Positions 1 to 64,000 of a DNA stretch of 64,000 nucleotides are shown piece by piece (within the stretch, counting starts at the first letter, position 1; every line of letters starts with the position of its first letter). Below the pieces are notes generated by a model, which was not told where the DNA came from, made no database searches, and saw nothing but the letters and a program-made list of their open reading frames with translations. Position numbers and translations under genes: made by a program. Source of the stretch: Siphonodentalium dalli (Eukaryota > Mollusca > Scaphopoda > Gadilida > Siphonodentaliidae); contig CP136064.1 of NCBI GenBank assembly GCA_032622095.1, positions 131,055,605-131,119,604 on the forward strand, read 5' to 3'.

Positions 1-338
1 ATTTAAACGACAACACATGAGTGGGGTATGATCTCAGCTTTAATGTAACATTATAAGCTTGTCCTGCAGATAGCCCATACGCATGGAAAACCAATTAAGC
101 AGAGCCTTCGCTCTGACGAGAAGCCGAAGCAGAGAACGCTGAAGAAATACTGCTGTACAGCGCAGGCATGAGCATGGCCCGACGAGCTAAGGTACGATTC
201 GGAGCCGGCGCCCAAGAATTGCTATGAGGCGCCCTAAGCAATAAGCACACACGGCCAACAGGGAGAAGCCCAACGAGTGCGACGCAGGAATGGCAGTAGA
301 GACCACTGGACAGCCCAACTCCCTATGGCTAAGCACCG
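1..338. repeat. Direct repeat copy 1 (candidate Ngaro split repeat)
   Basis: Nearly identical to 870-1146 joined to 2083-2143. Both start ATTTAAACGACAACACATGA and share sequence up to a common AAGCACCG, after which they diverge. The left edge is cut by the window, so the full length is unknown. Its place beyond the 3' end of the retrotransposon fits a B2-type repeat. Confidence 0.8.
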
Positions 339-869
339 TGGTATGGGCGGGTAACACCACAGTTACCCCTGCAGGACGCACCAAAGCTGGATCAATGGCA
401 CTGATGACACAGCACCTGAAAGGGAAAGCAAACAGCAGCAACGAGATGCAAACACACAGGGCCCTAGGCCCAAAACAAAACAGGCATCACAGAACAATGA
501 ATATGGCGTGCCACTTCGGGACGCCGAACAAAGCGGGGCATGGAGCTCCAAGGGGGGAGGGAGGGAGCGCGATGCGTATAATTCAAGAGTGACTTGCTTT
601 TCCAGTTACCGGAAGGAGGCAGCATTCCGGGCGGATGTAAAATGCGGACTTTAAGTTCGGCCGATACGGAACGGATCGTACCGAAAAACCGGAATGTCTG
701 CCGGATGACAGGATCAAAGAACCACATAAATCACCCCGAACCTTATCGGCCCTGGGTGCATTATGTGATCACTCAGATCCAAGAGACACTACCCCCACCA
801 GTGACAGCCCTGCCACTACTGCATTGATTGTTTATGCACTACAGAGAAAACACTCTTATCACATGGAAT
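339..869. other. Unassigned spacer between the two direct repeats
   Basis: About 530 bp lie between the repeat copies. In a Ngaro layout this would be the A2 segment. I could not find a matching A1 segment near the right end of the element, so the assignment is open. Short ORFs here on both strands show no recognisable domain. Confidence 0.4.
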
Positions 870-2143
870 ATTTAAACGACAACACATGAGTGGGGTATGA
901 TCTCAGCTTTAATGTAACATTATAAGCTTGTCCTGCAGATAGCCCATACGCATGGAAAACCAATTAAGCAGAGCCTTCGTTCTGACGAGAAGCCGAAGCA
1001 GAGAACGCTGAAGAAATACTGCTGTACAGCGCAGGCATGAGCATGGCCCGACGAGCTAAGGTACGATTCAGAGCCGGCGCCCAAGAATTGCTATGAGGCG
1101 CCCTAAGCAATAAGCTCACACGGCCAACAGGGAGAAGCCCAACGAGCAGTCCTTCGAATTTGGAAAACGTAGGTGCGCGATATATCGCTCGGAGCTTTTG
1201 GAATTTGCGCGCGCATTTTTTGCGGGAGCACAATTCAAATTAACATGGATGAAATGATTACTGAATAAAGACAAACACAATTATAATGATACACACGTGT
1301 AATTCCAAGTGTGTGCCTTTGGCAACTTAAAGTGAAAACAGAAATAAAAACATATGTTTATATTGTAGTACAATATCTAGTCCACAATAATCCGATTATC
1401 TGGCAATCCAGGTGAATCTAATAACGGTAATGAGTCCACTTCCGCGTCTGAGAGCGCATGCTCACCAGACTCGCAGTCGCTTAAAAATTCAAACTCGGAA
1501 GTGGAATCGTTACCGCAATCAGATTCACCGGAATCCGACGAATCAACCGGGGCTCTCTTTAGTTTTGATAGAGTCGGTATTTGAGGAGGCTCCAATGTCC
1601 ATTCTTCGCTTTCTCTGAGTCGATAGATACTGGCTTCGAAGTATAGCTTCGAAGTATAGTTAAACTTAAAACCTAATCTATGGCAATAATATTAAAATGA
1701 ATCGGCGAATCCCGCATGCCGAAACATCAAACGAGGCTGCCAAAGAATTGACACTTTTTTGCGGGAACTCGCACGTGCAGCAGTTGTGACGAGGTGTGCC
1801 CCAATCATTGAGTGAGAAAGACGCCGGCGGCCGCTTTGATCTTTGTTATTATGTTCGTAATCAACGTCATCGCTACTGAGAAAGATACACAGTGAATAGT
1901 CTTGTCGGCGTTTAACCATTGATGTGCTGTTTGTTAAAATCTCGTTCACTGGCTGCAAATTCCGACGCGCGCATTTAAATTTTTTGGCGTGCGCATTTAA
2001 TAACTCGCTGGTTTTTAGATCCGCGTGCGCCAAGGCGCGCAAGCGCAATTGCGCGCCTCAAAATCGAAGGACTGCCAACGAGTGCGACGCAATAATGGCA
2101 GTAGAGACCACTGGACAGCCCAACTCCCTATGGCTAAGCACCG
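870..2143. repeat. Direct repeat copy 2, interrupted by a 928-bp insertion
   Basis: This copy matches 1-338 but is split at 1146/2083 by a DNA element bounded by an 8-bp duplication. Because only this copy carries the insertion, the insertion is younger than the repeat pair. After 2143 the sequence continues into the 3' untranslated part of the retrotransposon. Confidence 0.8.
1147..2074. mobile_element. 928-bp non-autonomous DNA transposon with 8-bp TSD
   Basis: The ends are inverted: CAGTCCTTCGAATTTG on the left, and the reverse complement of the right end reads CAGTCCTTCGATTTTG (15 of 16 match). The flanking CCAACGAG at 1139-1146 and 2075-2082 is a perfect 8-bp target-site duplication, and removing the element restores the repeat seen at 1-338. 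An 8-bp TSD fits hAT, P or Zisupton families; the termini alone do not decide. Subterminal DNA is rich in GCGCGC-type words. It contains short minus-strand ORFs (1377-1595, Ser/Asp/Glu-rich; 1692-2048) that could be transposase remnants, but no catalytic motif is seen. Confidence 0.85.
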
Positions 2144-2368
2144 GCCTGGAATATTACACTCAGGCTACAGTTCGAGAGCACTCTCGAATAAGCATAAGAT
2201 GACTGCGCAGTCATAAACATACTAAGCTACTATTGATAAGCCACCCATCAAAGTTACCAGACAGGTTATAACGCTATGGCGACACTACCACTATCTGCAG
2301 GACCGCCATAGAGGGCGCAGCACTCCCCCAAACCAGGAGCTCCATGCCCAATTACATCAATGAAACAG

Positions 2369-3004
2369 TTAAACCACCCGGAAAACCATAGTGTCAGATG
2401 CCAGGAAGGTATCCAGGGCGCCCTGGAGACTATTCAGATAGATATCGTTGCCGACGGGGGAGAGATGGATCCCATCTGAACGAAACATGCCCTTATCAGA
2501 AGCGCAAATGTTTGGGTGCTTGATGCCACGACCCCCGTGATGTAAGACGAAGCCCAATATGCGTTGGTTAAAGTCCCGGCGCTGGCGAGCACCAATACTC
2601 TGGCGATGGGCGTTGTGCCAATAGCGGCGCGGGAATACTTGTGACCAAATAAGGGTGCAGGCAGGCAATGTTTTTTGCACATATGAAAGTTCCCGCTTAA
2701 CATTGGCACGCAAGTCACGGTACCCACCGGCTGTGATGTCGTTTGAGCCAAGCTGGATGATGATGTGGGCAGGATGCCGAGACTGCGGACAAGCGGCGAG
2801 CTCCTGGTCGAACGTGGCGTGGAAATCGCCCCAGAGCATCCCACGAGTGCCGATCCATCGAACAGAAGCGCCGCGGCTGGACAGCTGGAGATGTTGGCCA
2901 ACAGGACGCCGCACAGCACGCTGGTGAGCCCAGTAGACGTGGGACGAACCCAAGACCCAGATAATGGCTACTGAAACGAGACTGAGTGGATGTATCGACG
3001 ACAA
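2369..3004 (-). CDS. SGNH/GDSL-like hydrolase ORF of the Ngaro-like element
   Basis: The 211-residue ORF is uninterrupted. Block I is VLGSSHVYW near residue 17 (nucleophile Ser in GSSH), block III is QLGSNDI near the middle (the Asn of GxND), and block V is DGIHLSPVGND near residue 175 (Asp and His of DxxH). These are the four catalytic positions of SGNH hydrolases. The start overlaps the end of the recombinase frame by about 37 nt, so it was probably expressed from the same transcript. The role of such hydrolases in retroelements is unknown; esterase or RNA-binding chaperone-like functions have been proposed for similar ORF1 domains in LINEs. It is the only intact ORF of this element. Confidence 0.75.
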   Translation of the reverse strand: MSSIHPLSLVSVAIIWVLGSSHVYWAHQRAVRRPVGQHLQLSSRGASVRWIGTRGMLWGDFHATFDQELAACPQSRHPAHIIIQLGSNDITAGGYRDLRANVKRELSYVQKTLPACTLIWSQVFPRRYWHNAHRQSIGARQRRDFNQRILGFVLHHGGRGIKHPNICASDKGMFRSDGIHLSPVGNDIYLNSLQGALDTFLASDTMVFRVV

Positions 3005-3869
3005 ACATCAGACCGCCAACGACCCCGGTGTTGGATGGCATGGTAAGGGGTGCCCAGATCCGCCAGATAGGTAGCACCACCCGAACGAAATGAATGTGGC
3101 GTGATATATTGTCGAGAGCCGGACGTACGCAAAGCCTGACGGAGCACGGCCCGAAACTGGGCGACTGTGAGCGGGGTCTGAGCCTGGTGAGAAAGGAACA
3201 GTCCCGACCGGGAGCCGCGAATTGCAAGAAATGTGGTGGCCGAGCGCAGCGGGCAGATATGTGGATCAGTCGGCAGGCACGGAATGCGAGTATGAGCGGG
3301 AGGACCACATTGGTTCGTTTTAGAATGCCGGAGCCAAACGTCAATGGCGGAGCCGCTCAACGAGACATCGCGAAGAAATATAGCATGTCCAAAGTCGGCC
3401 TTGGACACAGCGGCCAGTTCCCCCACGCGGAACAGTCCAAAAAAGGCCATTGTAAAGGCAGACGTAAACAAAGCAACCTCATGGGGCGAGGAAGCACGCG
3501 GAGCAAGGTGCGCAGCAAAGGTATTGTCACTGGAGCAGGACGAGAGGATGAAGGCGTCAAGCGACGGACCCCGGTCAATAGTTGGCGAATGAGGTAAGTC
3601 GAGGTGGGATCGCGCATACCCCGGAGTCGATGCTGCCGACCGATGGCAGCCAGGTAGGTGGAAATGATTGAAGCAGAATGCTGGGAGCGATGAAGCCCCG
3701 CGATAAACCCGACGATAGCGTGTTCCGGGAGCGGCCAGGAAACGGCCAATCGATGCTGGTGTGCGAAATCGAGATAAGTCTGTATGGCGGTGCGATACGT
3801 GCGGTGAGTTTTTGGCGCCCGGGAGGAAGTCAAAAGCAGCGTTACATGTCGACGCAGGTCCACAGGCAC
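2968..3869 (-). pseudogene. Tyrosine recombinase of the Ngaro-like element (frameshifted)
   Basis: The N-terminal half lies in one frame (3357-3869) and has the helical core-binding look of phage-type integrases (THRTYRTAIQTYLDF). The catalytic half is in another frame (2968-3471), beginning around FGLFRVGELAAV with the first catalytic Arg. It continues to HSFRSGGATYL (the HxxR box) and HRGRWRSDVCRRYIHS (second His/Trp and the Tyr nucleophile). All five key positions are visible, but the frameshift between about 3357 and 3471 separates the halves. The start overlaps the RNase H end by 28 nt. In the DIRS order this enzyme integrates a circular DNA intermediate. Confidence 0.85.
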
Positions 3870-5639
3870 CTGGGAAATGGTGTTGGCGTTCGGGCGGCGG
3901 ACGGCGCCAGTCGACGGAAACGTTTCATCTGGAAACGAGAGAGGCTGTCAGCGAGAGCATTATCACGAGACGCGATCCATGAAGCACGCAAGGAGATGTT
4001 GTGAGACAGGAGCAGCAGGACCAGCTGGCGCGACAGGGCCATGAGCGGCTTGCATTTGGAAGTTTGGTCGTTGATGGCGCGGACCACGGTAATGTTATCA
4101 CAGTGTAAATGGAGGCGATGATTCCGGAGGCGACGCCCCCAGACGCTGATGGCCACTAAGACGGGGAAAATCTCGAGGACACCCATATTGCGGGTCAGGC
4201 CCAAAGCATGCCAAGGAAGGGGCCACTTGCCAAAAGCCCAAAGGCCGTTGAAATAATCGCCAAAGCCGCCGGACTGACCACCACAAGCGTCCGTGTGGAA
4301 ATTGATGTCGGTATCATGGAGCCTGGTCGCAGAAGGGAAAAGGTAGATCCCATTGAATGACGTGAAGAACTGTAACCACGTGGCCAGATCGGCACGCATG
4401 CCAGAATTAATTCGGATTTTGTGATGCGGCTTAGAAAATCCCTGCAGGGCATCAATCAGGCGACGACAAAATGGGCGGCCCGGACGAACCGCCTTGCACG
4501 CAAATTGTAATGAGCCAATGAGCGACTGTAGTTCACGGACCGAGATTTTACGGCAGCGCAAAGCCATAGAGATTTTGGACTGAATAGCTGTGAGCTTCTC
4601 AGCAGGGAGACGCACCGCGTTAGCCAACGTATCGAGTTCGAGACCAAGGTAGCAGAGCTTCGAGGTGGGCGAGACCGTTTTGTCATGAGCAATAGGTACG
4701 CCAAGATCAGAGCAAACGCGATGAAACATGTCAAGACTGTCTGAGGCCTGGGACGTGGCTGGCGGACCACAGAACAGGAAGTCATTGCAGTAGTGCAAGA
4801 TGTGTGGGTTGCCGGACCGCTGCTTAACAACCCATTCCAAAAATGTTGAAAATTTTTCAAAAGTTGCGCACGACACGCTGCAGCGGAAAGGTAAGCATTT
4901 GTCGAAATAATACATGTCGTCCAGTTTAAAACCAAGTTGATCGAAATCGCCCGGGTAGATGCAAAGATTACGATATGCAGCCTCTAAATCCCCGCGCGCG
5001 AGCAATGTCTCGGCCCCAAGGGACTGGATGGTGGCAACAGCAGCGTCAACTGGTATATGTGACAGTAGTGAATTCGCGCGGAATATGATCATTGAGCGAC
5101 TGGCCTGCCGGATAGGAGAGGTGATGGATGAGACGGAATGAGTCAGGTTCATGTTTAGGCACCAGTCCAAGCGGCGACACGCGGAGCGTTGGAATTGGAC
5201 GAGCGCAGAAAGGACCAGCAATGCGACCAAGGCGAACTTCCTTAAGGATCTTTTCCCGGACGACCTTGGGACGGTCACAAGCAGACTTGAGGTTCGGAGC
5301 GTCAGTTGGCATACGCGGGCCAGTATAATGGAGTGGAAAACCATGAGTAAAACCGAACCGGAGTTCCCGCGCGACTTGGTGGCGAGGGTACTTCCCAAGC
5401 CACCAACACAAATAGTCAAGATTAACGGCGGAAGGGGCGAGCTGGTAGACGCTGCTGGCGACCGCCGCGGGCTGAGCGGCGAAAGTCTTGTCCATGGGCA
5501 GCGGTTGCGGCATGAGGCTCTGAGCAGATGAGTCGAAAACGACAGTTTGGCCAGGAGCAGCGGCCGGCGTTGAATTCAAAACAGACGCGACTGGGACGGC
5601 CCGGACGCGTGGGAAAATTGTCCGCACGCCCGGAGGCAC
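3842..5639 (-). pseudogene. Reverse transcriptase-RNase H of the Ngaro-like element (frameshifted, altered active site)
   Basis: The fingers part is in the 5046-5639 frame (SPLGLVPKHEPDSFRLIHHL, then the LSYP motif). The palm and RNase H are in the 3842-5419 frame, so a frameshift lies between about 5046 and 5100. Palm motif A is LARGDLEAAYRN. Motif C reads HYCNDFLF where DIRS-type enzymes have YxDD, so the first catalytic Asp is Asn. RNase H follows with FHTDACGG, a Glu in NMGVLEIFP, LHCDNITVV and ASRDNALADSLSR, all typical of DIRS-order RNase H. The Gag end (5422) overlaps the RT N-terminus. Confidence 0.87.
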
Positions 5640-6708
5640 GAACCGGAGGCGGAGTCGGCTGCGGAGGTTGCCGAACCTGGGGCGTCATGACCAGCAGCCA
5701 AATGTTAGGGTCGATGGTCTCCCAAGGAGTAGCTGTATTCCCATCCCACTTCAACCGAAATTGGGTATCGTACACCCGCCAGGCAGATCCCCCACATTTA
5801 GCAGCCGCCCAACGAATTGTGCGCAGGTAACGCAAAAGGGGCTGGGCCGACTATTCAGGGTGAACGTCGAGGTACACCGAAACGAAAGTGAGAAAAGCAT
5901 CGGTCCACGAGTCAACAGACGTTATTGGAGCAGCATGCCCGCTTGGCGCAACGCGGATTCGCCCGGAAGCAGAGACAACCAACTGATGGGGGTCAACTGT
6001 ATGAATAGAGGTGGCGGGTTCCTGCAGCTGATCCAAATTGATAAAATCGCCCCGGAAAAATTTGTCGCGAATAGATCGGGAAACGTGAGAGCCAAAGCCG
6101 TCTGCCGCCGTAGGAATCGGCAACGGGGGGTCCCAAGGGGAGACGAGCGAGGATGGAAAACTAAATAAGGGATTATCCGGATTAGTTCTGTCTCTTGCCG
6201 GAGCGTTCGGTCGGTGTATCACTGAAGCCACACGGGAATCCTCGCGGCGGCGGAGAGAAGTGGAGGTGTCGTCAGAACTGCTTCGTCGACGGGTCGACAA
6301 AGGAGACGCTGATGGTGACCTGGATTCATAGCGCGGAAACTTGGGGCGCGGAGAACCATCCTGTCGGCGACTAGCCTGGCGACGAGACTGACGACTGGGC
6401 TGACGAACAGGATCGCGGCCACGAGAATGGGAAACCGGTCCAGAGCCACGAGCAGGCCTGCCACGCGAATGCTGTCCACGGCCGCGCACCCGTGAATCAG
6501 CCACTGATGACACACTGGCCGAAACCCGAGAAGAAGGCCTAACACGGTCACTGGAAGCAGGACCAGCACGAGACGAGCTGGCAGATGCATCCTGTCGACT
6601 GCTACGAGACGAACGGTCGCGGGCCCGACCGCGAGATCCCGTACGAACCATATGAGAATTATTTGATTGCCACCGAACGACAAACAGGGAAACACGTGCG
6701 CGACCCAC
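5422..6708 (-). pseudogene. Gag-like ORF1 of the Ngaro-like element (one in-frame stop)
   Basis: The frame is continuous from the ATG at 6708 to 5422 (428 codons) except for one TAG at 5851-5853. The first half is very rich in Arg and Ser, as expected of a nucleic-acid-binding Gag. The second half holds the conserved DIRS Gag block (AAKCGGSAWRVYDTQFRL) and a C-terminal cysteine finger around CFEFNAGRCSWPNCRF. Whether the TAG was ever suppressed cannot be judged, but with the other lesions it is most simply a mutation. Confidence 0.8.
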
Positions 6709-6776
6709 GAAAATAGTTTTCTCGGCATTTCTCTTACCATAATAATATAAAATAAGTGAGGAAAAAAAAATATATG

Positions 6777-6823
6777 AGTGGGGGGGGGGGGAAATACCCA
6801 GGGCGGGGGGGGGGGGGGGGGGG
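6777..6823. repeat. Poly-G tracts
   Basis: Two long G runs at 6780-6791 and 6805-6823 lie just beyond the retroelement start. They could form G-quadruplexes and are error-prone in assembly. Confidence 0.8.
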
Positions 6824-8540
6824 AGATAAACTGTTACACCGGCACATGTGTGGAAATTAAGATTGACAGAGAGGGCTACGTACTTTCACTACGTGTATAC
6901 ATTGGGGCCCCTACATATTATCCTTTACAAATATTTTTTCTCACTTCATTATCATTTCTAGCACCCGGCGAGCGTTACCATGCGAATTTAACTCACGCCG
7001 AAGAAAAAGAAATCACTTTTGCATAATTTTTGTCTTGCACATTATTACTTTTTATTGTGTGCAGACCTATCTCGGAACATGAATTGAGTCATATCATATC
7101 AAAACATTACATTGTTTCCCTCATTTGTAATAGTATTGTTTTAGTTTTTTATTTAATGCCCAAACGATTTTGGCAATTATATAGCATCATTGGCTTTCAC
7201 TTGCTCTAGCTCATGAGCCACCACAGCCCTCAGTGTTTGTAAGAGTTAGCGAAAGTAACTAGGAGGTAATTACGTAGGCGTGGTTAAATAGTTGCATAGC
7301 AGGGCCATAATTGTTTCCCGCCATAGTAATTCTTAAAATGACTTCTTCTCCAGAACCATAAGACCAACTGGGTTCATATTTGGTGTGGATGTTCCCTTGG
7401 TAACTCACATTCAGATTTATTTGAATGAGGTCACCAGGTCAAATAGGTCTGAAGCCAGGACCATAACTCTTTCCCGCCATTGTAATTCTTAAAAAACTTC
7501 TTCTGGTTTAAACAATATTTATTCGTCCCAAAATAAAATATATAATTAATGAGAATGACACATGTATACATGTAGAGAGACTTGAGGGAGAAGAGGATTT
7601 GACAACAAGCATTAGATGCTTATATAGTCATCTCAGAAAAAAATAGCAACCACCAGCGTGCCACAGGCGCTCGTGGTGGTTTGTACCTAAGGCGCAGGTG
7701 AATAAAGTCATATATTTTTTCTATATCCAATTGCAATAACCAAGTGCAATAACTCACTGACACCATGGTCGCCATCTAATAACGTGTTTGTTGTCATCGC
7801 TATTTGCCAAGATAAAAACAAATGTTGCTTATTAACGTGAGGCGATAACTGTTGAATATATATAGTATTCAAAACCTTTATGATGTGAAGCCAGGTTGTT
7901 ATCAGACAGGAGGCAGTTTATGACACATTGCGTAACTGACATGCCATTGAGTTAAGTACTTTTGTACATCCAATTTTGCAACAATGTAGTTATTTTATCT
8001 TACAGACTGCCTAATCAACAAATAATTACATAACCAGTGTATAGATTAAGCATTTTGATGATAAGTGTTTTATATCCAATATTCATTGCGCTCACTGCTA
8101 ACAACTCTCTTCAAAGCATATGTAAACAAAAAAACTTTGTCGGCACTATCGACCTATTCAGCATTTTTAAATTAGCTTTCCGTCTCCATTTGGGGTAAAT
8201 AAAAGTTTGGCCAAATGAAATTTTTATCGGCCAATTTCGAAAAAAATTGGCCATTGGGCAATTTGACCATCAACAGCGCGAACACTGGTCAAGTCCGCTT
8301 TGCCTTTGTGTGGGACATTTATTAAATCCAGGTATGAAAGCATGCCAAATAGAACGAATTTGATATTAAAAGTAGATTCTATTTAATAAATGTGTTGAGC
8401 TAATGAAGCTGCTTCATCTTGGGGTACTGTAACATGTGATTTGGAGTTTCAAACGAGCCATATCTGTTTTTTAGAAGGAAATATTTTCACATTTATACTT
8501 GTGTAAGTTGGACTGACCTTTCTGTTTTCTTCATTTCCAG
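6824..8540. other. Non-coding stretch upstream of the phosphatase exon
   Basis: AT-rich with no supported gene; probably intron of the phosphatase. A degenerate direct repeat is visible: 'tttcccgccat' followed by 'gtaattcttaaaa' occurs near 7315 and again near 7473, about 158 bp apart. Upstream phosphatase exons were not found here and are expected left of the window. Confidence 0.5.
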
Positions 8541-8619
8541 GTTTCTCATTATTGCCTGTGATGGCTTGTGGAAAAGTTTCACAATGCAAGAAAGTATCAA
8601 TATCATCAATAAATCACTT
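8541..8619 (+). CDS. ILKAP: PP2C-type phosphatase, penultimate coding exon (ILKAP-like)
   Basis: A polypyrimidine tract plus AG (8526-8540) precedes the exon and GTGAGT follows at 8620. In phase 1 it reads FLIIACDGLWKSFTMQES and on to the end without stop. ACDGL with its metal-binding Asp is a hallmark of PP2C (PPM) Ser/Thr phosphatases. The 'DGL-aromatic-K-x-FT' form, rather than DGLWDV, matches integrin-linked-kinase-associated phosphatase as I know it. The exon ends on a codon boundary, which agrees with the phase-0 start of the exon at 14265. Upstream exons with the earlier metal-binding motifs are not in the window. A different PPM family member remains possible. Confidence 0.72.
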
Positions 8620-11054
8620 GTGAGTATTACATAATGCCCAATGCTACACTGCTTGAATAAAACACATGTATTTAGCAGAATTGCCACAACTAAATAATGT
8701 AGATCCTGACATAATTCATATTGGTTCCTGCAATGATATAGATGATGGAAGATGAATCTTTAGCAGTGTAACTGTGAATTATATACAGGAAAAACAAACA
8801 GACATAATTATTATAGACACAGGACTAGTCCATCAAAATCTGACTCAATCTTGGCTTGATTTTGTGATAGGCCAAAGAAATTAGTTATAAGGATTTTTCT
8901 TTTTCGAGAGAATTTAGAAAGTCTACAGGCTGCCATCATGCGAGATGTGACATCATACTTGTGATCGCACTGGTATAAGAGTGACACTTTTCAACTTCGC
9001 AGCCAGGCTAAACTGATTTGTAATTGAAGTTTTAGAAATAATACATTTAAACCTTTGGTTGTTTGGTACGTATATATACATATGAAGTCATATAAATATA
9101 AATATACGTATCGGGGAATGTTTTGTGTCTAACGTGGAAGTATAACATTGTCTGCTGTCTGTGCCAGCGAGACATGAATTTTGTATAAATTGTGGGTCAA
9201 AGCAGTGGAATGATAACAATTTACTCGAAACAATGTGAATAGGTGGACAATGTCGATAGCGATAACGCATTCTGGAGTCCAAAATATGCAGGCACCTGAA
9301 ACAGACAAAATTTGATGTTTCCGATTTCCATGCACATCATTGGGATATGTTACAGTGTTGGCAAGTTTATATTGTTATGTTCGTAAATTGGGTCATGGAT
9401 AAAATTCTTCATTATAACAAAGTTCTTACTCGGAGGAAGAAATACTTATGTGAGCCAATGCTACTATACTTGCAAGACATGCATGGAGGCTCTGTTTGTA
9501 AAAATGATACTGACACTGGATGTTTGAATTTGAATACAATTATGGAAGTTTAAACATATGCCTGTGTAATATCACTTATTTATATATTATGTTTCCATAA
9601 TAAGGAGTCAAACTTCACATATAATTAAAGCATGTAGACAATAAAGGTCACAACAATATTACAGCTGGAAAATACTATTGGTTCATTTTGTCATACTATA
9701 GACACAACAAAGCCAAAATCGTTCTTTACTTTATCTGGAATTTATGATAAAAATGTTGATAATAATAATATAGACAAATATGGTTGCCATGGTAACAATG
9801 ATGCATCCCCATCTATACCAAGGGTTGGCAAATACAAATGTGTCTGAATTGATGCTTGTTCATCAAGCCAGGTTATATCTCTTGGTAAAAATATATGTAG
9901 CTTTTTACTTGCTGAAAATCTTATATCAATTGTCTGTAGTTGATAACAACCTGGGTTTGTTGCTATGGTAATGGTAGCGGTGAAATACTCTATATTAATC
10001 CAAGTCTCAAGGGGTATTTACCTAGGGAATATATATAAGTTTGAAAGGGTTAAACAATATGGCCAGTTACCTTCTCAGGGCATTAGAAAGGATAAAACTC
10101 AACAATAATCTAATTTCTTTGATCTAATGCCGCCAATGTCCAATTTTGGCCTACCAGTACGAACCTAGGTCTATAATATATATACATCATGATTGTTCTG
10201 AGTAAGGGATCTTGTCAAAATGCAAATGGAAATTCCACCGGAGAATGGAGATTGCTCTCTGCTTAAAAACTCTACTCTCCAGTTAAGTAAAGGAAATAGC
10301 GTAAACAAACGCGGTAGCCTTTTTGCTATGTTCACATAGTTATTGTGAAGTGTTCATAAATTCAAGCTCCACTGACTAATTCATGGTAGCTAGGAACAAC
10401 ATAATTTTTCTCCCACCCAGCGGGGCTTTTATTCACTTCAAGTACCAATTAATTTATACTTTAAAAAAAAAAATTCCGAGCTTGCTCCATCAGATTCAAA
10501 ATGTCTTGGAACTGTACAGAAGATTTCCAGGGTCTTAGGTGGAACAAATTATGAAATAAATAAAGCAAAATTTCAGGAAAATTTGTGAAAAATAAAGTTT
10601 CCTTAAGTTTGGAAATTGCCGACCGGATTATTGCATACACCAACCAAGTATTCACTGTGTGTTTTGATTTATTCTGTAGAAGTGTGATATGGGTGATTTT
10701 ACAAGAGTCATAATGATAATCTAATTAAGCATCACTCCTACCACTGGTAAACACATTAATACAAACTTCCCCATTATGTTTTTAGGCTTGTTACATTATC
10801 GCAAAAAAATCTGAATCCAGCCCAATGCTTTTCCACAACATATCATACAGTTCTCCAGGTGCTATCATGGTGTTGATTCGTTAACAATTTTCCCAATGAA
10901 GTTACCCAATGCATTGATTGTGGTAGAGACTATTTCAAGTCTTAATAGTCAAGATAATACTTATATTACTAGTGTTTATTGCCATTTACTATATTAATAT
11001 GGTTATATTTGATCTATCGCAATTACAATTTTGTCAAAAAGCTTAATTAACCCT

Positions 11055-11310
11055 TTCATGAGGGAGCTGCGCTGATGCAGCATTAAGGATCCACTGGCAG
11101 TTCATTATCTTATATATACGAGTCTTCCACATGGAGCCTCGCATATATAAGAGAATACACTGGCTTACAAGGTCAATGTAAATATTGCTTGGGCTAATCT
11201 ATTCTCTTAGATATGCGAGGCTCCCTATGGGAGAGTGGCATATATAAGATAATTAATGCATTGGCATGGGGTTTTCGCAAATTTCAGGAAGCTCCAGTCA
11301 TGGAAGGTGT
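11055..11310. repeat. Interspersed imperfect palindrome, copy 1
   Basis: Two arms around 'tatatatacgagtct' and 'tatgcgaggctccctatggg' are roughly inverted, with 'gaatacactggctt' and 'aaggtcaa' between them. A second copy at 29305-29530 keeps the order 'gcagcattaag', inverted arms, 'ggttttcgcaaa', 'ccagtcatgga'. It looks like a MITE-type element without a clear TSD. Confidence 0.6.
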
Positions 11311-11417
11311 AATTGATATCCATGCCTCATATTTAGAGTTCTTTCCCTTTGCCCATTGGGATTTACCGCAGTGTCTGCTACGGCTGCTTAGAACCGCCAC
11401 ACCACTTTTATTTATTA

Positions 11418-11590
11418 TCTTGATTAATCAACTTACTATCTTGATTAATCAACTTACTATCTTGATTAATCAACTTTATAGCTATCTTGATTAATCAACA
11501 TATTGTCTTTGATTAATCAACTTATCTATCTTGATTAATCTACTTATTATCTTGATTAATCAACTTAGCTATCTTGATTAATTATCTTAG
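11418..11590. repeat. Minisatellite, about 22-28 bp unit
   Basis: About seven units built on CTTGATTAATCAACTTA. Each contains the palindrome TTGATTAATCAA. Confidence 0.9.
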
Positions 11591-12359
11591 TGACCACAAA
11601 TCACTATGATCATTCTATGAAACAAGATTTCATATCTTCTTGTTGCATAATGTATAGGTGACAGGCGGGCATTCGTACTTGTGATATCACACATAATTTA
11701 CAGTATACCGTGTCCATGAACTTTTTATCACTTCACTTTTTCTATAAAAAATCATGCGACTTCCAGCGGTGGTTGCACGGAATCAGCAATGGAGATAAAC
11801 TGTAGTCGCCTTACTACTGAAAGGACCTAGCTGTCTAACGGATTCATTGAGTGATACTATTCCAAAGTTAGGAAAACTCAAAATCAAGATATATTTTCCT
11901 TTATGTTTTGTTCTCATGATATGGATATTAATAAGATTATATTGACTGGTGTCCACAGTATGTACTCAAAACGCAAGTCTCTCATCATATAACTGAGTAA
12001 TACACAATGGGATCCTTCATAACTATAATTTGTGATATCCAGTAGTATCATGGCTAAAGGAGTTGTCTCACAAGCACAAAGGTTATTTTCTACATTTTGC
12101 AGTAGAGTAAGTTTACACCTCTCAAACTTGATATTATTAACACTGACAATGCCAATCCTATGTTTTCTCATGCATGCACATGCTCTACTTCCATTATATA
12201 GATGAACAACAAGATTTAATAACAAAATTATCGATAAAACTTATTGAAATCCTTACATTATCAATCTGAGGAGAATATTTTTAGTGAACTACGTATACAG
12301 GAAGTAGAAACTCCTCAATTAACTTATTCCTGATATGATTAATACAATTTATTCATCTA

Positions 12360-13440
12360 TATCTATATTTGCGAATGTCTGTCTGTGTTCTATAGAAATT
12401 AATGGGGGACCATCTTGATTGCACAGTGGTAACTTTTTTTAAGGAAGATAATGGTGCAGGTTAGAATTTTCTAAAGTGACGCTGTTGTCAGGGGCAGAAA
12501 AGGGGGAGGGGCATCAAAATATTTTGTTCAAGATTTCCACCAACCTTATACATAATCATCTCCATGACACAAGGACTCTTAATGGTGTGGTTTGAATATG
12601 ACTAAAGTGGCGCCGTTCGAGTAAAAGATGCACGAATGGGCAGAGAGGCACCAAATTGATATCAATATTTTATCCACTAAATTGATGCACATTCTTCTAC
12701 ATTATACAATTATTCTAATCGTGTGATTTAAAGATGCCAAATTGGTGCCGTTTGGATTAGAGATAGGGGCACTAAATTTTATAAGAATTTGTTTAGTCGG
12801 CGATTACCACCAAACTTATACATAATCATATCCATGATATCAGGAGTCTAATGGTGTCAAAAGTGGCGTCATTAGAGTCAGGAGAACATTAAATGGAAGA
12901 AGGGGCACCAAAATTGATAAAAAATATTTCTAGTGCCAATTTCCACCAACATTTTTCTCCATGGATACGAGGAATCTAATTGTGTCAAATTGGTGCGTTT
13001 GAGTGAGAGATGGGGTGGAGGAATCAATTTTATAAGAATTTGTTTAGTCGCCCATTGACACCAAAGTTATACATTATCATCTGCATGATATCATGAATCT
13101 AATTGTATGGTCTAAAGATGTCAAAAGTAGGGCCGTTTGAGTCAGGGGTGCCCGGAAGGGGAGGGACACCAACATAGATAACACATATTTTTAGCACCGA
13201 TTTCCACCAAAGTGATACATATTCTTCTCCGAGATACAAGGAATCTAATCATGTGGTTTAAATATGCCACATTGGTGCCATTTGGGTGAGAGATTGAGAC
13301 ACGACATACTGATCATAATTTGTTTTATTCTCGAATGATACGAGGAATCAAATCATGTAGGTTACAGATGCCACATTTGGTGCCTATATTTGTGAATTTC
13401 TATCTGAATGTCTGTCCGCCTATCTGTCTGTTTTCTATAT
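12360..13440. repeat. Degenerate tandem repeat family, about 180-200 bp unit
   Basis: Several diverged units repeat phrases such as 'ccaccaa-cttatacataatcatctccatgata', 'ggtgtggtt-aaagatg' and 'gtggcgccgtt-gagt'. No coding potential; this type of repeat is common in invertebrate introns. Confidence 0.7.
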
Positions 13441-14264
13441 AACTTCACATGAATCATCTTCATGTTTCGTCATCAAAGGTATATATTTCCTTTTTTCAGC
13501 ACAAACACATATCTTTAATTATTTTTTATTTAGTGCAATTTTGTTCACAAAATGTTTGTTATATTTGGTGATAATCCGTTTGTTGGATTTATACCATTAA
13601 ATATTTGAATTAATATATATAATTGAGTAGGATTCATCTGTTTGTATGCAATTTTCTCCCAGACCCCTGGACCGATTTCAACCAAATTTGGTGTGGTGCC
13701 TCGGGTACAAGGGTAAATGTTATATTGAGCAAGGAGTTCAATCTAAATAAAAATAAAAAACCTTTTTTTTAATTTTTAATCAAAATGTTTAAAAGATCAA
13801 AATGTCTGCAAAGCGCACAAAGGAGACTGTTTTAGCTATTTATAGCATAAGGGCTTGCGCAGATAAATTAATCAAACTATTTCTTCAGACACATTGTCTC
13901 CTAGCGACTGTAAGCTCCTCCAACTAGTGATATCGTTTAGATTCAGATCAACTTTAAATGAAGCAGCTAGTAAGCAAAGTATTTCCGAACAAAATGTTGA
14001 CCTCAGAACAATTCAAGAACAAGTATGTACTTCATGTACATGCATTGCTATGAAAATGAACTTCCAATTATACTCAAAACGTCAAAACAATGAAACGACT
14101 GACTAAAGACTGCTGAATATTGATACGAAAAGATTGTATCAGACATTAGCAATGGTATTCACCGATTTGATAATGTTCTAACTGGGAATGCCAGTTTCAA
14201 ATTGAATTGAAAGTTGTAGAGCTGACTGCAGAGAAACATAGTTTAACTGACACTTCTGTTTCAG

Positions 14265-14411
14265 GATACTTCTTTGCTCCCAGATACAAGTTCTTCAAAA
14301 GACAGTCAGTATGAATCAGCATGTCAGCATCTTGTCAAGGAAGCCGTGCTCAGGCTCAGTGGGGACAATGTTACGGTGCTCGTGATATCAATCCATAAAC
14401 CAGACTCATGA
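14265..14411 (+). CDS. ILKAP: PP2C-type phosphatase, terminal coding exon (ILKAP-like)
   Basis: After the acceptor at 14264 the exon reads 48 codons in phase 0 to a TGA at 14409-14411. It contains SACQHLVKEAVLRLSGDNVT, the last PP2C motif, whose Asp in 'GDNVT' binds metal. ILKAP ends in a closely comparable way shortly after this motif. The linker between this and the preceding exon is only a couple of residues shorter than I recall for ILKAP, so no exon seems missing between them. The 3' UTR follows. Confidence 0.74.
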   Translation, partial: DTSLLPDTSSSKDSQYESACQHLVKEAVLRLSGDNVTVLVISIHKPDS

Positions 14412-14978
14412 ATAGAATGGTCGTTAGGCAGTTAGACCCAGAAGAAATTGGCAAAGAAGCCATTTTGGTCTCAAAATGTGTACAAAATCTTCTTTGGGAA
14501 AAATTCTCAGTTCAATATGACGTCCAATGGCAGTTGTTATCGGAAAATGCTGAATTAATGCCAAATTTGTAAAACATTGAAATATATATTAACAATGCTT
14601 AGTCGTCAACCATATCTGCAGAATATCTTCCAAAATGGCTGCCAAAATGGGATGGAATTTACATTTTTGCAAAATTGAATAGCTTGAATTATGTGAGGAA
14701 GAATTCTTTCTAATGTATCTCACAAGAGAGCAAGCGAAAGCACGGTCTCATACAACAGTTAAATCTAGACTTTTGCGTGTGATATATGTGTAATTAAACT
14801 GTTACATGGAATTTAATAGGGATGTATTAATTCTGTGACCTTTTCTAGAACAGAAATATATATGCTTAGAGCAGTCTCATGAATGTGACCGATCATCATT
14901 TATTTTGATATCTACAATATCAAACCTTTCATAGTTCACTGCTATAGAAAGGATGATAGATATCCATAAAGTGCTAGT
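14412..14978. other. Presumed 3' UTR and downstream of the phosphatase
   Basis: AT-rich, no further ORF, no canonical polyadenylation signal I would commit to. Ends at the hAT-like element at 14979. Confidence 0.4.
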
Positions 14979-16145
14979 CAGGGTTGGCTGATTTAAATTA
15001 AGCGATTTAAATCATTGATTTAAATAAAAAAAAATTGAAATGATGGCAAAGAGTCAGGAACTGCAATATTTAACAAGGTGTTTGTAAACTATAACATGAG
15101 GATGATTAAACAACATCCAAAATTGGATGATAGATATGAAATTGTACAGTAATTGTCAACCCTATAGAAACTACAGGCATGCTGCATGGTACGTACTTCT
15201 CCAGCAACGGCCTGTTTAGCTTAACATTGTTAGTGTTATTTGTAACTACACTAAGATTCAGCACTCATCATTACACTGTTGAATTTCCTTTCCTTTTCAG
15301 ATTGCTGTACATGTAAATGCTAACCGAGTAACTCTACCATATACTCTGCCATCTAAACTACTCTACTTATCTAATGTCTATATTCAATACATGGTGTGAT
15401 TATGTCTTCAAGTCACCGAAGAGCAAACGTGATTGATAATATATTCAGTTTTCACCTAAAATTTACTAAATTTATTAGTAAATGTTTAAGCAGAGGTCTA
15501 CCTATCCAGATATCACAACATTGGAACTCACATGGACCTACGTGTATGCATAAAGTACATGGTCGCTATATCTGTACTGCCATCATATTTGTGTTTGATA
15601 GGTATACACAAAATAATAAATAATATTATAATAGAATTCTGATTAATCCAGCCTTGGATATAATAAGCAACAGCTTTTAAAACCTTCAATTATCAAAGAC
15701 ATTGCACAAATACATATTTTTATAACAGTTAGAATTTTTTTTTTTTTAAATCTATTTAAATAAAAAAAATCTGATTTAAATCAAATTAATCAATTTTTTT
15801 GACTTATGAACTCTTTTTGGATGGGAAATGGATATATCAGTTTCCCAAAACATTACATACAGAACGGGAAATGGATATATCTGTTTCCTACTTCATGCAA
15901 TTGTTATCTGTGAATGATTCTTTTATAATTAAATGTTTTTGCGCAGATTAACATGTTGTCAATATAGGCCGATCACTCAGTGAGTGGTCCAGGATGATGT
16001 AACCTATTTTTGGCACCACTTGGGGGTCGCATGCCGTGATTCGTGACGTCATTGTTCCAAAATTGCGGCACCCAGTAAGCCGCAGACACGTAGAAATTTT
16101 TTCGGTTGTCCTCACTCTTATTGCTGAACATTCTATCGTATAGAC

Positions 16146-16320
16146 TTGATTACCCAGAACTTGGACACTATTTGACCACATGCACTCAATGGGAAGTAAC
16201 TATAAATTGACCAATCACACAAATCCAGCCATAGTATGTGCTTAATTAATTTAGAGTTACTTCCCATTGAGTGCATGTGGCCAAATTGCACCAAATGTCC
16301 TCAAATATCTGGGTAATCAA
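16146..16320. repeat. Imperfect palindrome with about 60-bp arms
   Basis: TTGATTACCCAGA... and ...ATATCTGGGTAATCAA are inverted, with GCACTCAATGGGAAGTAAC matched by GTTACTTCCCATTGAGTGC. MITE-like or hairpin-forming. Confidence 0.8.
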
Positions 16321-16664
16321 ACAAAATGGCACTTGAATGACACATTTGCTTTGTTTTTACTAGTATTGTGTTTAGCCTTGTAGTTGGGTCAAACTGCATG
16401 TCAGTTCTTTGCTTTGTTTAGCATTTTACAGTGCCATGGGCATTGGTTGTCAACCACCAAATTCAAAGTACCAGTACATGCATGCCAGACTACATGCCTC
16501 TAATCAACTTTTATGTGCCAGGACAATAGATATATTAAAGTGCCAATTGTGCGCTGGCGACTTGCTAGGTCGGTTCCTGGCAGCTGGATCTTGACCCCTT
16601 CAGCAAAAGGAATCAGAAGGGAGAGCAATTTAAGTATATTATATATATTATATATAACTTTGGA

Positions 16665-17295
16665 AATTACATTTGATTTAAAATGTCGCAAACATCATGT
16701 CATATAGGGAAATTACAGCCCCCAAATGCAAATTTTCCCAAGAATCGATTGCCATGACAACCGGTCGCAATTTGGTGGTACATGTATCTGCCCAAAATTT
16801 TTGTAAGATTTATAGACTACGGATGATCACCCATACAGTATGAATTGTCACGCCAAGAATTCTGCCATGACAAATAGTCTGACCCAATATTAAATAAACG
16901 CATAAATTGCTATACAATGATATAAAAGTAAGCATTTGATGTTAGGTGGCCATTTTAAGTGGCACCCTCTGTTGGTGATTTTCGAGCAAAGCTAGTTCCA
17001 GATGTTGGCAAAATATTCCTGGATCATTTACCTTTGGAAATCATTTATATTTGATTCAAAATGTCGCAAACATAGCGAAATTACAACACCCAAACACACA
17101 ATTTTCTGAAAATCGGTTGCCATAGCAACCAGTCACAATTTGGTGATATCTTCACAAATATTTATGAACTACGGATAATTACCCATATAGTATGAGTTGT
17201 CACGCAGAGAATTCTGCCATGACATATGGTCTGACCCAACATTAAATAAATGCATAAATTGCTATAAAATTATATAAAAGTAAGCATTTCTGCAA
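16665..17295. repeat. Diverged tandem duplication
   Basis: 16665-16935 and 17035-17290 share 'aaaatgtcgcaaacat', 'attgccat-acaacc-gtc' and 'ttctgccatgacata'. Non-coding. Confidence 0.75.
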
Positions 17296-17535
17296 ACAAT
17301 CTCGTCTGAGTAATGTTTTCCCAAAAGAATCACTTAATTCCCAAATGAGTTAAAAAAAAAAAAAAAATTAAATCACCAACCCTGGTACTAGGTAAAATCT
17401 GTAGATCCTATTGTCCATGTCTCAAAATACATGTAGTGATCAAAATTAGTTGCATCCAATAAAGTGATGAAACATGAATATGGTGGTATACTATGAACCC
17501 AATTTATCAAAACACATAGCAGTACCATAGACTAT

Positions 17536-18409
17536 CAGGGACCAGCCGAGAGGGCGACGTGGGCGACTTCTTCGCCCTAGCGCCGTCCGCTTCGCCTTAT
17601 TTTTGCAGTCGGGCGAAGTTCAAGTCGCCCTAAAAATTCCAAAGTTGACTGACGAAATTCGGCGAAATGCCCCAAATAATTTACAACTGTCAACTGTGAT
17701 TGCACACAATACTCCACTATCAGGGTGTATCATGGTGTTATAAAACAATTAACACCTGTAATGCTCCAATCTGGAAGCATGTTGACAACGGAGTCTGATT
17801 ACTGGCAGCTGTGAAAACATCGTCGGGCCTCAAGTGTTAATCTGGTTGTTGTTATTTATAGATTACCGTGATTACCACACCTTACAATAAAGATTACAAC
17901 TCACACCTCTCACAATGTGTCAATTCATCACTCCCTCTATGGAGTTTGGTTAAAGAAATTTTAAAACAAATTCATTTGTGAAGCATATTAAAATTTCAAA
18001 CGGGATTACTAACAGAGCGCAGTAAAAGTGTTCATGATTTCGTTTCGTTTCTGTTTGATAAATATTGTTGGCATTTTTAACAACCCGAAAAATATGAAAT
18101 AAAATCCTGTCATTCTCCCACAATTACGATAATAAAATGCTGCTATCCTCTCACAATTATGTTTGGGTATTATTAATAGTTATTAGGGTCATGAAGTGAA
18201 CATAATGACTCCATATTTCAACCATTGTTTCATAAGTTTAATTGACATATTTCATCTCTCCTATTTTCGTTATATAGCGACTCCTGTCGTAGTACTGATC
18301 AATTTAAATTTTGTAGACTCACTTCGCCCTATAGAACGGCCACTTCGCCTGATTTTTATAGTAGGGCGAAGTCATTTCGCCCTGAAAATCTGGTCTAGGC
18401 TGGTCCCTG
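17536..18409. mobile_element. hAT-like MITE, 874 bp, with perfect 8-bp TSD
   Basis: The termini CAGGGACCAGCC and GGCTGGTCCCTG are perfect inverted repeats of 12 bp. TAGACTAT flanks both sides (17528-17535 and 18410-18417). Subterminal blocks are rich in 'ttcgccct'/'agggcgaa'. No transposase ORF. Confidence 0.92.
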
Positions 18410-18417
18410 TAGACTAT

Positions 18418-19150
18418 ATATTCAATAAATTCTAAATTTGACCAAAATTGCCTACACACTTTGTGGCAGAGACTTTGTTTATACCTGGAAATAATATTTA
18501 GTTAAATTCACCAAGGTCACATATACTCGAAAGGTACTATGTTTTCTACAACCATGTTTATCCCTTCTCCCGAATGTTACACATATCTGCTGCACACAAA
18601 AGCATAAATAGCAACATTGAGTGAATGGTTAATGCTGAGATAACAAGTTCATGGTGGTATTGGTAAGATATTTTCTAAGAACAAGATACTGAAAACAAAT
18701 ATTGTGCATTGCTTGGTATCAAGTGCCGACTGAAGTAATTTGAAAAAAATTGTCTTCTAAGAAACCTGTTTGGTAGCAGCACGAAAATTATTCTTACAAA
18801 AATGTACAATGTACCGTCTCTTTGATCTGGTGAGATGCGGTGCTAATCTATTGAATAGATGAGTGTTTATTACAGTATAATAAGTATTGCGACATGTGTG
18901 CATCATTTATTATCATGGAAAATTCCGGAAATGTAACTAGTATTCACACTGCAAAGGTATGCACTTCAGTTTCTGCACTAGATTCAATAGTTAATCATCA
19001 TGCCGAATGAAACTACCTTGCACTGTGTGGCAAAACATTACTTTGTGTGTTGTTGCATGCCAAAAATTATTATATTTGGCCCGACTGTTGGATGTATTCT
19101 AAGCAGAAAACCCGAACTATTAAAGATGTAAAACATTGGGTTTGACTCAC
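18418..19150. other. No supported feature; possible intron of the minus-strand gene
   Basis: AT-rich sequence. It lies downstream of the splice donor of the candidate exon at 19151-19327, so it may be intron of that gene. Confidence 0.35.
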
Positions 19151-19327
19151 ATTGCAATGACCAATAAATCCTTCAGATGGATCTATTTTAATGATCCATG
19201 TACCTTTAGAGATATTTAACAACCAGACTTGTATATCACCAATACGTAGTTTCACTCCTTGGTGGCTATACAATATGTTGGTTTCATCGCAGCATGGCTT
19301 GGAATTTGTGGCCATTTTGACAGCCAT
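19151..19327 (-). CDS. Candidate first coding exon of an unidentified host gene
   Basis: On the minus strand an ATG at 19325-19327 opens 59 codons with a protein-like composition, ending exactly on a GTGAGT donor (19145-19150). Residues include HQGVKLRIGDIQVWLLNISK and GTWIIKIDPSEGFIGHCN. Upstream (to the right) are GC-richer sequence and inverted CCAAT-type words near 19370-19415, as at a promoter. I do not recognise the protein. The next exon was not found. It could be a chance ORF, but the donor placement and composition argue for an exon. Confidence 0.4.
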
Positions 19328-19918
19328 TCACCAACGCTGTGATAACGCAACAATAGACCTTTCCACAGCTGTCAATCAAATCAATATTAGCAGATATTTT
19401 AGACCAATCAGCGACTGAGTTGGTCATTTGTTTCATTACAAATTCTAATGCCATCTTTGTTCACTCTAATTTGAATATGCATACATTCAGTGTTAAATTG
19501 GCTATATTCTAACACCTTTGTTTTTGTCATATCATATTGTACAGAAATTTCTATTTGTGCCATGATGTTGGTAATTTATCCACGGTTATAACACTGTTTT
19601 TCTATTTGTATGAAACTTGTCATAATTTTCATAAAACTATATTTTTTTATATATATATATATAGCAGATATGGTGCAGTGGCATGATATATATACATCTC
19701 TGAAACATGCCGAGAGTTGCTCTTTGAACATGTCTGGGACTATAAAACACACAAGGCGCCTATTTTTAGAAGCAAATTTAATTTTCGCACTGTCTCAAAA
19801 CCTTTTTTTTTAATTAAAATATTTAAATTTCAAATGTTAAATTGAGCAAGGAGTTCAATCTGAACACATTCAAAAATGATATTAAAAAAAAAAATGAAAT
19901 TAATTTTTTTCCCTTTTT
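19328..19918. other. No supported gene
   Basis: Contains the presumed promoter of the minus-strand exon, a short TA tract near 19650-19665, and 'ttaaattgagcaaggagttcaatct' near 19832, also seen near 13718 as a dispersed repeat. Confidence 0.4.
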
Positions 19919-20590
19919 TAGCTCAACTTTACTTTGTAAAGTCTGAGCTATTGTTGTGGGTTGGCATATGTCGTCCAATGCGTGCATGCGTCCATCAGTG
20001 CATCCATCAACAATTTCCTTTGGTTCACCCTACAGACTGCATCCCTCATCCGATCATCACCAAACTTCATATGGATCTTCGGGGTGACCTCCAGATGGGA
20101 GCCATCAATTTTTTCCAAAATTTGTTAAAAAACATGGCCACCGGCAGCCATCATGTATTTTACTCTTTGCATGACGAAATCATTTGGCACACCCAACAGG
20201 CCACATCACTCATCCGATCATCACCAAACTTCATTAGGTTCTTTGGGGTGACCTCCAGATGGGAGCCAAAGATATTTTCCAAATTTTGTTCAGCGGTCCC
20301 TCATCCAAACTTCATATGGTTCTTTGGTGTGACCTCTAGATGGAAGCTGCCAATTCTTCTGAAATTTGCTAAAAAACACGGGCACATGGAGCCATCTTTG
20401 ATTTCACATTTGAATCCAAAGGCATACCCTGCAGCCCCACATTCAGTGGAGAAATGTTATAAATGAAATTTACACAATCCGTTTACTGAAACTTTTTGAC
20501 TTTCCTTCTTTATCATTATATTGACTGCACAGCATAAAAATATTAACACTTCCCCAAGTTGAACTGCAGTGTCAATGACACTTTCATTTC
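19919..20590 (+). repeat. Helentron/pearl-like element, module 1
   Basis: Starts with AGCTCAACTTTACTTTGTAA, which folds on itself, and ends with an AAGTTGA-CTGCAGTGTCA hairpin end near 20555-20590. Between them are three diverged core units containing 'accaaacttcatatgg' and 'gtgacctccagatggga'. See 22346-25437 for the best-preserved copy. Confidence 0.65.
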
Positions 20591-21139
20591 TGATCATGAT
20601 GAAATAACAAAAAAATATGATTGATGACCAGAGGTCAAAAGGTCACACAGCAGCGCTGAAAACACAAATATAATAGGTTGGGAGCTCATAGGGTACCCCT
20701 GCACCTTTGGTATGGAGATTCTTTGTGTGACTGGGATTCAAATTTGTTCAAATGGGGTAAACTAAAAAAAATTGAAATAAAATTAAGATTTAACTCATTG
20801 CTCAATTAATTTTTGTTTTAAACATGTTAAAAATATTAACATGACTATAACATCTGCAGAGTTATGAATTCTTTAATAAAATCATTGAGACCCATTAAAC
20901 TTTCCCTTTCCATCACCCCCTCCCCCATTGACCAGATTCCCACCCCCCCCCCCCCCCCAAACCCACTGCTCACACCAGAAGGAGCAGTCAATGATAATAG
21001 ATTTGGTCAGCTAGATTTAATTGTACACATGTCATCAAGTGAGATTTTGTATTATTTGTCAGACTGGAGTATGAAATATAAACAATCACATAGCTCTGAT
21101 GTGTGTTATCGTTAAAATCTAATTGAATAAAATGTGCTG
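20591..21139. other. No supported gene
   Basis: AT-rich sequence with a C run at 20944-20958. Confidence 0.4.
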
Positions 21140-22232
21140 CTCAAATATTCAATTCAATCCATTGGCGCGGGCTACAGGTCGTACTATTCATCTGATCATC
21201 ATGAAATTTGTCATGGATGTTAATATTGACATGTAGATGGGAACGAGTGATTTTGGGGTCGTTCGGCCAAAAAACATGGCCGCCAGCAGCCATCATGGTT
21301 TTTACTCTTTGCATGACTAAATCCTTTGGCGCGGGCTACAGGTTGTAGCTTTGGTCGGAACTTCATGAAATTTGTCAGGGATGTTAACAATGACATGTAG
21401 ATGGGAACGAGTCATTTTGGTGTCGTTCGGCCGAAAAACATGGCCGTCAGCAGCCATCTTGGATTTTACTCTTTACATGACTAAATCCTTTGGCGCGGGC
21501 TACAGGTCGTACCTTTTGTCTGATGTTTATGAAATTTATCATGAATGTTGCCATTGACATGTAGATGGGAACGAGTCATTTTGGGGTTATTCGGCAACAA
21601 AAACATGGCTGCTGGCAGCCATCTTGGATTTCAAAATTCAATCCATTGGCGCTGGCTACAGGTCATCATGACATTTGTCATGGATGTTAATATTGACATG
21701 TAGATGGGAACGAGTGATTTTGGGGTCGTTCGGCCAAAAAACATGGCCGCCAGCAGCCATCTTGGATTTTACTCTTTGCATGACTAAATCCTTTGGCGCG
21801 GGCTACAGGTCGTAGCTTTGGCCGGAACTTCATGAAATTTGTCATGGATGTTAACAATGACATGTAGATGGGAACGAGTCATTTTGGGGTCGTTCGGCCA
21901 AAAAACATGGCCGCCAGCAGCCATCTTGGATTTTACTCTTTGCATGACTAAATCCTTTGTCGCGGGCTACAGGTCGTAGCTTTGGTCAGATCTTCATGAA
22001 ATTTGTCATGGATGTTAACAATGACATGTAGATGTGAACGAGTCCTTTGGGGTCAATCGGCCAAATAACATGGCCGCCAGCAGCCATCTTGGATTTTACT
22101 CTTTGCATGACTAAATCCTTTGGCACAGGTCAGACATTGCAATTAGCACCTTTCCTTTCCTATATACTGTCAACGATTAAATTATTCCCCTACCTAAGTT
22201 GAGCTACAGTGTCATTGACACTTTCATATTTG
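21140..22232 (+). repeat. Helentron/pearl-like element, module 2 (five-prime end missing)
   Basis: Six core units of about 164 bp followed by the family 3' end AAGTTGAGCTACAGTGTCAT at about 22197. No 5' hairpin was seen, so the left end is truncated or was replaced. Confidence 0.75.
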
Positions 22233-22345
22233 GTATGGAATCAAATTTATTCAAATTGGGTCACCGGGCCACTAATTGTCAGAGGTTTAGAATTTTGAAC
22301 ATTTAACCATTTTGATTTTTTTTTTTAAATAACCAGTATGCATTT

Positions 22346-25300
22346 TTAGCTCAACTTTACTTTGTAAAGTTTGAGCCATTGCCATGGCTTTGTCGTCCGT
22401 CGTCCGTGTGTGCGTGTGTACGTAAGGCGTCAACAATGCAGTCTACAGGTCGTATGGTCCGATCATTATGAAATTTGTCATAGCTGTTGACATCAACATT
22501 TAGACCAGAATGATTAATTTTGGGGTCATTCGGTAAAAAAACATGGCCACCAGTGGCAATCTTGCATTTCAAAATTCAATCCATTAGCACGGGCTACAGG
22601 GCGTAATGTTTGTCTGATCGTCATGAAATTAGTCATGGATGTTAATATTGACATGTAGATGGGAACGAGTAATTTTGGGGTCATTCGGCCCAAAAACATG
22701 GCCGCCAGCAGCCATCTTGGATTTTACTCTTTGTATGACTAAATTCTTTAGCACGGGCTACAGGTCGTACTTTTAGTCTGATCATCATAAAATTTGACTA
22801 GAATGTTAATAATGACATGTAGATGGGAACGAGTCATTTTGGGGTCATTCGGCCAAAAAACATGGCCACCAGCAGGCATCTTTGATTTCACTCTTTGTAT
22901 GACTAAATCCTTTAGCACGGGCTACAGGTCGTACCTTTAGTCCGATCATCATAAAATTTGTCATGAATGTTGATAATAACATGTAGATGGGAACGAGTCA
23001 TTTTGGGGTCGTTCGGTCAAAAAACATGGACGCCAGCAGGCATCTTTGATTTTACTCTTTGTATGACTAAATCCTTTAGCACGGGCTACAGGTCGTACCA
23101 TTAGTCTGATCATCATAAAATTTGTCATGGCTGTTGAAATTGGAATGTAGATGGGAACGAGTCATTTTGGGGTCATTCGGACAAAAAACAATGGCCGTCA
23201 GTGGCCATCTTGGATTTCAAAATTCAATCCATTAGCACGGGCCACAGGTCGTACTGTTCGTCTGATCATCATGAAATTTGTCATGGATGTTAATATTGAC
23301 ATGTAGATGGGAACGAGTAATTTTGGGGTCATTCGGCCAAAAAACATGGCCGCCAGCAGCCATCTTGGATTTTACTCTTTGTATGACTAAATCCTTTAGC
23401 GCGGGCTACAGGTCCTACTTTTAGTCTGATCATCATAAAATTTGTCAAGAATGTTAATAATGACATGTAGATGGGAACGAGTCATTTTGGGGTCGTTCGG
23501 TCAAAAAACATGGTCGCCAGCAGGCATCTTTGATTTTACTCTTTGTATGACTAAATCCTTTAGCACGGGCTACAGGTCGTACCATTAGTCCGATCATCAT
23601 AAAATTTGTCATGGCTGTTGAAATTGGAATGTAGATGGGAACGAGTCATTTTGGGGTCATTCGGACAAAAAACAGTGGCCATCTTGGATTTCAAAATTCA
23701 ATCCATTAGCACGGGTCACAGGTAGTACTGTTCGTCTGATCATCATGAAATTTGTCATGGATGTTAATTTTGACATGTAGATGGGAACGAGTAATTTTGG
23801 GGTCATTCGGCCAAAAAACATGGCGGCCAGCAGCCATCTTGGATTTTACTCTTTGAATGACTAAATTCTTTAGCACGGGCTACAGGTCGTACCTTTAGTC
23901 TGAACATCATCAAATTTGTCATGGATGTTAATATTGACATGTAGATAGGAACGAGTAATTTTGGGGTCATTCGGCTAAAAAACATGGCCGCCAGCAGCCA
24001 TCTTGGATTTTACTCTTTGTATGACTAAATCCTTTAGCACGGGCTACAGGTCCTACTTTTAGTCTGATCATCATAAAATTTGTCAAGAATGTTAATAATG
24101 ACATGTAGATGGGAACGAGTCATTTTGGGGTCATTCGGCCAAAAAACATGGCCGCCAGCAGCCATCTTGGATTTTACTCTTTGTATGACTAAATCCTTTA
24201 GCACGGGCTACAGGCCGTACCTTTAGTCTGATCATCATAAAATTTGTCATGGCTGTTGAAATTGGAATGTAGATGGGAACGAGTCATTTTGGGGTCATTT
24301 GGACAAAAAACATGGCCGCCAGTGGCCATCTTTGATTTCAAAATTTAATCCATTAGCACGGGCCACAGGTCGTACTGTTCGTCTGATCATTATAAAATTT
24401 GTCATGGATGTTAACAATGACATGTAGATGGGAACGAGTAATTTTGGGGTCATTTGGCCAAAATACATGGCCGCCAGCAGCCATCTTGGATTTTACTCTT
24501 TGTATGACTAAATTCTTTAGCATGGGCTACAGGTCGTACGTTTAGTCTGATCGTCATAAAATTTGTCATGGATGTTAACGATGACATGTAGATGGGAACA
24601 ACTCATTTTGGGGTGATTCGGCCAAAAAACATGGTCGCCAGCAGCCATCTTGGATTTTACTCTTTGTATGACTAAATCCTTTAGCACGGGCTACATCAGG
24701 TTGTACCTTTAGTCTGATCATCATAAAATTTGTCATGGCTGTTGAAATTGGAATGTAAATGGGAACGAGTCATTTTGGGGTCATTCGGACAAAAAACATG
24801 GCCGCCAGTGGCCATCTTGGATTTCAAAATTTAATCCATTAGCATGGGCCACAGGTCGTACTGTTCGTCTGATCATTATAAAATTTGTCATGGATGTTAA
24901 CAATGACATGTAGATGGGAACGAGTAATTTTGGGGTCATTTGGCCAAAATACATGGCCGCCAGCAGCCATCTTGGATTTTACTCTTTGTATGACTAAATT
25001 CTTTAGCATGGGCTACAGGTCGTACGTTAAGTCTGATCGTCATAAAATGTGTCATGGATGTTAACGATGACATGTAGATGGGAACGACTCATTTTGGGGT
25101 CCTTCGGCCGAAAACATGGCCGCCAGCAGCCATCTTGGATTTTACTCTTTGTATGACTAAATTCTTTAGCACAGGCTACATGTCGTACCTTTAGTCTGAT
25201 CATCATAAAATTTGTCGTGAATGTTAATAATGACATGTAGATGGGATACAATTATTTTGGGGTCATTCGGCCGAAAACATGGCCGCCAGCATCCATCTTG

Positions 25301-25437
25301 GATTTTACTTTTCTCTTCATGTCTATAAACTAGTATTAGACATTCAACTTTCCACATTCCTAATCGCTCCATTGACTGTAATACATTAAATTATTCCCTT
25401 TCCAAGTTGAGCTACAGTGTCATTGACACTTTCATTT
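22346..25437 (+). repeat. Helentron/pearl-like element, module 3 with a 164-bp tandem array
   Basis: The 5' end TTAGCTCAACTTTACTTTGT forms a hairpin. The 3' end reads AAGTTGAGCTACAGTGTCAT followed by TGACACTTTCA, itself a hairpin. The first ten bases AGCTCAACTT are the inverse of AAGTTGAGCT near the 3' end. In between are about 17 core units with a 155-168 bp spacing (164 most often), each with 'catgtagatgggaacgagt', 'cattcggccaaaaaacatgg' and 'gcagccatcttggatttt'. Short subterminal inverted repeats, a 3' hairpin and tandem core repeats are what is known of Helentron-derived elements (HINEs, bivalve 'pearl'). ORFs in the array are by-products. Confidence 0.78.
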
Positions 25438-25726
25438 TCCAAATTTAATTATTGAATGTTTTTCTTTAATCTATATCCTTGCTCTTCCTATGTCCCTGTT
25501 TAGAGCTGCTTGTTTTAAGTGATTTTGACAAGTACTGACTATGGTAATTTCAGAGTCCCAGTCTTTGAAGTCAGGTGGGAGACTCCACAGTCATTGACTG
25601 TCTTGTTAATATACTTACATGCTATTTTGTAATACTGGCAAAAACTAATATAAACCACAAGTGTTTTATTAGACCAAGGTTTCATTCAACATCTAGGTCT
25701 ATATGGACTCCCATGGAATAAATTAT
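25438..25726. other. Spacer with a dispersed repeat
   Basis: 'agtgattttgacaagtactg' to 'attgactgtcttgtt' (25515-25610) recurs in diverged form at 30215-30305. No gene. Confidence 0.5.
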
Positions 25727-26345
25727 TAGCTCAACTTTACTTGTAAAGTTTTAGCTATTGCCATGGCTTGGAATCCGTCGTGTGGAGAAGTCCATCAACA
25801 ATTTCCATTAGAATGGGATACAAGTCGTACCTTTGGTTGGATCGTTATGAAATTTGTCATGGCTGTTGACATTGACATGTAGATGGGAACGAGTACTTTT
25901 GGGGCCATTCAGCAGAAAAACATGGCCACCAGCAGCCATCTTTGATTTCAAATTTCAATTCATTAGCACGGGCTACAGGCCGGAGTATTTGTCTGATCAT
26001 CATGGAATTTGTCGTGGATGTTAATATTGACATGTAGATGGGAACGACTCATTTTGGGGTCATTCGACTATAAAACATGGCCGCCAGCAGCCATCTTGGA
26101 TTTTACTCTTTGCATGACTAAATCCTTTGGAACGGGCTAGAGGTCGTACCTTTGGCTGAGTCATCATGAAGTTTGTCATGGATATTAACATTTGACGTGT
26201 AGATGGGAACGAGTCATTTTGTGGTCTGACATTCAGCAAAAAAAAAACATAACCACCAGCTGTCTTCTTCGATTTCAAAATTAAATTCATCATTCATCAC
26301 AAAAATTTAACTTCTTCACAAGTTGTCATGGACACTTTCATTGCA
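25727..26345 (+). repeat. Helentron/pearl-like element, module 4
   Basis: Begins TTAGCTCAACTTTACTTGTA with the 5' hairpin and has three to four core units. It ends in a degraded hairpin 'acaagttgtcatggacactttca' near 26315-26340. Confidence 0.7.
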
Positions 26346-26633
26346 AATGGGAGGAATCGCTCCAATGAAATTACTTGCGCATCGAAGGATGCGTTGCTTG
26401 ATGAATCAATAGCTTCCTGCAAAATCAATTAATACTCACTTGTCCACGCATGGAGTGTTTGACCGTAGTCTCATAAAGATATCAAATAAATTTTGCGGCA
26501 GCCTTGTTGGATGCGATCTTGTCTGGTGTCTATATGGCCACTTTTTATTTTAGCTCAACTGTCAAACACGTGCCACGAGCTTTTACCTTGGCTAGGAAGA
26601 GTTATGCTGTATGTATAATCCCTCAGAAAACAA
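26346..26633. other. No supported gene
   Basis: Contains an isolated 'ttttagctcaactgtcaa' near 26549, a possible remnant of the same family's 5' end. Confidence 0.4.
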
Positions 26634-27190
26634 GTACCGTCATACATAACAGACATGTTTATCCTGAAATCGTGTGACAGAGTTACCCGTTCAAGTGCGT
26701 GTGGTCTAGACCTAACCAACATCAGGAAACCAGACGGACATTATGGTGAAAAATGCTTCCAAGAGACATCTATCCAGATTTGGAATGGACTAGCTACCGT
26801 TAAAGATTAGACGTTCAAAAACAACCTCCGAATTTAAGAAAAAACTGAAAACCCATCTTTTCAAAAAATGTTTCAATTTATAGATCGTTATTTTTGGAAA
26901 TCTTATTGCAGTTGTTATTTCAATACACACCGTTGTTAAAGTTATAATTTATTCTTTTATCTTAATTTTTTTTTATAAATCAAACATTTTAATTTTTTAC
27001 TGAAATTTCAATTTTCTTTAGTTTTAATTTTACAGTAATTTTCGTTACATCTTTACCAAATTGTATTTAATAGTAGTAGGCCTATTGTTTGTATTTTTAT
27101 AGTTTTATGTGTTTTTATTGTATTCACTTGTAAAGCGCATTGGAACATTATGTAGAATGCGTTTCTTAAATGTAAATAATAATAATAATA
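26634..27190 (+). mobile_element. 5'-truncated LINE, C-terminal RT fragment and 3' tail
   Basis: In frame 26634 onward the translation reads VPSYITDMFILKSCDRVTRS, later GEKCFQETSIQIWNGLA, then a stop. After a frameshift it continues SEFKKKLKTHLFKKCFNL and stops. This pattern (PSYL-DLF, TRSS, WNSLP, SFKxxLKTHLF) is the conserved C-terminus of many CR1/L2/I-type LINE ORF2 proteins. About 300 bp of 3' UTR follow, with 'cttgtaaagcgcattgga', and the element ends in an (AAT)n-type tail at 27176-27190. 5' truncation and the short-repeat tail are typical of LINE insertion. The clade cannot be fixed from this piece. Confidence 0.75.
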
Positions 27191-27236
27191 TGTAAAAGTT
27201 TGTAAAGCGAAATTAAGCCATTTCAGACCAGGGTTT

Positions 27237-27320
27237 TTTAGCTCACCAGAGACGAAATCTCCGGTGGAGCTATAAAGTCATCACTCCTTGTCCATCCGTC
27301 CATCCATCTGGCTGTCCGTC
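27237..27320 (+). repeat. AGCTCACC-hairpin repeat, 5' end
   Basis: AGCTCACCAGAG and CTCCGGTGGAGCT form an inverted pair around 'acgaaat', followed by 'gtccatccgtccatcc'. This start is common in invertebrate interspersed repeats, but no core units follow here. Confidence 0.6.
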
Positions 27321-27914
27321 CATCAAGAATCTTCTTCTTCTCCATACTCTCCCATCTCTGTCCCTCCCACTCGACACTATAGCCAGATCCCTGCCCTGCA
27401 CATTAAATGCCGTATTCTGACTACAGCTGTAGTCTACAGGCCATTTGGCATTCCACTGTGTAGATATCACAACACACTGGCTTCACTATGTACAACTGAC
27501 ACTCTGCAGAACATTATACACTAACAAGAAAACCATAGTCAGAAATGGTAGCGCCCTCGATAATCATATTATTAGCCATATATAAAATATAACAACTTTA
27601 ATGGGGTGATTGTGAAAGTTCTGTTGATTATATGTGATATTTTTTTCTAATTTCATTTGAAATAATGTAGCGCATGAAATAGCATGCAGAATAATAATTG
27701 GGCAAAAATTTGCGATCTTCGTAACATGGTTCAAGTACGAGCACGTTTCTAATCACATGTAGTATCCAACTACGCAAATACCGAGTATGTTTTAATCACA
27801 TTTAGTCCACCACCTCCTGCGACAGGGTCAGATATACTTGCCAATATACACCCTAGGAGGGCGTAATGCTGATCTAAGAATGGCCTCAGGTAATGCAGTC
27901 CTGATATGACCTCT
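27321..27914. other. No supported gene
   Basis: Mixed-composition sequence without splice-bounded ORFs. Confidence 0.4.
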
Positions 27915-28390
27915 CATAAGGATTAATTAAAATACATGTATGGTTCCATAAGGGTGAATTAAAATATGGTCACACCCAGAGAGGGTTAATTGAAATGTGG
28001 TCTGATGAGGGTAAATTAAAATATGGTCACATCACGGTTAATACAAAATATGGTCCCATGATGGTTAATTAAAATTGTACCTTGATTGTTAATTAAAATA
28101 TCGTCCCATGGGGGTTAATAAAAATATGGACCCATAGGTGTTAATTGAAATATGGTCCCATTAAGGTCAATTAAAATATGGCAACGTGACTTAATTAAAG
28201 AATAAATATATGGTCCCATTATGAGGGTTAATTGAAATAAAAAATATGGTGTCATCAGTGTTGATTAAACTACGGTCCCACTGGGGTGAAATACAATATA
28301 GTCCCATGAGGGTCAATTAAAATATGGTCCAATGAGGTCTAATTGTAATATGCCCCCTCCCCCATGAGGATCAATTAAAACATGGTCACA
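27915..28390. repeat. Minisatellite, about 28-32 bp unit
   Basis: About 15 degenerate units of 'ggttaattaaaatatggtcc' followed by 'catgag', with variable spacing. Confidence 0.88.
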
Positions 28391-29304
28391 GGAATTGGGT
28401 GGGTAATTTCTGAACATTCTTCAATTCATATAGCATTCTGATATATCCTCGGTACACAAATAAAAATGATGTTTAGAATTAGGCCACAACCAATGTGAAG
28501 GGTTAGTGTTGGAACTTTTCTCAATAACATTTCTATCCATAGCTCCGGTATATTCCGCATACAAAGAAATGAAAAGTCAATATTTACAAACAGCATGAAG
28601 GAGTAACGTGGGAATTGGTCAATAATGACCATCCCAATTCATTTTGAATATAACATTCCGATATTTGTCGCGTATAACTAAATGAAAATTTTCACTAAAC
28701 GATATTAAATAACATGCTAAACACCTCGTAGCCTAGTAGGATTCATGTTCCAATTAAATTTCTTATACAATCATCAAATCCCCGTGCAATAAAATAGTAG
28801 ATAGCATTCCGATTTATGTTACGTGAAAATAAACGAAAAGATGTTCAAATAACAATGCAACAAAGCAGGTTAAAGAACAATAGAAACACATAACGCGTAG
28901 CACGCTAATGGTTAACACGCGAATTCCCACTAGAATTAATCGCCTTGCACTTCTTGGCATGCAATAACAAACCATGGGTCAATCAAGCATTTCTCTCGAG
29001 ATGTCCGCTGCATGAAATAATAATGTAAATGACAATAAACGAAATTGAAATTCCCAACTACACATTTTACAGGACTCGGCCTCGGGGTAGCACTACAAAT
29101 TTTAATGCGTCCCAAAAATCCCAATTTCTATAAATAAAACCCCCAGCGTCCATACATTACCAGGAGACAGCAGCTTATAATACACGCGGGTCACTAGCAG
29201 ATAGTGGGTTGGAACCTTCCGATGAATGCAGTTTAATCCAATTTTTTACTGCTGTCTGAAACAAATACAGTTTGGCAGTTTATTATTAGTATTGGTATTA
29301 TCCC
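28391..29304. other. No supported gene
   Basis: AT-rich; short ORFs only. Confidence 0.4.
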
Positions 29305-29530
29305 ATTCATGTCAGGGGGTGCAGCATTAAGATCCTGTGCCAGTGCATTCTTTTATATATGCGAGTCTCCCATAGGGAGTCTCTCATATACGAGAATACA
29401 CTGGCTTTCAAGGTCAAGGAAATAATGTTAGGCCAATATATTCTCTTATATATGTGAGGCTTCCTGTATATATAAGAGCATGCATTGACACAGGGTTTTC
29501 GCAAAATTTCGCTCCAGTCATGGAAGGGTT
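29305..29530. repeat. Interspersed imperfect palindrome, copy 2
   Basis: Second member of the family at 11055-11310, sharing 'gcagcattaag', 'gagaatacactggctt', 'tattctctta' and 'ccagtcatggaagg'. Confidence 0.65.
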
Positions 29531-30536
29531 AACCCATATTTTTTTGTTTTATTTGCAAAGTCTTGATTTATATGTTTATGTTTACTCACAACAGTGGGAC
29601 ACAGACGTTTTGTCTTCAATTGAACATGGGGTGGGGGTTTTATTGCCTGTTGAGTTGGTTGTCAGACACCCAAATAAATCAAACATGTCCTATTCTCGCA
29701 GGGATGTGAACACAGGTGCAGATTTGTTCAATGAGATGTAATTTTTTTTTCCAAAACCAATTACACAAACTAAATTGAATATCAAATAATAGACCATTGA
29801 TCAAGAGAAGGGGGCTCGTAGTTTTGATATTTACCCAATACTTATTTTTTTATAACAAGATATCATGGGGTGGGTCCAGCTTCTCGTGAGGAAATAATTG
29901 CACTTAAAAAACACTTGCTGGATAAATTTATTTAAACTTGCACGATTGGTGTGGTTATTTAAAACCTTTCATACCCTTTGTCTGTTTTAAATTTGAGATG
30001 AGCTACCTGTAGAATCAGTTCACGATAACATACACTTTTCAGATTAAAAAAAAATCTTCTGATGTATAGTATTGTAATACAATTTTGTCTTCCAACACAT
30101 GTACACATGTGGTGCACATGAAGTCAACATCTGAATTAAGAATGTGTATGTATGTCAATGTAATCACTTCATTTTCAAAGCTGAGTGTATAGTTCTAACT
30201 AATTATTTTGAAGTAAATTTGACAAGTGCCGAGTCTTGTAGTCTTCAGAGTTTCAGTCTCTACAGTCTGGTGAGCTACCCACAGCCGTTGACTGTCTCGT
30301 TTGTTTCCAGACAAGTTCGATGCAGACGATCTTACGATGTTAGTGTGATAAATTCTTTCATAATTTGACCATAAAATGCTTTAGAAGTAAGAAATCTAAG
30401 TATTAATTGTTCATATTGATCGCATAACCATATGGCTATTATATTTCTGTGTCAAAGGGTTCCGTTGCCCGACGGTGCCTTGAAATGTATGTTAATATTC
30501 ACACATGCAACAAAATAATCTCCAATTTTTAGAATT
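29531..30536. other. No supported gene
   Basis: Contains the diverged dispersed repeat at 30215-30305 (see 25438-25726). Otherwise AT-rich. Confidence 0.4.
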
Positions 30537-30725
30537 TTTAGCTCAACTTCAAGTTTGAACTTCCGTCGTACGTCCGTCCATCCAACAATTTCCATTAGTC
30601 ACACCTCTCATCCAATCTTCACCAAACGTCATATGGATCTTCGGGATGACCTTTAGATGGGAGTCATAGGTTTTTGAATTTCGTTAACAAAAACATCTTA
30701 GATTTCAAATTTGAATACATCGGCA
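30537..30725 (+). repeat. Helentron/pearl-like 5' fragment
   Basis: TTTTAGCTCAACTTCAAGTT with a hairpin, a 'gtccgtccatccaacaatttcc' leader, and one core unit 'caccaaacgtcatatggatc'. No 3' end. Confidence 0.6.
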
Positions 30726-32490
30726 CACCCCGAGTCGTTATTTGGTTGGGAGAATCTGGATTCAGAATCCTAAACCGATTACGGGGCGGGGCTAAATCGA
30801 GATTACACGGATTCTAGGTCAGATTTTGAAATCCACTTGGTCTCCGATACCATGTTTAATGATCTCCCAGCGTCAAACATGGCTCATGTATTTGACACAA
30901 GTATCATTTGTATCTTATATTTATAAAGTTCATGTTTGTTGTGAAAGTCATGCCTTTCTTCTATGTATATATACATGGCACATAATTAGCTGCCAATCCG
31001 AATTAATCGCATATGTGTTTATTGACGAGGGCAAGCATTTCTAACAGCTCTAGGTCTCCTGATATGTATATATGTTCAACTTGTTTTGGTAGTCATGTTG
31101 CTTTGCCATTACTAATTATCTATTTTTCAGTGTAATAACATATGGGAGAGGGGGGTACCCTTAAGTGAGTCAGCACTTGTCCTCCAATCACATTGTCTGT
31201 ATAAACAATTGTATGTGTTATATATCATATGCTATCTAAATTTGACAAATAAATATGTTTAAACTAAACTTTGGTACATTTTCAGCAGTTGGAAATTTCA
31301 TGCATGACACAACATTAGTTGGACATTAATTTTACACCATATATAGGTTGGAATTTTTCCCATTGTTTGATTTTTTCAACCAGTAAAAGTTGGTAATTTT
31401 CCAATCTTAGGGTATGTCAGGTTGTATATTTCCAAAGGGGTGCAAATGGAATTCTGCGAACCTGTGAGTTTGATGTTTGGTTCAAGGGGGGGGGGGGTGT
31501 AGTTGGTCGGAAATTTGATGGAGCACTCCCATTGGAAACCTCTAGCCACGTCACTAGAACGTGTAAGTGTGGGTACTTAATCAAAACATTGACTGACATT
31601 TCATACCTGGCACAACATTAGTTGGAAATTTCACACCAACAATAGGTTGAAAATGTTCTTGTAGTTTGATTTTCAAACAATTTATTGGGGGGAATTAATT
31701 GTTTTTGGACCAATATTTGCATATTTTCCTATTTTTTGTCCAAATTTTTTATTGAAATGGCCATCAGTTGGAAATCTTCCAACCGTAGGGGTGACAGGTT
31801 TGAAATTTCCAACTCTAGGAAGGCTTGAGGCAGTCTAGATGCTAGGGTTTTGCGATTTTCTTGTTCCAATTTCAAAAGTTTCACACACCGGGCCCGGTGT
31901 GTCATTGTCCCTCCCCCGTGGCCAATACAAAACTGCTAATTAGTTTAAGAAAATAATATTTTACTACATTTGGTCAAATTTCTGGACTGAAATGGTCATC
32001 AGTTGGAGAATTTTCCAACCGGAGGGGGAGTATGAGGTTTGAAATTTCCAACACTAGGAAAGCTTCAGTTGGGGCCAGTCTTGATGCTAGGATTTTGCTA
32101 TTTTCTTGTTTAGTTTTCAGAATTTTCTCACACTGGGTCGAACAACCATGGTCGGCCCGGTGTGTCCTGGTCTCTTGCCCGCATCCGTGTGCATCTTTCT
32201 GGAGTTAGACCACTAGATGTTAGGATTCATGCAATTTTCAGGTTAAAATATCTGAATGTTGTCATACCGGGGTATATAGGACCATGGTTTATGAATATAT
32301 AGGATATTAGGCTTTGAGAACTGAGGTGCAGGGGGGGGGGGGGGGGGGGGGGGGTTGCAAATGGAATTATGCAAAACTTGTGTTTGGTCTGATTCTGTTT
32401 CAAGGAGGGGGGTGCAGTTGGAATTTCCCAAGGTGGACACCCCCCCCCCCCCCCCAACGGAGACCCTCTAGCCACGTCCCTGATTGGGAG
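30726..32490. repeat. Diverged segmental duplication, copy 1
   Basis: Starts at 'cgagtcgttatttgg' and runs in the same order as 32562-36240: 'ggctcatgtatttgacacaa', 'catatgggagaggggg', 'gtttgatgtttggttcaa', 'gaggtttgaaatttccaac' and 'agaccctctagccacgtccc'. It carries a segment near 31527-31918 that copy 2 lacks. A 20-bp perfect palindrome ACACACCGGGCCCGGTGTGT lies near 31883-31902. G runs are at 31489 and 32332. Confidence 0.8.
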
Positions 32491-33576
32491 ATGCCGTTCA
32501 CACGCGATAACAAGACCACAACATATTTTCCAACTATTGTACAGCACGTTGGCCAAAAATGCCGAGTCGTTATTTGGTGGGAGAATCTGGATTCAGAATC
32601 CTAAACCGACTACGGGGTGGGGCTAAATCGAGATTACGCGGATTCTAGGTCAGAGTTTGAAATCAACGTGGTCTCCGATACTACATTTAATGTTCTCCCA
32701 GCGTCAAACATGGCTCATGTATTTGACACAAGTATCATTTGTATCTCATATTTATAATGTTCATGTTTGTTGTGAAAGTCATGCTTTTCTTCTATGTGTA
32801 TATACATGGCACTAAATTAGCTGCCAATCCGACTTAATCGCATCTTTTTTCAAGTTAAAGTGTGTTTATTGATGAGTGCAGGCATTTCTAACAGCTCTAG
32901 ATCTCCTGAATCAAATTCCGAAGACGTTGTGGAGAAAACACGAAACTTGTCAGTTGTACAGTAACGTGGCGACAGGGGTTGGTTGGGGTGTATCGAACCC
33001 CCCCCCCCCCCCACCCCGAACTTTGGTATCTTAGCTGTTGTCATTCGTACGTGAGGCAAATCAGGATTCTTTTGACTAACTATTCCAAATACTGATATGT
33101 ACAAGTCAACAAACGCAACAAACAAATCCGATTTTAAACAAATACATATACAAACTTATGACTAACTCGGGGGAGGGGGTGATCGGTGATCTGTATATAT
33201 GTTCAACTTGTTTTGGGAGTCATGTTGCTTTGCCATTATTAATTATTTATTTTTCAGTGTAATAACATATGGGAGAGGGGGTACCGGGTACCCTCAAGTG
33301 AGTCAGCACTTGTCCTCCAACCCATTGTCTGTATAAACAAATGTATGTGTTATATATCATGTGTTATCTAAATTTGACAAATAAATATGTTTAAACTAAA
33401 CTTTGGTACATTTCAAGCAGTTGGAAATTTCATGCCTGACACAACATTAGTTGGACATTAATTTGACACGGTACCATATATAGGTTGGAATTGTTCTCAT
33501 TGTTTTATTTTTCAACCAGTAAAAGTTTGTAATTTTCCAATCTTAGGGTGTGTCAGGTTGGATATTTCCAAGGGGT

Positions 33577-35611
33577 AGGGTTCTCTATTCCGAAGGTTCA
33601 TTATTCCGAAGGTTCGCTATTCCGAAGGTTCATTATTCCAAAGGTTCATTATTCCGAAGGTTACGCTATTCCGAAGGTTCGCTATTCTGAAGGTTTTCTA
33701 TTCTGGGCGTATTTAACCAGAAATTAATGAAAATTTGGACCCCCACCACAAAAAACACACGAGGAATGAAAAATACTATTACGCTAGTATTCACATATAG
33801 TACATATATACACCAACTTCTAATTCCCAAATTGTTCCAGATGTCCGTTATTAATAGCAAGAAGACAGTATCAGTTTATCGGTTATTATGGAAAGTTGAA
33901 AACACGATGACTGAAATAAACTACATGTAAGAGATAGAGTTTTTCCGAACTGGCTATCTGTATTTGAAAGAAACATCAACATTAAAGGCCCACTTAATAT
34001 TCGAACACACAGATCACATATATCACATACTAGAAGGTGACCCGACTTCGTCCGGGCTTTGACCTTGAATTGTCCATTTTGAAGGTCAAGGTCTAGTGGG
34101 GTCACGATTTGACCAGTCCAAAACACTGCCCGGACAAAAGTACCCGACAAACGTGCCCGTCGAAATCCATCCGGTTTTACCCGATTTGACCTTGAATTGA
34201 TCATTTTGAAGGTCAAGGTCAGATCGGGATCACTATTTGACCCGTCCAAAACACTCAGTGGACAAAAGTAACCCTATGTATAAAATTTCGTCGAAATCCC
34301 ATCAAAATTGGCGATTTGACATTGAATTGACCCGATTTCAAGGTCACGTCGCACGGGCAAATGAATATGCTTATGAGACTCCCCATACGAAAGTACCCCC
34401 ACATACCAAGTTTCATCGAAATCCCGTGATATTCGGGCGTTTGACCTTGAAATGACCCGATGTCAAGGTCAATTTCACGTCGCACGGGCAAATTAATAGG
34501 TTTATGCCACTCCCCGGCCGAAGGTACCCCCACATACCAAGTTTCATCGAAATCCCGTGATATTCGGGCGTTTGACCTTGAAATTACCCGATGTCAAGGT
34601 CACGTCGCACGGACAAATTAATATGCCTATGCCACCCCCCGGCCGAAAGTATCCCCACATACCAAGTTTCATCGAAATCGGTTGGACCGTTTTCGAGTTC
34701 ATCGCAAACACACACACACACACCCTCACACACACACCACACACAGACACACACACAGACAGATCTTCCAAAATATATAATAGATATGCCAGTATATATA
34801 CCATTGGAAATAGGAAGCTCTCTAACACTGTATTATCAGCTTATCCGGTGTAATAAACTGTGAACATGTTGTTTTTGTTGAGTTAACGACGTGTTTTTGT
34901 GCTTAAGGTTCATCTGGTTTTGTTGCGCAAAGTGTATTATTTTCAATGGAGGGGAATATCTCTATATTATAAAGATAGTGTTATTCCCCTTCAATTGAAA
35001 ATACATTAGGTTGGATTGTGTTGCATTCTAGGAGCCATAACGGGGGGATCTTTTTTATGATTTAAGCTGTTTTCTATTTCTCTATGGACATCTTCTGATA
35101 CAGACGTTTCAAATGGTGATGAACTATAGTGTTTTAATCATATTTTATGGCACAGATTGTTATTAAAACCTGATATCAAGGCACTATAAAAAAAATAGTC
35201 GGTGACTCGAAAATTAGCCTTTAGCTGGCGTATTCTTGCCTCTAAGATAATTGAGATATAACGTCATACGTGATGACATTAAATCGTATGGAAACATAGC
35301 AATTGTGTGGGCTGCCTGACGTGAATATGTTTTGGTAAATAACGTCATACATAATAACATTTAATCTCAAGGAAACCCGCGAAGAAAAAAGTCGGTCACA
35401 TTTATTGTTTGAATGTTTTAAGTTATTTCCTTCAGAAAAAGAGTCTTCGTGATAAAGAACCCTCTCAATACTTTAGAATATAGAATTAACCTTTAAAATA
35501 ACAAAAATCTTCGGAATAGCGAACCTTCGGAATAGAGAACCTTCGGAATAGCGAACCTTCGGAATAGTGAACCTTCGGAATAGCGAACCTTCGGAATAGA
35601 GACCTGTTCCC
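33577..35611. mobile_element. 2-kb foldback-type element with arrays of a 16-bp repeat as inverted ends
   Basis: The left end is about eight copies of ATTCCGAAGGTTCGCT-type units (33581-33706). The right end is about six copies in inverse orientation, TTCGGAATAGCGAACC (35508-35602). ATTTCCAAGGGGT occurs directly outside both ends (33564-33576 and 35612-35624), while copy 1 of the host repeat has a single matching site near 31427, so the insertion is clear. Tandem-repeat inverted ends and a duplication of about 9-13 bp recall foldback/MULE-like elements. No transposase ORF. The interior holds a 128-bp repeat array and, near 34937-35012, an imperfect hairpin. Confidence 0.85.
34030..34765 (+). 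repeat. Tandem repeat, about 128-bp unit, ending in (CA)n
   Basis: About five units share 'ccaagtttcatcgaaatc', 'gcgtttgaccttgaa' and 'gtcacgtcgcacgg-caaa'. The array ends in 'accgttttcgagttcatcgc' followed by a CA-rich microsatellite at 34708-34762. The unit is a widespread invertebrate repeat motif. Confidence 0.8.
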
Positions 35612-36240
35612 ATTTCCAAGGGGTGCAAATGGAATTATGCGAACCTGTGAGTTTGATGTTTGGTTCAAAGGGGGGGGGGGTGCAGTTGGCCGAAAATTTG
35701 ATGTAGCACATGGCCAATACAAAACTGCTAATTAGTTTAGCAAAACAATATTTTACTACATTTGGTCAAACTTGTAGACATAAATGGTCATCAGTTGAAG
35801 AATTTTCCAACCTGAGGGGGAGCATGAGGTTTGAAATTTCCAACACTAGGAAAGCTTCAGTTGAGGCCAGTCTATTGCGATTTTCTTGTATAGTTTTCAA
35901 AATTTTCTCACACCGGGCCGAACAACCATGGTCAGCCCGGTGTTTCCTGGTCTGTTGTCGGTAGCTGTGTGCATTTGTCTGGAATTAGACCACTAGTTTT
36001 TTTTTTGGGCAATTTTCAGGTTAAATATCTTAATGTTCTCATACTGGGAACATAGAAGCATGGCTTATGAATATATCGAAAATTAGGCCTGAGCATGAGG
36101 TACAAGGGGGGGGGGGTGCAAATGGAATTATGCAAAAAGTTGTGTTGGTGTGGTTCCGACTCAAGGGGGGGGGGGTGCAGTTGGAATTTCCCAAGGTGGA
36201 TACCACCCCCCAACGGAGACCCTCTAGCCACATCCCTGGG

Positions 36241-36881
36241 CCCTGCCCTTGCAAGTTAAACTTTTTGTGGGGTCCTGTTGATATATATATATATATATTA
36301 TAATTATATTGAATACGAAATAAATCTCATTGAATCTTGAAATCAAGTTCGCCATCAACCGAAGTGCTCCCCCAGCGTTACTACCAATAACATTATTATT
36401 TGGCTAATATCAGTAATATTCTCCCCGTTTACACTCGATAACACAAACTTGTCTCCACATTTAAAATTCTTTGATATAGATCGTTTATATTCTGCAATAA
36501 TTTGTACACAAATTAAGGGACGGATTCTTATGTTTTATTGTGTTTTTAAACTTCGAGGTGGGAAAATCTCGGTTTGTTTACATTATGAATGTTTTGATTC
36601 CGATTACGGAATCAGAATCTGAATCCAGATTACGATTACGGTCTGTTCGTTACTTATTCTGGTCTGTCTTTTACCGAACCAATTTTGTGAGTGGAATCTT
36701 AATTATTCGTCAAAATGTCACCCTAAAATGCCGTTTATTCCGTGGAAATTGGACGATAACTTTTTTTTTCGAATGTCCAATAAGGAGTAATTAATTGATG
36801 TCACGACACCTCCTATTAATTAGACATGCATATTGTCAGTATACGAATCGTCTTGCTCACACATTAGAAAGAAAAGAACCA

Positions 36882-36912
<31 letters not shown>
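36241..36912. other. Spacer left of the PLE array, ending in (TA)n
   Basis: AT-rich with no supported gene. A-rich then (TA)n sequence at 36881-36912 immediately abuts the first PLE copy and is probably part of its target. Confidence 0.6.
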
Positions 36913-38906
36913 GCTTAGTCAAAACCGACATCACAAATTTACCAAAATTTCACAACGAGGATAACCTCACTAAAGTTGAAAGAACTGCACTAAAAACTCT
37001 TCGCAGCAATAAAAACATTGTAATCAAACCTTGTGACAAAGGCAGCTCGCTCGTCATCATGTCTAAAGAAAATTACATTCTAGAAGCGACGCGCCAATTA
37101 AGCAACACTAAATATTACAAACCATTGGATGGGCCAATTTGGAAATCCAATGTTTTAAGATTCAATCTCATTCTCAAAAGCTTGCTGGACCAGGACGTTT
37201 TAAAGAAAAAACATGTTCAGTATCTAATTGCAAAACCTGAATCCAATAATAGGACATTTTATTTGCTACCTAAAATACACAAACCTTTGAGCTGTTGGAC
37301 TAATCCATACACACCACCCGGTCGCCCCATCATCAGCGACGTGGCTTCGGAGTCGTACCACATTTCGGAGTTTATTGATTTCTATTTGAAACCAATTGCT
37401 ACCCGCCATCCGAGCTATCTAAAAGACACGGAGGACTTCCTCATTAAATTGTCGAAAATTGAAGTTCCATCTTCTGCTTACCTAATTAGTCTCGACGTGG
37501 AATCTATGTATACAAATATTGGAATCGATGCCGGATTAAAGTCAATTAAGAATGCATTTGATTTCCACCATGATCCTCATAGACCTGGAGATGAACTACT
37601 TCAATTATTAGAACTTTCTCTTAAAGGGAATGACTTTGAATTTAATGGACGATATTATTTACAGGTCTCCGGCTGCAGTATGGGCAAGAAGTTTAGTCCT
37701 AATTTTGCCTCAATTTTTGTTGCAGAGTGGGAGAAAGGCGCCCTGGCCAAATCTGATAAACAACCATTAGCCTATTATAGATTCTTGGACGACATATTTA
37801 TCATTTGGACTCATGGTCTGGATGAGTTTAGGGTGTTCTTGGACATCTTGAACAGTCATGACGAATCAATCAAACTCAAAGAATCAATATCGCAAACCAG
37901 CATTGATTTCCTTGATTTAACAATATTTAAGGGCCCACAATTTACATCATGCAACATTTTAGATACAAAACTTTTTACGAAACCAACGGATTCTCACCAG
38001 CTACTTCATCGTAAATCTTTCCATCCGCCAAAACTTTTCAATGGATTGATTAAATCTCAAATCATTCGATATCACCGGAACTGCACGAACAGAAGCGACC
38101 TAAATCAAGCTTGTTCAGTGCTTTTCCAGGCTTTACGACCGCGCGGCTACTCTAGTAGATTACTGCGCCAAGTAAAGTCCGAAACTCTCAGAGAATTGAA
38201 CTCGTCACGCCATGACCCAACATCGACTGAACCAACAAGGATACGGCACAACCGGCCGGTGTTGGGTAATGGTTCAGCCTCATTTTGTCACAAAAAACGA
38301 TGTTACATCAATACAATAGGATATATCAATACTAGTAACACTTTCACCAGCGAACAAACACGCATATCGTATCAAATGCATAGCGAACTTAATTGTGATT
38401 CTAAAAATGTAATTTACTTAATCACATGCAAAAGATGCCGTATACAATATGTTGGACAAACAAAAACCTCTCTCAAAGTTAGAATGTCTAATCATCTTTC
38501 CAGTGTTCGCAAAAAACTCGACATGCAAATTTCCGATCATTTCAACTCATCTAATCATGACATTAAATCCCATTTCAGCTTTCAGCCAATAGAACAGACA
38601 CCAATTCTAGCCGACGAAGACCAAACCGATTCAATACGCCTAGAACGCGAAAATCATTGGATGGGCGTACTTAAAACATATCTTCCGTTCGGACTTAACA
38701 TTGACTACAAAGGTGTTTCTCGAAATTTCTTGTGCTTTCCTCTGATCTACAATCGTAGAAATGTTGAAATCGCAAACATTTTCAGAAAAAACTTTGCATT
38801 ATTAAACACTAAATTGACCGAGCCTCTCGACAAACGGGTTATTATTGCCCACAAGAAAAATCCCAGTTTGAGAGATATGCTCGTTCGATCTAGACTCAGA
38901 CCTTGA
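36913..38906 (+). pseudogene. PLE RT-GIY-YIG ORF, N-terminally truncated
   Basis: Open from the junction to TGA at 38904-38906. It retains the RT core and the GIY-YIG domain described for 41153-43525 but lacks the N-terminal part and any promoter or ORF1. The open frame extending left to 36795 is flanking DNA plus the TA tract and is not part of the protein. One replacement near the C-terminus (His in IIAHKKN, Tyr in the other copies) separates it from copies 2 and 3. Confidence 0.9.
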
Positions 38907-38979
38907 TTAACACGCAGTTCAATTAGCTTTTAGCTTATGTCAACACCATTATCCTTAGTTTGTGCTCAACACAATATTT

Positions 38980-39165
38980 TATGTCAATTTCCGACACAAC
39001 CCAAACAAATTTAGCTAGTTCCATCTTTGAATGGCAACAATGCTCAACAAATTATTCAATGTCAATTTCCGACACAACCTAACAAAATTGATGTCAATTT
39101 CTGACACAACCTAACAAAATTTATGTCAATTTCCGACACAACCTAACAAAATTTAGCTAGTTCCA
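38980..39165 (+). repeat. PLE 3' UTR short tandem repeats
   Basis: Four units of TGTCAATTTCCGACACAACC with spacers 'taacaaaatt(g/t)a'. TGTC...GACA lets each unit form a small hairpin. The same block recurs at +4619 and +9238, the last with one C-to-G change. Confidence 0.85.
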
Positions 39166-39503
39166 TAGAAATAATTACATAAGAAATCGGATTCCGACCT
39201 GTGCCCGCGCTCTCCACACTTTCAAAATATATATATCGCCTGTGCCAGGGATATCTTTTATTTCTATTTACTTAACACATATGTATTACTGTCTAATTGC
39301 GTACTGTCACTAGGATTTGGATTAGGGGCTTCCGGAAGCCATTACACAACCCATTAAGAACGCGCGATCTTAAATAAACACGGGCGTCGTGACGGCGCCA
39401 AACATTTTGTATGCATTGTTTCACTGTTTGTTTTAAACAGGAACATAGCTGTTGACACGTCTCTCGAAACCCTGGAGCACAATGGGAGCTTATCTCACAC
39501 GGG

Positions 39504-39510
39504 TATATAA
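39504..39510 (+). promoter_or_regulatory. TATA box of PLE copy 2
   Basis: TATATAA within CACACGGGTATATAAGATCC, about 200 bp before ORF1. A start site would be expected near 39535, just ahead of the hammerhead-like motif. The copy 3 equivalent is at 44123-44129. Confidence 0.55.
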
Positions 39511-39524
39511 GATCCATGGAAAAA

Positions 39525-39583
39525 CCTCAACATTCGAACCTAGCTTGCTTCCTGAAGAAGGTAATTCTACCGAAACATTGAGG
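39525..39583 (+). ncRNA. Hammerhead-ribozyme-like motif in PLE leader (copy 2)
   Basis: CTGAAGA (39552-39558) matches the CUGANGA core. A short stem GGTA/TACC with loop ATTC follows, then GAAA (39572-39575 region). CCTCAA (39525-39530) pairs with TTGAGG (39578-39583) as an outer helix. PLEs are known to encode hammerhead motifs. Weak points are one extra A before stem II, a short stem I (GAA/TTC), and an imperfect pairing next to the presumed cleavage site. The segment also contains the candidate splice donor at 39561. Confidence 0.45.
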
Positions 39584-39680
39584 CAACTTGACAGTGCGCT
39601 CCTAAGTACTTTTTTATTTTATATCTTCGCGTTCCGTTCTTTGTGTATTATATGTTACTAATCATTACCTTTATTCACAG
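39561..39680 (+). other. Candidate 5' UTR intron of PLE copy 2
   Basis: Donor GAAG|GTAATT, branch-point-like TACTAAT at 39656-39662, a pyrimidine-rich stretch, and acceptor TTCACAG ending at 39680, 24 nt before the ORF1 ATG. Retained introns are a known peculiarity of GIY-YIG PLEs, including one in the Drosophila Penelope leader. The copy 3 equivalent is at 44180-44299. Confidence 0.55.
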
Positions 39681-39704
39681 CCAAAATTCAAGTCCTGGAT
39701 CAAA

Positions 39705-41162
39705 ATGACTCAACCAAAACAACATAAACGTGGAAAAACTAACCGCCCAGAGCGGCAAAAAGACCAGGCTTATTTAGACCATTCAAATCTAGTAAAGTTG
39801 CTATACAAAATTCTACAACTTTGGCACCATATTAATTTTTTACAGGACCGTTTGGAGAAGAAGGTCCTTCCGAAAGGCTTTTCGGCCATCGTTGAGTCAG
39901 GGCGAAAGAAGACATTCCGACCAGTGCTCCCCTGTGAGGATGTCTTCAATTCGCTTAAAGCGGACGCTTTTCAGTGGGGTTTAAACTCCATGAAAACTTT
40001 GGTAAATTATTATCGGAAAACGGAATCAGAAATTGAAGTCAAGGTTCTTTCGGCTCTTTCTTCTAAAACCCTTGACTTCGACCGAGCACGTGACACGGCA
40101 TTAAAATGGGGACTGAAGAATTTTGGCACCAAATTAACCAATGAGACAAAATCAAAGTTCTTGAGCATCTGTGGTAATCTTCAGTCCTCGATAGGTACAC
40201 GAGTTGGCGTCCAAACTCATACAAACAAACGTGGTCGGTCACCCTCCCCTCCCCCACTAATCGCTCGCCAGCTTCAATTTCAGGATAGTCCAGGCAGGGA
40301 TCAGACAACGTCGTCGTCTGTGAGATCCACACCAAAACGCGTCAAAGCCACACCACAGCCACAGAGACCTGCACCAAAACCACGGACGTCACGCATATCC
40401 ACTCCACCAAATACATCACTTCAAAATTCACCAGCCAAGAAAACAACACCACCAAAGCACATCTCTTCCAGCCCTCCTTCGCCTGTTGGTTCCATTGCTT
40501 CGATGACATCGCCAGCGATTTCAACATCATCACCATCGTATGCCGAGGTATTATCAACATCACCTAAGGTATCCAAATTTTATAAATTTCGTCAACCTGG
40601 CCCTAAGAAGGATTGGTCCTTCCCTAAACAGATAAAAAACCCTGTTGTTATTTTAGGCTCTTCTAATGTGTCCCGGATCGATGTCGATCCTCCCAAAAAT
40701 GTTTGTATTGCTTCTTACCCAGGTGGCAATTTAGGTCATTTCTGCAACATGGCCCACAAACTGAAATCGAAGCCAGAAAAGACACCTCGACACGTCATCA
40801 TCAACATTGGCATCAACAACCGAGAGGACTGGAAGACAGACAACGACAAAGGCAAAACAGCAGGCACCACAGCTAAAAGCAGGGTAACTAACATGGTTAG
40901 TAATTTCCGAAAAGTTTTTCCTAATGCGACACTTCATTTTCAGGAAATAAATATCTCATTCAGTTTAGATTCTAGGGACCAGGATGTTCTGCGTGCCATT
41001 AACAGCCAAGCTCGTCAGACACAGAACCTCAAGGTCATACAGGCAATACCCCCCCGCGACTTTCACGTTCACGTGGAGAATGACAACATCCACTGGACAT
41101 CACAGACGGCGGCGAAAATCTACCAAGGCTGGACCAACATCTTTAAAGGTCATTTAAACTAA
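39705..41162 (+). CDS. PLE ORF1, PLE-associated domain plus SGNH-like hydrolase
   Basis: 485 residues from ATG at 39705. Residues 20-120 (LWHHINFLQDRLEKKVLPKG and following) resemble the upstream region of vertebrate and invertebrate PLE proteins. Residues 170-290 are a Ser/Pro/Thr-rich, basic, probably disordered linker. Residues 313-480 carry SGNH-type blocks: VVILGSSN (nucleophile Ser at 319-320), NIGINNR (Asn), and ENDNIHW (Asp 460, His 463). The last three codons before the stop are CAT TTA AAC, making TTTAAAC followed by TAA, a -1 frameshift site into ORF2. Copy 3 differs by one residue (Gly 136 to Arg). Confidence 0.85.
   Translation: MTQPKQHKRGKTNRPERQKDQAYLDHSNLVKLLYKILQLWHHINFLQDRLEKKVLPKGFSAIVESGRKKTFRPVLPCEDVFNSLKADAFQWGLNSMKTLVNYYRKTESEIEVKVLSALSSKTLDFDRARDTALKWGLKNFGTKLTNETKSKFLSICGNLQSSIGTRVGVQTHTNKRGRSPSPPPLIARQLQFQDSPGRDQTTSSSVRSTPKRVKATPQPQRPAPKPRTSRISTPPNTSLQNSPAKKTTPPKHISSSPPSPVGSIASMTSPAISTSSPSYAEVLSTSPKVSKFYKFRQPGPKKDWSFPKQIKNPVVILGSSNVSRIDVDPPKNVCIASYPGGNLGHFCNMAHKLKSKPEKTPRHVIINIGINNREDWKTDNDKGKTAGTTAKSRVTNMVSNFRKVFPNATLHFQEINISFSLDSRDQDVLRAINSQARQTQNLKVIQAIPPRDFHVHVENDNIHWTSQTAAKIYQGWTNIFKGHLN
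41153..41159 (+). promoter_or_regulatory. -1 ribosomal frameshift site (TTTAAAC) joining ORF1 and ORF2, copy 2
   Basis: The heptamer T TTA AAC in the ORF1 frame is directly followed by the ORF1 stop TAA. Slipping back one base gives TTT AAA CTA ATT and enters the ORF2 frame, which is open from here to 43525. TTTAAAC is one of the strongest known eukaryotic -1 slippery sequences. Downstream are short hairpin possibilities (GGC-ATCA-GCC at 41174-41183, TCTCG-GCAC-CGAGA near 41200-41213) that could stimulate slippage. Confidence 0.75.
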
Positions 41163-43525
41163 TTCCTCAGAAGGGCATCAGCCATGCGGAAAGAGTCGGT
41201 CTCGGCACCGAGATAGTCAATCTTGTACCCGACCTTTCCCTGAGCGCTGGTGAGAAATCAATACTTAGGTATGGTCTAACCTTTGTTCCTACCCCACCCG
41301 ATCTCAAAGAAACACCACATGTTGTTGAGACGGAGGATGGAACATTGGTTTTACCAGACTCTATGTATGCCATGGAAATGAACGGCGGTCCAGCAAGCAT
41401 GCAATTTAGGGAAGTAACAGCTATGGCTGATTTCTTTCGCAATTCGACAGGTTTAAAAGATCAATTTAAAGAACCTTCGATATGGACCCCCTCTGATCGC
41501 CAGATTGACCACTCCATTCCCGAGGTCGCTGGCTTAGTCAAAACCGACATCACAAATTTACCAAAATTTCACAACGAGGATAACCTCACTAAAGTTGAAA
41601 GAACTGCACTAAAAACTCTTCGCAGCAATAAAAACATTGTAATCAAACCTTGTGACAAAGGCAGCTCGCTCGTCATCATGTCTAAAGAAAATTACATTCT
41701 AGAAGCGACGCGCCAATTAAGCAACACTAAATATTACAAACCATTGGATGGGCCAATTTGGAAATCCAATGTTTTAAGATTCAATCTCATTCTCAAAAGC
41801 TTGCTGGACCAGGACGTTTTAAAGAAAAAACATGTTCAGTATCTAATTGCAAAACCTGAATCCAATAATAGGACATTTTATTTGCTACCTAAAATACACA
41901 AACCTTTGAGCTGTTGGACTAATCCATACACACCACCCGGTCGCCCCATCATCAGCGACGTGGCTTCGGAGTCGTACCACATTTCGGAGTTTATTGATTT
42001 CTATTTGAAACCAATTGCTACCCGCCATCCGAGCTATCTAAAAGACACGGAGGACTTCCTCATTAAATTGTCGAAAATTGAAGTTCCATCTTCTGCTTAC
42101 CTAATTAGTCTCGACGTGGAATCTATGTATACAAATATTGGAATCGATGCCGGATTAAAGTCAATTAAGAATGCATTTGATTTCCACCATGATCCTCATA
42201 GACCTGGAGATGAACTACTTCAATTATTAGAACTTTCTCTTAAAGGGAATGACTTTGAATTTAATGGACGATATTATTTACAGGTCTCCGGCTGCAGTAT
42301 GGGCAAGAAGTTTAGTCCTAATTTTGCCTCAATTTTTGTTGCAGAGTGGGAGAAAGGCGCCCTGGCCAAATCTGATAAACAACCATTAGCCTATTATAGA
42401 TTCTTGGACGACATATTTATCATTTGGACTCATGGTCTGGATGAGTTTAGGGTGTTCTTGGACATCTTGAACAGTCATGACGAATCAATCAAACTCAAAG
42501 AATCAATATCGCAAACCAGCATTGATTTCCTTGATTTAACAATATTTAAGGGCCCACAATTTACATCATGCAACATTTTAGATACAAAACTTTTTACGAA
42601 ACCAACGGATTCTCACCAGCTACTTCATCGTAAATCTTTCCATCCGCCAAAACTTTTCAATGGATTGATTAAATCTCAAATCATTCGATATCACCGGAAC
42701 TGCACGAACAGAAGCGACCTAAATCAAGCTTGTTCAGTGCTTTTCCAGGCTTTACGACCGCGCGGCTACTCTAGTAGATTACTGCGCCAAGTAAAGTCCG
42801 AAACTCTCAGAGAATTGAACTCGTCACGCCATGACCCAACATCGACTGAACCAACAAGGATACGGCACAACCGGCCGGTGTTGGGTAATGGTTCAGCCTC
42901 ATTTTGTCACAAAAAACGATGTTACATCAATACAATAGGATATATCAATACTAGTAACACTTTCACCAGCGAACAAACACGCATATCGTATCAAATGCAT
43001 AGCGAACTTAATTGTGATTCTAAAAATGTAATTTACTTAATCACATGCAAAAGATGCCGTATACAATATGTTGGACAAACAAAAACCTCTCTCAAAGTTA
43101 GAATGTCTAATCATCTTTCCAGTGTTCGCAAAAAACTCGACATGCAAATTTCCGATCATTTCAACTCATCTAATCATGACATTAAATCCCATTTCAGCTT
43201 TCAGCCAATAGAACAGACACCAATTCTAGCCGACGAAGACCAAACCGATTCAATACGCCTAGAACGCGAAAATCATTGGATGGGCGTACTTAAAACATAT
43301 CTTCCGTTCGGACTTAACATTGACTACAAAGGTGTTTCTCGAAATTTCTTGTGCTTTCCTCTGATCTACAATCGTAGAAATGTTGAAATCGCAAACATTT
43401 TCAGAAAAAACTTTGCATTATTAAACACTAAATTGACCGAGCCTCTCGACAAACGGGTTATTATTGCCTACAAGAAAAATCCCAGTTTGAGAGATATGCT
43501 CGTTCGATCTAGACTCAGACCTTGA
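41153..43525 (+). CDS. PLE ORF2, reverse transcriptase with GIY-YIG endonuclease
   Basis: The frame is open from the frameshift site. The first ATG is only at 41363, yet the part before it already encodes the conserved PLE N-terminal motif (IVNLVPDLSLSAGEKSILRY, then GLTFVPTPPDL), so ATG initiation would lose it. Counting from the TTG at 41345: LLPKIHKP about 180, PPGRPIISD about 197, motif A SLDVESMYTN about 255 (Asp 257), SGCSMG 315, motif C YRFLDD with Asp 355-356. A Cys-rich linker (CHKKRC 521-526, CDSKN, CKRC) precedes GIY-YIG: VIYLI 562, YVGQT 575, Arg 586, Glu 641. This is the order RT then endonuclease of canonical PLEs. No lesion is seen. Confidence 0.93.
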   Translation, partial: FKLIPQKGISHAERVGLGTEIVNLVPDLSLSAGEKSILRYGLTFVPTPPDLKETPHVVETEDGTLVLPDSMYAMEMNGGPASMQFREVTAMADFFRNSTGLKDQFKEPSIWTPSDRQIDHSIPEVAGLVKTDITNLPKFHNEDNLTKVERTALKTLRSNKNIVIKPCDKGSSLVIMSKENYILEATRQLSNTKYYKPLDGPIWKSNVLRFNLILKSLLDQDVLKKKHVQYLIAKPESNNRTFYLLPKIHKPLSCWTNPYTPPGRPIISDVASESYHISEFIDFYLKPIATRHPSYLKDTEDFLIKLSKIEVPSSAYLISLDVESMYTNIGIDAGLKSIKNAFDFHHDPHRPGDELLQLLELSLKGNDFEFNGRYYLQVSGCSMGKKFSPNFASIFVAEWEKGALAKSDKQPLAYYRFLDDIFIIWTHGLDEFRVFLDILNSHDESIKLKESISQTSIDFLDLTIFKGPQFTSCNILDTKLFTKPTDSHQLLHRKSFHPPKLFNGLIKSQIIRYHRNCTNRSDLNQACSVLFQALRPRGYSSRLLRQVKSETLRELNSSRHDPTSTEPTRIRHNRPVLGNGSASFCHKKRCYINTIGYINTSNTFTSEQTRISYQMHSELNCDSKNVIYLITCKRCRIQYVGQTKTSLKVRMSNHLSSVRKKLDMQISDHFNSSNHDIKSHFSFQPIEQTPILADEDQTDSIRLERENHWMGVLKTYLPFGLNIDYKGVSRNFLCFPLIYNRRNVEIANIFRKNFALLNTKLTEPLDKRVIIAYKKNPSLRDMLVRSRLRP

Positions 43526-44143
43526 TTAACACGCAGTTCAATTAGCTTTTAGCTTATGTCAACACCATTATCCTTAGTTTGTGCTCAACACAATATTTTA
43601 TGTCAATTTCCGACACAACCCAAACAAATTTAGCTAGTTCCATCTTTGAATGGCAACAATGCTCAACAAATTATTCAATGTCAATTTCCGACACAACCTA
43701 ACAAAATTGATGTCAATTTCTGACACAACCTAACAAAATTTATGTCAATTTCCGACACAACCTAACAAAATTTAGCTAGTTCCATAGAAATAATTACATA
43801 AGAAATCGGATTCCGACCTGTGCCCGCGCTCTCCACACTTTCAAAATATATATATCGCCTGTGCCAGGGATATCTTTTATTTCTATTTACTTAACACATA
43901 TGTATTACTGTCTAATTGCGTACTGTCACTAGGATTTGGATTAGGGGCTTCCGGAAGCCATTACACAACCCATTAAGAACGCGCGATCTTAAATAAACAC
44001 GGGCGTCGTGACGGCGCCAAACATTTTGTATGCATTGTTTCACTGTTTGTTTTAAACAGGAACATAGCTGTTGACACGTCTCTCGAAACCCTGGAGCACA
44101 ATGGGAGCTTATCTCACACGGGTATATAAGATCCATGGAAAAA

Positions 44144-44202
44144 CCTCAACATTCGAACCTAGCTTGCTTCCTGAAGAAGGTAATTCTACCGAAACGTTGA
44201 GG
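44144..44202 (+). ncRNA. Hammerhead-like motif in PLE leader (copy 3)
   Basis: Same layout as 39525-39583. Here the base at 44196 is G instead of A, which can pair with C44150 and lengthens the outer helix from 6 to 7 bp. Confidence 0.45.
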
Positions 44203-44323
44203 CAACTTGACAGTGCGCTCCTAAGTACTTTTTTATTTTATATCTTCGCGTTCCGTTCTTTGTGTATTATATGTTACTAATCATTACCTTTATTCACAGC
44301 CAAAATTCAAGTCCTGGATCAAA

Positions 44324-45781
44324 ATGACTCAACCAAAACAACATAAACGTGGAAAAACTAACCGCCCAGAGCGGCAAAAAGACCAGGCTTATTTAGACCA
44401 TTCAAATCTAGTAAAGTTGCTATACAAAATTCTACAACTTTGGCACCATATTAATTTTTTACAGGACCGTTTGGAGAAGAAGGTCCTTCCGAAAGGCTTT
44501 TCGGCCATCGTTGAGTCAGGGCGAAAGAAGACATTCCGACCAGTGCTCCCCTGTGAGGATGTCTTCAATTCGCTTAAAGCGGACGCTTTTCAGTGGGGTT
44601 TAAACTCCATGAAAACTTTGGTAAATTATTATCGGAAAACGGAATCAGAAATTGAAGTCAAGGTTCTTTCGGCTCTTTCTTCTAAAACCCTTGACTTCGA
44701 CCGAGCACGTGACACGGCATTAAAATGGAGACTGAAGAATTTTGGCACCAAATTAACCAATGAGACAAAATCAAAGTTCTTGAGCATCTGTGGTAATCTT
44801 CAGTCCTCGATAGGTACACGAGTTGGCGTCCAAACTCATACAAACAAACGTGGTCGGTCACCCTCCCCTCCCCCACTAATCGCTCGCCAGCTTCAATTTC
44901 AGGATAGTCCAGGCAGGGATCAGACAACGTCGTCGTCTGTGAGATCCACACCAAAACGCGTCAAAGCCACACCACAGCCACAGAGACCTGCACCAAAACC
45001 ACGGACGTCACGCATATCCACTCCACCAAATACATCACTTCAAAATTCACCAGCCAAGAAAACAACACCACCAAAGCACATCTCTTCCAGCCCTCCTTCG
45101 CCTGTTGGTTCCATTGCTTCGATGACATCGCCAGCGATTTCAACATCATCACCATCGTATGCCGAGGTATTATCAACATCACCTAAGGTATCCAAATTTT
45201 ATAAATTTCGTCAACCTGGCCCTAAGAAGGATTGGTCCTTCCCTAAACAGATAAAAAACCCTGTTGTTATTTTAGGCTCTTCTAATGTGTCCCGGATCGA
45301 TGTCGATCCTCCCAAAAATGTTTGTATTGCTTCTTACCCAGGTGGCAATTTAGGTCATTTCTGCAACATGGCCCACAAACTGAAATCGAAGCCAGAAAAG
45401 ACACCTCGACACGTCATCATCAACATTGGCATCAACAACCGAGAGGACTGGAAGACAGACAACGACAAAGGCAAAACAGCAGGCACCACAGCTAAAAGCA
45501 GGGTAACTAACATGGTTAGTAATTTCCGAAAAGTTTTTCCTAATGCGACACTTCATTTTCAGGAAATAAATATCTCATTCAGTTTAGATTCTAGGGACCA
45601 GGATGTTCTGCGTGCCATTAACAGCCAAGCTCGTCAGACACAGAACCTCAAGGTCATACAGGCAATACCCCCCCGCGACTTTCACGTTCACGTGGAGAAT
45701 GACAACATCCACTGGACATCACAGACGGCGGCGAAAATCTACCAAGGCTGGACCAACATCTTTAAAGGTCATTTAAACTAA
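44324..45781 (+). CDS. PLE ORF1, copy 3
   Basis: Same 485-residue SGNH-containing protein as 39705-41162 with one replacement: Gly to Arg at residue 136 (ALKWRLKNF). All SGNH blocks are intact and the frameshift heptamer precedes the stop. Confidence 0.85.
   Translation: MTQPKQHKRGKTNRPERQKDQAYLDHSNLVKLLYKILQLWHHINFLQDRLEKKVLPKGFSAIVESGRKKTFRPVLPCEDVFNSLKADAFQWGLNSMKTLVNYYRKTESEIEVKVLSALSSKTLDFDRARDTALKWRLKNFGTKLTNETKSKFLSICGNLQSSIGTRVGVQTHTNKRGRSPSPPPLIARQLQFQDSPGRDQTTSSSVRSTPKRVKATPQPQRPAPKPRTSRISTPPNTSLQNSPAKKTTPPKHISSSPPSPVGSIASMTSPAISTSSPSYAEVLSTSPKVSKFYKFRQPGPKKDWSFPKQIKNPVVILGSSNVSRIDVDPPKNVCIASYPGGNLGHFCNMAHKLKSKPEKTPRHVIINIGINNREDWKTDNDKGKTAGTTAKSRVTNMVSNFRKVFPNATLHFQEINISFSLDSRDQDVLRAINSQARQTQNLKVIQAIPPRDFHVHVENDNIHWTSQTAAKIYQGWTNIFKGHLN
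45772..45778 (+). promoter_or_regulatory. -1 frameshift site, copy 3
   Basis: TTTAAAC followed by TAA, identical to copy 2. Confidence 0.73.
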
Positions 45782-48144
45782 TTCCTCAGAAGGGCATCAG
45801 CCATGCGGAAAGAGTCGGTCTCGGCACCGAGATAGTCAATCTTGTACCCGACCTTTCCCTGAGCGCTGGTGAGAAATCAATACTTAGGTATGGTCTAACC
45901 TTTGTTCCTACCCCACCCGATCTCAAAGAAACACCACATGTTGTTGAGACGGAGGATGGAACATTGGTTTTACCAGACTCTATGTATGCCATGGAAATGA
46001 ACGGCGGTCCAGCAAGCATGCAATTTAGGGAAGTAACAGCTATGGCTGATTTCTTTCGCAATTCGACAGGTTTAAAAGATCAATTTAAAGAACCTTCGAT
46101 ATGGACCCCCTCTGATCGCCAGATTGACCACTCCATTCCCGAGGTCGCTGGCTTAGTCAAAACCGACATCACAAATTTACCAAAATTTCACAACGAGGAT
46201 AACCTCACTAAAGTTGAAAGAACTGCACTAAAAACTCTTCGCAGCAATAAAAACATTGTAATCAAACCTTGTGACAAAGGCAGCTCGCTCGTCATCATGT
46301 CTAAAGAAAATTACATTCTAGAAGCGACGCGCCAATTAAGCAACACTAAATATTACAAACCATTGGATGGGCCAATTTGGAAATCCAATGTTTTAAGATT
46401 CAATCTCATTCTCAAAAGCTTGCTGGACCAGGACGTTTTAAAGAAAAAACATGTTCAGTATCTAATTGCAAAACCTGAATCCAATAATAGGACATTTTAT
46501 TTGCTACCTAAAATACACAAACCTTTGAGCTGTTGGACTAATCCATACACACCACCCGGTCGCCCCATCATCAGCGACGTGGCTTCGGAGTCGTACCACA
46601 TTTCGGAGTTTATTGATTTCTATTTGAAACCAATTGCTACCCGCCATCCGAGCTATCTAAAAGACACGGAGGACTTCCTCATTAAATTGTCGAAAATTGA
46701 AGTTCCATCTTCTGCTTACCTAATTAGTCTCGACGTGGAATCTATGTATACAAATATTGGAATCGATGCCGGATTAAAGTCAATTAAGAATGCATTTGAT
46801 TTCCACCATGATCCTCATAGACCTGGAGATGAACTACTTCAATTATTAGAACTTTCTCTTAAAGGGAATGACTTTGAATTTAATGGACGATATTATTTAC
46901 AGGTCTCCGGCTGCAGTATGGGCAAGAAGTTTAGTCCTAATTTTGCCTCAATTTTTGTTGCAGAGTGGGAGAAAGGCGCCCTGGCCAAATCTGATAAACA
47001 ACCATTAGCCTATTATAGATTCTTGGACGACATATTTATCATTTGGACTCATGGTCTGGATGAGTTTAGGGTGTTCTTGGACATCTTGAACAGTCATGAC
47101 GAATCAATCAAACTCAAAGAATCAATATCGCAAACCAGCATTGATTTCCTTGATTTAACAATATTTAAGGGCCCACAATTTACATCATGCAACATTTTAG
47201 ATACAAAACTTTTTACGAAACCAACGGATTCTCACCAGCTACTTCATCGTAAATCTTTCCATCCGCCAAAACTTTTCAATGGATTGATTAAATCTCAAAT
47301 CATTCGATATCACCGGAACTGCACGAACAGAAGCGACCTAAATCAAGCTTGTTCAGTGCTTTTCCAGGCTTTACGACCGCGCGGCTACTCTAGTAGATTA
47401 CTGCGCCAAGTAAAGTCCGAAACTCTCAGAGAATTGAACTCGTCACGCCATGACCCAACATCGACTGAACCAACAAGGATACGGCACAACCGGCCGGTGT
47501 TGGGTAATGGTTCAGCCTCATTTTGTCACAAAAAACGATGTTACATCAATACAATAGGATATATCAATACTAGTAACACTTTCACCAGCGAACAAACACG
47601 CATATCGTATCAAATGCATAGCGAACTTAATTGTGATTCTAAAAATGTAATTTACTTAATCACATGCAAAAGATGCCGTATACAATATGTTGGACAAACA
47701 AAAACCTCTCTCAAAGTTAGAATGTCTAATCATCTTTCCAGTGTTCGCAAAACACTCGACATGCAAATTTCCGATCATTTCAACTCATCTAATCATGACA
47801 TTAAATCCCATTTCAGCTTTCAGCCAATAGAACAGACACCAATTCTAGCCGACGAAGACCAAACCGATTCAATACGCCTAGAACGCGAAAATCATTGGAT
47901 GGGCGTACTTAAAACATATCTTCCGTTCGGACTTAACATTGACTACAAAGGTGTTTCTCGAAATTTCTTGTGCTTTCCTCTGATCTACAATCGTAGAAAT
48001 GTTGAAATCGCAAACATTTTCAGAAAAAACTTTGCATTATTAAACACTAAATTGACCGAGCCTCTCGACAAACGGGTTATTATTGCCTACAAGAAAAATC
48101 CCAGTTTGAGAGATATGCTCGTTCGATCTAGACTCAGACCTTGA
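45772..48144 (+). CDS. PLE ORF2, RT-GIY-YIG, copy 3
   Basis: Intact ORF entered from the frameshift site. It differs from copy 2 by one visible replacement (Lys to Thr in SSVRKTLDMQ, just after the GIY-YIG core start). RT and endonuclease catalytic residues are all present as in copy 2. The first ATG in frame is at 45982. Confidence 0.92.
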   Translation, partial: FKLIPQKGISHAERVGLGTEIVNLVPDLSLSAGEKSILRYGLTFVPTPPDLKETPHVVETEDGTLVLPDSMYAMEMNGGPASMQFREVTAMADFFRNSTGLKDQFKEPSIWTPSDRQIDHSIPEVAGLVKTDITNLPKFHNEDNLTKVERTALKTLRSNKNIVIKPCDKGSSLVIMSKENYILEATRQLSNTKYYKPLDGPIWKSNVLRFNLILKSLLDQDVLKKKHVQYLIAKPESNNRTFYLLPKIHKPLSCWTNPYTPPGRPIISDVASESYHISEFIDFYLKPIATRHPSYLKDTEDFLIKLSKIEVPSSAYLISLDVESMYTNIGIDAGLKSIKNAFDFHHDPHRPGDELLQLLELSLKGNDFEFNGRYYLQVSGCSMGKKFSPNFASIFVAEWEKGALAKSDKQPLAYYRFLDDIFIIWTHGLDEFRVFLDILNSHDESIKLKESISQTSIDFLDLTIFKGPQFTSCNILDTKLFTKPTDSHQLLHRKSFHPPKLFNGLIKSQIIRYHRNCTNRSDLNQACSVLFQALRPRGYSSRLLRQVKSETLRELNSSRHDPTSTEPTRIRHNRPVLGNGSASFCHKKRCYINTIGYINTSNTFTSEQTRISYQMHSELNCDSKNVIYLITCKRCRIQYVGQTKTSLKVRMSNHLSSVRKTLDMQISDHFNSSNHDIKSHFSFQPIEQTPILADEDQTDSIRLERENHWMGVLKTYLPFGLNIDYKGVSRNFLCFPLIYNRRNVEIANIFRKNFALLNTKLTEPLDKRVIIAYKKNPSLRDMLVRSRLRP

Positions 48145-48460
48145 TTAACACGCAGTTCAATTAGCTTTTAGCTTATGTCAACACCATTATCCTTAGTTTG
48201 TGCTCAACACAATATTTTATGTCAATTTCCGACACAACCCAAACAAATTTAGCTAGTTCCATCTTTGAATGGCAACAATGCTCAACAAATTATTCAATGT
48301 CAATTTGCGACACAACCTAACAAAATTGATGTCAATTTCTGACACAACCTAACAAAATTTATGTCAATTTCCGACACAACCTAACAAAATTTAGCTAGTT
48401 CCATAGAAATAATTACATAAGAAATCGGATTCCGACCTGTGCCCGCGCTCTCCACACTTT

Positions 48461-48652
<192 letters not shown>

Positions 48653-48930
48653 TAATTATATGTTAATTGCGACGAAAACACATCAAACTCACTGCATGCT
48701 CGACTTGATAAGTGTGTACAGTATTCAAACTTAAAATGTTCGTTGTTGCCCTCTGAAACAGTTATGCTTGTTGGCCTGCACTAATGGATGTATTAAAAAC
48801 TTCTAAAGATTGCATGCAGGAACTCGGGCGGCCGGAACGGTTGCAAACTCATTAATATACTAGCGAAATAACTTCTGAAACGTAAATACGTTTGTATTCG
48901 GACATTTCCCCATTACATCAGTATATCAGC
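48653..48930. other. No supported gene
   Basis: Short unique spacer between the microsatellite and the TATA-like box at about 48932. Confidence 0.4.
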
Positions 48931-48971
48931 TGGATATATAAATACACGCAGGATTGAATTTCGATGGAAAC

Positions 48972-49058
48972 ATGCGCAACTTGAAAGGTCTACCGAATGC
49001 CGCGATTTCAATGTATGTGCTTGCTTCCATGTCATCGCTATCGGTACAAGGCATACAG
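48972..49058 (+). CDS. Candidate first exon of a secreted or membrane protein
   Basis: A TATA-like TATATAAATA lies at about 48934-48943, some 30 bp before the expected start. An ATG at 48972 opens 29 codons, MRNLKGLPNAAISMYVLASM then SSLSVQGIQ, ending on a strong donor CAG|GTAAGTG at 49058/49059. The basic start and hydrophobic stretch look like a signal peptide. No second exon was recognised; it would have to lie beyond 49.2 kb among transposons. A chance combination is possible. Confidence 0.35.
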
Positions 49059-49415
49059 GTAAGTGTGGATACACACTATAGTCTTGTACGTAATTTCTGT
49101 AAATATCGTGTATTTGACGATTTACATGGAACTTTATACAGGCCTTGCAAGTTTTGTCCGCTAACAACCCGATCATGTGTGCTATACAACTGAGCTCATC
49201 TATAATTAAGTTGGAAATTGGAATGAACAGGGTATGGGGCGCCGTTCCTCTATTTATCCCCTATTTGCAGATATCTCCTCGTGGCTAAGAGATATCTCCT
49301 CGTGAATTAAAAGATATCTCCTAGCGATTTAGAGATATCTCCCCGCGAATTAAGAGATATCTGCTAGCAATTTAGAGATATCTCTTAATCGACATGATTG
49401 AGGAGATATGTCCTC

Positions 49416-50177
49416 TAGTGTTCGGTATTCGACGGATTTCGGTATTCGAATATTCGGTTCGAATAACGAGCGAATATTCGAATATTTAGATAAATTATAA
49501 AATTATATAGATAACATATTTTGGAACCAATTTATTAGTTAATGAAATAGCATATTTATCCATGCACATGCTATACGCAAACAAGAGAGAGAAAAAAAGT
49601 CTTTTGGCTTAATAGCAAGAGTTTATCTGTTTATGAAGTTCAAGCAGTCAATGTCCCATGCATGGCTTAATGGTTCTTGTTCAAGAAGTGCAGCATTCGG
49701 ACAGTCTGCGGCTTCAACCGGTTGCGTTTTTCAGTAGAGATCAGCCCTGCGGTAGCCTTTTTAGTTTTGGCATCCAACGTGAAGTGAGTCCATATATCTG
49801 ATATCTTCTAATTTGACGCCATATTATACACACAAGACTTTAGTGACAACGCGAAAAAAAAAAACGATGCCTTAGAGGTCCGCTTCCTATATATGACCAC
49901 ATGCAAGCACGGTCTGGTTTACACATAGCCAATAAAATTATTTCGACGTCATGACGCCAATCATATCAGAACGTTACAGTTACGTCATATTAATTCGTGT
50001 ATGGTCAGTGGAAAATAGACTATACATTTAACAGACCCTCAGACTAATAACAAACCAGGAAACAATTACCCGGAGATTATTCTCGAATATCCGAATAGTC
50101 AAATAATTATTCGAATATTCGAATATTTATTTTTACGAGCGAATATTCGAATATTAGAATATTCGGACCGAACACTA
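49416..50177. mobile_element. hAT-like MITE, 762 bp, perfect 8-bp TSD
   Basis: Starts TAGTGTTCGG and ends CCGAACACTA. ATGTCCTC flanks both sides (49408-49415 and 50178-50185). Subterminal blocks repeat ATTCGAATATTCG. It is inserted into the left array of the foldback-like element and is therefore younger than it. No transposase. Confidence 0.93.
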
Positions 50178-50484
50178 ATGTCCTCGCGAATTAAGAGATA
50201 TCTCTAAATCTCTAAGAGATATCTTCTCGCGAATTAAGAGATATCTCCAATTCATTAGCAGTTCTCCGAGACCCCAATGTTTGTTTGGGAAATAAAACAA
50301 ACACGACTTACATAGGAAGTCCCCAGAGGGCACAGCGAATTTTATTGTGCTCGAGAAAAGTACAAGTAATTCGTTTTGTTCATCCGACTGCGGATAGTGG
50401 CAACATGCATAATTATACATGTATATAGTCTCTTCCAACACCACTGACCCACTGCATAACTGATGCACATGGCATGTATATATT

Positions 50485-51310
50485 AACATACAACACCGTT
50501 CAGCAATACTGCTGAAAATAATCGATAGCATCAGGCCACAGGCATACGCCACACACAGCTATCATAGCGATACCGCTTATACTGGGTGCACACCCTGAAA
50601 TTTCAAGCACATCATCAAGCATGCAAATAAGGGATATTAGATCCTTCCAAGATCCAGACGTATATATGCAGCAATATTCAGCAATACTGATGAATACACA
50701 TCGACAGCTTCAGGCATACGGCACAAACAGCTATCATATATCGATACCGCTTATACTGGGTACACACCCTGCTATTACAAGAACACCAAGCATATGTGGG
50801 ATATTAGATCCTTCCAAGATCCAGACGTCTGCAGCAACATTCAGCAATACTGCTGAAAACACAGACAGCTTCAGGTAAACGCCACAAACAGCTATCATAG
50901 CGATAACGCGCACACTTGGTACACACCCTGCTATTCCAAGCACGCCATCAATCATATATGGGATATTAGATCCTTCCAAGATCCAGAATTAAGCAGCAAC
51001 ATTTAGCAATAATGCTGAAAACACATCGACAGCTTCAGGCATACGCCACAAACAGCTATCATGTCGATAGCTCTATACTGGTAACACACCCTGCAATTTC
51101 AAGCAGCATATATGGGATATTAGATCCTTCCAAGATCCAGACGTATGCAGCAATTTCCAGCAATACTGCTGAAAACACATCGACAGCTTCATGCATGTAT
51201 ACGCCACAAACATATATCATAGCGATACCGCTTTCACCGCGTACACAACCTGCAATTTCAGACACAAGCATATATGGGATATTAGATCATTCCAAGCTCC
51301 AGACGGCACT
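50485..51310. repeat. Tandem repeat, five units of about 160 bp
   Basis: 'gggatattagatccttccaa' recurs near 50631, 50798, 50960, 51114 and 51276 (spacing 167, 162, 154, 162). Each unit also has 'cagcaatactgctgaaaa', 'cgacagcttcaggcatac' and 'acaaacagctatcat'. Open frames through it are a by-product of unit length. Confidence 0.88.
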
Positions 51311-52184
51311 GAACGATATCCGAATATGAATAACTATATAACACATCTCGTGAGCACACCAGCTTTGTTGGTCGATACCGACGAAGCAGATTCCAGCTGG
51401 ACAAGAGCACACTCGAACCGAAATTTCCAGATCCAGGCTTAAATTACCAGCATCGTAGCCCGGACACCAATTAAGGCAGAACGCACTCGAATTAATTGAT
51501 CGTGGAAATTCACTGCCTGTATATATATATACAGATATACACTACAGCCAATACTGCAATCGACACTGAAACTAGAAAAGAAAGAAAGAACATTCAATAT
51601 ATATGCATATCTATATATATATATATAGATAAGATACACGGAGACAATGGCTCCATATGAGTGGTCATTGCTTCAAATGCTTGCTTCAGTGAACCTGAAC
51701 AAATTCACATTTCTTATCGAAATAGCAATGTATCGCTCGACATGAATGCACATCATATATAGCCTGCATAGATAATCTGCATGAAAAGATTCTCGCATAG
51801 TATGTCATGCAACACCCGAAGGTTGCCTGACTGACTTAACGTCGTACTGATATATATATATATATTGACAAAATCGCGGTGATGCGTAGAAACCAAATTG
51901 CTTGCAAAAGACTTAGTAATTCCAATACACATATACGTGCAATGAGTTTATGAATATTCAACAAGCTTATATATGCTTAAATAAATAACCGCTCGCTGCG
52001 ACTCTACAGGTGCGAATGACCCTAGTTCAGTCAGCACGGATTGACATTACCTCACACAATCCGTGCTGAGTACTCTTCTACGCGCACCCGTGCGCTAGAA
52101 GCTAACAGCTTGATTGCCCAATCAATCATTAATCCCTCTGAGAAATCAGTTCCATTCTAATTCGTTACTCAAACGAATAGAACT
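51311..52184. other. Interior of the foldback-like element with two adjacent hairpins
   Basis: TCAGCACGGATTG (near 52035) and CAATCCGTGCTGA form a 13-bp stem with a 13-nt loop. Directly after, CTTCTACGCGCAC and GTGCGCTAGAAG form a second stem. No gene is recognised; TA microsatellites occur near 51521 and 51610. Confidence 0.5.
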
Positions 52185-52325
52185 ATATATATCTCTTAAT
52201 TCGCGAGGAGATATCTCTTAGTGGCACGATTTAGAAATATCTCTTAATTCGCGAGGAGATATCTCTTAGTGATTTAGAGATATCTCTTAATTCGCGAGGA
52301 GATATCTCTTAGGAATAAGGGAGCT

Positions 52326-52759
52326 AAATGTGTTCTAGAGTCGGGGAGCGAGTACACCGCTAAAGGTGAAGGTAACTCATACATGCGACACGTTATTAAA
52401 GGATGACATCGCGTTTATTTGATTTGTACATCATATCTAAATAATTTAAAATGGGGGAATGGATTTTTGTGAGCGGGAAATTTATTTAACTAGCTGCTGT
52501 AGGTCTGGGTTGTTCCAGATCAAATTTGGCTGTGTGATAGCCCTGTCGTACACATGGGGATTTATTTTAAAAAGTAAACACATGACCTATGATTTTTCAT
52601 GCATTTTCGTGATCAACTGGTGTCAATCTAACTAGGTTTACAAACATCACTGGTATGGCCTGCAGGCTTCAATTCAGTGGATTTGGCCGAAACGTTAACA
52701 CTGTCGCCTATGGGAAACCATTTAGTTCAGTGATTCCCTTAGCCACGAGGAGATATCTC
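52326..52759. other. No supported gene
   Basis: Unique-looking sequence ending in a short AGGAGATATCTCTTAG block at 52748-52763. Confidence 0.4.
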
Positions 52760-53319
52760 TTAGTACCAGGGGGGGGGGGGGTCGAAAAAAAATTCCAGGC
52801 ACGTATGATGGGGTGGGTGGGTGTCTCTTGGGTCCAAAAAGCAGTTTTTTCCATATGCCAAATTTTTTGTCCATTCCTGTTATTCAGTCTTATTTTGATG
52901 TGTTTTGAACAGAAACGGGTCATATATAGTTAATAGTAGTTCTATACTACATATAGAGGTTATCAGAAGTTGGATCAGTTGCACAATGGCCAACAATAAC
53001 CCAAATTCAACTTGACAGAACTAGAAACTGCGTTATTGGAAAAATAAAATTTAATCAGGATTCCATCTACTGATACAACAAAATAAGAATAACTATGCAG
53101 AACTCAGCTGAAAATAAGTAATAGAATGAAAGCACACTTGACCATGAAGTGAAATTGGGCTATCCATCCATATTATTCCCAATTATTACGAAGCCTATTT
53201 CTTCAGGCAGTGGCTACCAGCCTGCCATTACACGCTATAACATGTTTCCTCAGTTCTGGTTTCTGAGATGCCCCAAGAAGAGTAGCGCGGGTATATCATG
53301 GTTATGTTTGGTATTACTA

Positions 53320-53408
53320 CTGTTCATCCCAGTTCATCCCAGTTTGAAGAATAATGCTAATACCGTATTAGCATTATTCTTCAAACTGGGATGAACTGGG
53401 ATGAACAG
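53320..53408. repeat. Perfect 89-nt palindrome (44-bp arms, 1-nt centre)
   Basis: CTGTTCATCCCAGTTCATCC opens the left arm, and the right arm is its exact reverse complement around one central base at 53364. As RNA this would be a perfect 44-bp hairpin. Confidence 0.97.
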
Positions 53409-53451
53409 TTGTATTTCCACATGTTTTGATAAACAATTTGATTCCAGCAAT

Positions 53452-53636
53452 ACAGTAATGCCCTAATTAAACGACTCCATAACCACAGCAGAATAGTGGG
53501 TAATTTTTCAGGATTTAGTCAGAAATATGGCTTGTTGTCATTCATCGGAAAGCTCTCCCCTATTTCCGACTAAATCCTGAAAAATTACCTATTATTCTGC
53601 TGTGGTTATGGAGTTGATTAATTAGGGCATTACTGT
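53452..53636. repeat. 185-bp imperfect palindrome
   Basis: ACAGTAATGCCCTAATTAA and TTAATTAGGGCATTACTGT bound arms of about 75 bp with few mismatches, around a spacer 'tggcttgttgtcattcatcgg'. MITE-like or a hairpin precursor. Confidence 0.93.
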
Positions 53637-54212
53637 TTTTCACATAGCAAATATCAAAATATCAAATAATCTGAAATTTGTTGTACCGGTACCATGTATT
53701 ATGTAGAATACTCAAGTGTGATTATGTGACTAGATCATGTGACTATATATTATGAAAATGAATGTTAATAAAAACTTTGGCACTCTGCCTATATATCCCT
53801 TGAAATGTGATTATGTTGACACATTTCTTGATTAATGACACTTATATGATAAATTCAAATAGTATCGTTATCTCATTATGCACTGTTCTATTCAAATATT
53901 GTTCAATAAATTATGATAATGCAGGATAATCAGCTATTTGGTTGCTCAATTGATAATTTTCTCAAATTTAGGGGGGGTGGGTGTCCAAAACTGACCGGAA
54001 AAAACTTCCTGAAACGGAAAAAAAAAGGGTGGGTGTCCAAAATTGCCTGGAAAAAAAGGCCGGAAACGGAAGAAATTGGGTGGGTGGGTCCCCCGAGGCC
54101 GGAAAAAAAAAATCATCATACGTGCCTGGAATTTTTTTCCGACCCCCCCCCCCCCCCCCTGTTAGTACTGCTGAATTAAGAGATATCTCCTCGGCCGCTA
54201 AGAGATATCTCC

Positions 54213-54349
54213 AATTCGGCAGTATTGACAAGAACAGGCTTAAAACGAAGGATCCCTCGCGCAGATTATTAATAAACATACACGTGGCATTTGGGAAAGG
54301 GGAAACATGAAACGAAAGTTAAAGTTTATGTCACATTTTTATCGACAAA
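54213..54349. promoter_or_regulatory. Possible promoter region of the candidate exon at 54350
   Basis: Short unique stretch before the ATGGCG start. No TATA box is evident; the call rests only on position. Confidence 0.25.
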
Positions 54350-54533
54350 ATGGCGGGAGTCTCCGAGATGTCCGAGATGGTGTCGGGTGCACTGCATGCA
54401 ATCAGGACTGAAATTAGCGGAGACTCCGAATCCACATCGGCATTGGAGCCTAGCGGCAGCGATAATACTAATAGCAACACAGCATCCGCCTTATATAGGC
54501 GAAATATAAGTATATTCTCTCCAAATCCAAGTG
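54350..54533 (+). CDS. Candidate first coding exon of an unidentified host gene
   Basis: AAAATGGCGG is a good animal start context. The frame gives MAGVSEMSEMVSGALHAIRT, then a Ser/Asn-rich stretch and SALYRRNISIFSPNPSG. It meets a GTAAAT donor at 54534 after 61 codons plus one base. GC content is higher than the surroundings. I do not recognise the protein. The virus-like element starts only about 40 bp later, which would place that element in the first intron if the exon is real. Confidence 0.38.
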
Positions 54534-54569
54534 GTAAATAAAATATATTATATGCATGTAAGTAGTATT

Positions 54570-55218
54570 GGCTGTCACTCTGGCCCACCCCCTCGCTCGG
54601 GGTCACTCTGGTCAGATTGACAGCCAGCGAGGGGGTGGGCCAGAAAAAATCCAAATCAAATTCTGCGGGCCACTCTGGCCCACTCTGGCCCATGGGCCAG
54701 AGTGGCCCACAGCGAGGGGGTGGACCAGAGTGTCCCGCCCAGGGTCGGTCCAGAGGTTGTGTTAGATTCCAAAGAGTACGGTGAGCGCTTCGAAGGGTTT
54801 TTTTTTTACAGAAAAGAGCACAATTTACTAATGCTTCGATTTTTTCTCGGATTCTAATGGCAGTGTGGTAAGCAAAGGGCGCCCCCATTCGCTGTACACA
54901 CTGAACTTAGAATAATACCGAGCAAAAATAGATGCATTGGTAAATTGTGCAACTTTACCAGTGCATTTTTAACAAAAGCGAAAATCTTCGAATAAATTCG
55001 AAGACGATAGCGTTGTAAAATGCACTTGTAGAAATTGCCGTTCAGTGAAATGTTATGAGATAATGGTAAAATGGTACAGATAAAATTTTCCCGAGTCAAA
55101 TCGGTGTTTTATTCATAGAAATATGATGCTTTTGACAAAAAAAAGAAACACAGCTGATTTGACGTTCGGGGAAAATTGGTAGAAAAACTCAATGACGTTG
55201 TCAACGAGGCCCGCGCAC
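54570..55218 (+). repeat. Left inverted arm
   Basis: Matches 56482-57023 in inverse orientation: 'gaggttgtgttagattccaa', 'gtgagcgcttcgaag', 'aatggcagtgtggtaagc', 'cattcgctgtacacactgaa' and 'tttgacgttcgg' all recur. The outer part repeats TCACTCTGGCCCAC and contains a palindrome around GGGCCATGGGCC-like words near 54690. Confidence 0.88.
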
Positions 55219-55230
55219 CCCATATATTTG
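55156..55230 (+). promoter_or_regulatory. Shared upstream module of ORF A
   Basis: TTTGACGTTCGGGGAAAATT, then 'ggtagaaaaactcaatgacgt', 'cccgcgc' and a TATA-like CATATATTTG, about 60 bp before the ORF. Two TGACGT (CRE/ATF-type) words are present. The same order occurs before ORFs B and C. Confidence 0.65.
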
Positions 55231-55291
55231 ATCCTCGAAGATGTTAACGTTATTACATGCTTAAATTGTAACGTTAGCGTTATTTTGAAAC

Positions 55292-55741
55292 ATGGATCCA
55301 GTAACGGAATTTCTCAAGACTATTGATGTGCAGTACGACCATGTTCCTGCAACAACGCAAATGTCGAATCCACTGTATGCAGGCATTGTGACACCACGGG
55401 TAGAACAGCAACAGGTACCAATGGTGTATCCGCGAACGGATCAACAACCAGTGTATACACCGCCGGTGAAAACACAACAAATGACTCAACCTGTTATATA
55501 CCAAGTTATCAACAGTTCACAATGGGAAGAACAGACAAAATTGTTACGGAATATTTGGCAGGAAATGAAGGATTTGCGAAAGCAAATAACACAAAAACCG
55601 GCTGAATGTACAATCAACTTGAAACCTCACACGATTGACATACCAATTGAGGTACATGATTTCCAGAAAGAACCTACGAAGCGATCAACATTTGGATCAC
55701 TCGGGAAAGATTTAACAGTGATGAAGAAAGAAAAGAAATGA
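55292..55741 (+). CDS. ORF A of the Polinton-like region, unknown function
   Basis: 149 residues from ATG at 55292. The N-terminal half is Pro/Gln/Thr-rich (TPRVEQQQVPMVYPRTDQQP). Residues about 88-110 (EEQTKLLRNIWQEMKDLRKQ) look like a short coiled coil, and the C-terminus is basic (MKKEKK). Composition suggests a structural or accessory virion protein, but no family is recognised. It has its own upstream module and is followed 21 nt after the stop by a histone-type stem-loop. Confidence 0.6.
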   Translation: MDPVTEFLKTIDVQYDHVPATTQMSNPLYAGIVTPRVEQQQVPMVYPRTDQQPVYTPPVKTQQMTQPVIYQVINSSQWEEQTKLLRNIWQEMKDLRKQITQKPAECTINLKPHTIDIPIEVHDFQKEPTKRSTFGSLGKDLTVMKKEKK

Positions 55742-55761
55742 TTTTTTATATTATTTTAAAC

Positions 55762-55777
55762 GGCCCTTTTCAGGGCC
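55762..55777 (+). terminator. Histone-type 3' stem-loop after ORF A
   Basis: GGCCCTTTTCAGGGCC: a 6-bp stem with the TTTC loop, matching the replication-dependent histone mRNA consensus (GGYYCUUUUCAGRRCC form). AC follows, and AAAAGATACGCTCTG begins 13 nt downstream, in the place of the U7-binding downstream element. Confidence 0.8.
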
Positions 55778-55978
55778 ACTTAAAATTCACAAAAGATACG
55801 CTCTGTATTATTATGCTATATGATGATCGTATTATAGATATGAAGGGTGGTTGTGGGCTTTTTTTATTGTTAGGGTAGTATTCTTTGATAAATTATGTGA
55901 ACATTCTCTCCAATTTCAGGAAGAATGAACGAATCGTACAGTAGCAATTTCAGAGCGTATCTTTTTAAAAATTTGTGA
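55778..55978. other. Intergenic centre between convergent ORFs A and B
   Basis: Contains the two inverted downstream elements (AAAAGATACG at 55791 and its complement at 55956-55965) and AT-rich sequence. Confidence 0.6.
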
Positions 55979-55994
55979 GGCCCTGAAAAGGACC
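55979..55994 (-). terminator. Histone-type 3' stem-loop after ORF B
   Basis: On the minus strand GGTCCTTTTCAGGGCC, with one U-G wobble in the stem. The AAAAGATACGCTCTG element begins 13 nt downstream, the same spacing as after ORFs A and C. Confidence 0.78.
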
Positions 55995-56007
55995 GTTTTG
56001 GATGGTT

Positions 56008-56436
56008 TCAAAAGAAACCGCACGATGTGTTTGGGTTTGAATACAGCTGAAAGTGGTTTTGGGAACATCGCAACCAAATGGCACAATTGCACGGCTGGCC
56101 TGTCTGTATCCCCCAGAGCGGCAAGAATTCGTAAACTCTATGCCCTGAGAAGATTATGATAGACCACTGCAGTGATGTAGCTGCAAGTCGCACCATCAAT
56201 CTTGACGTCCCCAGCAATCTGGTATGTCGGAACCACCGTGGTGGCAATACAAAGACCCGGTCTCTGTGGTCAGTCATCAGCATAACGGTGTATCTGTAGA
56301 TATCAAAGAAGTTATCTACAGTACCCGTTTCTGCTAAACTCAAAGCCTTCCATATCATCTGTACTTCATCCCCAAACACACCTCTCACCAGCATCCCATC
56401 CTCCAAATAGCTCCGATACAGATCTCGGTAATCCAT
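56008..56436 (-). CDS. ORF B of the Polinton-like region, unknown function
   Basis: 142 residues from ATG at 56434-56436, reading left. The beginning is acidic and well structured in composition (MDYRDLYRSYLEDGMLVRGV). The second half is richer in Cys, Trp and Ser and may reflect an old frameshift. No family is recognised. It is convergent with ORF A inside the inverted arms, and the stop is 13 nt from its stem-loop. Confidence 0.5.
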   Translation of the reverse strand: MDYRDLYRSYLEDGMLVRGVFGDEVQMIWKALSLAETGTVDNFFDIYRYTVMLMTDHRDRVFVLPPRWFRHTRLLGTSRLMVRLAATSLQWSIIIFSGHRVYEFLPLWGIQTGQPCNCAIWLRCSQNHFQLYSNPNTSCGFF

Positions 56437-56481
56437 TTCGGTATGAATGAAGAATGGGGATATCTGTTAATTTTTTATTGA

Positions 56482-56533
56482 AAACGCGCGGACGTCATGC
56501 GTTTTTCTACCAAATTTTTCCGAACGTCAAATC
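56482..56533 (-). promoter_or_regulatory. Shared upstream module of ORF B
   Basis: On the minus strand: TTTGACGTTCGGAAAAATTT, 'ggtagaaaaacgcatgacgt', 'ccgcgcg', then 'tttcaataaaaaa' as a possible TATA-like element. Confidence 0.62.
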
Positions 56534-57023
56534 AATTGTGTTTCTTTTTTTGTCAAAAACATCATATTTCTATGAATAAAACACCGATTTGACTCGGGAA
56601 AATTTTATCTGTACCATTTTACCATTATCTCATAACATTTCACTGAACGGCAATTTCTACAAGTACATTTTACAACGCTATCGTCTTCGAATTTATTCAA
56701 AGACTTTCGCTTTTGTTAAAAAATGCACTGGTAAAGTAGCACAATTTACCAAAGCATCTATTTTTGCTCAGTATTAATCTAAGTTCAGTGTGTACAGCGA
56801 ATGGGAATGCCCTTCGCTTACCACACTGCCATTAGAATCCGAGAAAAAATCTATACATTAGTAAATTGTGCTCTTTTCTGTCAAAAAAACACTTCGAAGC
56901 GCTCACCTTACTCTTTGGAATCTAACACAACCTCTGGACCGATGAATCCGACCTGGGTTGTCACTCTGGCCCACCCCTCGCTGACTGTCACTCTGGCCCA
57001 TGGGTCAGAGTAACAGCCCAGGT
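56482..57023 (-). repeat. Right inverted arm
   Basis: Inverse counterpart of 54570-55218 including the upstream module and the TCACTCTGGCCCAC-type outer repeats. Identity is high but with scattered changes and small indels. Confidence 0.88.
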
Positions 57024-57086
57024 TATGGGACCTGTCACTGACACACCCCACATCGCTCGAGGTATTCCGAAAAAAAAGAATCACAC

Positions 57087-57162
57087 TTGAATTGACGTTC
57101 GGGGATATTTGGTGAAATACGCAATGACGTCGTCAGCGGCGTCCGCGCGTTTCATATAATAT
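57087..57162 (+). promoter_or_regulatory. Shared upstream module of ORF C
   Basis: ATTGACGTTCGGGGATATTT, 'ggtgaaatacgcaatgacgtc', 'gtccgcgcg', then TATA-like CATATAATAT at about 57153, some 35 bp before the ORF. Confidence 0.65.
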
Positions 57163-57195
57163 GGAGCGCAGTGTAGCGTTTTTTTTATCTTCAAA

Positions 57196-57549
57196 ATGTT
57201 CTCTAAACTAAAAGAGAAAATTTTGCTAAAATTCTCTGCCGATGCTCGATTAAAGTATTGGCAGAAGAATGTTAGAGATTCGGAGAGCCATAAGTTAGCC
57301 ATTAGAGCTGGAGTTCAAGAATTCCTGCAAATACGGAGACCTAGTCCTCCCAAGGTGTATGTGGAAACTCCAGAGTGGAAACCCACGTATAAGGAGGGAG
57401 CATTATATCCAGACTTGTCTGAATTTAATCCTCCAAAGCTGCTACCAAGGTGGATTACCACTGAGGCAGCAGAATACATGCAGGATCCATACTGGAGACC
57501 CACATATAACAAGGGGGGATTTTATCCTGATTTGTCTGAATTTTATTGA
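57196..57549 (+). CDS. ORF C of the Polinton-like region, with a duplicated motif
   Basis: 117 residues from ATG at 57196. The N-terminal 45 residues are basic and helical in look (MFSKLKEKILLKFSADARLK). Two related blocks follow: PEWKPTYKEGALYPDLSEF and PYWRPTYNKGGFYPDLSEF, about 40 residues apart, pointing to an internal duplication. Function unknown. The ORF ends 19 nt before a histone-type stem-loop. Confidence 0.62.
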   Translation: MFSKLKEKILLKFSADARLKYWQKNVRDSESHKLAIRAGVQEFLQIRRPSPPKVYVETPEWKPTYKEGALYPDLSEFNPPKLLPRWITTEAAEYMQDPYWRPTYNKGGFYPDLSEFY

Positions 57550-57568
57550 CTCAGCAAACAATTTAAAC

Positions 57569-57584
57569 GGCCCTTTTCAGGGCC
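57569..57584 (+). terminator. Histone-type 3' stem-loop after ORF C
   Basis: GGCCCTTTTCAGGGCC followed by ACCCA, the exact flank seen after most animal histone stem-loops. AAAAGATACGCTCTG begins 13 nt further on. Confidence 0.85.
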
Positions 57585-57685
57585 ACCCAAATTTTTCAAA
57601 AGATACGCTCTGAAATTGCTAAAAAAACGTAACAAGTAATTAAATCAATAATATTTTATTCACCAATTTTAACTTTCTTGGAAGA

Positions 57686-58216
57686 TTATCGCGATAAACG
57701 TCTTTTTCTCTTTCTGCTAGGCAAAGTGTTTTGCTTAATTTCAGTATCGTTAGCGCCTTTGGCTACAGCGTTTATCACTTCCATCTGCGAATCCTCCGTG
57801 TTTAGAATAGTGATTTCATCATTTGACACTCTCAGTTTTCACATCCGCGATCTCGTTAATTGACATCGCGGTTGAGTTGCATTGTTCCCCACTTTTAGCT
57901 TTCACATCCGCGATCTCGTTAGTTGATGTCTCAGTTTGATCAATGTCCATTACATCACATGGTGTGAGATAATCGTTGTCTGATGTGTGCGTCCAAGTAG
58001 ACTTCCCAGGAGTATAGATTCACTCACCATCAATGATGATTTTTTCATCTGATCAATCCTTTTTTTCGTAGTGCCATCACATTGAAAAGCCCAATGTGAA
58101 CTCGAATTGCATCTAAAACAGTTACCGTGTGGTGGTATCCACTTTGTATTCTTTAAAACTTCTAATGCAATTTTTCGTAAATGTTGTATGTTGTTACTCT
58201 GCAATCGTGGATCCAT
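57686..58216 (-). pseudogene. CCHC zinc-knuckle protein gene, frameshifted
   Basis: From ATG at 58214-58216 the minus strand encodes a CCHC knuckle, CFRCNSSSHWAFQC (C-x2-C-x4-H-x4-C), around residue 35, then a basic stretch. The frame closes at 57950, but coding-like sequence continues in other frames (a repeated NEIADVK segment, and finally SRKRKRRLSR before a stop at 57686-57688), so two frameshifts are likely. A knuckle plus a nuclear-localisation-like tail suggests a nucleic-acid-binding protein. It is transcribed divergently from the polymerase. Confidence 0.6.
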
Positions 58217-58247
58217 TGTGAGCGTTCGGTGCGTTATTCAGTCGTCA

Positions 58248-58366
58248 GTGAAATGACGACGTGATGAAAAAGCGCGTCGCTTTTATGCTCTGACACGGAC
58301 GATGACTGCGCATGTCCGTGTCAGAGCATAAAAGCGACGCGATTTTTCATCACGTCGTCATTTCAC
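58248..58366. promoter_or_regulatory. Near-perfect palindromic divergent promoter
   Basis: Arms of 53 bp (58248-58300 and 58314-58366) differ at one position and surround a 13-bp centre. Each arm has a TATA-like CATAAAAG and a TGACGACGTGATG block. It lies exactly between the zinc-knuckle gene (left) and the polymerase N-terminus (ATG at 58368), giving both the same upstream sequence. Confidence 0.75.
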
Positions 58367-58367
58367 G

Positions 58368-61300
58368 ATGAAGCGCCTTGTGCCATATTCAGATAGCGAA
58401 AGCGAACGAGATAATAGAAAGAGAGTGCGACTGGATGATGACTGTAAATATTATACTATAAAAAATCTGACTGATAAATACTCGAGGAAATTTAAAACAG
58501 CATCAAAGAAATACAACATTACATTTCAAGAATTTCATCAACCATTTCAAACTGTTCACAGAATTTTCAAAGATCTGGTGAACAGTTTGAAAGATGAGTG
58601 TGATGCAGGACCAAAAGATCAAATGAGAATTTCCATCTTTCATCCAGGGCTAGATCTAGGGATTCACGTCCCGTTCACTGAAGCAAAAGACCTGACGTGT
58701 GAATTATTGCTTGACAACATAGAAAAAGTTGCACAATCGAACAAAAAATTCTAAATTCATGACGGACAGATGACATTTGATATCACTGTCATGCATATGC
58801 CTACAGGTACGTACCGCAAGACATACCTTACATTATGGAGCATTCGGTGAAAAAAATCAAATGAAAACAGTAAAGAAAAGTATTCTTCTGATTCAGAACG
58901 CAGAAGATAACATGTGTTTTGCGAGGGCTGTCGTTGTTGGTATGTGTAATGCTGACAAAAAAGATACCACTGAATGGAAGCAACAATGGAAACGGATTAC
59001 GAGACCAGCAAGAGCTCCACAACTGGAAGCTGCAAAGTCATTGTTGGATAAAGTGGGGTTATCACACGACACCAGTTGCGGGGCTGAGGAATACAAAATT
59101 ATTCAGGAACAATTATATCCGGAGTATGTTATAAAAATAAATAATCAATTTGCTGACGAAGGCTTTCTTTTTCAACCACCACCAGTTGGGAAAGAAAGTA
59201 AAGTTGTCCATCTATATTTCAATGACAACCACTACGATGTGATCACAACTGTCACAGGATTCCTTGGATGTATTTATTACTGTGAACACTGTGATGTCGG
59301 TTCGAACAACAGAGGTGATCATTTATGTCCATACAAGTGTATGTGTTTCGAGGGTCAGATATGCCCCTTTGAACGATGGATACACTGCATCAAATGTAAG
59401 AGGACTTTTAGAAGTAAACGATGTCTCGACAATCATTTGAAAAAATCACCAAAACAAGACAAAACTATTTGTGATATGATACATAAATGCCAGAAATGCG
59501 GGGTTGATATCGTCACACGAAAGGAGAAAAGACATATCTGTTCGGGAACAAAGAAGTGTAAATACTGTAAGGAAATCGTTCCATCAGACCACAGATGTCA
59601 TATTCAACAGTACGAAAAGAAAGAAATACAGAAAGAAGTAAAGGTACCATTCATATTTTTTGATTTTGAATGTCAACAAGATACTGGTGTTCATATACCC
59701 AATTTTTGTGTTGTACAAACTGCTTGTGAAAATTGTATATGTAAACCCATTGATGAAATATGCAATTCATGTGATTCTGTATTGTCAAATAGAGAATATG
59801 TTTTTAAAGGTGAAAATGTATTGGAAAGATTTAGTAAATGGTTGTTTACACCAACGATCATAAAGGTACAACATGTATTGCTCACAATGCAAGAGGTTAC
59901 GATAGTCAGTTCCTCTTACATTACCTGTTGGAACAATGGAAATTCAAAACCTAATGTTTTATTATGAATGGTAACAAAATACTGAGTTTACAATGTAATG
60001 GTGTTAGAATAATCGATTCATTGAGTTTCATCCCAATGGCATTATCTAAATTTCCAAAAACATTCCAACTTGAAGAAATGGCTAAAGGTGATTTTCCACA
60101 TTGGGAAAACACACATGACTTTCAGAATTACGTAGGACCATATCTAGACAAAAAATACTATAAGCCTGAAATCATGTCTGAGGAAAATAGGGATTCATTT
60201 CTGAAATGGTACGAAGCTAGGGGTGAGGATATTTTTGATTTCCAATAAGAAATTCAAAAGTATTGTAAATCAGATGTAGACATTTTAAGACGTGGATGTG
60301 GCAAATTCAGACTATGTGTAATGGAAACTGATCAAATAGATCCATTCAGGGAAGCAATAACATTAGCTCAAACCTGTAACCTTGCATGGAGAAAAAATTC
60401 ATTACCAGAGAATTCTCTAGGTATAATTTCAGACGCTGGATATCCACAAGCGCGTAAATTTTCAATGAAGCAATTCGATGGCTACAGTACATTGCTACAA
60501 AACAAAATATAAACATAAAACATGCTTTAAATGGTGGTGAAGTTAAAATAGGCAGACATTTTGTTGATGGTTATCATGCAGAATCAAACACAGTGTATGA
60601 AATGTATGGGTGGTTTTTTTTCATGGCTGTCCTACTTGCTATCCAGATAGAAACCGCCGAAACCCATACAGTAATATAACAATGCATGAATTGTATGAAA
60701 AAACAATAAAAACGGAAACTGAAATCAAAAGTTTGGGATGCAAATTAATATGCATCTGGGAACATGACCTGGACAATAAATGTAAAGAAGACAAAAATTA
60801 AAAACAAACTATGGACCAATTCTATTTGCATCAAGACCCAATTAAACCAAGGGAAGCATTATTTGGTGGCAGGACTAATGCTCTAAAATTATATCATGAA
60901 ATAGAACCAAAATCTAAACAGGAAATAAAATATATTGATATATGCAGTTTGTATCCTAGTGTGAATAAATATAGGGAGTACCCTCTTGGTCATCCTGCAA
61001 TTCTAAGTCAGGAACAAATAGGAGACATCAAATCTTACAAAGGACTCATTAAATGCAAAGTATTACCTCCAAATAAATTGTACATTCCAGTGCTACCGAT
61101 CCACTGTAATTTCTGTAATAACAAAATGATATATACATTGTGTAAAACTTGTGCAGAAAATGAAAGTGGACAGTGTAGTCATAAAACTGAACAGCGTGTT
61201 TTAGTTGGAGTTTGGACGCATGTAGAATTATTCAAAGCAATAGAATTGGGTTACAAAATTCTGGAAGTGTATCAAGTTTGGCATTGGACTGAGTGGTCGG

Positions 61301-62196
61301 ACAAAGTATACAGGGATTACATTGATAAATACCTCAAAATTAAACAAGAAGCAAGTGGATATCCAAATTATGTTAAAAGTGAAGAAGATAAAGATAAATA
61401 CATTAAAGATTATTATGAGGTTGAAGGTATAAAACTTGAAGAAAAAAAATTATTAAAAAAACCAGGACTCCGCCAGTGCGCAAAATTAATGATAAATTGC
61501 ATATGGGGAAAAAATGCACAAAATAATATTCTTACTAAAACTGAATATATCTCAGAACCATCCAGATATTTTGAACTACTAACTGATAAAAATATCACCG
61601 TCAAAGCAGTTGAAATATTTGAACAGGATAAATTCATATTATTCAGTTATGAAAATAAAACCGATATTATAGAACCACATCCATCTGCCAATGTAGTTGT
61701 TGCTTCATTTGTCACAGCATATGCACGCTTGGAGTTGTATAAAGTTTTAGAAAAACTCCAAGATAGGGTGTTGTATTTCGACACCGATAGCTGTATGTAT
61801 ATTTTCGATCCAGAAAAAGAAAATATCAAAATTGAAGACAGCTACCTTGGTAAATGGACTGATGAGCATCCAGATGCTAAATTCATGAAATTTGTAGGGT
61901 TAGGACCGAAAAATTATGGATATCAGTACGTGAAAGATGGTGTCATAAAATCTGTATGTAATGTCAAGGGCATCACTCTGGATTATAAAACTAAACAGCA
62001 AATAAATTTTCATTCAATGGTTGAATGTGTTAATGACCGGTCAAATTTTCAACGTGTCATAAACTATCCATGCAGAATTAAACACACAAAGAACCGAGAA
62101 GTAATTAGTGAAGAGCAAACAAAAACATTCCGATCTATGTACAACAAACGACTTGTTGTGGGTGAATACAACACAATTCCTTATGGATGGAATTGA
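58368..62196 (+). pseudogene. Family B (protein-primed type) DNA polymerase, multiply broken
   Basis: Coding pieces lie at 58368-58754, 58777-59967, 59964-60248, 60321-60512, 60610-60801 and 60811-62196, separated by stops (58752, 60246, near 60799) and several frameshifts. Motifs in order: a Cys-rich N-terminal region with several CxxC pairs (59280-59600), Exo I FFDFECQQD near 59660, Exo II around HNARGYDSQF near 59890 in another frame, Exo III YCKSDVDILR near 60265, GGRTNALKLYH near 60865, Pol A DICSLYPSVN near 60940, Pol B LINCIWGKNAQN near 61490, Pol C YFDTDSCMY near 61780. This set is typical of Polinton/adintovirus replicative polymerases. With these breaks the copy cannot make a full enzyme. 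Confidence 0.88.
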
Positions 62197-62389
62197 TGTG
62201 TTACCAGCAGAGATGCTTTTGAAAATTTATAATAACTTGATCGAAATGTCAAAAATGGATCAAGAAATCAAACGAGAACTTAAGCAAACTTGGTTTTTGA
62301 GGGAAAGTAAAATTATAGTGCAGACTTTGCTGAACGGACATTTCTCTGAGGGGCAGAGTCGACTGAGATGTTTTATTGGGAGATCATAA
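62183..62389 (+). CDS. Small ORF overlapping the polymerase end, F-box-like start
   Basis: The ATG at 62183 overlaps the polymerase stop by 14 nt in another frame, giving 68 residues. DVLPAEMLLKIYNNL near the start matches the LPxExLxxI pattern that opens F-box domains, and a Trp follows about 30 residues later. If real, it could recruit host SCF ubiquitin ligase. The match is short and only pattern-based, so the function is tentative. Confidence 0.42.
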   Translation: MDGIDVLPAEMLLKIYNNLIEMSKMDQEIKRELKQTWFLRESKIIVQTLLNGHFSEGQSRLRCFIGRS

Positions 62390-62407
62390 TTTGAAACTGA
62401 TTTCTTA

Positions 62408-62782
62408 ATGGATATATTGGATCACCTGTTTTCAGATTATTGGATATTTCATGGTGCTCCTAAAAACAAAATAAACGAAATTCGTGAATTAGTTGAAAAT
62501 AATTTTATTCGTTTTGCTGAATATCAAGACAGGATTCTCAATGAAAAAACTTTGAAATTCGAAGAGGTGACGAGAATATATGGATACATTATTCTCCGAG
62601 AACCATGTACAATTTTCACTGCTGAAAAGTTATTTGAAGAAAAAGTGTCTTTGGATTATATTGTAAAAACCACTAGACCTATTTCAGACTTAGATAATGA
62701 ACTCATATGGACATTTGGAATAATCTGGAGTTATGGTGACTCTTCATTAAAAATAAAAAAGTTTGATTCCGAACAATCCTAA
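62408..62782 (+). CDS. Unidentified ORF between polymerase and ATPase
   Basis: 124 residues from ATG at 62408, 18 nt after the preceding stop. No known motif. Composition is soluble, acidic and aromatic-rich (ELIWTFGIIWSYGDSS near the end). Position and orientation match the ATPase 11 nt downstream, so it is probably a real gene of the element. Confidence 0.6.
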   Translation: MDILDHLFSDYWIFHGAPKNKINEIRELVENNFIRFAEYQDRILNEKTLKFEEVTRIYGYIILREPCTIFTAEKLFEEKVSLDYIVKTTRPISDLDNELIWTFGIIWSYGDSSLKIKKFDSEQS

Positions 62783-62792
62783 TCAATCTTAC

Positions 62793-63443
62793 ATGGACGA
62801 ATCATTGTTGTTCAAACATCCCTGTAACATGTTCATATCGGGGCCAAGTGGTTGTGGTAAAACAGATTTTGTTAAGAAATTAATCGAATATAAAGATGAT
62901 TTGTTCAAACCTGTTACATACAAAGTCTTTTGGTGTTACAAAGAATGGCAAAATACCTATAGTCAGATGCAAGAATTTCACAATATTCAATTTATAAATG
63001 GAATACCGGATGATGACAATGAACTTGTCGATGACACAGACTTACCGCACCTCGTCGTTTTTGATGACATGTTAGGTGATAAAGATGAAGAAAAAATTAT
63101 GTTGTGGTTTACAAGAAAAGGACATCACAGAAATACGTCTGTTATTTACATAACCCAAAACATGTTTCAGAAATCTAAAGCGAGTAGAACTTTGAGTTTG
63201 AATGCACATTACATGGTATTATTTCAAAGCGTGCATGATAAAGGCAAAATAAAAATTCTTGCCTCTCAAATGCAAATACTTCATTTAATGCAAGCATATG
63301 ATGATGGAACTTCAACCAATCATGGTTATTTACTACTCGATTTTCACCCAAAAACGGATAAATCGTTGAGACTTAGAACTGATATTTTCCATCGCTGGCT
63401 CACAAATGACGATCGAGGTGCGGTAATATATTCATCGGTATAA
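62793..63443 (+). CDS. FtsK/HerA-type DNA-packaging ATPase
   Basis: Starting at the ATG at 62793 (the frame is open from 62763, but only with a TTG) the protein has 216 residues. Walker A is GPSGCGKTDF about 17 residues in. Walker B is LPHLVVFDDML, followed by YITQN as sensor. This is the short A32-like ATPase of Polintons and related viruses, which packages DNA into capsids. There is no stop or frameshift, in contrast to the polymerase. Start choice is based on the ATG and on non-overlap with the upstream ORF. Confidence 0.88.
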   Translation: MDESLLFKHPCNMFISGPSGCGKTDFVKKLIEYKDDLFKPVTYKVFWCYKEWQNTYSQMQEFHNIQFINGIPDDDNELVDDTDLPHLVVFDDMLGDKDEEKIMLWFTRKGHHRNTSVIYITQNMFQKSKASRTLSLNAHYMVLFQSVHDKGKIKILASQMQILHLMQAYDDGTSTNHGYLLLDFHPKTDKSLRLRTDIFHRWLTNDDRGAVIYSSV

Positions 63444-63480
63444 AGATAAGTGTATCAGCATAATATTTCATTTTCCAATC

Positions 63481-63726
63481 ATGGAGTCGCATGAAGCAGT
63501 CTTGAGTGTATTTTCGACTATAGATAAATTAATACTTGATGATCACTTAAAGCTTCCAAAGCAGACACGAACATTCCTGCAAAAACACAAAAAAGAGCTG
63601 AAGAAAATAGCTGACAGTAGAACTCATATCGATTAAAAAAAGAAAATACTTTTAAAAACTGGTGGAGGTGGTTTTCTTGGTGGAGTTTTGATCAGAAGTC
63701 TTCTCAGACAAAAAGAAAATAAATAA
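63481..63726 (+). pseudogene. Small virion-type ORF with one in-frame stop
   Basis: From ATG at 63481 there are 51 codons (basic, helical; FLQKHKKELKKIADSRTHI) to TAA at 63634-63636. The same frame then continues KKKILLKTGGGGFLGGVLIR to a second stop at 63724-63726. A basic stretch followed by a glycine/hydrophobic GGFLG segment after the ATPase is reminiscent of small membrane-active or core proteins of Polinton-like viruses. The in-frame stop probably inactivates it. Confidence 0.5.
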
Positions 63727-63767
63727 ATTGCACGAGTTAGATCAAACAGAGTAAATGCTACTCGAGT

Positions 63768-64000
63768 AATTCTACAATTGCACAGCGAATTAGTCCAGTT
63801 AGAGTAAATTCTACAATTGCACAGCGAGCTACTCCACCTAGAGTAAATTCTACTGGATTAAATTCTACATTTGCTAGATTTCAACCACTCAACGATAATG
63901 GCCCGCAACCAATTCAATCAGTTCAAGAAGCAGAACATTACCCATTGGTTCAACGATACTCAAAAATTATGAATTTTTCAAACCCATCGAAATTAGCTTT
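63768..64000 (+). CDS. Partial ORF running off the window, unknown
   Basis: The frame is open from about 63768 to the edge, with an internal duplication of about 39 bp giving RVNSTIAQR-type repeats, then SVQEAEHYPLVQRYSKIMNF. The sequence upstream suggests an earlier start in another frame. By position it could be another virion gene; no family is recognised. Confidence 0.4.

What the first reader, a model, noticed from the sequence alone, without database searches (positions are those of the whole stretch)
55762..57584. Three virus-like ORFs end in histone-mRNA-type stem-loops
Seen: GGCCCTTTTCAGGGCC after ORFs A and C and GGTCCTTTTCAGGGCC after ORF B on the opposite strand. Each is within about 21 nt of the stop, and each is followed by AAAAGATACGCTCTG starting exactly 13 nt downstream. 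ORF C's loop is followed by ACCCA. Known: this stem-loop plus a purine-rich downstream element directs SLBP/U7 snRNP cleavage of replication-dependent histone mRNAs and limits expression to S phase. The three ORFs are not histones. Inference: a Polinton-like element borrows the histone 3'-processing pathway, which would couple its late genes to host DNA replication and give non-polyadenylated mRNAs.
Basis: partly seen in the sequence, partly recalled or inferred. Interest (0 to 1): 0.92.

Follow-up and report, generated by a model that had tools for sequence, protein, structure and literature searches.

The report
Viral genes with histone-type mRNA endings
A family of virus-like Polinton elements in an animal genome ends a set of its small genes with the RNA signal otherwise known from histone genes, which probably lets the element make tail-less messages while the host cell copies its DNA.

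Summary
The three stem-loops are where stated, each 13 nt before an identical 15-nt element; two pass Rfam's Histone3 cut-off, the third does not (23.5 against 34 bits). They follow accessory ORFs of a Polinton/adintovirus-type element. Host H2A, H2B and H4 genes use the same loop and 13-nt spacing, and the host has SLBP. The genome holds 3,200 exact loops against 3 in the control; the first 30 listed all follow element ORFs. Of 40 ORF C copies found by protein, 38 keep the loop, 21 of them exactly. A second family, 71% identical in ATPase but about 30% in ORFs A-C, has it on the same genes plus a fourth. No exact loop follows polymerase, ATPase, integrase or capsid-region genes in the stretches read, so "late genes" is unsupported. 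Most likely these genes use the host SLBP/U7 pathway. U7 was not found, and tail-less, S-phase-bound mRNA is inferred.

The parts
55292..55741 (+). ORF A, 149 aa, no Pfam or PHROGs family over cut-off; resembles A-type ORFs of a second element family
   Evidence: 27% identity over 84 columns, E 2e-07, to the ORF at L218
55762..55777 (+). histone-type stem-loop of ORF A
   Evidence: (RF00032, 35.8 bits)
55791..55805 (+). downstream element AAAAGATACGCTCTG of ORF A, 13 nt after the loop
56008..56436 (-). ORF B, 142 aa, no Pfam family over cut-off; homologous to B-type ORFs of the second family over residues 13-142
   Evidence: 31% identity, E 9e-19, to the ORF at L220
55979..55994 (-). histone-type stem-loop of ORF B, with one U-G pair
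   Evidence: 23.5 bits, under cut-off
55951..55965 (-). downstream element of ORF B
57196..57549 (+). ORF C, 117 aa, no Pfam family; many copies in the host genome
   Evidence: 152 matches; 150 of 615 candidates scored; 30% identity over 93 columns to an L250 ORF, E 2e-09
57569..57584 (+). histone-type stem-loop of ORF C
   Evidence: (RF00032, 38.0 bits)
57598..57612 (+). downstream element of ORF C
54797..55143 (+). upstream block of ORF A, inverted copy of the block upstream of ORF B
   Evidence: (arms 91% and 98% complementary)
56545..56892 (-). upstream block of ORF B
57070..57113 (+). shorter copy of the same upstream sequence before ORF C
   Evidence: (86% to 55137-55180)
57950..58216 (-). 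gene D, sub-threshold CCHC knuckle match; no histone loop
   Evidence: AATAAA 290 nt after the stop, 32 nt after the stop of the similar gene in L250
58246..58369 (.). long palindrome between divergent genes D and E
58368..58754 (+). gene E, resembles part of the L250 ORF at 2271
   Evidence: by eye
58861..59967 (+). N-terminal piece of the DNA polymerase B reading frame (frame interrupted; read as it stands)
   Evidence: by eye against L250; no Pfam hit
60811..62196 (+). DNA polymerase B piece
   Evidence: DNA_pol_B_2, 7e-29
62793..63443 (+). A32-like packaging ATPase
   Evidence: Pox_A32, 1.4e-07; 199 homologues at E 0.001 or better

Best explanation
ORFs A, B and C are accessory genes of an integrated Polinton/adintovirus-type element. 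Their mRNAs are built to be finished by the host's replication-dependent histone pathway: SLBP binds the stem-loop, U7 snRNP pairs with AAAAGATACGCTCTG, and CPSF73 cuts between them, leaving a short tail-less mRNA that is stable and translated mainly in S phase. The element splits its genes into two classes: small accessory genes with histone-type ends, and the polymerase, ATPase, integrase and capsid-region genes without them. Shown: the signals, their spacing, conservation on homologous genes of two element families, likeness to host histone 3' regions, and a host SLBP gene. Inferred: cleavage, absence of poly(A), S-phase timing, U7 pairing.
For: Rfam hits for two of three sites. Loop and downstream element almost invariant between three copies whose flanks have diverged. 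Host H2A, H2B and H4 genes carry GGCCCTTTTCAGGGCC with AAAG at 13 nt in 8 of 8 distinct histone contexts held; element genes have 12-14 nt where the motif was found. The 44 nt after the loop align to host H2A or H2B better than shuffles for one example of each of 7 element gene types (best p of three host genes 0.001 or less). 3,200 exact loops in the genome against 3 for the reversed pattern. 30 of the 30 first-listed follow an A-, B-, C-type or small ORF with the stop 13-48 nt before. 38 of 40 ORF C copies fetched by protein keep the loop (13 of 16 letters or more), 21 exactly. 12 of 12 listed ATPase copies on C1 below 52.08 Mb have an exact loop within 12 kb; random points 1.6%. Conserved with a family of 71% ATPase and 27-31% A/B/C identity. 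SLBP in the host.
Against: No host U7 gene could be identified, so pairing is untested. ORF B's loop is under the Rfam cut-off and does not win the RNA fold. ORF B has an AATAAA 140 nt past its stop and ORF C an ATTAAA 90 nt past it, so some polyadenylation is possible. The loop-less genes are not clearly poly(A) genes either: of six such ORFs checked in L250, three have AATAAA or ATTAAA within 300 nt. A further B-like ORF in L248 (6303-6662) has no loop. 2 of 40 ORF C copies lack the loop, and two of the 38 keep a degraded loop without the downstream element. No transcript data. All relatives come from one genome.
Confidence: 0.85

Rival explanations
1. The loops are used for SLBP binding (export, translation or S-phase stability) but the mRNAs are also or mainly polyadenylated at downstream signals, as reported for some human histone genes with both signals.
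For: AATAAA 140 nt after the ORF B stop and ATTAAA 90 nt after the ORF C stop. Human H2AC18 can be processed either way (PMC9756948, passages seen).
Against: No AATAAA or ATTAAA in the 359 nt after the ORF A stop; the downstream element is as conserved as the loop and at the histone distance, which an SLBP-only role would not need.
Confidence: 0.12
2. Passive hitch-hiking: a host histone 3' end was captured once and is carried along with no function.
For: The sequence after the loop resembles host H2A/H2B. Many copies are decaying: 19 of 40 ORF C copies no longer have the exact loop.
Against: The signal sits on three gene types in both families and a fourth in one, although the A/B/C proteins are only 27-31% identical between families. 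Loop and downstream element stay nearly invariant while the letters between and after them change.
Confidence: 0.03
3. Chance or another hairpin (terminator-like or DNA-level element) that merely looks like a histone loop.
For: GGYCCTTTTCAGGRCC also turns up in 83 stretches of viral contigs, by look phage terminator-type or coding matches.
Against: No viral contig matches the wider histone context AANGGYYCTTTTCAGRRCCAC (0 in the scan), which ORFs A and C of the window do match. 0.01 expected in the window; 3,200 against 3 in the genome; in the 30 sites read the loop is on the coding strand just after a stop.
Confidence: 0.005

Closest known systems
Replication-dependent histone mRNA 3' end (Rfam RF00032 Histone3 with histone downstream element)
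   Same: Same 16-nt stem-loop, same 13-nt spacing to a purine-rich element, short distance from the stop, uninterrupted short ORFs; two of three window sites over the Rfam cut-off
   Different: The genes are not histones and belong to a virus-like element; stop-to-loop distance 13-22 nt in A, B and C (one A context 176 nt) against 29-36 nt in the host histones read; one gene position of the sister family has two loops in tandem
Polinton/Maverick elements and adintoviruses
   Same: Family B DNA polymerase, rve integrase, chromodomain ORF, A32-like ATPase, sub-threshold adenovirus-protease match
   Different: No report of histone-type 3' ends in such elements appeared in the paper searches (open-licence papers; listings only); accessory genes A, B, C have no Pfam or PHROGs family
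Viral histones (DNA-virus-encoded histone proteins)
   Same: A virus borrowing something from the histone system (PMC9145170, listing and start of abstract seen)
   Different: Here the RNA end signal is borrowed, not the protein

Membership tests
Replication-dependent histone-type 3' end | conserved 16-nt stem-loop close after the stop codon | tested here: met
   the ORF B site is under the Rfam cut-off
Replication-dependent histone-type 3' end | purine-rich downstream element at the spacing used by the host's own histones | tested here: met
   13 nt in all three; host 13 nt in 8 of 8 contexts held (H2A, H2B, H4; H1 and H3 not read); sequence likeness
Replication-dependent histone-type 3' end | ACCCA or similar before the cleavage site | tested here: inconclusive
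   met for ORF C; A has ACTTA, B has TCACA
Replication-dependent histone-type 3' end | complementarity of the downstream element to host U7 snRNA | tested here: inconclusive
   no U7 gene identified: RF00066 best 26.8 bits against cut-off 34, and at that E-value 12 of 14 control genomes also ring; two answered pattern searches gave only chance or repeat matches in what was read; indirect support from likeness to host histone elements
Replication-dependent histone-type 3' end | host SLBP | tested here: met
   PF15247 in two pieces at C2:174249081-174253053, 60.6 and 31.4 bits against cut-off 27; the weaker piece has one stop inside
Replication-dependent histone-type 3' end | mature mRNA ends after the loop, no poly(A) | not testable with these tools
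   no RNA data
Replication-dependent histone-type 3' end | S-phase-restricted expression | not testable with these tools
   no RNA data
Replication-dependent histone gene | encodes a histone | tested here: not met
   A and B have only sub-threshold, non-histone Pfam hits, C none
Polinton/Maverick or adintovirus-type element | family B DNA polymerase | tested here: met
   DNA_pol_B_2 7e-29; interrupted reading frame in this copy
Polinton/Maverick or adintovirus-type element | retroviral-type integrase | tested here: met
   rve 1.1e-08, 35.7 bits over the 32.6 cut-off, in L248:1149-1622, just right of the window
Polinton/Maverick or adintovirus-type element | A32/FtsK-type packaging ATPase | tested here: met
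   Pox_A32 31.7 bits over the 22.8 cut-off
Polinton/Maverick or adintovirus-type element | adenovirus-type protease | tested here: inconclusive
   Peptidase_C5 E 0.0033, 17.6 bits under the 21.3 cut-off
Polinton/Maverick or adintovirus-type element | double-jelly-roll capsid and penton proteins | tested here: inconclusive
   candidate ORFs at L248:2514-3332 and 3722-4537 by position and look; no Pfam hit
Polinton/Maverick or adintovirus-type element | terminal inverted repeats and target-site duplication | not tested
   element ends were not mapped

The most novel reading that the evidence does not exclude
A virus-like element lineage has turned the host's histone mRNA 3'-end machinery into its own gene-class switch: a regulon of accessory genes with histone-type ends, set apart from its replication and capsid genes. 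By amplification the element may have come to supply most of the histone-type stem-loops of its host genome, so that its bursts could also compete with histone mRNAs for SLBP and U7.
Probability: 0.5. Interest if true: 0.95.

Novelty: new variant of a known kind. Interest (0 to 1): 0.9.

Why it matters
[quoted passage not shown] A mobile virus-like lineage that puts this end on its own non-histone genes would break that rule and tie a virus-like gene programme to host DNA replication. It would also explain how such an element could confine accessory gene expression to dividing cells. The genome gives many copies and two diverged families for a direct test by 3'-end sequencing.

Tried and rejected
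Frameshift in ORF B: another frame looked protein-like at first, but a relative is homologous over residues 13-142 of the ORF as it stands (31%), so the idea was dropped.

Relatives in public viral contigs: the PolB scan found none, the ATPase alignment one distant relative (26%), the loop core 83 stretches without histone context, the wider loop context none. Protein-database searches with ORF B and ORF C found no homologue at the thresholds used; ORF A was not searched there.

Host U7: RF00066 and two answered patterns gave no convincing gene in the candidates read; two further designed patterns did not complete. TCTTTN{0,10}AATTTGTCTAG gave 10 hits against 22 for its reversed control. GAGTATCTTTN{0,14}AATTT gave 294 against 137, with 100 listed, many of them repeats; ten were fetched, plus one RF00066 candidate.

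ORF B as an OTU-like protein: a look-alike by eye only; no Pfam hit, one PDB match at E 1.2, and the AlphaFold model of the lone sequence was poor (mean pLDDT 43.5), so it is not claimed.

Copy surveys for ORFs A and B starting from protein were wanted, but the tool was busy each time.

Full report
What is in the window. With up to two mismatches the window holds these three and no others, against 0.01 expected from shuffles. They begin 20, 13 and 19 nt after the stop codons of ORFs A (149 aa), B (142 aa) and C (117 aa), and AAAAGATACGCTCTG starts 13 nt after each loop. Rfam's Histone3 model scores 38.0 bits at C and 35.8 at A, over its cut-off of 34; B scores 23.5, below it. Folded alone, A and C form the hairpin, while B, with a U-G pair, prefers another fold. 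In register, the loop is invariant at 15 of 16 places and the downstream element at 15 of 15, but the spacer at only 6 of 13 and the next 20 nt at 2 of 20. The loop and the downstream element have been kept while the letters around them changed.

What it belongs to. Right of ORF C lie a DNA polymerase B in an interrupted frame and an A32-like ATPase. The next 10 kb outside the window (L248) hold an rve integrase, a chromodomain ORF, a sub-threshold adenovirus-protease match and capsid-region ORFs without Pfam hits. This is a Polinton/adintovirus-type element; its ends were not mapped. ORFs A, B and C match no Pfam family over its cut-off and no PHROGs family.

The host. The window's genome is held (2.23 Gb, 9 contigs, unnamed). 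Histone loci read on C5 and C8 encode H2A, H2B and H4 with GGCCCTTTTCAGGGCC and a similar downstream element; H1 and H3 genes were not read. Among 51 distinct exact-loop contexts held, the window's three included, 8 were histone, 38 were classed as element genes A, B, C or small, and 5 were unclassed. AAAG follows at 13 nt in 8 of 8 histone contexts. In the 38 element contexts it follows at 12-14 nt in 30 and was not found in 8 (2 of 8 A, 6 of 13 small; the regular expression may miss variants, and the first loop of a tandem pair has no element of its own). Stop to loop is 29-36 nt in the histones and 13-22 nt in A, B and C, except one A context at 176 nt. The 44 nt after the loop align to host H2A or H2B better than shuffles for one example of each of seven element gene types (best p of three host genes, per type, 0.001 or less). 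Likeness to H4 is weaker, with p 0.324, 0.116 and 0.124 for three types and 0.006 or less for four. A host SLBP is present in two pieces.

Relatives. The exact pattern GGYYCTTTTCAGRRCC occurs 3,200 times in the genome against 3 for the reversed control. Of the 100 places listed, all on C1, I read the first 30: all 30 follow an A-, B- or C-type ORF or a small ORF, with the stop 13-48 nt before. At the small-ORF position the frame called differs between copies (62 or 86 aa), so its protein is uncertain. The 100 listed fall into 33 clusters, 12 of them with five loops. What share of the 3,200 belongs to histone genes was not counted; from the span of the arrays and the 3 loops per unit seen I guess a few hundred, so most would belong to elements, but that is a guess.

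Starting from proteins instead of loops: ORF C gave 152 matches (150 of 615 candidates scored). From these I fetched 40 that reach residue 117, 20 from the upper and 20 from the lower part of the list; the middle was not sampled. 38 of 40 have the loop with at least 13 of 16 letters and 21 have the exact pattern. Two have lost it, and two of the 38 (identical to each other in the part printed) keep a 13-of-16 loop without the downstream element. Starting from the ATPase (150 of 3,096 candidates scored), 12 of 12 listed copies on C1 below 52.08 Mb have an exact loop within 12 kb, against 1.6% of random points.

Two families. The window's subfamily and a second family share 71% of ATPase residues but only 27%, 31% and 30% over the aligned parts of A, B and C. 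Many of the second family's ATPase copies score identically, which suggests recent spread. Both put the loop on A, B and C; the second also on the small ORF, with two loops in tandem, the second mostly GGTCC/GGACC, a paired change on both sides of the stem. Gene order differs between the families by the loop positions. So the signal has outlasted large divergence of the proteins it follows.

Two gene classes. No exact loop occurs in the 18 kb right of the window (L248, L249), no RF00032 hit in L248, and none after E, polymerase or ATPase in the window or L250. Poly(A) signals do not settle the contrast: of six loop-less ORFs checked in L250, AATAAA lies within 300 nt of two (gene D at 32 nt, ATPase at 164 nt) and ATTAAA of a third. 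In the window, A and B share a long upstream block and C a 44-nt piece of it. Across families the upstream likeness is weak: AAACACA occurs before 6 of 7 loop-class genes compared, but other shared words also occur before D, E or histones. I read A, B, C and the small ORF as an accessory-gene class with its own 3'-end type.

How it most likely works (inference from established histone biology, with passages of PMC7026596 and PMC9756948 seen): SLBP binds the loop, U7 snRNP pairs with the downstream element, CPSF73 cuts between them, and a tail-less mRNA results whose amount follows S phase. Shown here are the signals, their spacing, their likeness to the host's own, their conservation and the presence of SLBP. 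Not shown are U7 pairing, cleavage, tail-less ends and timing. The host U7 gene was not found.

What is in print. Searches of open-licence papers for histone stem-loop or histone mRNA with Polinton gave 0 papers. Wider ones gave 4 papers (none holds SLBP, and stem-loop occurs at most once in each), 0, 7, 36 with 15 listed and 1; of these only listings and starts of abstracts were seen, and none names histone-type ends on such elements there. Subscription journals were not covered, and the adintovirus paper I looked for was not held.

Verdict. A real, conserved and amplified feature: a Polinton-type lineage with histone-type 3' ends on its accessory genes. I rate it a new variant of a known kind of element, with high interest because the mechanism is directly testable.

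Noticed in passing
L222-L223, L233-L234, L239-L240, L250:79-153: The small ORF of the sister family ends in two histone-type loops about 28 nt apart; in L250 only the second passes the Rfam cut-off (37.1 against 22.2 bits).
   Followed up: partly
57196-57549: ORF C holds an internal repeat with YPDL twice; C-type relatives end in YPDLAEF or YPDLSEF. YPDL recalls late-domain motifs of enveloped viruses (from memory, untested).
   Followed up: no
58246-58369 and L250:2097-2224: Genes D and E diverge from a long palindrome; in L250 the two proteins share their N-terminal sequence, so the likeness extends into the coding parts.
   Followed up: no
54800-54950 and 56730-56885: Two imperfect palindromes of about 140 nt in the upstream blocks of A and B, folding at -62.8 and -48.9 kcal/mol.
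   Followed up: no
L248:6303-6662: A further B-like ORF near the right end of the element without a histone loop.
   Followed up: partly
L248:3342-3719 and 8511-8888: The same 125-aa ORF occurs twice in L248, pointing to a second, partial element copy next to the first.
   Followed up: no
39705-48144: Two tandem copies of a pair of ORFs (485 and 726 aa); the longer looks like a Penelope-type reverse transcriptase by eye (coordinates; name recalled).
   Followed up: no
G000: Many sister-family ATPase copies have identical scores and no stops, pointing to a recent burst of the element in this genome.
   Followed up: no
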